From positions 1 to 33,459 of the forward strand of contig JABGRN010000066.1 of assembly GCA_018648265.1 (NCBI GenBank): 33,459 bases of DNA, in the 5' to 3' direction. Numbering within the stretch: the stretch's first letter is position 1; each line of letters begins with the position of its first letter. The notes beneath the pieces are model-generated. The model had not been told where the DNA came from and ran no database searches. It saw nothing but the letters and a program-made list of their open reading frames with translations. Source of the stretch: Prolixibacteraceae bacterium (GTDB lineage Bacteria; Bacteroidota; Bacteroidia; Bacteroidales; Prolixibacteraceae). The position numbers were made by a program, and so were the translations under genes. This document shows, piece after piece, positions 1 through 33,459 of this stretch.

Positions 1-1
1 A

Positions 2-106
2 GGTGCATCAGTGAGACAAATTATTTATCTCACTGACCATCTACCCGATTGTAAACAAAAGGACAAACAATTACCCGGCCAATTCATTTTAAAATCGCTC
101 AGATAA
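2..106 (+). CDS. Partial ORF, C-terminal end of an unidentified protein
   Basis: An open frame runs from the window edge to a TAA and would encode about 34 residues ending in GQFILKSLR. It has no start inside the window, so it could be the tail of a gene lying to the left. I do not recognise the family. The following 163 bases up to the ATPase stop codon are AT-rich and hold no feature I can support. A chance open frame of this length is quite possible. Confidence 0.3.
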   Translation, partial: GASVRQIIYLTDHLPDCKQKDKQLPGQFILKSLR

Positions 107-269
107 GAATAAATAATTAAATGAAGAAACTTAAAATTTCACATTTTTTTTTGTATTCTATTTGTATCAGTGGTTTATTCTTCAATAAATCAAGAGGTCT
201 CGTTTTGATCTCTAACTGATTTATTTACAGTATTTTGTACTATGTAAATACAAAAATATAGCGTTTTTA

Positions 270-1565
270 TCAAATATTCACAAACTCCCATGGATGAAGA
301 TGAACAATGCCTTCATAATTCGAAAATTTCACATCATCAAGGGAAACAACATATTTTTCATAATTGTCCTTTATCTGCAAAAGGTTACCAAACTCTCTGT
401 TTACAACATTCTCATTGTTTAACAAATAGCACACCTGAACATAAACTATCTTATCCGACTTCTTAGCTATAAAGTCAATTTCAAGGTTATTCAATACACC
501 AACCTGTACTTCATATCCCATTCTTCTTAATTGCAGGAAAACGTAATTCTCAAGATTATATCCTATATCTGTGGGTAAAAAACCAAACAGGTAATTCTTA
601 AAAGCTAAATCATTCAGGTAATATTTCCTTGAACCACCAAGCACCTGCTTTCCTCGTAAATTATATCGTTCTGCCCGATGAAAAATAAAGGTATCGGTTA
701 AAAAATGCACATAGCTCGAAACTGTTTCATAATTTGTTTTTTTCTGCCTGCTTTTAAAGTAATTAATAATATTACTTATTGAAGTTAGGTTGCTTACATT
801 CACTGCAAGAAATCTGAATACCTCTTCCAAAAGAGGTAAGTCTTTAATTTTATGCCTATCTAATATATCTCGTAAAATTACCGTGTTTTTTAAGCTGCCT
901 ATATAATTACGTTTTAGTTCTTCTGAATTAAGGTGTAACAATTCTGGCAGTCCTCCGGTTTGAAGGTATTCAAGAAAGCTCTCTTTTCCTTCAGTTAATT
1001 CTTTTACTTGCGCATACTCAGTATAACCAAATGGAAGAATTTCAAATTCGACATATCTCCCGGATAACAATGTTGCGAGTTTTCCTGATAGCAAATTAGA
1101 GTTGGAACCGGAAACAAAAAGCTCATATTCCTGGGTAAAATCCTGAGAATATGAATTTACAAAGGTTTCCCAATTTTCTATATTTTGAACTTCATCTAGA
1201 AAAAGGTAGATTTTCCCTTCTACTTTCAAATGCGTACGATAATGAGCAAATAACTCTTCTAGATCTGATGCAGTTCGTACATCGTCAAATGCAATAAATT
1301 CCTTATTGACAAAGAACAAATTTTTAGGATTGACATTTTTATTAGTAGTCAGATAATTCATGATCTGCCTTAAAAGATAACTCTTCCCGACACGGCGCTG
1401 ACCTACCAATACTTTTACAAGTTTAGTATCTAAAAGTTTAATGATTTTTTCAAGATATTGTTTACGTTCATAACCAATTTGGAATGATCGTCCTTCCCAA
1501 GTATTATAATTTTTTGCCTTTTCAAATGTATTTGTAATTTTTTCAGACATATCTGATTTTTTCAA
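270..1565 (-). CDS. AAA_14 / DUF4143 ATPase
   Basis: Predicted ATPase of the AAA_14 plus DUF4143 family, cytoplasmic, often found as stand-alone or mobile genes in Bacteroidota; their cellular role is poorly known. Walker A is GQRRVGKS at residues 55-62 and Walker B is IYLFLDEVQ around 119-127 (D124, E125). A sensor-like segment LFVSGSNSNLL follows near 150. The C-terminal DUF4143 part contains LEIDFIAKK and VYVQV, which resemble the acidic and Q/K positions of a PD-(D/E)xK-like nuclease fold. Length (431 aa) is normal for the family. The start could be M1 (1565) or M6 (1550); the region around both is a 20-bp-period repeat array, so the true start is uncertain. No link to the polysaccharide locus is evident. 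Confidence 0.85.
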   Translation of the reverse strand: MKKSDMSEKITNTFEKAKNYNTWEGRSFQIGYERKQYLEKIIKLLDTKLVKVLVGQRRVGKSYLLRQIMNYLTTNKNVNPKNLFFVNKEFIAFDDVRTASDLEELFAHYRTHLKVEGKIYLFLDEVQNIENWETFVNSYSQDFTQEYELFVSGSNSNLLSGKLATLLSGRYVEFEILPFGYTEYAQVKELTEGKESFLEYLQTGGLPELLHLNSEELKRNYIGSLKNTVILRDILDRHKIKDLPLLEEVFRFLAVNVSNLTSISNIINYFKSRQKKTNYETVSSYVHFLTDTFIFHRAERYNLRGKQVLGGSRKYYLNDLAFKNYLFGFLPTDIGYNLENYVFLQLRRMGYEVQVGVLNNLEIDFIAKKSDKIVYVQVCYLLNNENVVNREFGNLLQIKDNYEKYVVSLDDVKFSNYEGIVHLHPWEFVNI

Positions 1566-1634
1566 TAATTATCTATTTTTTTCAAATATACTTGAATATT
1601 TTATCATTTTTCGTACATTTTCAAACTTATTTGA
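1522..1634. repeat. Degenerate ~20-bp tandem array of semi-palindromes at the ATPase start
   Basis: Semi-palindromic 14-mers recur at a regular pitch: TCAAATGTATTTGT (1522-1535), TCAGACATATCTGA (1543-1556), the degenerate TCAATAATTATCTA (1562-1575), TCAAATATACTTGA (1582-1595) and TCAAACTTATTTGA (1621-1634). Each is preceded by a T-run. Spacing is 21, 19, 20 and 39 (two times about 20) bases. The array overlaps the first codons and both candidate starts of the ATPase gene. It looks like a phased operator array or a minisatellite that has expanded into the coding sequence. Confidence 0.6.
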
Positions 1635-1652
1635 TTTTTGCAACGAGAATAT

Positions 1653-1766
1653 ATGTCTAAACCTATTTTATATGATTATAAATATTTTTTACATCATATG
1701 GAACTCGCTCATAATCATCCTCCTGTGCAAGAACTTTTACATGCTCGTTTTAGCAAATCAGATTAA
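1653..1766 (+). CDS. Possible 37-aa small ORF of unknown function
   Basis: ATG at 1653 to TAA at 1764-1766 encodes 37 residues beginning MSKPILYDYKYF and ending LLHARFSKSD. It sits on the plus strand in the gap between two minus-strand genes and stops 5 bases before the NusG-like gene ends. A weak purine-rich stretch (CGAGAA) precedes the ATG. Composition is less AT-biased than the flanks, but no homologue is recognised. It may be chance. Confidence 0.25.
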   Translation: MSKPILYDYKYFLHHMELAHNHPPVQELLHARFSKSD

Positions 1767-1771
1767 AAAAT

Positions 1772-2302
1772 TTAAAGATCGAGCTCAACTTTTTTTAGGT
1801 TGGAAGACTGAATTTCTATCATAAAAGCGGTATTAATTTGACTTAATCGTAAAATAAAACGATGTTTGCCCCGTGGGCCAACAAGTTCCCCACGCATTCC
1901 AATCATTTGCCCTGCAATGATTTCCACTTTTTGTCCCGGTTTAAAATCTTCGTGACTTACATTGACCTCAAAATCAGACTGACAAAGCATTTGCTTTAAA
2001 TAATTGATCTGATCGTTTGGTACAATCGCAGCTTTTCCTTCGAACATTACGTAACAAACTACGTTGTTTGTTTGTAAAACAAGGTCGTACTCTTTTCTTG
2101 TAATATTTACAAAACAATAACCCGACATCAATGGAACTTCAACCCATTTTTTACGATCTTTCCATTGCCTGAGCTTTTTTTGAAGAGGCAAAAAACTTTC
2201 AATATTATTTAACCCTAATTCGATATGTACTTTTTTTTCAGCTCTTGAACGAGTATAAATTACATGCCATTTTTTATGGGATACTTCAATCTTGGGTTTC
2301 AT
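1772..2302 (-). CDS. NusG-like transcription antiterminator (UpxY-type)
   Basis: NusG paralogue of 176 aa, probably acting on RNA polymerase as a specialised antiterminator. The NGN domain spans about residues 10-105 (KWHVIYTRSRAEKK, then PLMSGYCFV). A KOW motif follows at about 121-146 (KPGQKVEIIAGQMIGMRGEL). The frame is open to 2380, but the extra 26 residues are hydrophobic and precede the normal NGN start, so M27 of that frame (2302) is chosen. UpxY-type proteins usually head capsule or exopolysaccharide operons; here the next gene in the same direction is the ATPase, so its target lies outside the window or it is an orphan. The housekeeping NusG is excluded because no secE or ribosomal protein genes are adjacent. 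Confidence 0.85.
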   Translation of the reverse strand: MKPKIEVSHKKWHVIYTRSRAEKKVHIELGLNNIESFLPLQKKLRQWKDRKKWVEVPLMSGYCFVNITRKEYDLVLQTNNVVCYVMFEGKAAIVPNDQINYLKQMLCQSDFEVNVSHEDFKPGQKVEIIAGQMIGMRGELVGPRGKHRFILRLSQINTAFMIEIQSSNLKKVELDL

Positions 2303-2557
2303 TTTTTGAATAAAAAGTGTCAACAAATTTCGTTTTAAACTGCATAAAAATAGAAAAATATCTGCGAAAATTAGTAACAATCCCGATGATATAATCCAAT
2401 TTACTAATTACCACAAAATGGTAAGAATGGGAACCCAATATCAGGTTATGGCACTTTTTAAATCTAATATCGGTTTATCTCTAATAAAAAATCGAACAAA
2501 ATATTTTCTTTTTGCAAAAAGTATTTATACTTGCACTATTCTTAAAAATTCATCAAA

Positions 2558-3382
2558 ATGAAAGTTATATCTTATTGGTTTCTGGCTATACTAATTACGT
2601 TTGGCGCAATAATTTATCAAAGAAAAACAGGTCCAACTTACGACAAGAAAGTGGAAATTGCAATTGATAATGAAGTGTTTAATTTAAAACTAATTAGAAG
2701 CCACGGTGGGGAAACAGATTGTAAAGTCGAATTGAATGTTCCGAATCAGCAAATTAATGGGATTATTACATATCGTAGTTTCCCGACAAATAATGATTGG
2801 ACAACACTTGAAATGGAACGTGAGGGCGATAATTTATACGGATCCCTTCCTCATTTACCACCGGCTGGAAAGTATGAATATAAAATTACATTGGAAAAAG
2901 AGGATCAGCAATTTCATTTAAATAATGGACAAGCAGTTGTTATTCGTTTTAAGGGCGATGTGCCCGCCAGTGTTTTAATCCCACATATTTTCTTAATGTT
3001 TTTTGCCATGCTGCTTGGAAACCTGGCAGGAATTATGGCTGTTTTCAAATATCGAAAATTTCGAGTTTTCACTAATGTAACTTTAATTGCCCTGTTTGTT
3101 GGTGGATTGATTTTAGGTCCGTGGGTTCAGTTGTACGCGTTTGGCGAAGCCTGGGCTGGTGTTCCTTTTGCCTGGGATTTAACCGATAATAAAACTTTAG
3201 TAGCATTTATTTTTTGGGGACTGGCATTTTTTATGAATCGTAAAAAAGAGAGACCTGTTTATACTATTGTTGCATCAATTGTTATGCTAATTGTTTATTC
3301 AATTCCACATAGCATGTATGGTTCACAACTCGATCCCGAAACCGGTGAGATTATTCAGGGGTGGATTCAATTGTATTTGTAA
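2558..3382 (+). CDS. Conserved-looking integral membrane protein, unknown function
   Basis: A 274-aa protein with one N-terminal membrane segment (about residues 4-20). A soluble, probably extracytoplasmic beta-rich domain follows (about 25-132, with a PPAGKYEYKI strand pattern). Four further hydrophobic segments lie at roughly 138-163, 171-195, 212-227 and 234-250. A striking polar and aromatic stretch, FGEAWAGVPFAWDLTDNKT (about 195-213), lies between the third and fourth segments and looks like a conserved functional loop. I do not recognise a named family. It stands alone, divergent from the NusG-like gene, and is followed by a strong terminator. No connection to sugar metabolism is evident. 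Confidence 0.8.
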   Translation: MKVISYWFLAILITFGAIIYQRKTGPTYDKKVEIAIDNEVFNLKLIRSHGGETDCKVELNVPNQQINGIITYRSFPTNNDWTTLEMEREGDNLYGSLPHLPPAGKYEYKITLEKEDQQFHLNNGQAVVIRFKGDVPASVLIPHIFLMFFAMLLGNLAGIMAVFKYRKFRVFTNVTLIALFVGGLILGPWVQLYAFGEAWAGVPFAWDLTDNKTLVAFIFWGLAFFMNRKKERPVYTIVASIVMLIVYSIPHSMYGSQLDPETGEIIQGWIQLYL

Positions 3383-3405
3383 TTTGCTAGTTAATATTTC
3401 ATTAT

Positions 3406-3443
3406 AAAAAAGCTCTTCGAAATTCGATTTGAAGAGCTTTTTT
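3406..3443. terminator. Bidirectional intrinsic terminator
   Basis: Perfect 13-bp inverted repeat: A6 plus GCTCTTC (3406-3418), a 12-base loop, then GAAGAGC plus T6 (3431-3443). The A and T tracts make it work on both strands. It separates the membrane-protein gene (plus) from the convergent DUF4861 gene (minus) and marks the left end of the PUL transcripts. Confidence 0.92.
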
Positions 3444-3460
3444 ATTTGAATGAGTCGAGT

Positions 3461-4723
3461 CTATAAAATACTAATTGGTTCAGATAATTTATCCGCTTCT
3501 TCTGTAATATATTTTATGAAACCTTTTTCAGTTTTCCATTGCTCTTTATCTAATCCCCAAACGGAAAAAAAGTAATGTTTGGCTGAGACATCGCTTTTAT
3601 AATTTTGCCCAATATAATATGTCTCCGAAATTATATTGCTAAACTTTTTTTCAACAACAGTTTCATAACCTAATTTATAAAAGTTGATGTCTGTTGTTCT
3701 ATCAATTTCTCCGGCTTCCGAAATCGGCACAATCACTGCCATTCCCAGCTCATCTTTGTTTAAAGATTGCACACCGTGTGTTCCAATGCATTGAAAATTC
3801 CCGGCTTCGAATTTGAACGGCTCGCGTTTTAAATGACTCGTAACAATTCCTGTAACAATCTGAGATTCTTCCGAACAACCGGTAACAGTTACATCTGATT
3901 CAAACCAATATTTCCCGGGATAAATTGAAATTCTTTCAACCGCTTCCAACATCTCGCCATCCACATCCCAACCTTTGTAGCGTAGTTCAAATATAGAACG
4001 AACCGGGCCTTCCACAATTTTCTGGTATTCATAAACTTTGGTTGAACCCAAACGAAACAAAGAATCGTTCGTTAACAAAGCCAATCCGCCAGAACCTAAT
4101 GAACTTCCACAATGTAGAACATCCATCCCCCAATCCGACAAATTATGGTAGCTGCCCATTTCAGGAGTACCAATTTTGTCGAGAACCATTCCAGGCAAAA
4201 GTTTGCCAAAAAGATCTTTTACATTCCGGCAATCAAAATAATTACGGAAAGCAATTTTATCATTTTCCCAATTTACACTTTCCGCCATTGCGATAATCTC
4301 AAAACCGTCATCGCAAGGAAGAGCCTGGTAATTATCAAACTCTTTATACGATCCATCTTCCTGTACAATTTTCAGACTAAGATTTGTTCGTTTATCAAAT
4401 TCAGGATATTCACTTTCTGTAACTAATTCCACTTTCAACTCCAAAGTTTCGTTGGCTGCAAAATCCAAAAGTAAAACTACCTCATCCCATTTTCCATCGC
4501 CATCCAAATCATCTACCTGGCTTGAAACTATTATATCTTTCCCCAGTTTAAAAACCGGAAGCAAGCCCTCCTGCAATTTTACTTTTTGTGCCAACTCATC
4601 TTTTGTCAGAATAATTATTTCATCGTTTCTTGTAACATCCATTGTATTACTAAACGAGAATTCTGCTTCTTTTTCACAAGAAAACAGAAAAGCTGTAATG
4701 AATAAAAAATATATAATTTTCAT
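3461..4723 (-). CDS. DUF4861 family lipoprotein
   Basis: A 420-aa exported lipoprotein of the DUF4861 family, which has no settled activity but is common beside kduI/kduD in Bacteroidota uronate-polysaccharide loci. The signal peptide MKIIYFLFITAFLFSC ends in a lipobox with Cys16. A DLDGDGKWDEVV segment (about residues 70-81) looks like a calcium-binding or turn motif, and conserved-looking blocks DWGMDVLHCGSSLGSGG and YPGKYWFESDVTV follow. The frame is open to 4747, overlapping kduD. The ATG at 4721-4723 begins one base after the kduD stop codon and gives a proper signal peptide, so it is preferred. It is the last gene of the minus-strand cluster. By context it may act on unsaturated uronides or oligosaccharides at the cell surface (inference). 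Confidence 0.85.
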   Translation of the reverse strand: MKIIYFLFITAFLFSCEKEAEFSFSNTMDVTRNDEIIILTKDELAQKVKLQEGLLPVFKLGKDIIVSSQVDDLDGDGKWDEVVLLLDFAANETLELKVELVTESEYPEFDKRTNLSLKIVQEDGSYKEFDNYQALPCDDGFEIIAMAESVNWENDKIAFRNYFDCRNVKDLFGKLLPGMVLDKIGTPEMGSYHNLSDWGMDVLHCGSSLGSGGLALLTNDSLFRLGSTKVYEYQKIVEGPVRSIFELRYKGWDVDGEMLEAVERISIYPGKYWFESDVTVTGCSEESQIVTGIVTSHLKREPFKFEAGNFQCIGTHGVQSLNKDELGMAVIVPISEAGEIDRTTDINFYKLGYETVVEKKFSNIISETYYIGQNYKSDVSAKHYFFSVWGLDKEQWKTEKGFIKYITEEADKLSEPISIL

Positions 4724-4724
4724 A

Positions 4725-5528
4725 TTATTCCGGTATTTCATTTTCACCTTTTACATAACCAAAATTAGCCAAAATACCACCATCAACATAAAGTACATGA
4801 CCGTTTACAAAATCGCTGGCTTTCGATGCCAAAAATAGTGCTGCGTTACCAACATCTTCAGGTTCTCCCCAACGTCCGGCAGGTGTACGTGTCATAACCA
4901 AATCGTTAAACGGATGATTTCCTTCGCGTATCGCGGCAGTTTGCGAAGTTGCAATATAACCCGGTCCAATTCCATTGATTTGCAGATTGTATTTTGCCCA
5001 CTCGCACGTCATGTTTGCCGTTAAAAGTTTCAACCCGCCTTTTGCAGACGCGTAGGCTGAGACAGAGTTACGACCGTAAACACTCATCATTGAACACATA
5101 TTTATGATTTTGCCAAAACGTTTTGCAATCATTTTTGGTGCAACACGTTTTGCAACAATCAGCGGAGCAACCAGATCAACATCAATAACTTGTTTGAAGT
5201 CTGAGATTGGCATATCTAAAATTGGAATTCGTTTAATAATTCCGGCGTTATTCACCAAAATATCAATTTCTCCAACTTCAGCTTCAATTTTTGAAATGCC
5301 CCGATCCACATCCACCTCGTCGGTAACATCAAATTTAAGCGTGTAAACATCAACACCAACTTCGGCATATTCTGCTTTGCAACTTTTCAGTTTTTCTTCT
5401 GAAATGTCGTTAACACAAATTTTTGCGCCGGCTTGCCCAAGAGTTTTTCCAATGGCCAACCCAATTCCATGAGTTCCTCCGGTAATTAAAGTAATTTTTC
5501 CTTTTAAATCGAATAGTTCGTTTATCAT
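4725..5528 (-). CDS. kduD: KduD-type 2-dehydro-3-deoxy-D-gluconate 5-dehydrogenase (SDR)
   Basis: Short-chain dehydrogenase, 267 aa, cytoplasmic, NAD(P)-dependent. The cofactor motif TGGTHGIG is at residues 16-23, NNAG at 93-96, and the catalytic Ser146, Tyr159 and Lys163 are in standard spacing. Together with KduI it would reduce 3-deoxy-D-glycero-2,5-hexodiulosonate to 2-keto-3-deoxygluconate in the breakdown of unsaturated uronic acids. Close relatives are often named gluconate 5-dehydrogenase, so the family alone does not fix the substrate; the kduI gene in the same cluster supports KduD. It is one base from the DUF4861 gene and 18 bases from the FG-GAP gene upstream, suggesting one transcript. 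No kdgK or kdgA lies in the window. Confidence 0.85.
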   Translation of the reverse strand: MINELFDLKGKITLITGGTHGIGLAIGKTLGQAGAKICVNDISEEKLKSCKAEYAEVGVDVYTLKFDVTDEVDVDRGISKIEAEVGEIDILVNNAGIIKRIPILDMPISDFKQVIDVDLVAPLIVAKRVAPKMIAKRFGKIINMCSMMSVYGRNSVSAYASAKGGLKLLTANMTCEWAKYNLQINGIGPGYIATSQTAAIREGNHPFNDLVMTRTPAGRWGEPEDVGNAALFLASKASDFVNGHVLYVDGGILANFGYVKGENEIPE

Positions 5529-5546
5529 ATTTTTTTGATTATTTAT

Positions 5547-8500
5547 TTATCTAATTTTTGATTCTTTCCCAAATTCAGGATTAATAGCGTAGATGCTTGC
5601 CGCTTCATTATTTTTTGATACTACTACTAACTTCTTTCCACTTTTGAATGACAATAATGCCATATCGCGAATATCACCATATAGCCAAAGCGGAGAAACT
5701 ATACCATCTGTAACAGTAAGTTTGTTATTGGCAAATTTAAGAAAAGTTCCCATAGAAGCGTCATTCATCCCGATTTGTGGTTTAAGAGGATAAAAATTCC
5801 CAGCAGCAATTACATCCTGTGTTCCATCTCCATCAAAATCGAAATTGATAAATGAATTGACATAAGAAAACTGAACCAAATCTGGTAATTTTTTTAATAT
5901 AAGTTCTCCTTCTACATTTTCAATCCAGCATGATTCCATGATATTTGCACTCAATTTAAACGATTTTTCTCGCATTTCTGGGTCAATTATATCAATAATT
6001 GTGGCATCGGAATAAGAAAAGAAATTTGGAAATTTTTTGCGCAACTGAATAATATGATTCAATAATTCATTTCTTGAATGCATTGGGTAACTTTTGCCCT
6101 GAATGTAGTAACATAAAATAGGATCGAGGTTTCCATCATTATTATAATCAAAAGTATATAACTCAATCGGCTCAGCAACGGAGGCTTTTATCTGCGAATT
6201 CAAACCAGCATTCCCTACCAAATAATCCATATCACCATCGGCATCAATATCCAATTGACTGATTGATGTCCACCAACCTTCACTTTTCTCTAATGATGCC
6301 ATTTTCTGCTCAATAAGTTTTCCATTTACATTCTGAAATACTTTAATCCCCATCCATTCGCCAACTACAATAAGGTCCGGCCAATTGTCGCCATTATAAT
6401 CCGTCCATTGTGCATCTGTAACCATTCCAATATGCTCAATTGAAGTGCCGATTTCTTCGGTTGCATTGACAAATTTTATGTTGTTACCTTTAGATTCATT
6501 TCTGAGAATAAAACTTTTCGGGCTAATGGGATAACCCATTGCCTGATGCCTTCCACCCACAAAAACATCAAGGTCTCCATCCATATCATAATCTGCTGCA
6601 ACTGCACAACTTCCACTTGTTGATTCACTGGGCAGAACATTCGAAATGTTTATAAATTCTCCGGTTCCGTCGTTCAGGTACAAGCGATCTTGATACTGCG
6701 CACTATTTATTTCGAATGAGACTCCTCCACTCACAACATATAAATCTAGGTCACCATCGTTATCTGCATCAAAAAATAAAGATTCCATATCTTCCATACT
6801 GCTATCAAGCGACCAAGGTTGATTTTTACTCAAAGAAAATGTGCCATCGTTATTTCCGTGATATAATTCAGCAGATTGCCCGGCAGCTCCTCCAAAAAAA
6901 ATATCATCGTTGCCATCGCTGTTCACATCACCTGTAGCCAGAAATCCTCCAAGCTTTGATAATTGATAATACCACAAACCTCCCTTTTTAAAATCCACAA
7001 AATTACTTGTTGTATGTTTAAATGTAATTCCTGAAGTAGAAGTTACATCGTCCAACAATGTTTTATTAGGCTCAACACTACTGGAATCAAGTTTTCCCTG
7101 AGAACCAGAATAAACCAATTTAATAAGCTGGTTTGGTGTCAAATTACTAAGCACTGTTTGCAGACCATCTGGCCAAAGCACTTTTAAAGATTTTATTAGC
7201 TCCGAATTACCTAAACCCAGCGTGATAACAGGCTCTGAACTGGACAAATATCCTCTTGCAGTATAAGCTTCATGAAAAATGCTTTTATCTTCTGTTTCAA
7301 TCCATATTTTAGCCCCAATGCCCTGTGTATTATTTTCACTGCCAATTAATTTAATTTTGATAAAATTATTTTGCAGCTTTTCATCTTGATTATTCTTTAA
7401 TACTGTACAGTGCTGGTTAAGATTATTTGTTATCAGGTCATAATCACCATCATTATCGAAATCGGCGTAGGCAGCACCATTTGAAATTGTTTCTTGATTA
7501 AATCCCCAATCATCTGTTTTATTAATGAATTTAATTCCGTTTGCATTTTGAAATACATAATTTTTCAATCGTGTTGTGGGCAATTCTTCAATAAGTTTCA
7601 GAAAATTAACTTTTTCTTTTCTTGCCGCTGCCTTTTTATATACTTCTGTAGTATGGGTCATATGATCCATATTTGTAATATCCCTTAAATATCCAGTTGT
7701 GATGAATATGTCTCTCAAACCATCATTATCCAGATCCTCAAGTAAAACCGACCAACTCCAATCAGTATTTGAAATTCCTGCAAATTGTCCGATTTCACTA
7801 TATCTTGGAAGGCTATCGGCAGCTAAGCCCCTGTTTAATTGTAAGATATTGCGTAAATATTGATTATGGAAACCACTATCAACGGCCAATTGATATCGGT
7901 CATAACTGTCCTGTCCTCTAAGGAGTTTTTGACGGTGGTTATCTTCAGGGAGCATATCTAGTACAAAAATATCAGCATAGCCGTCATTATTAATATCGGC
8001 AATATCAGACCCCATACTTGATTTAGACATATGACCGAGGATATCTTTAGACACTTCTCTGAAAGTTCCGTCTTTGTTATTTATATAACAATAATCTTGT
8101 TCGTCGTAATCATTTGTTACATATAAATCAGGCCAGTTATCCATATTAATATCAGAAATAGAAGCACTTAATCCAAAATTGAGACCACCACCATGTATGC
8201 CCGCTTCTTTGCTTACTTCTACGAACTTTATATTGTCATTTCTGAACAACTTATTTCCATAATAAGGATGCCTAAGATTACGTAGTCGTTTTGTATTTAT
8301 AAACGGAGCATAAAATGTATTGGCATGGTTCAATAAAAACATGTCAAGGTCTCCATCTTTATCGTAATCGAAGAAATAGGACTGAGTTGAAAAAGTACCG
8401 ATCGCATCTACCCCATATTTTTTTGCACTTTCGGTGAAAGTAGGAACTCCTCCCGGCTCACAGCCTTTGTTGATAAACAATTGGTTTGCCCGGCCTGGAA

Positions 8501-8963
8501 GATTTCTAACTACAGGCAAATTGTAGCCTTCGCCAGGTGAATTACCAGAATAACAAACATAAATATCTAGCCAGCCATCTCCGTTAATGTCAACCATTAC
8601 TACACCAGTTGCCCAATTTTTTCTTCCTCCGGTACCTGAAAATTTGGTAACATCTTCGAATTTCCAATTTCCCTTATTGATATAAAGTTTATTGCTTACC
8701 ATATTGCCGGAGAAATATACATCAGCCAATCCATCGTTATTTAAATCGCCGGCAGCCACTCCACCTCCATTATAAGTATATTCATTCCTTAATATATTGT
8801 TGTGCATTGTTTCCTGAATATCATTCTGAAATTCAATCCCGATACTTGATGGATTTAGACTGGTAAACAGTGAGTGGGAAGATGAAGTGTCGCATCTGTA
8901 CAAAACCAGTAATACTGCAATATAAAATAGGTTTTTAAATTTATATGTTTTTTTGAATTTCAT
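5547..8963 (-). CDS. FG-GAP/VCBS repeat protein with central ASPIC/UnbV domain (paralogue A)
   Basis: A 1138-aa exported protein. FG-GAP repeats with calcium-binding loops of the DxNxDGxxD type occur seven times before and seven times after a central ASPIC/UnbV domain (GIGAKIWIE ... GYLSSSEPVITLGLG ... VLWPDG). The first-half loops include DLNNDGLAD, DINGDGWLD, DYDKDGDLD and DFDNDGDYD; the second half runs from DVNSDGNDD to DFDGDGTQD. This implies two beta-propellers of about seven blades joined by the ASPIC domain. The frame is open to 9032, but the ATG at 8963 lies 13 bases after the upstream gene's stop and gives the signal sequence MKFKKTYKFKNLFYIAVLLVLYRC. Arg before Cys24 makes the lipobox atypical. 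Surface calcium-dependent glycan binding or hydrolysis is plausible but unproven. Confidence 0.9.
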   Translation of the reverse strand: MKFKKTYKFKNLFYIAVLLVLYRCDTSSSHSLFTSLNPSSIGIEFQNDIQETMHNNILRNEYTYNGGGVAAGDLNNDGLADVYFSGNMVSNKLYINKGNWKFEDVTKFSGTGGRKNWATGVVMVDINGDGWLDIYVCYSGNSPGEGYNLPVVRNLPGRANQLFINKGCEPGGVPTFTESAKKYGVDAIGTFSTQSYFFDYDKDGDLDMFLLNHANTFYAPFINTKRLRNLRHPYYGNKLFRNDNIKFVEVSKEAGIHGGGLNFGLSASISDINMDNWPDLYVTNDYDEQDYCYINNKDGTFREVSKDILGHMSKSSMGSDIADINNDGYADIFVLDMLPEDNHRQKLLRGQDSYDRYQLAVDSGFHNQYLRNILQLNRGLAADSLPRYSEIGQFAGISNTDWSWSVLLEDLDNDGLRDIFITTGYLRDITNMDHMTHTTEVYKKAAARKEKVNFLKLIEELPTTRLKNYVFQNANGIKFINKTDDWGFNQETISNGAAYADFDNDGDYDLITNNLNQHCTVLKNNQDEKLQNNFIKIKLIGSENNTQGIGAKIWIETEDKSIFHEAYTARGYLSSSEPVITLGLGNSELIKSLKVLWPDGLQTVLSNLTPNQLIKLVYSGSQGKLDSSSVEPNKTLLDDVTSTSGITFKHTTSNFVDFKKGGLWYYQLSKLGGFLATGDVNSDGNDDIFFGGAAGQSAELYHGNNDGTFSLSKNQPWSLDSSMEDMESLFFDADNDGDLDLYVVSGGVSFEINSAQYQDRLYLNDGTGEFINISNVLPSESTSGSCAVAADYDMDGDLDVFVGGRHQAMGYPISPKSFILRNESKGNNIKFVNATEEIGTSIEHIGMVTDAQWTDYNGDNWPDLIVVGEWMGIKVFQNVNGKLIEQKMASLEKSEGWWTSISQLDIDADGDMDYLVGNAGLNSQIKASVAEPIELYTFDYNNDGNLDPILCYYIQGKSYPMHSRNELLNHIIQLRKKFPNFFSYSDATIIDIIDPEMREKSFKLSANIMESCWIENVEGELILKKLPDLVQFSYVNSFINFDFDGDGTQDVIAAGNFYPLKPQIGMNDASMGTFLKFANNKLTVTDGIVSPLWLYGDIRDMALLSFKSGKKLVVVSKNNEAASIYAINPEFGKESKIR

Positions 8964-8976
8964 CAAACAGCACTTA

Positions 8977-11900
8977 TTAGAATGAGGTTTTCTCTCGACT
9001 TTCTTTAGTATTATATATTTGCGGAGACACATTTAACGATTCCAATTCAACATTTCTTGTTTTGCCATTAAACTCATGAATGACTAATTTTACAACATTG
9101 TCAGATATTGAAATAACTCTTGAAGACTGAGTCAGATAACCCGCTCCAAAATAAAATTCGACTTTTTCAATTTGTCCACTTTTATATTCCAACTCTGCCC
9201 AACTGTCAGAATTTAGTGGTTTATAAGTTTTTCTATTCTGGTCAACCTTCGTATTATTAACATAAATCATCAGGCTATCTATGTTCTGAGTTGCAATATA
9301 CAAATCTTGAAACTTGCCACTCAACCGAGCGAGTGCTTTGGCATCACCGGGCACTATAAATCCGCTTTCCATACTCGACAATGCATGGAATTCCCCTTTT
9401 CCATCTCCCAACAATACAACTCCGTTTAATGCATCATATCTCCCTGATACTATTTCATTACCAAAGTCATTCCCTACTAATATTATATCCAGATTACCAT
9501 CGTTGTTTATATCGTCGATTTGAATACCGTTAACAGGAGCAAATTGAGTAACTTGTGGCAAGGCTTTCAGTACAAATTTTCCGTTACCTAGATTTTCCAT
9601 ATAACTAGTGAGCGGATAGTTAGCTTCCAGTACTAATAAATCATCAGTACTAAAATGTGACAAGAGTTGTTGCATAGTAACTTCGGCATACTTTTTATAC
9701 GAATCGAAGAGGTTTTTTAAATTAGGAATCTGGTTATTTAATATATCCAGTGAGTGAGCCGGGTATTCAGCCATCTCTCCGGAATTGGTTTTATAATAGC
9801 AACTTAAAATAGGATCGATGCTGCCGTTATTGTCAAAATCTTTGGCATAAATCCTGAGCGGCTTATCAAAAGAGAAATTATAGAAATTATTTAGTCCCAA
9901 ATTACCAACCACGTAATCTGTATCGCCATCTTTATCAAAGTCAGCACCATTTATACTATTCCACCATCCTGAATACTCATTAATACCAGAGTCTTCTATT
10001 TTGGTAAAATTCGATCCGGTATTTTTATATATGTTAATTGACATAAATTCACCAACAACAATTAAATCGGTGGTTCCATTGTTATCATAGTCTGTCCAAA
10101 TTGCATCTGTTATCATTCCGGCTGTTTTCAACGGGCTGCATATTTCATCAGTTACATCATTGAAAACTCCATTGTCGTTTCTGAAAATATAACTGGTTGG
10201 AGAAAAAGGATATTCTCCTGTAATAACCCTGCCTCCAACAAAGAGATCTAAGTCACCATCACCATCAAAGTCAGCTGCTCTAACACACGATCCGCTTGTA
10301 GTTTCTTCTGGAATTAAGCCCTTACTTATTGCAAATTTACCTTTTCCATCATTCAAATAGAGTCTGTCTTTGTAGCGCTCATGTCCTGGAATAAACTCGT
10401 AACTTCCGCTTACCACGTATAAGTCCAGGTCTTTATCATTATCGGCGTCAAATAGCAAAAGTCCTTCATCTTCGTTGTACTTTTCATGTACCTTAATCAG
10501 CTCAGTCTGGCTAAAGCTTCCACTATCGTTTTTCGTAAAAATTGTTGCATTAAAAAATGAAGAACCTCCAACAATGAAGTCTTCCAGCTCATCTCCGTTG
10601 ATATCTCCAACTGCAATACCGGGACCGGCCTGAGAAAATTTATGAGGTAGCGTTCGTTGAAGATAATAGTCAATCTGATCAAATTCCTTATGTATAAATG
10701 ATATCCCTAAATCAGAAGTTATTTCACTAAAATATTTTCGGTCATAGCCAACTTTTGCAGATTCGGTTGTTGGTATTTGCTTTTTTGCATCATCGTAGTT
10801 TACTTCCAATACTTGATTCGATTTTATATTCTGCAAAACTTGTTTTTTACCATCAGGCCAAACAATTTCAAGTTTATTGACCTTATCAAGATTGCCTAAT
10901 CCAAAATGTACAAAATTTTCCATTGTTGATAAGTAGCCACGATAAATTGAATAGTCGCAATACTGAATACTGTCGTTGTTGTAAAATAAAGTAATTTTTG
11001 TCCCTAACTCGCCACCTCTGAATTTACCATTCAGTTTTAATCTTAAATAATGTGGATCCGATTTCTTTAAATGGTCAGAATATAAGGTATTCTCATACAA
11101 ATGAACTTTATCATCTATGTTACTTACGATATAATCTAAATCACCATCGTTATCCAAATCAGCAAAGGCAACCCCGTTTGAGAATGATGGAGTATTGAGT
11201 CCCCATTCGATAGAATTATCAGTAAATGATAAATTTCCATTATTCTTATAAGCGCAATTTGGTAATTTCAAATCGGGAATCATACTTAATAATTGATTTG
11301 ATTTAGTAAACATTCCCACATCATTCCGGTATCTTATGTAATCTATATTAATCAAATCTTTTGGAAAGCCGGTTGTTATCAATAAATCTTTATTGCCATC
11401 ATTATCAACGTCAACAAACAAAGGTGCCCATGACCAGTCGGTTTGATAGAGTCCCAGAAACTGACCAATTTCGCTAAAAGGTGCATTGCCATTATTAATT
11501 TGCACCATATTTCGCACATATTGATATTCGTAATCCAGTTTTTCTGTATTTCTATAAGTTTGGTAAGAACCTCCGCCATCAACAGAAGTTTTCTTTCTAT
11601 AATTAGTTGACGGAATCATATCCAATGTAAAAATATCGACCAAGCCGTCATTATTTATATCGGCAATATCGTTGCCCATGGAGAAACGGCTTTGATGTTT
11701 TAAAAAATATTTTGCTCTATTTGAAAAGGTACCGTCCTGATTATTAATATAAATCAGATCATTGGTTACATAATCATTTCCAACATAAATATCAGGGAAG
11801 CCATCTAAATTAATATCGGCAATAGCGAGGCCCAAACCATATCCTTCATATACTATTCCGGCTTCTATGGTGACATTTGTAAATGTATTGTTCCCATTAT

Positions 11901-12564
11901 TTCTGTAAAGTTGATCGTTTGTTTCGGCTGAGCCATCGATAATCTTGGGATGATAACCGGCTGGTCCTTCTACCCCTACATAATTGGTAAGAACATACAA
12001 ATCTAAATCACCATCCTTATCGTAATCTAAAAATGCTGCATTTTGACTGTATCCAAACTCTTCAACTCCAAATTCTTTGGCCTTATTCTGAAACACAGGA
12101 ATACCTTGTTCATTTAAACCCGTATTTATAAAAAGTGAATTGGCTCTTTTTGATATATCAGGATTCACATTGGCACATACATAAATATCCATAAACCCAT
12201 CATTGTTTACATCTGCTACAGCAGAGCCAGCATTCCATATGTCATTATTTTCAATTCCTGCAATTTCAGAAACGTCTTCAAATTTCAGGTTTCCTCTATT
12301 GAGATACAGCTTATTGGAAACCATGTTTCCGATGAAAAACAAATCACTTAATCCATCGTTATTAAAATCTCCTACTGATACAGATGCCCCATTATAGAAA
12401 TACTCAAAACTTAGTATGTTTACAGAATCAGTTGGGCTTAATGTATTTTGAAATTCAATTCCAGATTCGGCAGAAGGGATTAACCTAAAAAGAGGTTGCT
12501 TGTTATTGCATGAGCTTAAAACTACTAAAAAAACCAAACCAAAATACAGCCCTATTTTTGTCAT
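8977..12564 (-). CDS. FG-GAP/VCBS repeat lipoprotein with central ASPIC/UnbV domain (paralogue B)
   Basis: A 1195-aa lipoprotein, tandem paralogue of the gene downstream of it. The signal peptide MTKIGLYFGLVFLVVLSSC ends in a clear lipobox (Cys19). It has the same plan: seven acidic loops (DFNNDGLSD through DLDNDGDLD), an ASPIC/UnbV domain (GTKITLFYN ... RGYLSTMENFVHFGLG ... VWPDGKKQVL), then seven more loops (DINGDELED to DINNDGNLD). A roughly 100-residue C-terminal tail that paralogue A mostly lacks carries SWAELEYKSGQIEKVEFYFG. The frame is open to 12804, but those 80 residues run through a palindromic non-coding element, so M81 of that frame is used. Cell-surface, calcium-binding; the role in the PUL is unknown. 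Proteins of this kind are frequent beside susCD pairs. Confidence 0.9.
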   Translation of the reverse strand: MTKIGLYFGLVFLVVLSSCNNKQPLFRLIPSAESGIEFQNTLSPTDSVNILSFEYFYNGASVSVGDFNNDGLSDLFFIGNMVSNKLYLNRGNLKFEDVSEIAGIENNDIWNAGSAVADVNNDGFMDIYVCANVNPDISKRANSLFINTGLNEQGIPVFQNKAKEFGVEEFGYSQNAAFLDYDKDGDLDLYVLTNYVGVEGPAGYHPKIIDGSAETNDQLYRNNGNNTFTNVTIEAGIVYEGYGLGLAIADINLDGFPDIYVGNDYVTNDLIYINNQDGTFSNRAKYFLKHQSRFSMGNDIADINNDGLVDIFTLDMIPSTNYRKKTSVDGGGSYQTYRNTEKLDYEYQYVRNMVQINNGNAPFSEIGQFLGLYQTDWSWAPLFVDVDNDGNKDLLITTGFPKDLINIDYIRYRNDVGMFTKSNQLLSMIPDLKLPNCAYKNNGNLSFTDNSIEWGLNTPSFSNGVAFADLDNDGDLDYIVSNIDDKVHLYENTLYSDHLKKSDPHYLRLKLNGKFRGGELGTKITLFYNNDSIQYCDYSIYRGYLSTMENFVHFGLGNLDKVNKLEIVWPDGKKQVLQNIKSNQVLEVNYDDAKKQIPTTESAKVGYDRKYFSEITSDLGISFIHKEFDQIDYYLQRTLPHKFSQAGPGIAVGDINGDELEDFIVGGSSFFNATIFTKNDSGSFSQTELIKVHEKYNEDEGLLLFDADNDKDLDLYVVSGSYEFIPGHERYKDRLYLNDGKGKFAISKGLIPEETTSGSCVRAADFDGDGDLDLFVGGRVITGEYPFSPTSYIFRNDNGVFNDVTDEICSPLKTAGMITDAIWTDYDNNGTTDLIVVGEFMSINIYKNTGSNFTKIEDSGINEYSGWWNSINGADFDKDGDTDYVVGNLGLNNFYNFSFDKPLRIYAKDFDNNGSIDPILSCYYKTNSGEMAEYPAHSLDILNNQIPNLKNLFDSYKKYAEVTMQQLLSHFSTDDLLVLEANYPLTSYMENLGNGKFVLKALPQVTQFAPVNGIQIDDINNDGNLDIILVGNDFGNEIVSGRYDALNGVVLLGDGKGEFHALSSMESGFIVPGDAKALARLSGKFQDLYIATQNIDSLMIYVNNTKVDQNRKTYKPLNSDSWAELEYKSGQIEKVEFYFGAGYLTQSSRVISISDNVVKLVIHEFNGKTRNVELESLNVSPQIYNTKESREKTSF

Positions 12565-12628
12565 ATATCCAATTTTACTTTTAAAATCTTTAATTCGGTT
12601 CCAATATAATATAATACATCTAAGTACC

Positions 12629-12640
12629 GACAATATTGTC
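12629..12640. promoter_or_regulatory. 12-bp palindrome upstream of FG-GAP paralogue B
   Basis: GACAATATTGTC is a perfect 12-bp palindrome 65-76 bases upstream of the chosen start of paralogue B. It could be an operator of an internal promoter after the susD terminator. I could not match a convincing TAnnTTTG element next to it. Confidence 0.3.
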
Positions 12641-12753
12641 AGCCTTTTCATGCTTTCTTGAAGATCAATTTGGAATGACAATAAATCTTTAGGAAACCAT
12701 GCTTTGATAAACAATGATTTTATGTTTTGTAAAAATGAATGGATTATGTGGTA

Positions 12754-12916
12754 GAAGCTGTTTAAAGTTAAATTGAAAATCTGCGAGCAACATCTTGATT
12801 CCACTGGACTTCAGCTATTTTTCATTTCGTAGCTATGGCTACGAAATAAAAACCGAGCTTTGCCACTGAAACCAATATGTCACTCTCGAAAATCCCCTTC
12901 AACTTTAAACAACTTC
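12754..12916. repeat. 163-bp imperfect palindrome, MITE-like element or large hairpin
   Basis: The ends are near-identical inverted repeats, GAAGCTGTTTAAAGTTAAA (12754-12772) and the complement of TTCAACTTTAAACAACTTC (12898-12916), with 17 of 19 matching. The centre is a perfect 10-bp inverted repeat ATTTCGTAGC / GCTACGAAAT (12824-12833, 12838-12847) around a TATG loop. Between them the arms still align in blocks (ACATnTTGnTTnCAnTGG). Total arm length is about 79-80 bases. A GTA flanks both outer ends (12751-12753, 12917-12919) and could be a short target duplication. It lies just past the susD terminator. It has no coding capacity. It could be a miniature inverted-repeat transposable element or a folded RNA. 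Confidence 0.7.
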
Positions 12917-12920
12917 GTAT

Positions 12921-12954
12921 AAAAAAAATCATCCGGTCAGAAATCTGACCGGAT
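12921..12954 (-). terminator. Intrinsic terminator downstream of susD
   Basis: On the minus strand, a perfect 10-bp stem ATCCGGTCAG / CTGACCGGAT (12931-12940 and 12945-12954) with a 4-base loop is followed by GA and a run of T (12921-12928 as A on the plus strand). It lies 32 bases after the susD stop. It would end or attenuate the susCD transcript before the FG-GAP genes. Confidence 0.88.
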
Positions 12955-12986
12955 AATTTATTTAAAACCAAAGTAATTCTAATATC

Positions 12987-14765
12987 TTAATATCCTGGAT
13001 TTTGAATCAACATTGTATTACGATTCATTTCGTCCTGTAAAATAGGTAAAAAATTAGTCTTATCATCCCATCCACGTACCTGACCTACCTCATGAACAGA
13101 ATACTCAACTCTACCGTCAGCAAATTCATTAATTACTATACCAGTAGAATTCATATCTTGAGTTTGTGGACCAATTAACCAACGGCGTACGTCGAAGTAC
13201 CGCGACTGTTCAAAAGCCATTTCTATTCTTCGCTCTTGTCTGTATCTCTGTCTCAAAGCGTCACCTGTTTCTGTAATATCAGGCATTCCAACTCTGTCGC
13301 GAAGCATATTGAGATATATTTTGGCCTCATTATCTTCACCCAGCTCTATACAAGCCTCTGCATAATTTAGATAAATTTCACCCAATCTGAAAAAGGTCCA
13401 TGGAACTTCCTGGTTTGCTCCATCATAAACAAATTCAGGATCAACAGTAATATCAATTGCTTTGCGCAAATAATATCCAGTATATCCACCGTTCCAGGTT
13501 TGCTGAGGGCCTTCGCGTGTATCTAAACCATAAACCCTATCACTGGTTACATCATTTCCTGCATATACAGTTCTAATACTAATTTCACCGATAGGATCAT
13601 TTGCCTGTAAAGTAGCAGGACGCTGACGCCATGGTGCATCGTCGTAAAGAATAGATGCATAGAAACGTGGATCACGATTTTCGTATGGTGCAGCTGCTTG
13701 TTCCGGATTATCCCAGTCAAAACGAGTACCATCTGTCATTTCATAATCGTCAACTAAAGCCTGAATTGGCGTATTACCTGCCCATGCAGCATATCCGTTT
13801 GGCCCATTGAACAACGGTGAGTGAGTATTGCTATCTTCTGAATCCCAACCATTTGATTTAATAAAATATCTGCTAAAAATATGCTCAGGACTCGATTTTG
13901 AAATAAAAAGAGACGTATAATCATCAAAAGCATCACCTGTCGGCTTATGAAGTGAGAATGCATTCAAATCCATAACTGCTTTTGCAGCATTTTTTGCCGC
14001 TGTCCAGGCTGATGTTCTGTCGCCTCCAATTGTAACCAAGTCAGGTTGCTCATAGCTGCCGTACCAATTTTCGTGCACCAAATCACTGGCAGCCCAAAGT
14101 AAAATTCTTGACTTAATTGCCAATGCTCCAGATTTGTTAGCTCTTCCTAATTCAGCTCCTTCTTGTTTTACAGGAAGCATTGAAGCGGCATCGTCGCAAT
14201 TTTTAACAATATAGTCAACACATTCTTTCAATGAATTTCTAGGAACCTCAAACTCGTCATCCAAAAGAAAAGTTTTAGTTATTATTGGAACTCCACCATG
14301 TGTTCTTACTAAGTTATGATAATAATACGCAGTTAAGAAATGTACTTCACCTTTTAATCTTTTACGCAAATTCTCATCTTCAAATGGAACTTTATCTATG
14401 TTTTCAAAAAACATATTGGCATTTCTCAAATATTCATACACTCGTGGCCATCTGTATGCATTCTGATTACCGGCCGACCATTGACCTATATCGGATGGAG
14501 TAATTAGAGAAGCCACAACCTGGTTCGTTCCATAATTATGGATAAAGTGACTCTCATCTGTCATCGATCCAACTTCACATTCATGATGTCCATGGCCAAT
14601 GCCTCGGTACATCTCATTTACAAATAGTTCAACCAGAATTGGGTCAGCCCAAACTGCATTTTCACTAAGACTATCAGCCGGTGTGGTATTCAGGAAATCT
14701 GAATTACACGAGTTTATAACCACCGCTAATATTACAATTAATAGTATTCTTGAAATATTTTTCAT
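12987..14765 (-). CDS. RagB/SusD family glycan-binding lipoprotein
   Basis: A 592-aa SusD-like outer-membrane lipoprotein that caps the SusC transporter and binds the glycan. The signal peptide MKNISRILLIVILAVVINSC ends in a lipobox at Cys20, followed by the typical SDFLNTTPADSLSENAVW start of mature SusD proteins. The C-terminal SusD/RagB region shows TFFRLGEIYLNYAEACIELG, RDRVGMPDI and RQERRIEMAFEQSRYFDVRRW, which are hallmarks of the family. It lies 12 bases downstream of susC, in the standard order. A strong terminator follows. The specific glycan cannot be read from the sequence; the neighbours suggest a sulfated uronic-acid polysaccharide. Confidence 0.97.
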   Translation of the reverse strand: MKNISRILLIVILAVVINSCNSDFLNTTPADSLSENAVWADPILVELFVNEMYRGIGHGHHECEVGSMTDESHFIHNYGTNQVVASLITPSDIGQWSAGNQNAYRWPRVYEYLRNANMFFENIDKVPFEDENLRKRLKGEVHFLTAYYYHNLVRTHGGVPIITKTFLLDDEFEVPRNSLKECVDYIVKNCDDAASMLPVKQEGAELGRANKSGALAIKSRILLWAASDLVHENWYGSYEQPDLVTIGGDRTSAWTAAKNAAKAVMDLNAFSLHKPTGDAFDDYTSLFISKSSPEHIFSRYFIKSNGWDSEDSNTHSPLFNGPNGYAAWAGNTPIQALVDDYEMTDGTRFDWDNPEQAAAPYENRDPRFYASILYDDAPWRQRPATLQANDPIGEISIRTVYAGNDVTSDRVYGLDTREGPQQTWNGGYTGYYLRKAIDITVDPEFVYDGANQEVPWTFFRLGEIYLNYAEACIELGEDNEAKIYLNMLRDRVGMPDITETGDALRQRYRQERRIEMAFEQSRYFDVRRWLIGPQTQDMNSTGIVINEFADGRVEYSVHEVGQVRGWDDKTNFLPILQDEMNRNTMLIQNPGY

Positions 14766-14777
14766 ATTAAGTATTTT

Positions 14778-17700
14778 TTACAGAGTTATATTTACGCCCA
14801 AATTAAACAGCCTTCTTTGTGGATAAGAACCTCCATTTTGACTACTATTCTCAGGATCAAATACTTTATATGTATCCCAAGTTAATACATTCATGGCACT
14901 AAAAAAGACTTGTACATATTTCATATTAGCTTTACTAACTAATGATTGAGGTAGAGTATATGACAACTTCACATTTTTCATACGTAAATAATCTGTACTT
15001 CTCATGAAGTGTGTATTTCGTCCAGAAATCCAGTATTCATCTGTCCTGTTGAAGGCTCTAGGTTTGTTAGAATTTGGATTTTCTGAGGTCCATCTTCCAT
15101 CGGCAAAATCTTGAAGATAATTACCAAATTCACCCGAAGGTACCTGTACGTATTGCTCAGCTCCTGCTGCACCTTGCATCAGGATATTCAATTCGAAATT
15201 CTTAAATCCGAATGCAATAGGAATACCGCCTACAAATGTTGGAAAATTACTCTTGTCAGTCCGTACTCTGTCATCAACAGTTATTTCACCATCTCCGTCA
15301 ACATCCTCAAATCTGATATCTCCGGGGCGAGCACCTGGCCAATGTGGATAAGCATCAACAGCAGCCTGATCTATAAATACATCAAGTGCATTGTATAATA
15401 ATTGGCCACCCATTGGTTTGCCAGTTGATACCTGCCATGGAAGTTTTCCTGCCGGTTCGTCCCAGAATACTATTTCATTCTTAGCCCAACCACCATTAAA
15501 ACCTACACTCCAGTACAAATCTTTATTAATGGTGTGTATATAGTTCAATGATAAATCAAATCCCTGGTTTTTAACTTCTCCAATGTTTTGATCTGGAGGA
15601 GAAAAACCTGCCGTCAATGGAATTGCAGCATTTGCAGGATAAAGAATATCAGTACGCACATTCCTGAAAACATCAAATTCGAAACTTAATTTATTGTCAA
15701 ATAAACCACCTTCAATACCTATATTGGCATTTTTAGCAACTTCCCACGAAACACCTACATTTGCTACTGATGACGGACGCAAACTCTTTGTATCTACATC
15801 CTCGTTGAATATATAGTTTCCTCCAAATTCAAATGTTCCAAGATATTGATATGGGTCAATCTTATCATTACCCATTGTACCATAAGATCCTCTTAATTTT
15901 AATCTGTTAACCCATGAAACATCCGACATAAAATTTTCTTCGGACACTACCCAACCTAAGGATACTCCGGGGAAGAATCCCCAACGGTATTTCGGGTCAA
16001 AAATTTGCGAGCCATCGTACCTAAAAACAAACTCTGCAAGGTATTTGTTACTATAATTATAGTTAACCCTACCAAAATAATTCAAACGAGCTGATTCCCA
16101 AAGCGAGCCATTATTTGTCTTACTTGTATTATTCGCACCAAAATCTAGCTGTTCCAGTTGGTCACTCACAAAGCCATTTCGGTATGCACTGAAATAATAT
16201 CCTGTTTGTGTTTGTCTCTCAATACCTGCCATAACACTCACGATGTGCTCGCCAAAGTTTTTCGTGTAGTTTAAACGCATGTTACCCGTAAATGATTTAG
16301 ACCGTCTGCTTTCTTGAGTCAATTCAGGTGCTGCAATACCTTTAACCGAACCAACCAAATCCGGTTCGTTATTTTCATTCATAGTTTCCTTATCCCAGGT
16401 ATATAATATCCAAGGTTTTTTCCAGTTCTTAAATTCTCTGAAAGATTCGTCGATTGCTATGTTACCAACAAATGAAAGACCTTCTACAGTAAAAAGCTCT
16501 GTAATATCAAGTCCCACATTACTCTGGAAAATATAGTTGTTGTCGTAGTTATAGCCAGTAATATCAGTAGATGTAACCGCAGGGTTACTTCCTCCTTCAA
16601 AGTCAGGCCCTGGTAAACGTTCAGTGTCTGTACTTCTTTTTGGCCAGAAAGCTGGCTCGATAGGCTTCATACCTTGTAAGAATCTGAACGTGGTACCACC
16701 ACGCATTTGTGTATATTTTCTATCTTCATGTCTTCCTGAAAGATCAAATCTAAGCTTAATATTTTTAGTAATCTGTGCATCAATGTTCGATCGGAAATTC
16801 TGTTGGCTATACCCAACAGAACTATTTTTGAAATATCCGTCTTCATATGTACCTCCTGCTGAGATAAAATATTTAACAGCTTCTGAACCACCTGATAATG
16901 TAAGGTTAGCATTACCTTGAGGAGACCAATCTTTAAGTGTTTCAGCATACCAATCGGTCTCTGGGTAACGAAATGGGTCACTACCATCACCAAATTTATT
17001 AACTTGGTCTTGAGTATATCTTTCGTCCCTATCCCTATATTCATCAAGCTCATTCAACATCTGTGCATAATCCGGTCCATTCAGCATGTCGGGCAATCTT
17101 GTTGGCTGGTTCATTCCCATGTTTAAAGAAAAACCAATTTCGGGAGCACCCGCTTTACCACGTTTTGTTGTTATCATGATAACTCCATTTGCAGACTGCG
17201 CACCATAAATTGCAGCAGAAGCATCTTTCAAAATCGTTATCGATTCGATATCATTAGGGTTAAGTCTGGAAAGACCGCCATCCCTATTTGCAATACCATC
17301 GATTACAATAAGAGCTTGGGAGTTATTCAATGTATTTATACCCCTGATTCTTATTTGTGAATCATCAGCTCCTGGCTCTCCAGAACGGTTAACAACCATC
17401 AAACCTGCCACTTGACCTACCAAAGTATTTGATACGTTGTTTGCTGGAATCGACTTTAGTGCTTCACCCTTAACAGCAGAAACAGAGCCGGTAACAGTAG
17501 CCTTCTTTTGGGTTCCGTAACCAAGAACAACAACCTCATCCAATTCACTTACATCAGACTCAAGAACTAAGTCTATCGTAGTTTGGTTGCCAACAATTAC
17601 CGTTTGAGTAACCAAACCAATAAATGAATATACTAACACTGCGTCGGGTCCCGGAACCACAATGCTGTAAGATCCTTCTAAATCGGTTATTACTCCAGTT

Positions 17701-17873
17701 GTAGTCCCCTGCAAAACAATGTTTACTCCGGGTATGGTTCCTTCCGTAGCAGAAGTTACATTCCCTGTAACAGTTATTTGCTGAGCACTTACCAACCCGA
17801 TTGAAAAGCAAAATAAGAGAAGAGTTAATAAACTTCTTCCCCATAGAAATAAATAATTTCTCGCATTTCTCAT
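14778..17873 (-). CDS. SusC/RagA family TonB-dependent outer-membrane transporter
   Basis: A 1031-aa TonB-linked outer-membrane importer for oligosaccharides. The signal peptide is cleaved near A30 (GLVSA/QQ). A carboxypeptidase-regulatory-like beta-sandwich follows (about 33-115: TVTGNVTSATEGTIPGVNIV, then GSYSIVVPG). The plug domain begins with VVVLGYGTQKKATVTGSVS and includes QIRIRGINTLNNSQALIVIDG and the SusC hallmark ITILKDASAAIYGAQSANGVI. The barrel ends with RRLFNLGVNITL, a typical C-terminal strand. Length is normal. It is first of the susCD pair. A promoter matching the Bacteroidota consensus sits 172 bases upstream, so susC can be transcribed independently of kduI. Confidence 0.97.
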   Translation of the reverse strand: MRNARNYLFLWGRSLLTLLLFCFSIGLVSAQQITVTGNVTSATEGTIPGVNIVLQGTTTGVITDLEGSYSIVVPGPDAVLVYSFIGLVTQTVIVGNQTTIDLVLESDVSELDEVVVLGYGTQKKATVTGSVSAVKGEALKSIPANNVSNTLVGQVAGLMVVNRSGEPGADDSQIRIRGINTLNNSQALIVIDGIANRDGGLSRLNPNDIESITILKDASAAIYGAQSANGVIMITTKRGKAGAPEIGFSLNMGMNQPTRLPDMLNGPDYAQMLNELDEYRDRDERYTQDQVNKFGDGSDPFRYPETDWYAETLKDWSPQGNANLTLSGGSEAVKYFISAGGTYEDGYFKNSSVGYSQQNFRSNIDAQITKNIKLRFDLSGRHEDRKYTQMRGGTTFRFLQGMKPIEPAFWPKRSTDTERLPGPDFEGGSNPAVTSTDITGYNYDNNYIFQSNVGLDITELFTVEGLSFVGNIAIDESFREFKNWKKPWILYTWDKETMNENNEPDLVGSVKGIAAPELTQESRRSKSFTGNMRLNYTKNFGEHIVSVMAGIERQTQTGYYFSAYRNGFVSDQLEQLDFGANNTSKTNNGSLWESARLNYFGRVNYNYSNKYLAEFVFRYDGSQIFDPKYRWGFFPGVSLGWVVSEENFMSDVSWVNRLKLRGSYGTMGNDKIDPYQYLGTFEFGGNYIFNEDVDTKSLRPSSVANVGVSWEVAKNANIGIEGGLFDNKLSFEFDVFRNVRTDILYPANAAIPLTAGFSPPDQNIGEVKNQGFDLSLNYIHTINKDLYWSVGFNGGWAKNEIVFWDEPAGKLPWQVSTGKPMGGQLLYNALDVFIDQAAVDAYPHWPGARPGDIRFEDVDGDGEITVDDRVRTDKSNFPTFVGGIPIAFGFKNFELNILMQGAAGAEQYVQVPSGEFGNYLQDFADGRWTSENPNSNKPRAFNRTDEYWISGRNTHFMRSTDYLRMKNVKLSYTLPQSLVSKANMKYVQVFFSAMNVLTWDTYKVFDPENSSQNGGSYPQRRLFNLGVNITL

Positions 17874-17886
17874 AGTTGAATAATTT

Positions 17887-17933
17887 TAAGTTGAAATTAG
17901 TTTAATTTTATGTTGAAATTTTATGTTGAATTT
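17887..17933 (-). repeat. Repeated TTCAACATAAAA motif in the susC leader
   Basis: On the plus strand TAAGTTGAAATT (17887-17898), TATGTTGAAATT (17909-17920) and TATGTTGAATTT (17922-17933) repeat. Read as mRNA this is a run of A-rich TTCAAC(A/T)TAAAA units ending just before the susC start, where a fifth partial copy, TTCAACTATGAG, contains the start codon. There is no Shine-Dalgarno sequence. Confidence 0.55.
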
Positions 17934-17970
17934 ATTTTGTAACTATTGTTAAAAAAGATTTATTTTGGGA

Positions 17971-18032
17971 TACTTTGTTTGATTTTTGGTGGTACGTTTA
18001 ATTTATTGATAGTTCGTTTAATTTTATTGACG
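17971..18032. repeat. Three direct repeats of ~20 bp upstream of susC
   Basis: TACTTTGTTTGATTTTTGG (from 17971), TACGTTTAATTTATTGATAG (17993-18012) and TTCGTTTAATTTTATTGACG (18013-18032) are head-to-tail copies at 20-22-base pitch. Copies two and three are the closest. They lie just downstream of the predicted transcription start, so they could be operator copies or leader RNA repeats. Confidence 0.55.
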
Positions 18033-18044
18033 ATTTTTCACTAA

Positions 18045-18076
18045 CAAAGCTAATTTATTCTATTGTTAAATACAAA
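18045..18076 (-). promoter_or_regulatory. Bacteroidota-type promoter for susC
   Basis: On the minus strand a TTTG (-33; CAAA at 18073-18076) is followed after 20 bases by TAGCTTTG (-7; 18045-18052), an exact match to TTTG-N19-21-TAnnTTTG. The start of transcription would fall near 18038, giving a leader of about 165 bases before susC. Confidence 0.7.
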
Positions 18077-18144
18077 ATAAAATCTAATTTATATTTATTT
18101 AAAATAAGTATCAAGGGTTAATATGGTCATGTTACTCAATTCTA

Positions 18145-18987
18145 CTATCTCAAATCTTTCGGCTTAATCACATCCATATCTGTATAATCGAGATTCTCGC
18201 CAGCCATTCCCCAAATAAAAATATAGTTGCTTGTTCCTGCTGCCGAATGAATCGACCAGCTTGGCGAAATTACTGCTTGTTCATTTTTCATCCAAATATG
18301 ACGAGTTTCGTCGGGCTGCCCCATAAAATGGCAGATTGCCTGTCCTTCGGGAACATCGAAATAAAAATAAACTTCGTTGCGCCGACTATGTAAATGTGGT
18401 GGCATTGTATTCCAGACACTTCCTGTTTTTAATTCTGTCATCCCCATTTGAAGTTGACACGTTTCAACCACGCCACTAATAAGCAGTTGATTAATATTTC
18501 TTTCGTTTGAAGTTTCAAGTGCCCCCAAATGAAGTACATTGGCATCGCCAAGCGTTACATGTTTTACGGGGAATTCTTTGTGGGCCGGAGCAGAATTTAT
18601 ATAAAAGTGGGCTGGATTTGCTGGATCATCAGATTTAAAAACAACAACTTTGCTTCCTTTTCCAATATACAATGCATCTTTATATTCCATTTTATATTCA
18701 GTCCCGTCAACCACAATTGAACCGGAGCCTGCAACATTTATTACACCCACTTCGCGACGTTCACAAAAATATTCCGCTTTTAAAGGTTCAATCGTTTCGA
18801 GCACCAATTCCGTTTCAACCGGAACAGCGCCACCTACAATATAACGTTCGATAAGAGAATAAACCAACCGGATATTTCCAGGGTCCATTACTTTTTCAAC
18901 TAAAAACTCTTCCCTGATTCTTTCGGTACCATAAGATTTAAAATCTTCAGGATGATAATTAGACCTTTCTTCGTAAATTGTTGCCAT
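18145..18987 (-). CDS. kduI: 5-dehydro-4-deoxy-D-glucuronate isomerase (KduI)
   Basis: A 280-aa cytoplasmic zinc-dependent cupin isomerase, EC 5.3.1.17. It converts 5-keto-4-deoxyuronate, formed spontaneously from 4,5-unsaturated uronic acid, to 3-deoxy-D-glycero-2,5-hexodiulosonate, the KduD substrate. The metal ligands are His198, His200 and Glu205 in [12 protein letters not shown] and His247 in SIHSAAG. The N-terminal [20 protein letters not shown] and the VGGAVP block are typical. Length matches the family. It is the first gene of the minus-strand cluster, divergent from lacI across a shared operator, which predicts induction by a uronate-pathway intermediate. Its presence implies lyase-derived substrate. 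Confidence 0.96.
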
Positions 18988-19157
18988 AATATTTTATTTT
19001 GAAATTTTTTGATAAGGGTTTAATGCCACTCAATAATAAACCTAATTTGATTAATATCATTTTGATTCTTCATACTCATATATTTCCAGAATTAATTTCA
19101 AACTTTTGTTTTTCTGTTTCATTATTTGTGAAATAAAGATTAGAAGAGCAATAAGCA

Positions 19158-19189
19158 CAAAAATAAGAACTATTAAACACAAATGCAAT
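19158..19189 (-). promoter_or_regulatory. Predicted kduI promoter
   Basis: On the minus strand ATTG (-33; CAAT at 19186-19189) is followed after 20 bases by TATTTTTG (-7; 19158-19165). The -7 fits TAnnTTTG exactly; the -33 matches three of four bases. The -33 lies within the LacI-type palindrome. The leader before kduI would be about 160 bases. Confidence 0.6.
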
Positions 19190-19197
19190 CGATTGCA
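19184..19197. promoter_or_regulatory. LacI-family operator palindrome
   Basis: TGCAATCGATTGCA is a perfect 14-bp palindrome with a central CG, the form bound by LacI/GalR-family dimers. It lies 52 bases before the lacI start in the divergent kduI-lacI gap. Its two half-sites supply the -33 elements of both predicted promoters, so one bound dimer could block both genes. I found no second exact copy in the window. Confidence 0.75.
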
Positions 19198-19222
19198 AAG
19201 TAAAAATAATATATTAACTTTA
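19192..19222 (+). promoter_or_regulatory. Predicted lacI promoter
   Basis: ATTG (19192-19195) is followed after 19 bases by TAACTTTA (19215-19222), a seven-of-eight match to TAnnTTTG. The -33 element is inside the palindromic operator, which predicts autorepression. Confidence 0.5.
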
Positions 19223-19248
19223 CTTCTATCAATACACCAAAAGAACGT

Positions 19249-20277
19249 ATGTCAGAAACAACTATCCACGATATTGCAAAAAAATTAAATATTTCAGCTT
19301 CCACAGTTTCGCGGGCATTAAATGATAATCCGATAATAAGTAAATCGACAAGTAAACGGATTAAAAAAACTGCTTTAGAAATGGGTTACCGCCCAAATAG
19401 TTTAGCCGCTAATTTCAGGACAAAACGAACTAATACCATCGGGATAATTGTACCCTTAATAAACAGGCACTTTTTTTCTTCTGTAATCAGTGGGATTGAA
19501 GACCTTGCTTATACACAAGGATTTGCAGTAACAATTTCGCAATCGAACGATAGTTTTGAGAAAGAGAATAAAATAGCACACACCCTTTTTGCTAACAGGG
19601 TTGACGGTTTAATCCTTTCGATTGGAATGGAAACTATAAAATATGACCATTTAAAACTTTTTGCAGAAAGAAAAATACCAATTGTTTTTTTCGACCGGAT
19701 TGCTGAAACAATTGAAGCACATAAAATAGTAGTTGACGATTTTGGTGGTAGCCTGCGGGCAACCGAACATTTAATTGAACAGGGGGCAAAAAGAATTGCA
19801 CATATCGGTGGGCCGTTAAACCTAAAAATATACCAAAACAGATTAGCAGGATATTTTAAGGCATTGGAACGGGCTGGTTTGGAAATTTGCGATTCTTTGG
19901 TGATTCACAATAGCCTAACAAGAAAAGATGGAACAATTGCTGCACAAAAACTTTTTCAAAATGAGAATAAACCCGATGCCATTTTTTGCGCTAACGATAC
20001 AACAGCACTTAGCACAATAATTTATCTAAAAAATATAGGATTAAAAGTCCCCGATGATGTTTTAATTGTCGGGTTTAGCAATGAACCTTTTTCTGAAGTA
20101 GTTACACCTTCGATTAGCACCATTAAACACCCAGGTTTTTCGATGGGTAGAAAAGCTGCTGAGCTAATTATTCATCAAATTAATGAAAAAGTGACCAGGG
20201 CAGTTTTTGAGACCATAACCATGCCAACCGAACTTATTATAAGAGATTCGTCAAAAAGGATAAAAATTGAAAAATAA
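19249..20277 (+). CDS. LacI/GalR-family transcriptional regulator
   Basis: A 342-aa repressor. The N-terminal helix-turn-helix is at residues 5-24 (TIHDIAKKLNISASTVSRAL), followed by a hinge helix with the operator-inserting motif SLAANFRTKR (51-60). The effector domain begins near 62 (NTIGIIVPLINRHFF) and contains the usual VDGLILS, AHIGGP, PDAIFCANDTTAL and VPDDVLIVGFSNEPF blocks. It diverges from kduI over a perfect palindrome and is likely to repress kduI and itself, with release by a uronate-pathway sugar acid (inference). Its stop codon abuts the stop codon of the convergent regulator with no gap. LacI control is less common for PULs than HTCS or SusR. Confidence 0.95.
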   Translation: MSETTIHDIAKKLNISASTVSRALNDNPIISKSTSKRIKKTALEMGYRPNSLAANFRTKRTNTIGIIVPLINRHFFSSVISGIEDLAYTQGFAVTISQSNDSFEKENKIAHTLFANRVDGLILSIGMETIKYDHLKLFAERKIPIVFFDRIAETIEAHKIVVDDFGGSLRATEHLIEQGAKRIAHIGGPLNLKIYQNRLAGYFKALERAGLEICDSLVIHNSLTRKDGTIAAQKLFQNENKPDAIFCANDTTALSTIIYLKNIGLKVPDDVLIVGFSNEPFSEVVTPSISTIKHPGFSMGRKAAELIIHQINEKVTRAVFETITMPTELIIRDSSKRIKIEK

Positions 20278-21480
20278 TCAATTATCAACCTGATTAAAAT
20301 AAATGACCTCAGAATTTAAAGATGTCCCTTCAATTCCTTCAATTTCAAAAACCATATCGAAAAAGAAAGGTGATTTTGAATTTCCTTCACGATAGTTTTT
20401 TATTAGATCATCAAGAAATTCTGAGTCGCATAACTTCTGAGTTACATCATCAATTCCCCCTCTACCTAAGGCCATTATTAAGGTAATTGTATTGTTGTTG
20501 CCACCTGATCGTTTTGATACAATAATATTTTCATTTCTGTACCCGTCTGTATCTCTGTTAAAATCAAATTTATCAATTGCCTTATTATCTTCATCCAGCA
20601 AAAAATACGATCTTTGTTCCAAATCATATTTTATATTAAATCGTGGAAGCAAACGATTCAAAATATAGAGTGTTTTAAAATCTCCGACAAAAATTATATT
20701 GTTCGAATTAATATCTTCCCATGTAAGTACCGAGGCTCGTTTAATCTTAAATACTTCTTTGCTATTTATCAGATGGGGAATTAAAGTTGATACACTTTCC
20801 GACATTTCTGACGGAGTATAAGTATGCCGGTATTCGTTATATCCTAAAGTATCAAGATGGCTTTGTTGGAAATCTTCAGATGAATTTATTTCGGAATTAC
20901 GAACAAAATGCCTGTCACCATCTATTCTTTTCTGCATAAAAAAGAAATCGCCGACAACAATTAATGTTGGTAGATCAGAATTTGAGTATTCTTTCCAAAC
21001 AGGATTTCTGGAAGCAGTTTTTGAATCGCTGAATAGATTGTTTTTCTCATTAATCTGGTGTACAACAAAAACGGTAAGTAAAACCAATGTAATAAAAACA
21101 AATAAGGCAGTAATAAATTTCAACCTATTTAATTTCGAGCTCTTTTTTCTTGATTCAAACTTTACATCGTAATGTCCTTTTGGAATACTTATTTTTATTG
21201 TCGAGTTTTTGCTATCCTCTGAAAGGTAAAACGTCTCCAGTTTGTTCCTTAATTTTCCAGTATAAACTCTTACAGTAGAATCAAGCGACGGATCGAAATC
21301 TCCATCCTTATTAAATACATCGATAGCAATATGTGCCTCTTTGATGTATTCTTTGGCTAGCGTTTTTTTAACCAAATAATCAAGAAGTTTTTTTTCTTTT
21401 TCGGAATTTACAAACTGAGGCGTTTGAAAAATTAATTCCAGCTCTTTTTCTAAAGTTTTTAAATTTACCTTACCCTTCAT
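20278..21480 (-). CDS. Membrane-anchored winged-helix regulator, ToxR-like layout
   Basis: A 400-aa protein. The N-terminal part (about 20-108) matches the winged-helix-like module found in some adenylate-cyclase/TPR and regulator proteins: SEKEKKLLDYLVKKTL, then VFNKDGDFDPSLDSTVRVYTGKLRNKLETFY and ISIPKGHYDVKF. A lysine/arginine-rich stretch precedes one membrane span at about 119-141. The remaining ~255 residues would be periplasmic and contain LPTLIVVGDFFFM and NNIIFVGDFKTLYILNRLL, alternating strands and helices that resemble a Rossmann-like or binding-protein fold. I do not recognise that domain. The layout parallels ToxR/CadC: cytoplasmic DNA binding, one span, outside sensor. It faces the sulfatase operon divergently, suggesting it controls it. 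Confidence 0.7.
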   Translation of the reverse strand: MKGKVNLKTLEKELELIFQTPQFVNSEKEKKLLDYLVKKTLAKEYIKEAHIAIDVFNKDGDFDPSLDSTVRVYTGKLRNKLETFYLSEDSKNSTIKISIPKGHYDVKFESRKKSSKLNRLKFITALFVFITLVLLTVFVVHQINEKNNLFSDSKTASRNPVWKEYSNSDLPTLIVVGDFFFMQKRIDGDRHFVRNSEINSSEDFQQSHLDTLGYNEYRHTYTPSEMSESVSTLIPHLINSKEVFKIKRASVLTWEDINSNNIIFVGDFKTLYILNRLLPRFNIKYDLEQRSYFLLDEDNKAIDKFDFNRDTDGYRNENIIVSKRSGGNNNTITLIMALGRGGIDDVTQKLCDSEFLDDLIKNYREGNSKSPFFFDMVFEIEGIEGTSLNSEVIYFNQVDN

Positions 21481-21537
21481 TATAGGTTTTAAGAATTACC
21501 TGTATAGTTTTTCCCGCATTTCAAGTGCTAAATTTTC

Positions 21538-21567
21538 CAAAATTAATAAAACCGTTTTAAAAGCAAA
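21538..21567 (-). promoter_or_regulatory. Predicted promoter of the membrane winged-helix regulator
   Basis: On the minus strand TTTG (CAAA at 21564-21567) is followed after 18 bases by TAATTTTG (21538-21545), an exact TAnnTTTG match with a slightly short spacer. An operator-like palindrome sits between the two elements. Confidence 0.5.
21547..21559. promoter_or_regulatory. Operator-like palindrome, copy 1
   Basis: TAAAACCGTTTTA is an odd-centred 13-bp palindrome located in the spacer of the regulator promoter. A related copy occurs at 22039-22051 before the first sulfatase. Both are followed on the plus strand by AAAG(C/A)AA, so the shared stretch is longer than the palindrome. Confidence 0.45.
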
Positions 21568-21611
21568 TGAAATTGAAAATTTATCTATGGTTTATTTTAT
21601 GGGATGTGCCA

Positions 21612-21637
21612 ACATGTTAATTATTGTTTTTACATGT
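21612..21637. repeat. Paired ACATGT motifs at 20-base spacing
   Basis: ACATGTT (21612-21618) and ACATGTT (21632-21638) repeat exactly 20 bases apart, two helical turns, in the divergent regulator/sulfatase gap. The first lies in the longer palindrome AACATGTT (21611-21618). Possible regulator binding sites. Confidence 0.35.
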
Positions 21638-21667
21638 TTTTACTTACCTGAATAAAAGGAGATTTGT

Positions 21668-21715
21668 ATGTTTAAGCCAATAAACCAATTAAACCTAATT
21701 TTTTGTATTTGCTAA
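21668..21715 (+). CDS. Possible 15-aa leader peptide
   Basis: ATG at 21668 to TAA at 21713-21715 encodes MFKPINQLNLIFCIC. It is preceded by AAAAGGAGATTTGT, an unusually strong Shine-Dalgarno sequence for this genome, where other genes lack one. The stop codon overlaps the first arm of a 14-bp terminator hairpin. This is the arrangement expected of a leader peptide or a short independent transcript. Confidence 0.4.
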   Translation: MFKPINQLNLIFCIC

Positions 21716-21770
21716 AAAGCATAAAACTAAAGTTGTATTATTTCTTGCAATTTTTGTTTTATGCTTTTTT
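21714..21770 (+). terminator. Intrinsic terminator or attenuator before the sulfatase operon
   Basis: A perfect 14-bp inverted repeat, AAAAAGCATAAAAC (21714-21727) and GTTTTATGCTTTTT (21756-21769), has a 28-base loop and a T6 tail. It directly follows the 15-aa ORF. It would stop plus-strand transcription starting in the first part of this gap; the A/T tracts make it potentially bidirectional. Confidence 0.75.
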
Positions 21771-21815
21771 CGTTTCCATTTTAAACATATTCAAAACTAA
21801 ATATTACAAGGGCTT

Positions 21816-21878
21816 ATGAAAAAAGATGAGATTCGAAAAAACGGCCTTCTTTGTCAGAAAAATATTCCAAAGTTTTAG
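21816..21878 (+). CDS. Possible 20-aa small ORF
   Basis: ATG at 21816 to TAG at 21876-21878 encodes MKKDEIRKNGLLCQKNIPKF. An AAGGG sequence sits about 4 bases before the ATG. A long hairpin follows 37 bases later. It repeats the small-ORF-plus-hairpin plan seen just upstream. It may be chance. Confidence 0.25.
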   Translation: MKKDEIRKNGLLCQKNIPKF

Positions 21879-21915
21879 TTTTTCATATAGATTTTTTGTT
21901 TTGGTAAACAAAAGT

Positions 21916-21963
21916 AAAAGTGGTTTTTCAGATTCTCTTTTGAGATTCTGAAATCCACTTTTC
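21916..21963 (+). promoter_or_regulatory. Long hairpin in the leader region of the sulfatase operon
   Basis: AAAAGTGGTTTTTCAGATTC and its near-complement ending CCACTTTT form a stem of about 20 pairs with two small internal mismatches and a TTTT loop (21916-21963). The tail is TTTTCTAAC, weaker than a normal terminator. It could be an attenuator, an RNA-processing site, or part of a promoter region. Confidence 0.5.
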
Positions 21964-21972
21964 TAACATTTG
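21939..21972 (+). promoter_or_regulatory. Tentative promoter of the sulfatase operon
   Basis: TTTG (21939-21942) is followed after 21 bases by TAACATTTG (21964-21972), which resembles TAnnTTTG with one extra base. It would give a leader of about 150 bases before the first sulfatase. It overlaps the right arm of the hairpin. Weak call. Confidence 0.3.
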
Positions 21973-22038
21973 TGCTCAACTAAAAAATCTGAACTGTTAA
22001 ATGACTTCAATCTTTTTGAATTCAACTTTATTCCGCAA

Positions 22039-22051
22039 AGAAACGGTTTTA
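22039..22051. promoter_or_regulatory. Operator-like motif, copy 2
   Basis: AGAAACGGTTTTA matches the complement of the copy at 21547-21559 in 11 of 13 positions and keeps the palindromic core. It lies about 82 bases before the first sulfatase start. The pair suggests common control of the regulator gene and the sulfatase operon. Confidence 0.4.
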
Positions 22052-22132
22052 AAAGAAACAAGATCTATGTTACAATTCAACTAACACCAATAGCAATTTT
22101 AACAAATAAAGTATAACTTAAACATTCAAAAA

Positions 22133-23527
22133 ATGGTAAACAAATATTTCATAAAAACGGCACTCATTTTTGTTTTTTGTTTTTTTCAGATTCAACAATC
22201 TTTTTCTGAATCGAAACAAAAACCAAACATCGTAATTATTATGACCGATCAGCAATTTGCGGATGCAATGAGTTGTGTTATGGGAAATGATTATTTAAGT
22301 ACGCCGAATATGGATTTATTAGCTGAAAAAGGTGTGCGTTTTACAAAAGCATACGCACCAAATCCATTGTGTTTGCCGATGCGTACTTCAATGGCTACCG
22401 GATTATTTCCACACCAAACAGAAGTTCTTACCAATAACAACAAAAAAATAAAAGCTACAGAATACTCGTTTCTGGGAAAAATATTTAAAGACGCGGGCTA
22501 CGAAACCGGTTATTTTGGAAAGTGGCACATTGCTTTAAAAGAAGAAGAAAAAGAGATTCATGGTTTCGATACAATGTTTCCTAAAAGTAATTTAGACGCT
22601 GAACCAGCAATTGATTTTATAAAACAGGACCACAAAAAGCCATTTCTTGCAGTTGCATCGTTTTTAAGTCCACACGAAATATGTCAGTGGGCACGAAAAG
22701 AGGAATTGCCAGGTGGCCCGATTAGCGAATTGCCAGCATTAGAAAATTTACCTCCGCTTAAAACAAACTTTGGAATTCCTCAAAACGAAACTGATGTTAT
22801 GGCTTTTATGAGAGAGTCGTACCACGCAAACCGCCGCTTTCCGGTTGGCGAATATACCAATGCCGACTGGCGAAGATTGGCTTGGGGTTATAACCGCCTA
22901 ATTGAACGCGCAGATGATTTTGTTGGAGAAATTACAACTGCAATAAAAGAATCGGGGCAGGAAGAAAATACAATTGTTGTGTTTCTCAGCGACCATGGCG
23001 ATTGCGCCGGGAGTCACCATTGGAATCAAAAAACAGTTTTTTACGATGAATCGGCTCGTGTTCCACTGATTGTAAAGTGGGAAGGAGTCACCAAAAAAGG
23101 AACTTCCAATGTTCTGGTAAATACTGGTATCGATATGATTCCAACACTTTGCGATTTTGCAGGAATTGATATCCCCGATGGACTTCCGGGCAAAAGTATG
23201 AAAGCACCAATTTTGGATAAAACACCCAATTGGAAAAGAGACTTTATAGTTTCTGAGAATCACATGGTACAAGGCGATCCGGTTGATGAAAAAGCTTTAC
23301 AACCATTTGGCAGAATGATTCGTAGTACCAATTATAAATATTGCATTTACAGCGAAGGAGAAGAGCGGGAATCATTGGTTGACATGCAATTTGACCCGGG
23401 GGAAATGGTAAATCAGGCAAAAAATCCGGTTTATAAAAAAGTATTGGAACAGCATCGATCATTTCTTAAAGAACATGCGGAGGAAAGTAAAGATAAAATC
23501 GCACTTGAAATGCTCAATGAATTATAA
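22133..23527 (+). CDS. Family S1 sulfatase (CLPMR active site)
   Basis: A 464-aa formylglycine-dependent sulfatase. The signal peptide covers about residues 1-25 (ALIFVFCFFQIQQSFS). The metal site begins with MTDQQ (D39, Q40). The active-site cysteine is Cys80 in CLPMRTSMATG; the consensus is CxPxR, and Met at the fourth position instead of Ser/Ala is unusual. Other catalytic positions are K130 and H132 (GKWH), H181 (SPHE), D287-H288 (SDHGD) and K300. It should hydrolyse sulfate esters on sugars outside the cytoplasm after conversion of Cys80 by a maturase encoded elsewhere. It is the first gene of an eight-gene plus-strand cluster. Confidence 0.93.
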   Translation: MVNKYFIKTALIFVFCFFQIQQSFSESKQKPNIVIIMTDQQFADAMSCVMGNDYLSTPNMDLLAEKGVRFTKAYAPNPLCLPMRTSMATGLFPHQTEVLTNNNKKIKATEYSFLGKIFKDAGYETGYFGKWHIALKEEEKEIHGFDTMFPKSNLDAEPAIDFIKQDHKKPFLAVASFLSPHEICQWARKEELPGGPISELPALENLPPLKTNFGIPQNETDVMAFMRESYHANRRFPVGEYTNADWRRLAWGYNRLIERADDFVGEITTAIKESGQEENTIVVFLSDHGDCAGSHHWNQKTVFYDESARVPLIVKWEGVTKKGTSNVLVNTGIDMIPTLCDFAGIDIPDGLPGKSMKAPILDKTPNWKRDFIVSENHMVQGDPVDEKALQPFGRMIRSTNYKYCIYSEGEERESLVDMQFDPGEMVNQAKNPVYKKVLEQHRSFLKEHAEESKDKIALEMLNEL

Positions 23528-23589
23528 TTTAAAATGTTCAAAGTAAATTAAAATCACAAGGGGTAAACTGAATTACCACCCGTTTCGGA

Positions 23590-23650
23590 AGTGCCACGGT
23601 CTAACCGTGTCACTGTCCTCAACTGTCCCCCTAATTTTATGGGGACAGTT
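23590..23650. repeat. GC-rich double inverted repeat between two sulfatase genes
   Basis: Two hairpins lie in the 190-base gap between the first two sulfatases. AGTGCCACGG / CCGTGTCACT (23590-23599, 23605-23614) pairs at nine of ten positions. AACTGTCCCC / GGGGACAGTT (23621-23630, 23641-23650) is perfect. Neither is followed by a T-tract. Base composition is clearly more GC-rich than the flanking genes. This resembles a REP-like or mobile intergenic repeat that might also stabilise the mRNA 3' end. Confidence 0.6.
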
Positions 23651-23717
23651 TGAGCCGCAAGACCGCTCGACGGGCTGAGGCGAAAACAGGGGGTACAATG
23701 ACAAAAAAACTATTAAT

Positions 23718-25280
23718 ATGAAAAAACTGATTGTCTTCCTTGCAATAATTTCCCTTCTTCCTCAGTGCAAGACAGAGGTAACAGACGAACGTCCCAACAT
23801 TTTGCTTGTAATGGTTGACGACATGGGGTTCTCTGATATTGGCTGCTATGGTGGCGAAATTCAAACGCCAAATCTCGACAAACTGGCCAACGACGGTCTT
23901 CGTTTTTCGCGTTACTACAACACGGCAAAATGTTTTCCATCGCGTGCCTGCCTGCTAACCGGACAATATGCGCAACACAACGGAATGGCTCAAAAAGCAA
24001 TGAAATTTACAAATGCCGTAACCATTGCCGAAGTATTACGCGAAGCGGGTTACCGTACATTAATGAGCGGAAAACATCATGGAGAAGAGAATCCGTTTTA
24101 TTTTGGATTCGACCGTTATTTTGGATTAAAAGATGGCAGCAGCAACCATTTTAATCCTGGTTTACAACGCGACGGCGAAGTTATTCCGGGACAAAAATCA
24201 ACAAGATTTCAACCACGTGCGTGGGGAATAGATAGCATTGTTTACGAGCCTTATACACCTCCCGAAAAAGATTTTTATACCACCGATTATTTTACAAATT
24301 ATGCCGTCGATTATTTAGAGGAATATAAAAATGAGGACAAACCATTTTTTATGTACGTGGCTTACACCGCGCCTCACGATCCCTTAATGGCATGGCCCGA
24401 AGATCAGCAAAAATACTTTGGTAAATACATGGTTGGTTACGAAACCATCCGTCAAAAAAGATTCGAACGACAGAAAGAAATGGGATTAATTAATGAAAAC
24501 TTCCCGCTGTCTGAACCAACATACGAAAACTGGGAATCGCTATCGCAAGAAGATAAACTGGTACGCGATTCAATTATGTCAACGCATGCGGCTATGGTCG
24601 ATCGAGTTGACCAGAATATTGGCAGAATTCTGACGAAACTGGAAGAGCTAAATAAACTGGATAACACTTTAATTTTATTTATGTCGGATAACGGTGCGCA
24701 ACCACAAGCTAATCCCGACAGTTGGCTTTGGGCAAAAGGGAAAGTCTCCGATTATAGCCAGCCCATTGGAAGTATGGGGAGATACACTTCGTTAAGTCTT
24801 TCGTGGGCAAATGTTAGTAACACACCATTCCGTTTGTACAAATCGAACAGTCACGAAGGAGGGATTTCTACACCGCTGATAATGTACTGGAAAGGTAAAA
24901 TTTTAAATCCGGGAAGTATTACTAATTTCCCCTCGCACCTTATTGATATAATGCCTACCATACTTGAAGTAAGCGGGGCAGATTATCCTGAGAATTTTAA
25001 TAACGAAAAAATTAATCCGGTTGACGGAGTAAGTCTTTTTTCATTGGCAAACGGACTTGAATATGAAAGAGAAGAACCACTTTTTTGGCAGTGGCAAAGT
25101 GGGAAAGCTATCAGAAAAGGAAAATGGAAACTGGTGTCAGACAATAACGGACCGTGGGAATTGTACAATATGGATGTTGACGAAACAGAAACAAATGACC
25201 TTGTCGAAGATTTCCCCGAAGTTGTAAAAGAACTAACAGCCGATTGGGAGAATTGGATTCAAAATAGTACCGAAAATTAG
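23718..25280 (+). CDS. Family S1 arylsulfatase-type sulfatase (CFPSR active site)
   Basis: A 520-aa lipoprotein sulfatase. A short signal peptide ends in the lipobox LLPQC (Cys17), suggesting attachment to a membrane surface. The metal residues D34-D35 lie in MVDDMG. The active-site cysteine is Cys72 in the classical CFPSR, followed by ACLLTG. Further catalytic positions are K119 and H121 (SGKHH, replacing the usual GKWH), H220 (APHDP), D324-N325 (SDNGAQ) and K375 (KSNSHEGG). The SHEGGISTPLI block is typical of arylsulfatase-A-like S1 enzymes. It follows the first sulfatase after a repeat-filled gap and may have separate expression. Confidence 0.94.
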   Translation: MKKLIVFLAIISLLPQCKTEVTDERPNILLVMVDDMGFSDIGCYGGEIQTPNLDKLANDGLRFSRYYNTAKCFPSRACLLTGQYAQHNGMAQKAMKFTNAVTIAEVLREAGYRTLMSGKHHGEENPFYFGFDRYFGLKDGSSNHFNPGLQRDGEVIPGQKSTRFQPRAWGIDSIVYEPYTPPEKDFYTTDYFTNYAVDYLEEYKNEDKPFFMYVAYTAPHDPLMAWPEDQQKYFGKYMVGYETIRQKRFERQKEMGLINENFPLSEPTYENWESLSQEDKLVRDSIMSTHAAMVDRVDQNIGRILTKLEELNKLDNTLILFMSDNGAQPQANPDSWLWAKGKVSDYSQPIGSMGRYTSLSLSWANVSNTPFRLYKSNSHEGGISTPLIMYWKGKILNPGSITNFPSHLIDIMPTILEVSGADYPENFNNEKINPVDGVSLFSLANGLEYEREEPLFWQWQSGKAIRKGKWKLVSDNNGPWELYNMDVDETETNDLVEDFPEVVKELTADWENWIQNSTEN

Positions 25281-25299
25281 ATTTTTAGTACTTTAAAAA

Positions 25300-25396
25300 T
25301 TTGCGCTCTTTGCGAAAAACTTTGTGGTATTTGCGTGAAATCCTAAAGTTTTGTTTCACGCAAAGTTCGCGAAAAAGAGACGCAAAGAACGCTAAA
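25300..25396. repeat. CTTTGCG-type intergenic palindrome
   Basis: Repeated TTTGCG units form an imperfect long hairpin. The core is the perfect 11-bp inverted repeat TTTGCGTGAAA / TTTCACGCAAA (25330-25340, 25354-25364). Outer arms contain TTTGCGCTCTTTGCG on the left and CGCGAAAAAGAGACGCAAAG on the right. It occupies the whole gap between the second and third sulfatases. Repeats of this look are scattered in intergenic regions of many Bacteroidota (from memory, not checked). Confidence 0.65.
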
Positions 25397-25443
25397 TATT
25401 ATGATTATAAGAATTAGAGTTTTTTATTAAAAAGTGATTTAAA

Positions 25444-26781
25444 ATGAAGGTATTAATTCTAACTGTAATAATACTAATTACAGCAATAACAATTTTCGCA
25501 TCGAATTCCGAAAATCGTAAACCAAACATCGTTTTATTAATGGCCGACGATATGGGTTACGAATGTCTAAGCTCAAACGGAAGTTTGTCTCACGACACTC
25601 CATTTCTAGATGAACTTGGTGAAAAAGGAATCAAATTTAATTACGCCATTTCGCAACCGCTTTGCACGCCGTCGCGAGTAAAAATAATGACAGGTAAATA
25701 CAACTACCGTAATTATAAAGCCTTCGGTTATCTCGATAAAAATGAAAAAACATTTGGGAACCTGTTAAAAGATGCGGGTTACGAAACTTGTGTTGTAGGA
25801 AAATGGCAACTAAATGGAGTAAATACAAATTTCGAATCAACTGAAAAAGAACTTTTAAAACGACCGCAACATTTTGGTTTCGACGAGTATTGTTTATGGA
25901 ATTTTATGGGTGAATCCGGGTATCGTTTTGCCAACCCAAAACTTTATCAAAATGGAAAAGAATTAAAAGGTCTGGAAAATAAATACGGTCCGGATGTAGT
26001 AAGTGATTACGCAATCGATTTTATGGAAAGAAATAAAGACAAACCCTTTTTCTTGTACTACCCCATGATTTTAACACATTCGCCGTTCGTTCCAACGCCA
26101 GATTCAAAAGAGTGGAAAAACAAAAAACTACGCCATAAAAATGAAGACCGCTTTTTTAAAGATATGGTTGAATACACCGATAAAATAGTTCAAAAATTAG
26201 TCGCCAAAATTGAGGAATTGGGACTTTCAGAAAACACCATTTTTATATTTACTGCCGACAACGGTACGCATTACAAATTAACAACACAAACTGTAAATGG
26301 CCCTTTTAAAGGTGGGAAAGGAACCATGCCCAATGCAGGATCGCACGTGCCAATGGTGGTTTATAATCCATCGAAAATTAAAAATGGTTTTGATTACAAC
26401 GAATTATTTGAATTCAGCGATTTCCTGCCAACTTTTGCCGAAGCTGCCGGAATAAAAACTCCCGATGGAATTGATGGTAAAAGTTTTTATCCTCTCTTTT
26501 CCGGTCAAAAACAAGAAGCCCGCGAGACAGTTTTTGTACATTACGACCCGCTAAAAAAAGGAGGAAATGAACGTTGGTACGGAAGATTTGTTCGAAACAA
26601 AACTTACAAGCTTTATAACGATGGGCGGTTTTACAATGTGAGTCAGGATTCACGAGAACAAAATCCAATATCAAAAGAAAAACTGATGACAAAAGAAAAC
26701 CACTTGTGGGAAATATTTCAGGCTGAACTGGAAACAGCACCACCCTACTATTTTAAACAGCGAGATGAGTATGATGAGTAA
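25444..26781 (+). CDS. Family S1 sulfatase (CTPSR active site, GKWQ variant)
   Basis: A 445-aa sulfatase with a signal peptide (about 1-20, ending ITIFAS). The metal residues D35-D36 lie in MADDMG. The active-site cysteine is Cys74 in CTPSR, followed by VKIMTG. The usual GKWH is GKWQLNG here, with Gln122 replacing His; some S1 sulfatase subfamilies seem to carry this natural variant. HSPFVPTP, FTADNGTH and GPFKGGKGTM supply the other metal and substrate positions. The gene overlaps the next one by 17 bases, which points to translational coupling with the amidohydrolase. Confidence 0.93.
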   Translation: MKVLILTVIILITAITIFASNSENRKPNIVLLMADDMGYECLSSNGSLSHDTPFLDELGEKGIKFNYAISQPLCTPSRVKIMTGKYNYRNYKAFGYLDKNEKTFGNLLKDAGYETCVVGKWQLNGVNTNFESTEKELLKRPQHFGFDEYCLWNFMGESGYRFANPKLYQNGKELKGLENKYGPDVVSDYAIDFMERNKDKPFFLYYPMILTHSPFVPTPDSKEWKNKKLRHKNEDRFFKDMVEYTDKIVQKLVAKIEELGLSENTIFIFTADNGTHYKLTTQTVNGPFKGGKGTMPNAGSHVPMVVYNPSKIKNGFDYNELFEFSDFLPTFAEAAGIKTPDGIDGKSFYPLFSGQKQEARETVFVHYDPLKKGGNERWYGRFVRNKTYKLYNDGRFYNVSQDSREQNPISKEKLMTKENHLWEIFQAELETAPPYYFKQRDEYDE

Positions 26782-27769
26782 TTCAAATAAAATATCCAGA
26801 AGGGAATTTAACTCAAAGTTGGGTAAAATTGGAGCTGGACTGATTGCAGCAAGCGTACTTCCTTCATTCGGAACTCTTGCACAAAACAATCCGCATGAAG
26901 GAAAATTTATTGATGTTCATCACCATTTGGGAAGCGATTTAATGACCGACTCTGCCAACTTCACATTCGACCCAATTATAAAATGGATGAACAAAAACAG
27001 TGTTTCGCAAACCGTTTTGCTTTCACCCATTCAATATCCCGAAACGTATTATCCAACCAGAGCCGGAAATATTATCAGAAATGATGAATTGCTTGAAAAA
27101 TTTCAGGAAACAAACGGACGGCTTTTGCCATTTTGTTTAGTTCATTACGATGCATTTTCGACTACCAAAGAAATTGTAAAAGTTTTAAAGCGGTTTAAGA
27201 AAAAAGGAGTAATCGGCTTTGGTGAATTAAAACCTCGGGATACTTCCGGAAACTCGGGAAATATACCATTGGATGATCCACGAATGAAACGAATTTATGC
27301 CGCTTGTGCAGAAGTAGATTTCCCGGTTTTATTTCATATCGACAACAAACATGCAGTTGATATACCCGGATTACCCGCCATGGAAAAAGTTTTAAAAGAA
27401 TTCCCCAATGTGAATTTTATCGGCCATGCAAACGGTTGGTGGAATTCCATAACCAGCGACGTAAAAGAGCTAAAAGGATATCCAAAAGGTAAAATTTCTC
27501 CCGGCGGGGCAGCAGTCAAACTGCTCGAAAATTATCCAAATATGTATGCCGATTTATCAGCTAACAGCGGATTAAATGCAATTACCAGAGATCCCGAATT
27601 CGGCACGAAATTTTTAGTCGATTTCTCTGATAAACTTATGTTTGGAACCGATGCAATCGGTGGAACTGGTCGTGAATCTCATTTCGATTTTTATAACAAA
27701 ATTGATTTACCGGAAGAGGTAAAAGACAAAATCTTTAGAAATAATACACGCAAACTGCTTAAAATTTAA
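26765..27769 (+). CDS. Tat-exported amidohydrolase (Amidohydro_2 family)
   Basis: A 334-aa metal-dependent hydrolase. A twin-arginine signal, ISRREFNSKLGKIGAGLIAAS, spans about 10-30 and is followed by a cleavage-like region near 40, so it is probably folded with its metal before export. Metal and catalytic positions of the TIM barrel are H52 and H54 (DVHHH), E154 (GFGELKP), H191 (FHIDN), H221 (GHANGWW) and D296 (FGTDA). Starts at 26765, 26771 and 26774 are all possible; all overlap the end of the preceding sulfatase. The substrate is unknown. Such amidohydrolases recur in sulfatase-rich Bacteroidota loci, where a lactone or ester bond is as plausible as an amide. Confidence 0.88.
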   Translation: MSMMSNSNKISRREFNSKLGKIGAGLIAASVLPSFGTLAQNNPHEGKFIDVHHHLGSDLMTDSANFTFDPIIKWMNKNSVSQTVLLSPIQYPETYYPTRAGNIIRNDELLEKFQETNGRLLPFCLVHYDAFSTTKEIVKVLKRFKKKGVIGFGELKPRDTSGNSGNIPLDDPRMKRIYAACAEVDFPVLFHIDNKHAVDIPGLPAMEKVLKEFPNVNFIGHANGWWNSITSDVKELKGYPKGKISPGGAAVKLLENYPNMYADLSANSGLNAITRDPEFGTKFLVDFSDKLMFGTDAIGGTGRESHFDFYNKIDLPEEVKDKIFRNNTRKLLKI

Positions 27770-27779
27770 ACTTACTAAA

Positions 27780-28742
27780 ATGAAAAATATATACTTCTTT
27801 TTAGGATTTATTTCTTTATTGATTTCCATAACAAGTCCGGCTCAGGACAAAAAGAAAAGTGAAGCTTTAATTCCAGAAGGATTTGAAGTTATCAAAGATG
27901 TATTTTACGCCGGAAATACAAACCAAGCACAAACTTTAGATGTTCTTATTCCAGAAAATAAAAAAACAGGGAAACTCCCAGCTCTCGTATTTATCCATGG
28001 AGGAGGTTGGAAAGGTGGTCGAAAAGAACAAGCTTTTAAAACACTCACGCCCTTTTTGAAAAGTGGCAAATATGTTGGATTTTCAATAGATTACCGGCTG
28101 AGTGATGAAGCAAAATGGCCGGCACAAATTCACGATTGTAAAGCAGCCATTCGATGGATTAAAGCAAATGCCGATAAATACGGAATAGACAAAAATAAAA
28201 TTGGCGTTTGGGGTACTTCGGCAGGCGGCCATCTAGTGGCAATGCTGGCTTTAACTTCAGAATCGGGTGAATTTGAAGGAGATATTGGAAACTGTTTAAA
28301 TGAAAATGGAAAAATTAATTGTGCGATAGATGGATATGGACCAGCTGATTTTTTGGCAATGGATGATCGACCGGGTGCTTTTGTTCACAATGAAATAAGT
28401 TCGCCGGAATCCAGATTAATTGGTGCGCCAATTCAGGAAGATAAGGAAAAAGCACTAAATGCATCTCCGGTTTCGTGGGTATCAAAAAATTGCAAACCCA
28501 TGCTTGTTTATCACGGAACCGATGATGATAAAGTAATAGTCGAGCAGTCAGACAAACTTTATTCAATGCTTAAAAAAGCCGAGGCAAGTGATATATTTTA
28601 TATCAAAATCGAGGGAGGAAGTCATGGAGTCCGGCATTCAATCCTTTCAAAAAGAATGGCACTTTTTTTTCAAAAATACCTTTATAATAAAAATTCAAAT
28701 AAAATAAATGAAGCGGAGCTGAATAATGAACCGCGTCGCTAA
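27780..28742 (+). CDS. Secreted alpha/beta-hydrolase, BD-FAE-like carbohydrate esterase
   Basis: A 320-aa exported esterase. The signal peptide covers about residues 1-21 (LISITSPAQ). The oxyanion loop HGGGW is at 73-77, the nucleophile Ser147 is in GTSAGG, the acid is probably Asp249 in HGTDDDKV, and the catalytic His282 is in GGSHGV. The layout matches the BD-FAE/lipase-like group, which removes acetyl or other acyl groups from polysaccharides. It is 10 bases downstream of the amidohydrolase and 18 bases upstream of the fourth sulfatase, so it is co-transcribed. Likely role: deacylating the sulfated glycan (inference). Confidence 0.88.
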   Translation: MKNIYFFLGFISLLISITSPAQDKKKSEALIPEGFEVIKDVFYAGNTNQAQTLDVLIPENKKTGKLPALVFIHGGGWKGGRKEQAFKTLTPFLKSGKYVGFSIDYRLSDEAKWPAQIHDCKAAIRWIKANADKYGIDKNKIGVWGTSAGGHLVAMLALTSESGEFEGDIGNCLNENGKINCAIDGYGPADFLAMDDRPGAFVHNEISSPESRLIGAPIQEDKEKALNASPVSWVSKNCKPMLVYHGTDDDKVIVEQSDKLYSMLKKAEASDIFYIKIEGGSHGVRHSILSKRMALFFQKYLYNKNSNKINEAELNNEPRR

Positions 28743-28760
28743 ACTTTAAATTTAATTATA

Positions 28761-30326
28761 ATGAAAATCAAAAATCTAATACCAACTATTCTACTTTTAG
28801 CAATTCTCGGATTTGGATGTGAAAAGGAACAAGTTAAACAACCTAATGTTTTATTCATTTCCATAGATGATCTAAACGATTGGGAAGGTGCTATGGGAGG
28901 AAACCCACAAGCTATAACACCAAATCTAGATCGCTTGTTTGACCAAGGTCTTTTATTCACCAATGCTCACTGTTCACAGGCAGTTTGTACCGCATCTCGA
29001 AATTCGTTGTTAAGTGGAATTCATCCTTCCACTTCTGGTTGGTACAGTTCAACCGGAGCCATGAAAAGGACTTACGATGAGGTGATGGCTGAACACGCAA
29101 TGTTGCCTCAGTATTTTAAAGACAATGGTTACAAAACAATGGCTGTTGGTAAAATTTTTCATGCCGGAGTGACGGATTATAAAGACCGCATCGACGATTT
29201 CTGGGACGAATATGCACCCGACTACAAAGTCCCAAAAGATTTAAAAGACCGTGGCGATGGTTACGGTGGAACAAAATTCTACCCCTTTCCAAAAGACCAC
29301 AGTCAGATTATTACGCACTACGGACAAGATTTTAACAGTGGACAGTCCTTGTGTTACGGAGCACTGGACCGCGAAGACATGCCAGGCGGAAAAATGTTCG
29401 ATGAACTGATTTCGGAATGGGCCGTTGATAAGTTAAACGAAGAACACGAAAAACCATTTTTTATGGCTGTTGGTTTTGTTCGCCCACACGTTCCTTATAC
29501 CGCTCCAAAAGAGTATTTCGATTTATATAATCTTGATGATATTAAAATTCCAGAATTTCCAGAGGATGAAATGTCAGACATTCCAAACATGGGAAAATCG
29601 ATTGCTTATGGAACCATAAAAACTGGTGATCATTATGCAGTTGTTAACTTGAGTGATACTTACTGGAAAGAGCTGGTTTACGGATATCTTGCCTGCGTTT
29701 CGTTTGTTGACGACCAGGCAGGGAAAGTAATTGATGCATTGGAAAACAGTAAATATGCCGATAACACAATTGTAGTTTTGTGGTCGGATCACGGTCAGCA
29801 TTTAGGCGAGAAAAAACACTGGCGTAAACAGGCTTTGTGGGAAGAATCGACAAAAGTGCCGCTTTATTTTAAAATGCCCGGGCAAAAAACACAAGGTTTA
29901 AAAACCAAAGAGGCAGTTAGCCTTTTAGATATTTATCCAACGCTGGTTGACTTATGTAATCTCCCCGACGCCCCAAAATTGGAAGGCAATAGTTTGGCTC
30001 CATTAATCCAAAACCCTGAAATGGAATGGAATAAACCTGTATTGAACTCTTGGTATTATGGAAACTACGCAATTAGAAGCAATGACTGGAGGTACATTCA
30101 GTACCGCGATGGCAGCGAGGAATTATACAATCATCAAAACGATCCGGGCGAACACATCAATCTGGCAAGTGATCCTCAATATGCTGAAATTATTGCCGAA
30201 CATAAAAAATGGCTTCCAGAAACAAATGCGCTGCCAGCCGGCATTACTGAATGGACAGGGGACAGATTGGATAATAGAATAAAAGAATGGGCTGCTAATG
30301 ATTCCATTCCGGTTTGGTTAAGGTAA
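28761..30326 (+). CDS. Family S1 iduronate-2-sulfatase-like sulfatase (CTASR active site)
   Basis: A 521-aa lipoprotein with signal peptide and lipobox GFGC (Cys20). The metal residues D36-D37 lie in ISIDDLNDW. The active-site cysteine is Cys76 in CTASR, followed by NSLLSG; Ala replaces the usual Pro, a variation allowed in the formylglycine signature. K131 and H134 occur in VGKIFHAG, a spacing typical of the iduronate-2-sulfatase-like branch. VGFVRPHVPYTAP and LWSDHGQHLGEKKHW complete the active site. The type suggests 2-O-sulfated uronic acid or a related sugar as substrate, which agrees with the kduI/kduD genes, but the fold covers other specificities. Confidence 0.93.
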   Translation: MKIKNLIPTILLLAILGFGCEKEQVKQPNVLFISIDDLNDWEGAMGGNPQAITPNLDRLFDQGLLFTNAHCSQAVCTASRNSLLSGIHPSTSGWYSSTGAMKRTYDEVMAEHAMLPQYFKDNGYKTMAVGKIFHAGVTDYKDRIDDFWDEYAPDYKVPKDLKDRGDGYGGTKFYPFPKDHSQIITHYGQDFNSGQSLCYGALDREDMPGGKMFDELISEWAVDKLNEEHEKPFFMAVGFVRPHVPYTAPKEYFDLYNLDDIKIPEFPEDEMSDIPNMGKSIAYGTIKTGDHYAVVNLSDTYWKELVYGYLACVSFVDDQAGKVIDALENSKYADNTIVVLWSDHGQHLGEKKHWRKQALWEESTKVPLYFKMPGQKTQGLKTKEAVSLLDIYPTLVDLCNLPDAPKLEGNSLAPLIQNPEMEWNKPVLNSWYYGNYAIRSNDWRYIQYRDGSEELYNHQNDPGEHINLASDPQYAEIIAEHKKWLPETNALPAGITEWTGDRLDNRIKEWAANDSIPVWLR

Positions 30327-30393
30327 TAGACTTACCTGACCTCCCCAAAGGGGAACAAAAACATTTATATATAAAATTTTAAATAAAAATATT

Positions 30394-31869
30394 ATGAAAT
30401 CATTATTCACAAAACTGAGCATATTAATTTTGGGGGTTTCAACACTATCTGCTTGTCAAACTACAGAAGTAGATGGACCTTATTTTGGAACTGGAATTAA
30501 AATAGGAGAAGTAACGCAAACAGAAGCTATTGTTTGGGTGCGACTAACAAAAACTGCAGTTCGGGTTGGAAACGATGCGCCAATGCCTGATGTAAAATAC
30601 AAAGATCCAAAAACAGGAGAAATGGTAGAACGAAAAGGCCGCCCTAATGTAACTCCGGTAGTTACTTATCCCGAGGGTTATGATGTAAATAACATTCAGG
30701 GTGCAACACCCGGAAGTGAAGGAAAAGCCAGATTGAAATACAAAATAAAGGACGCCACTGAATGGAATGAAATGGATTGGCAAACCGTAAACCCGGGAGC
30801 AGCCTTTACAACACAATTCGAATTATCTAATCTTTCAGCAGGAAAAGAATATGATCTGGCTGTTGAAGCAAGCCCACTGGAAAGTAAAAAAATAAGTGCC
30901 AAAATTGAAGGGAAATTTAAAACGGCAACTGCTGTTGATGTTCCTTCGAATGTAAATTTTATTGTAACCACAGGAACTTCTTATGGAGACGTTGACAGTG
31001 AAACGGGGTATAAAATCTATCCAAGTTCAATAAAATTAGACCCAGAATTTTTTGTACACACCGGCGATATTGTTTATTACGATGGAATGGGAAAAACTGC
31101 AGATTTAGCACGCTGGCACTGGGACAGAATGTACAGTTATCAGAATAACATCGACTACCATCGCCTGGTCACAAGTTACTTTATAAAAGACGACCATGAA
31201 ACATGGATGAACGATGCATACCCAGGAATGGAAACTAAATTTATGGGTGAATTTACCTACGAACAAGGCACTCAAATTTTTCTGGATGAAGTACCAATGA
31301 GAGAAAAAACCTACCGAACAGTTCGCTGGGGAAAAGATTTACAAATTTGGATGGTTGAAGGCCGCGACTACCGGAGTAAAAATACAGATCCCGATGGCCC
31401 GGAAAAAACAATCTGGGGAAAAGAACAAATGGAGTGGTTTAAGTCTACAGTTCTAGCTTCCGATGCCACATTCAAAGTATTAATCAGTCCAACTCCTATT
31501 GTTGGACCCGACCGCGGAAATAAAAAGGACAACCACGCCAATATTGGTTTTCAATATGAAGGCGATTTGGTTAGAAAATTTATTAGCGAGCAAAAAAATA
31601 TGGTGACAGTTTGTGGCGACCGGCACTGGCAATATATATCGAAAGATGCAGAAACTGGTCTGACTGAATTTAGTTGCGGCCCCGGTGGAAACGACCACGC
31701 TGGTGGTTGGAGTCAGGAAGATTTCTATCCGGAACATGTTTATCTAAATGTTGTTGGAGGTTTCCTCGAAGGATCTGTTTCTCAAATAGACGGAAAACCA
31801 ACTTTAGTTTTCAAACATTATACTCCAGATGGTGAATTATTAAACGAGCATGTAGTAGATTCAGAATAA
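30394..31869 (+). CDS. PhoD-like metallophosphoesterase lipoprotein
   Basis: A 491-aa lipoprotein (lipobox LSAC, Cys21) with an N-terminal fibronectin-like PhoD_N region (about 30-178: EAIVWVRL, LSAGKEYDLAVEAS) and a calcineurin-like phosphoesterase domain. Metal motifs are FFVHTGDIVYYD (D225), KDDHETW (D267, H268), EGRDYRS (about 323-328) and VCGDRHWQ (H411). The first metal motif is replaced by TTGTSYGD near 192-199. Homologues are alkaline phosphatases or phospholipase D-like phosphodiesterases. In this sulfatase operon it might remove phosphate, or conceivably sulfate, from the glycan (inference). A 67-base gap with a short CCCC/GGGG hairpin separates it from the sulfatase upstream. Confidence 0.87.
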   Translation: MKSLFTKLSILILGVSTLSACQTTEVDGPYFGTGIKIGEVTQTEAIVWVRLTKTAVRVGNDAPMPDVKYKDPKTGEMVERKGRPNVTPVVTYPEGYDVNNIQGATPGSEGKARLKYKIKDATEWNEMDWQTVNPGAAFTTQFELSNLSAGKEYDLAVEASPLESKKISAKIEGKFKTATAVDVPSNVNFIVTTGTSYGDVDSETGYKIYPSSIKLDPEFFVHTGDIVYYDGMGKTADLARWHWDRMYSYQNNIDYHRLVTSYFIKDDHETWMNDAYPGMETKFMGEFTYEQGTQIFLDEVPMREKTYRTVRWGKDLQIWMVEGRDYRSKNTDPDGPEKTIWGKEQMEWFKSTVLASDATFKVLISPTPIVGPDRGNKKDNHANIGFQYEGDLVRKFISEQKNMVTVCGDRHWQYISKDAETGLTEFSCGPGGNDHAGGWSQEDFYPEHVYLNVVGGFLEGSVSQIDGKPTLVFKHYTPDGELLNEHVVDSE

Positions 31870-31894
31870 GGCAAAAAAAATAAGATTTAAATTC

Positions 31895-33331
31895 ATGAAC
31901 ATTAAACTTTTTCTTATAATTATTTTGTCTGGTATTGTACTAATTTCCTGGGCACAAAAAAGTGAGGAGGAAAGTTACCAGCTCGTTCCATTTGGAGAAG
32001 GAGGACAGCATAAAATGACTTACGACCGCCGAATGAGACCACAAGCTGTGGTTATGGACGACGAGATTCACCTTGTTTATAATGGTGGTGCACCGGCTGA
32101 TGCCAAAGAACGAACAAAGACTATGAGGTTTGCCACGTCATACAATTTGAAAACAGGTAGTTTTTCTGAGAATATTGAGTTGCCTGGTAAGATAAGCAGA
32201 GACCACCATTATGGACCTATTATTTGGGCAGATAATAACGATTTTTTACATGTTCTCTCAGGGTGTCATCTAACTCCGGGAACGCATGTAATTTCTAAAA
32301 TACAAGCTAGCACCGATGGTTGGGAAATTGCCCCACAAATTGCTTCTTCCATGTCGTACCCTTCGGTATCACAAATTTTCGATAATCAGCAATTAATGTA
32401 TTATCGCACGGGCGAGCACAGAAGTTCATGGACGTATAGTTTAAGCTCAGATAATGGAAATACTTGGCAAACACCAGAAAACTCTGTGGTAGATTTAAAC
32501 AATAAAGGGGAATTAGTTGATTTGCCCCATAAAGATTTAGATGAGGCCTCTTCCTACCAAACTTATTTACCAAGTAACGACGGGAAATCGATTCATGTTG
32601 CTTTTATGTATTATGACGACAACAAAGGGCATCTCGCCGAAAAATCTTACAATCCGCTCTATAAAAAGAGTGTAGGCACATTAAAAACGAATCTGTATTA
32701 TGCTAAAGTAAATTTGGAGACAAGCAGAGTAACGAATTTTGAGGGTATGGAAATGGAAACTCCAATTGTACTTGAGACCGCAAATGCAAAATTTAAAATT
32801 TGGGATACCAACTGGCGCGGTGCAGGCGTACCACCGGATATTATTGTTGACAAGAATGACAACCCGGCTTTTTTACATGTTCTTACAGAAGAGATATTTG
32901 AAAAGTTGAACTACTATTATATTAGGCGTGCAAACGACAAATGGGAACAAACTGTAATTGCACCTTCTTGTCATAAATGGAACAGCAGTCACCTGGCGAT
33001 TGATGATGCAGGAGTATTACATGCCTATTTGTTAATGGATGATGGGTATTTCGAATCGAGTGGAAAAGGCGTAATGAACAACCATGGCGGAGGCACACGA
33101 ATTGAAGAATGGATTTCGAGCGATGATGGAAATACATGGGAAATGAAAAATACACTTCTCAAAGCAGAAGGAGAATACGAAGGTTGGCGTTTTAATAATG
33201 TGCAGCCAATAAAAAACAAAGAAGGAAAGATTAAAGAAGGCATGTGGTTGTTTTATGGGTGGAAACAGAAAGATGGAGAAGCTCCGCAAGCCAAGGCATT
33301 TCTTCTAATTAGCAGTGATGCTAAAAAATAA
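31895..33331 (+). CDS. BNR-4 repeat beta-propeller protein, candidate polysaccharide lyase
   Basis: A 478-aa exported protein (signal peptide about 1-20, SWAQ). It matches the BNR_4 repeat type: RRMRPQAVVMDDEIHLVYNGG, SRDHHYGPIIWADNNDFLHV, and Asp-box-like SSDNGNTW (184-191) and SSDDGNTW (408-415), with strands spaced as in a seven-bladed propeller. Conserved-looking polar residues include H104-H105, H125, Y170-R171 and H175. The ulvan lyase families PL24 and PL25 are propellers that use His, Tyr and Arg, and many uncharacterised BNR_4 proteins are related to them. As no other lyase is present it is the best candidate for making the unsaturated uronate consumed by KduI/KduD. A sialidase-like hydrolase or a binding protein are alternatives. 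Confidence 0.8.
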   Translation: MNIKLFLIIILSGIVLISWAQKSEEESYQLVPFGEGGQHKMTYDRRMRPQAVVMDDEIHLVYNGGAPADAKERTKTMRFATSYNLKTGSFSENIELPGKISRDHHYGPIIWADNNDFLHVLSGCHLTPGTHVISKIQASTDGWEIAPQIASSMSYPSVSQIFDNQQLMYYRTGEHRSSWTYSLSSDNGNTWQTPENSVVDLNNKGELVDLPHKDLDEASSYQTYLPSNDGKSIHVAFMYYDDNKGHLAEKSYNPLYKKSVGTLKTNLYYAKVNLETSRVTNFEGMEMETPIVLETANAKFKIWDTNWRGAGVPPDIIVDKNDNPAFLHVLTEEIFEKLNYYYIRRANDKWEQTVIAPSCHKWNSSHLAIDDAGVLHAYLLMDDGYFESSGKGVMNNHGGGTRIEEWISSDDGNTWEMKNTLLKAEGEYEGWRFNNVQPIKNKEGKIKEGMWLFYGWKQKDGEAPQAKAFLLISSDAKK

Positions 33332-33332
33332 T

Positions 33333-33372
33333 GACAGGAAATTTATTATTTTCGATTTTGCTTCCTGTCTTT
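33333..33372 (+). terminator. Hairpin after the BNR-4 gene, possible terminator
   Basis: GACAGGAA (33333-33340) and TTCCTGTC (33362-33369) form an 8-bp stem with a 21-base loop right after the stop codon, followed by only three T. A second small hairpin, CCGAC-TAAA-GTCGG (33417-33430), lies 50 bases further on and is followed by an AT-rich stretch. Together they probably mark the end of the sulfatase operon. Confidence 0.5.
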
Positions 33373-33459
33373 GCGGATAACATCAAAGAATTATTTTAAT
33401 AAATTAACACTATTAACCGACTAAAGTCGGATTCTTAATTTATTATGTCTCAAATGCCC

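Follow-up and report, generated by a model that had tools for sequence, protein, structure and literature searches.

A predicted ToxR-like transmembrane regulator with an unfamiliar sensor domain, divergent from sulfatase genes in a Prolixibacteraceae bacterium

The locus and the predicted architecture of its regulator

The switching-on of exported glycan-degrading systems outside gut Bacteroides is, to our knowledge, poorly known. The question takes a concrete form in the genome of a Prolixibacteraceae bacterium (GenBank assembly GCA_018648265.1, contig JABGRN010000066.1, positions 1 to 33,459; this whole stretch of 33,459 nucleotides is called the window here), where the gene of a putative membrane regulator, REG (20278..21480, minus strand; an ORF of 400 aa with an ATG start, whose relatives align over most of its length), stands between the two halves of a PUL. 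What does this protein sense, and on which promoters does it act?

REG is divergent from a sulfatase gene (22133..23527, plus strand; PF00884, E 2.5e-48), as a preliminary description of this DNA had stated. That gene heads the predicted target operon, the remainder of which (23718..33331, plus strand, grouped by Pfam content and common strand) encodes three more sulfatases, an amidohydrolase, a BD-FAE-type esterase, a PhoD-like phosphatase and a BNR_4 protein. At its other end REG lies tail to tail with the gene of a LacI-family regulator (19249..20277, plus strand; PF00356 and PF13377), the ends of the two convergent ORFs being adjacent. The other half of the PUL includes, by Pfam, KduI, SusC, SusD, two FG-GAP/ASPIC-type proteins, an SDR and a DUF4861 protein; the two large FG-GAP/ASPIC-type genes come straight after SusD (5547-12804), and the one run against Pfam is that at 5547-9032. 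Rfam gave no match in the window at the gathering threshold, and a scan of 18900-22300 gave 16 sigma-70 promoters against 14.8 in shuffles and one terminator against 1.6.

The N-terminal part of REG (residues 1-108; 21157..21480, minus strand) is, by sequence, a winged helix of the OmpR/PhoB type, predicted to be cytoplasmic. The window protein by itself matches PF00486 weakly, under the cut-off (E 0.023, 15.2 bits); the consensus of its family (see below) matches at E 8.8e-7, with 29.4 bits for a cut-off of 26.2, and finds the DNA-binding domain of SaeR in PDB (E 0.0029), while hhalign of the family profile with OmpR-type domains of the same genome gives a probability of 85.8 and E 5.4e-6. 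Taken together, these alignments point to an OmpR/PhoB-type domain and bear out the winged-helix-like N terminus of the preliminary description. Among the 66 family members scanned, 44 match PF00486 at E 0.1 or below (best 3.5e-4). In the AlphaFold2 model, five blocks of residues 11-60 have a mean pLDDT of 71-79, and the rest of the domain is lower. The window protein keeps 21 of 28 conserved winged-helix positions; overall it deviates at 11 of 47 family-conserved positions, and one departure, N76K, falls in the presumed recognition helix.

A single membrane span follows at about residues 121-141 (21058..21120, minus strand), very nearly where it had been placed before (about 119-141). Kyte-Doolittle hydropathy over 19 residues peaks at 2.95, in the segment that starts at residue 122; a segment of 1.6 or more is present in 64 of the 66 members, the two others being the fragment L041 and L098 (1.54), and a second such segment in none (0/66). 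Lysine and arginine are commoner on the N-terminal side of the span in 49 of 65 members, with 13 ties and 3 reversed cases (REG itself has seven before the span and three after it), which argues for an N-in/C-out orientation, with the winged helix inside and the C-terminal domain outside. AlphaFold2 renders residues 119-147 as one long helix, at low to middling confidence.

The predicted periplasmic sensor domain (residues 155-400, about 245 residues; 20281..21018, minus strand) has no known family. Neither the window protein nor the family profile or consensus gave an acceptable match to it in Pfam, NCBIfam or PDB sequences, and the profile found nothing among PDB chains at E up to 10, so the sensor remains as unfamiliar as first described. 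When each of the 66 members was scanned separately, Pfam yielded weak and scattered names only, such as DUF6981 in 2/66, with a best E of 3.9e-4. Two candidates were rejected: an outer-membrane lipoprotein carrier in PDB (E 0.69, below the cut-off) and YebC/TACO1, matched by the consensus at E 0.0011 with 19.1 bits for a cut-off of 27. AlphaFold2 models built from a three-row alignment (window, L010 and L011) reached a mean pLDDT of 46.6 and pTM of 0.30 at full length, and 45.7 and 0.45 for the outer domain; an alternating α/β order is all that these two shallow models have in common, and Foldseek of both against PDB returned 0 matches at E 0.001. With such scores and no Foldseek match we claim no fold for the outer domain, which is probably α/β; of the "Rossmann-like" patterns reported earlier, the alternating order stands, and the fold is not established at these pLDDT values. 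The conserved residues of the domain are W162, G177, D178, R194, I198, N199, S200, Y221, S250, G266, K269, G342 and G382, and the window protein retains 15 of 19 family-conserved sensor positions.

The family and its divergent neighbours

By sequence similarity, which spans both the winged helix and the outer domain, REG belongs to an unnamed family. Most of its length can be aligned with 65 further sequences collected here, 64 from the same taxonomic family and one from Calditrichota, and REG is thus no one-off. The 66 sequences contain near-identical pairs and one fragment, L041, which begins at residue 140 and comes from the same stretch as L010; L054 is also incomplete at its N terminus. 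REG is single-copy in its own genome (59 of 59 candidates scored). Matches occur in 40 of 140 genomes of the same taxonomic family, the window's own included, with eight in one genome; 38 of the 40 have more than the winged helix, and four matches consist of the winged helix only. In the phylum, with at most four candidates scored per genome, at least 15 of 395 genomes have matches: one is the window's own, three match in the winged helix only, and at least 11 others have long matches. A later set of 25 copies comes from other families of Bacteroidota. We recognised no paper on this family, which is weak evidence of absence, since subscription papers lay mostly outside the search.

Long copies are also found on plasmids. 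Searches with tblastn and two queries returned 273 and 175 plasmid records, of which 5 and 2, respectively, have one place with at least 80% coverage. The long copies belong to Novosphingobium humi (two records), Novosphingobium sp., Catenovulum adriaticum (two plasmids) and Persicobacter, and so span a gammaproteobacterium (Catenovulum), an alphaproteobacterium (Novosphingobium) and Persicobacter. The rhizobial plasmid matches, among those listed, cover little beyond the winged helix, and no further relatives were confirmed on viral contigs. One Novosphingobium plasmid (L119) carries two family members tail to tail (8866-10161 and 10158-11612), and ORFs that read like TonB-dependent receptors lie near this pair.

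The gene upstream of the regulator is divergent in 62 of 64 cases (the 66 members less two at contig ends), versus 176 of 702 for other genes of the same stretches; genes in the collected loci are greedy ORF calls of this analysis, made without annotation. For the one close relative (68%, L010/L041) the contig is cut before the upstream region. The 62 divergent neighbours comprise 17 GFO/IDH/MocA proteins, 13 3-keto-disaccharide hydrolases, 12 GH2 enzymes, 9 DUF6807 proteins and 3 sulfatases, with one each of TonB receptor, GH97, MFS, GH92, BNR_4 and GH3, and two without assignment; the tally goes by similarity to Pfam-scanned representatives, and a direct Pfam tally gives 8 for DUF6807. Sixty of the 62 fall in families that we classed as typical of carbohydrate loci, a grouping of our own that takes in the broad families GFO/IDH/MocA, MFS and TonB receptors as well as DUF6807, for which no function is known. 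DUF6807 accounts for nine of the neighbours (L044, L055, L058 and similar loci), with 339 aa or, in one case, as a 90-aa fragment, and may be linked to the use of carbohydrates or 3-keto-glycosides.

A survey of homologues beside sulfatases had been proposed in the preliminary description, together with a sulfated or uronic oligosaccharide as ligand. Sulfatases proved to be seldom the divergent neighbour (3/62, the window included, as against 17, 13 and 12 for the three commonest types), and the family as a whole lends that ligand no support. In L082, where the upstream gene is not divergent, sulfatase-like genes lie on both sides. The type of neighbour tracks the tree of the regulators, with 13 changes on 60 labelled members and never fewer than 30 in 200 shuffles of the labels, a pattern that would also arise from the inheritance of whole loci together. 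The ligand may differ from clade to clade.

In the later set the upstream ORF is divergent in 25 of 25 cases, although at least two of these ORFs (107 and 138 aa) are doubtful as genes. By Pfam, the neighbours are CarbopepD_reg_2 proteins (9), TonB barrels (5), GH2, GH3 and DUF1553 proteins (2 each), and single instances of an alginate lyase, a sulfatase, MFS_2, SSF and a LacI-type protein. The long copy on the Calditrichota contig is divergent from a TonB-dependent-receptor gene and that of Persicobacter from a GH2 enzyme; Catenovulum has divergent genes for DUF1553 and DUF1501 on one plasmid, and for a c-type cytochrome, a hypothetical protein and a DUF1080 protein on the other.

Operator-like sites in the divergent regions

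Ab initio motif searches were run on the divergent regions after regulators at least 75% identical had been dropped, which reduced 62 regions to 44; the counts given as fractions below cover all of them. With all regions, the window's included, the best motif of width 20 has a log-likelihood of 236, as compared to 89-99 in five shuffles. The clade runs, made without the window, gave 131 vs 49-56 in block shuffles for the 3-keto clade, 142 vs 56-62 for the GH2/GH3/BNR4 clade, and 137 vs 65-71 for GFO/DUF6807 and others; shuffling moved two-base blocks, and shuffled sets had 100 starts as against 150 for the real data.

The motif takes different forms. In the 3-keto clade it is AACNGTTATAAAACNNGTTT with few departures, and starts 22-30 bp upstream of the regulator start, as placed here, in 13/13 regions; the prevailing form in the GH2 clade is TTAACNGTTA, followed by another half-site roughly one turn further along. 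The core AACNGTT is present in 13/13 and 14/14 regions of two clades versus 25/373 control intergenic regions, and its density is 3.46 per kb in all 62 regions and 0.39 in controls. It occurs in 2/30 GFO/DUF6807 regions, no more than in shuffles, and in 1/4 of the rest; an everted form, GTTA/TTAAC, is found in 20/30 GFO/DUF6807 regions and 10/373 controls. In the later set, which was not used for motif discovery, AACNGTT is present in 12/24 regions and absent from the other 12; it is also absent from the regions of L011, L042, L054, L117 and L119. The later set keeps near-identical members (the L138 and L140 regions are almost the same), and it falls from 25 to 24 with the omission of L140 5580-6515, which has no usual start codon near the expected start. 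Direct repeats of GTTA 11-12 bp apart number 13 pairs in 7.9 kb of the first set, 12 in 6.9 kb of the later set and 9 in 67.5 kb of control; both the tetramer and the everted form were chosen by eye before counting. Winged helices of the PhoB type bind direct repeats about one helical turn apart.

At 652 bp, the divergent region of the window (21481-22132) exceeds the 61 others of the first set, which measure 61-385 bp; the longest of the later set has 841 bp. It holds two operator-like sites on the plus strand: site 1, AAACCGTTTTAAAAGCAA (21549..21566), with an AACNGTT core, 68 bp upstream of REG, and site 2, AAACGGTTTTAAAAGAAA (22041..22058), 74 bp upstream of the first sulfatase. They form an 18-bp direct repeat with 16/18 identical positions, and such a pair arose in 0 of 2000 shuffles, a test made after the fact, the repeat having been spotted before the motif. 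A third AACNGTT core (21992..21998, plus strand), 134 bp upstream of the sulfatase, is possibly due to chance; 4 of 300 shuffles reach three such cores. In the 5.58-Mb genome AACSGTTTTAAAAG occurs exactly three times, at sites 1 and 2 and inside an ORF that reads like susC (by reading, with no Pfam scan). Near copies are common: with one mismatch allowed, AACSGTTTTAAAAG matches at 50 places and its reversed form, the control, at 35. When the matrix of the 3-keto clade is run on the window, site 1 ranks 11th and site 2 falls outside the best 15. The window's sites are thus a diverged form of the motif, and the winged helix of REG has diverged as well. A stretch within 21567-22040 was perhaps inserted and parted the two promoters. 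A 22-bp inverted repeat lies at 21714-21769, between sites 1 and 2.

Proposed mode of action, alternatives and known systems

By its layout REG is, very probably, a transmembrane transcription regulator (TTR) of the ToxR-like kind that regulates itself and the sulfatase genes. The same layout had been proposed from the start, and the divergent regulation through 21481-22132 that went with it gains from the two operator-like sites there. REG is almost certainly a membrane DNA-binding regulator and very likely acts on 21481-22132. We lean towards a carbohydrate as its ligand and, a little more cautiously, towards activation of the sulfatases. The reading as a whole, a ToxR/CadC-type transmembrane one-component regulator with a periplasmic sensor acting on these sites, we consider quite probable.

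On this reading, the action of exported enzymes would give rise, within the periplasm, to an oligosaccharide or a modified sugar, and the outer domain would bind this carbohydrate or a breakdown product. The single helix would carry the signal across the inner membrane to the winged helix, which would stay in the cytoplasm. Bound as a dimer or in tandem to paired half-sites, the winged helices would, in the ligand-bound state, recruit RNA polymerase at the sulfatase promoter (site 2), and site 1, inside REG's own promoter, would most likely serve autorepression.

The same protein and sites could also work in the opposite sense, with REG repressing the sulfatase promoter until the ligand or product releases it, which seems rather unlikely. 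Site 1 lies within a match to TTTG-N18-TAATTTTG (21538..21567, minus strand, aimed at REG), which we take to be the Bacteroidota promoter consensus; the window has 4 such matches against 2.2 expected, so that each is weak alone. This position, together with the constant place of the 3-keto site just before the regulator start, fits repression, at least of the regulator itself. Site 2, however, is at a usual place for an activator site, and there is no TTTG/TAnnTTTG match around it; besides, characterised ToxR/CadC-type proteins are mostly activators.

It is less likely still that the outer domain senses a protein partner (TonB receptor, SusD or exported enzyme) or membrane stress in place of a small ligand. 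The CarbopepD_reg_2 proteins and TonB barrels that make up 9 and 5 of the 25 later-set neighbours are in line with this idea, and ToxR and TcpP have the partners ToxS and TcpH in Table 1 of the available text of PMC10269533. Yet the divergent neighbours belong to varied families, and no downstream gene is common to the family: the gene that follows is convergent in 50 of 66 cases and varied, with LacI in the window, and accordingly no co-transcribed ToxS-like partner was seen, the 16 same-strand genes being taken together here. One group has a recurrent convergent downstream gene of 233-238 aa.

We see very little room for the possibility that sites 1 and 2 are operators of the adjacent LacI protein and that REG has other targets. 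LacI-type proteins bind palindromes, and positions 21547-21559 (TAAAACCGTTTTA) form a perfect odd palindrome; but the LacI/KduI region has a perfect CG-centred palindrome of its own, TGCAATCGATTGCA (19184..19197, plus strand, between the two genes), and the AACNGTT motif is absent from 18988-19248 and 17874-18144 and accompanies the REG family where the adjacent gene is not LacI-like. TGCAATCGATTGCA is likely the LacI operator; the genome has it once in exact form and five further times with a single mismatch. Neither the region upstream of SusC nor 21481-22132 contains it, even when up to 3 mismatches are allowed, and in 21481-22132 there is also no CG-centred 14-mer palindrome with 6/7 pairs. 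As this candidate operator is unlike the REG sites, the two halves of the PUL may be under separate regulators, a point on which the preliminary description has to be amended. Finally, the structure model is poor and the topology predicted, yet a cytosolic REG with the hydrophobic stretch in a soluble core is hardly credible, given the conservation of the strong hydrophobic segment, the positive-inside bias and the modelled long helix.

As a transmembrane one-component regulator acting on its divergent region, REG shares with the ToxR/CadC-type TTRs an OmpR-type winged helix, one span predicted in the same chain, and a C-terminal outer domain. It differs from them in that its family is tied to carbohydrate loci and in that its outer domain shows no sequence homology to that of ToxR or CadC, or to any other domain that we found in PDB or Pfam; distant kinship of fold is possible. 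In the accessible part of PMC10269533, TTRs are described as widespread and enriched in Bacteroidota, and those characterised in its Table 1 include none from Bacteroidota, NanR (sialic acid) being the nearest in theme.

The preliminary description had set REG apart from the HTCS, SusR and ECF/anti-sigma systems usual in PULs. The Pfam scan of REG at E up to 1 agrees in part, as it shows no histidine kinase, receiver or AraC domain and no sigma-70 or FecR domain; the contrast with SusR was inapt, since the SusR family also consists of membrane one-component regulators of glycan genes (PMC3878776, as far as its text was available). The difference lies in the layout, as described in that text: the putative HTH of SusR, dissimilar to other known DNA-binding domains, lies close to the C terminus, whereas the winged helix of REG is N-terminal. 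The same source gives the SusR family as confined to Bacteroidetes, and its predicted sites as direct repeats with a spacing of 67 or 77 bp. In Bacteroides, BT2157/BT2158 are a DUF1080-family 3-ketotrehalose hydrolase and a periplasmic glycoside 3-dehydrogenase (available portions of PMC9007349 and PMC11300592), and their pathway is of the kind that flanks many REG relatives; the operon has a SusR-like regulator instead (PMC3878776, PMC11879859), and the accessible text of the latter names SusR4 (BT2160) as the regulator of BT2156-2160.

We are inclined, with some reserve, to see in the REG family a further class of PUL sensor-regulators, additional to SusR, HTCS and ECF/anti-sigma. Its members would be one-protein switches whose sensor has a new fold; they would be present across Bacteroidota, Calditrichota and Proteobacteria, and their clades would read different glycans or 3-keto-glycosides and share one DNA code. 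If that code, in which AAC/GTT half-sites are spaced by about one helical turn, is real, regulons could be read off genomes, and the motif may predict the sites of the family. With sensor, span and DNA-binding part in one protein, nearly always divergent from its likely target, the family would offer a direct route from unknown sulfatase, GH2 and 3-keto-glycoside loci to inducers, and its members are possibly ready-made one-protein sugar sensors.

Other proteins share the DNA-binding part of REG. The PhoB/OmpR response regulators have the winged helix and, in the case of PhoB, direct-repeat sites about one helical turn apart; unlike them, REG has no receiver domain and is membrane-bound. In rhizobial winged-helix "adenylate cyclases" and in FlgO/TPR-like winged-helix proteins of Bacteroidota, the winged helix is about 35-42% identical over some 100 residues among the matches listed, but the C-terminal part is another one, and nothing else aligns. 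Four proteins (L104, L105, L107 and L108) combine the same winged helix with a different C-terminal part, which in two cases is FlgO/TPR-like, at weak scores; in all four the divergent gene resembles that of the second sulfatase in the window.

Follow-up and report, generated by a model that had tools for sequence, protein, structure and literature searches.

A candidate ToxR/CadC-like membrane regulator of an undescribed family, divergent from a presumed sulfatase operon in a Prolixibacteraceae bacterium

Regulators of the CadC and ToxR/TcpP/TfoS type share a layout in which an OmpR-class winged helix at the N-terminus is joined by one membrane span to a periplasmic sensor at the C-terminus, and the ToxR-class members known so far are mainly activators. 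According to the available part of PMC8517210, ToxR possesses N-terminal strands and uses head-to-tail repeats about one helical turn apart, with the tox-box TNAAA-N5-TNAAA. CadC and the co-component systems are the subject of PMC5430869 and PMC9214523, both available in part. For the PULs of Bacteroides, the accessible sections of PMC3878776 name regulators of the SusR-like, HTCS, ECF/anti-sigma, LacI, GntR, AraC, ROK, NrtR and Crp types, and the accessible sections of PMC5698469 describe an AraC-family regulator in the carrageenan PUL of Zobellia. A survey of transmembrane regulators, as excerpted in PMC10269533, takes its DNA-binding domains from MiST-listed Pfam models.

The gene described here lies in a window of 33,459 nucleotides, the whole stretch of Prolixibacteraceae DNA that was analysed (contig JABGRN010000066.1). 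It occupies positions 20278-21480 on the minus strand and encodes, from an ATG start, a protein of 400 residues that consists of a winged-helix domain, one membrane span and an outer domain. The reading frame, the winged-helix N-terminus, the one span and the divergence from a sulfatase gene are all confirmed as the original prediction had them. Pfam and NCBIfam scans place the protein in no family at its cut-off and detect no histidine kinase, receiver or AraC-like domain at E up to 1; one search of its own genome finds no second copy. The protein is best read as a ToxR/CadC-like one-component regulator from an undescribed family, in which the winged helix forms its own subfamily and the sensor domain is new; its target would be the sulfatase operon. 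The ToxR/CadC layout is known; the winged-helix subfamily, the unrelated sensor and the glycan-operon role, assigned by position, are new. The membrane sensor originally predicted is supported in part: architecture, family and divergence now stand behind it, whereas the outer fold, the ligand and the direction of control are what we infer.

On the plus strand, a divergent gene run (22133-33331), delimited by position, Pfam and clustering, is presumed to form one operon and to be the target. Its first gene encodes a sulfatase, and the run contains four sulfatases, two of them assigned through Pfam and two through clustering, as well as an amidohydrolase, a BD-FAE-type hydrolase, a PhoD-like phosphatase and a BNR_4 protein. 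The regulator and the sulfatase gene at 22133 are separated by a divergent promoter region of 652 bp (21481-22132). An inverted repeat with 22-nt arms of 91% complementarity (21714-21769) and a hairpin of two nested 12-nt pairs (21916-21962) also lie in this gap. The other arm of the locus encodes KduI, SusD, a giant FG-GAP protein, a second giant that clusters with it, an SDR protein and a DUF4861 protein, along with what we take by eye to be a SusC-like receptor. Two very large proteins, one of them with FG-GAP and UnbV_ASPIC domains, follow the SusC/SusD pair at 5547-12804, and the gene at 1772-2380 presumably encodes an antitermination protein of the NusG/UpxY type, judged by eye. A LacI-family regulator gene (19249-20277, plus strand) is convergent with the regulator, and a CG-centred palindrome, ATGCAATCGATTGCAA, at 19183-19198 between the KduI and LacI genes is a possible LacI operator. 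The original prediction, which set the membrane protein in place of the usual PUL systems, needs care on this point: a LacI-family gene adjoins and is preceded by an operator-like palindrome, which makes a second regulator of the PUL probable.

The N-terminal DNA-binding domain spans residues ~22-108 (21157-21417, minus strand), as delimited by the family hhalign to OmpR-type domains and by conservation. A probable recognition helix covers residues ~68-86 (21223-21279, minus strand), its limits taken from a low-confidence model, and the wing, on the same strand, carries the conserved family motif PKGxY at residues 100-104. By single sequence the predicted winged helix stays below threshold, the best weak Pfam match being Trans_reg_C (PF00486) with 15.2 bits against a cut-off of 26.2 over residues 26-83; 13 of 24 members scanned reach E 0.1 or better with this model, the best 3.4e-4. 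Family-wide, the winged helix is clear. With the first 118 residues of the family set against 11 OmpR-type domains from the same genome and E. coli CadC, the two hhalign profiles match at E 4.2e-7 (one comparison) with a score of 42.7, and the match spans both the recognition helix and the wing. Controls against the OmpR set score 18.5 or less in 30 column shuffles, 13.4 for the reversed profile and 13.8 for the outer domain. The alignment starts after the N-terminal strands, where a model of pLDDT 44.8 has a helix. Taken by itself, CadC gives a weak match (E 0.0026), and the match of the OmpR set to the N-domain of relatives with TPR-type C-termini is weak too (E 0.0063, six sequences). Since the full profile match is good and these two are weak, the N-terminus most probably belongs to the OmpR-class winged helices, in a subfamily outside Pfam coverage.

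Following this domain, the Kyte-Doolittle hydropathy profile (windows of 19 residues, cut-off 1.6) has a single hydrophobic segment, in agreement with the one span expected at about residues 119-141 (21058-21126, minus strand; best window 122-140). The net charge is +6 directly before the segment and 0 directly after it, so that the N-terminus should be cytoplasmic and the C-terminal domain, residues ~150-400, periplasmic. The span lies at the usual place in 38 of the 39 outer-domain members scanned, the remaining one ending at a contig edge, and a net positive charge precedes it in 36 of the 38.

The outer domain (residues ~150-400; 20281-21033, minus strand) is delimited by family conservation and profile searches. 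Its top conserved residues include W162, G177-D178, R194, N199, S200, S250, N261, G266 and K269, with further conserved positions at an acidic residue (317), G342, F374 and G382; at position 340 the window protein has R where the family mostly has D. Many of these residues are polar or glycine, a composition that would suit a ligand pocket. The sensor had been described as matching nothing familiar, and it is indeed without a Pfam, NCBIfam or PDB match. Among 62 outer-domain members scanned, no Pfam family is common to them (14 families, one member each, E<=0.1), and sequence and profile searches of the PDB with the regulator and the outer domain give chance matches only, the best at E 0.2. 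By hhalign, the domain has no relation to CadC residues 188-512 taken as a single sequence (E 0.34) or to the TPR-type C-termini of the N-domain relatives (E 0.72). AlphaFold2 on three-row alignments reaches pLDDT 44.8 for the whole protein and 45.6 for the outer domain, too poor to use. An alternating pattern of strands and helices appears in these models, and the suggested Rossmann-like fold is only a guess, because both predictions are this poor; a Foldseek search with the outer-domain model returns no match at E<=0.001, which is uninformative at such model confidence. A sulfated or uronic ligand, as originally suggested, would fit the neighbour genes, since sulfatases and KduI occur here and alginate-lyase-type genes lie near three relatives.

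One hundred members were gathered, the window protein included, from Bacteroidota, Calditrichota and Catenovulum plasmids; 96 carry the outer domain, defined by a profile match extending past position 370, and 4 have other C-termini. Three of the 96 are N-terminally incomplete (L069, L081 and the second copy in L145). A search with the whole protein finds matches in 40 of the 140 genomes from its GTDB family, the own genome included, two of them (G044 and G064) through the N-domain only. The outer domain by itself finds 38 of the 140, again with the own genome, spread over 11 of 23 genera; the reading frames are 374-513 aa long save one that ends at a contig edge. This recurrence makes the family more than chance. 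The phylum sample gives at least 15 matching genomes of 395, own included and three mainly by the N-domain, a lower bound because few candidates were scored per genome; the order sample gives 4 of 247, own included. Members occur in one Calditrichota genome and on plasmids of Catenovulum, Persicobacter and Novosphingobium, the last left out of the 100, and no relative was confirmed on viral contigs. On a Novosphingobium plasmid (L181:8494-11099), two members stand stop-to-stop on opposite strands. The nearest relative is 69% identical over the available part, which ends at a contig edge, and 61 other relatives aligned across the outer domain are 16-31% identical. Members from Catenovulum are annotated 'hypothetical protein' or 'helix-turn-helix domain-containing protein'.

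The N-domain also occurs with another C-terminus in rhizobial, Bosea and Bacteroidota proteins, which where annotated are called adenylate cyclase or hypothetical. Their N-domains fall in one family with that of the regulator (E 8.9e-30 by hhalign; the best matches on plasmids are ~37-40% identical), but their C-terminus is unrelated to the outer domain and gives TPR matches in 2 of the 4 scanned with Pfam. The proteins L096-L099 combine the same N-domain with other C-termini and are without a span at the usual place; TPR matches are found in L096 and none in L098.

Divergence from the upstream gene is nearly universal, occurring in 92 of 93 members with a median gap of 168 bp, three of the 96 being left out for want of an upstream gene in view. 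Among other genes of at least 250 aa at the same loci the figure is 177/661 (Fisher 3e-45 against the family), a control that also counts the genes standing divergent from a family member. The downstream gene is convergent in 75 of 96 cases, on the same strand in 20 and not in view in 1, and a co-transcribed partner is therefore not the rule. Some neighbours and starts may be wrong, since neighbouring reading frames of at least 100 aa were called mechanically.

The original prediction had proposed a survey of homologues next to sulfatases; a sulfatase is the first divergent gene in 5 of 92 cases, and 67 of the 92 first genes belong to clusters with a glycan-type Pfam representative, TonB/SusC included. 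The commonest are Gfo/Idh/MocA oxidoreductase (16), GH2 (16), 3-keto-disaccharide hydrolase (12) and TonB/SusC (9), besides GH3 (3); DUF6807 (8) and DUF1553-type genes (3) are not counted in the 67. Ten first genes of a single type include GH97, alginate lyase, UxuA and a sugar transporter, and ten are unlabelled; five of the latter, when scanned, proved to be GH92, an MFS transporter, an Ig-type protein and two without a family, and none was added. Random genes of the same genomes are glycan-type in 8 of 20 cases (p 0.008 against the family). Three of the eight lie no more than 10 kb from a family gene, and one of these three is its divergent neighbour; the eight also include a TonB receptor whose substrate is unclear. 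Without the three the figure is 5/17. Labels come from one scanned representative per cluster (E 1e-5) for neighbours and from scans at E 1e-10 for random genes. Glycan genes abound in these genomes, which keeps the enrichment modest; divergence is the strong signal.

The gaps of the family carry TTAACSGTTAA elements arranged head-to-tail every 11-12 nt, in the form TTAACSGTTAAA followed by a second ACSGT half-site. Taking a single gap for each group of proteins at 60% identity leaves 61 of the 92, and the word ACCGTTA is present in 25 of these gaps (25/61), against 7/516 other gaps of the same loci. A held-out motif, for which the 449 control gaps of at least 60 nt were scored once per fold in two folds, is present at threshold 8 in 25/61 family gaps against 14/898 scorings of other gaps, and at threshold 10 in 18/61 against 6/898. 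Divergent control gaps reach 6/156 (5/78 and 1/78 by fold) and shuffled gaps 8/610 (5/300 and 3/310). The Fisher value of 5e-23 is nominal, since the 449 gaps are counted twice among the 898 scorings; these control gaps also served for choosing the seed word of each fold. Steps of 11-12 nt between GTTA words on the same strand, a class chosen after the histogram was seen, account for 35/124 in family gaps and 16/207 in control gaps, and with a motif-free repeat score at this spacing control gaps reach the family mean in 0 of 5000 draws. On a midpoint-rooted tree, ACCGTTA is found in 37/68 gaps of the larger clade and 3/24 of the other, and the motif thus belongs mainly to the larger of two clades. 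The TTAACSGTTAA repeats are a candidate operator, predicted from the gap sequences, in much of the family.

The window belongs to a branch of the smaller clade, in which the 11-12-nt periodicity is suggestive (p 0.06). Its gap contains two AACSGTT-type elements, both candidate operators on the plus strand: AAACCGTTTTAAAAGCAA at 21549-21566, ~70 bp before the regulator start, and AAACGGTTTTAAAAGAAA at 22041-22058, ~75-90 bp before the sulfatase start. Their common core AAAACCGTTTY occurs twice in 33 kb and nowhere else, with 0.10 expected. As an operator of the family type the pair is unsupported, with ACCGTTA in 0/15 and AACSGTT in 2/15 gaps of the branch and with 81 of 500 Markov shuffles reaching the score of the window's own best repeat, which is within chance. 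A repeat of 10-nt period, ATGTTAATTATTGTTTTTACATGTTTTTACTT, at 21614-21645 on the plus strand is not significant by itself, as 81 of 500 Markov shuffles reach its score.

These features are probably best explained by a ToxR/CadC-like membrane-embedded regulator that activates its divergent catabolic operon, here the sulfatase operon. The periplasmic outer domain (~150-400) would respond to a small molecule, in the likeliest case one that the operon's own enzymes release from a glycan, and the signal would travel through the single span to the cytoplasmic winged helix. Two or more winged-helix subunits would then bind the head-to-tail repeats in the common upstream region, and the divergent operon, here the one starting at 22133 and assigned by position, would be switched on. 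By analogy with the ToxR/CadC class, activation seems somewhat likelier than repression. The same protein could instead be a repressor or autoregulator that blocks the divergent promoters without ligand and is released by it. The elements lie at varied distances from both starts in the family gaps, which suits repression as well as activation, and in the window a related element lies close to each of the two starts; however, the held-out elements stand mostly in one orientation relative to the divergent operon (20 plus, 5 minus), which favours directional activation, and the known ToxR-class members are, as noted above, mainly activators. Repression is accordingly a tentative alternative to which we give a minor share.

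The presence of the LacI gene beside the regulator brings in another candidate, in which the LacI-family protein controls the sulfatase operon through the AACSGTT elements of the gap and the membrane protein acts elsewhere. The two elements are partly palindromic about a central CG, with 5 and 4 of the 8 positions of the arms matching, and the window's branch is without the family motif. Directly before the LacI gene, however, the palindrome at 19183 pairs 7 of its 8 arm positions and does not resemble the gap elements, which makes the AACSGTT pair less likely as LacI operators. This palindrome is no proof, because three of equal quality occur elsewhere in the window, and as a sequence it is single-copy there within 3 mismatches, which chance reproduces in 40 of 100 shuffles. 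With a LacI relative at 2 of 96 other loci, against the near-universal divergence of the membrane gene, control by the LacI neighbour is improbable. Least likely of all, and very doubtful, is an N-terminus that serves as a protein-interaction module in a membrane receptor for another factor. The single-sequence Pfam score is under the cut-off, and no strands like those at the N-terminus of OmpR can be made out, a helix preceding the match in the low-confidence model; against this reading, the profile match covers the recognition helix and the wing at E 4.2e-7, and in much of the family direct repeats associated with the promoter are found beside the gene.

Polysaccharide gene switching is, to our knowledge, less well known outside the well-studied gut Bacteroides, and direct membrane sensors that stand beside their presumed targets have ligands that can be guessed from the neighbouring enzymes. 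The predicted operator repeat in much of the family gives a basis for a binding assay, and a compact biosensor for the glycans of seaweeds and plants could be built on the regulator. Because the DNA-binding domain scores under the Pfam cut-off, surveys that rely on Pfam could overlook the family, a possible blind spot; judging from the available part of PMC10269533, that survey may have missed it. Searches of openly licensed papers listed no description of the family.

In comparison with known systems, the regulator shares its overall plan with CadC and the ToxR/TcpP/TfoS type, but its periplasmic domain is unrelated to that of CadC (E 0.34), its N-domain matches CadC weakly (E 0.0026), and the family is placed beside sugar operons, unlike these regulators. 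The repeat period is 11-12 nt in the family and 10 in ToxR, by the tox-box given in the available part of PMC8517210. ToxR is co-transcribed with its periplasmic partner ToxS, whereas the family has no ToxS-like partner as a rule, and the window has the convergent LacI gene in this place. The SusR-like and HTCS regulators of Bacteroides PULs are likewise membrane-anchored, sense in the periplasm, control PULs and use direct-repeat motifs, as far as PMC3878776 is accessible. The DNA-binding domain of SusR, by the description in those sections, is C-terminal and that of the regulator N-terminal; HTCS proteins contain two-component parts and an AraC-like domain, and neither type has an N-terminal winged helix with one span. 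In conclusion, the chances are evenly balanced that the family, with members in Bacteroidota, Calditrichota and some proteobacteria, is an undescribed class of membrane-embedded one-component PUL regulators beside SusR, HTCS and the ECF/anti-sigma systems. Such a class would have a winged-helix subfamily and a direct-repeat operator code (AACSGTT) of its own, and its periplasmic domain would represent a new fold for sensing glycans.
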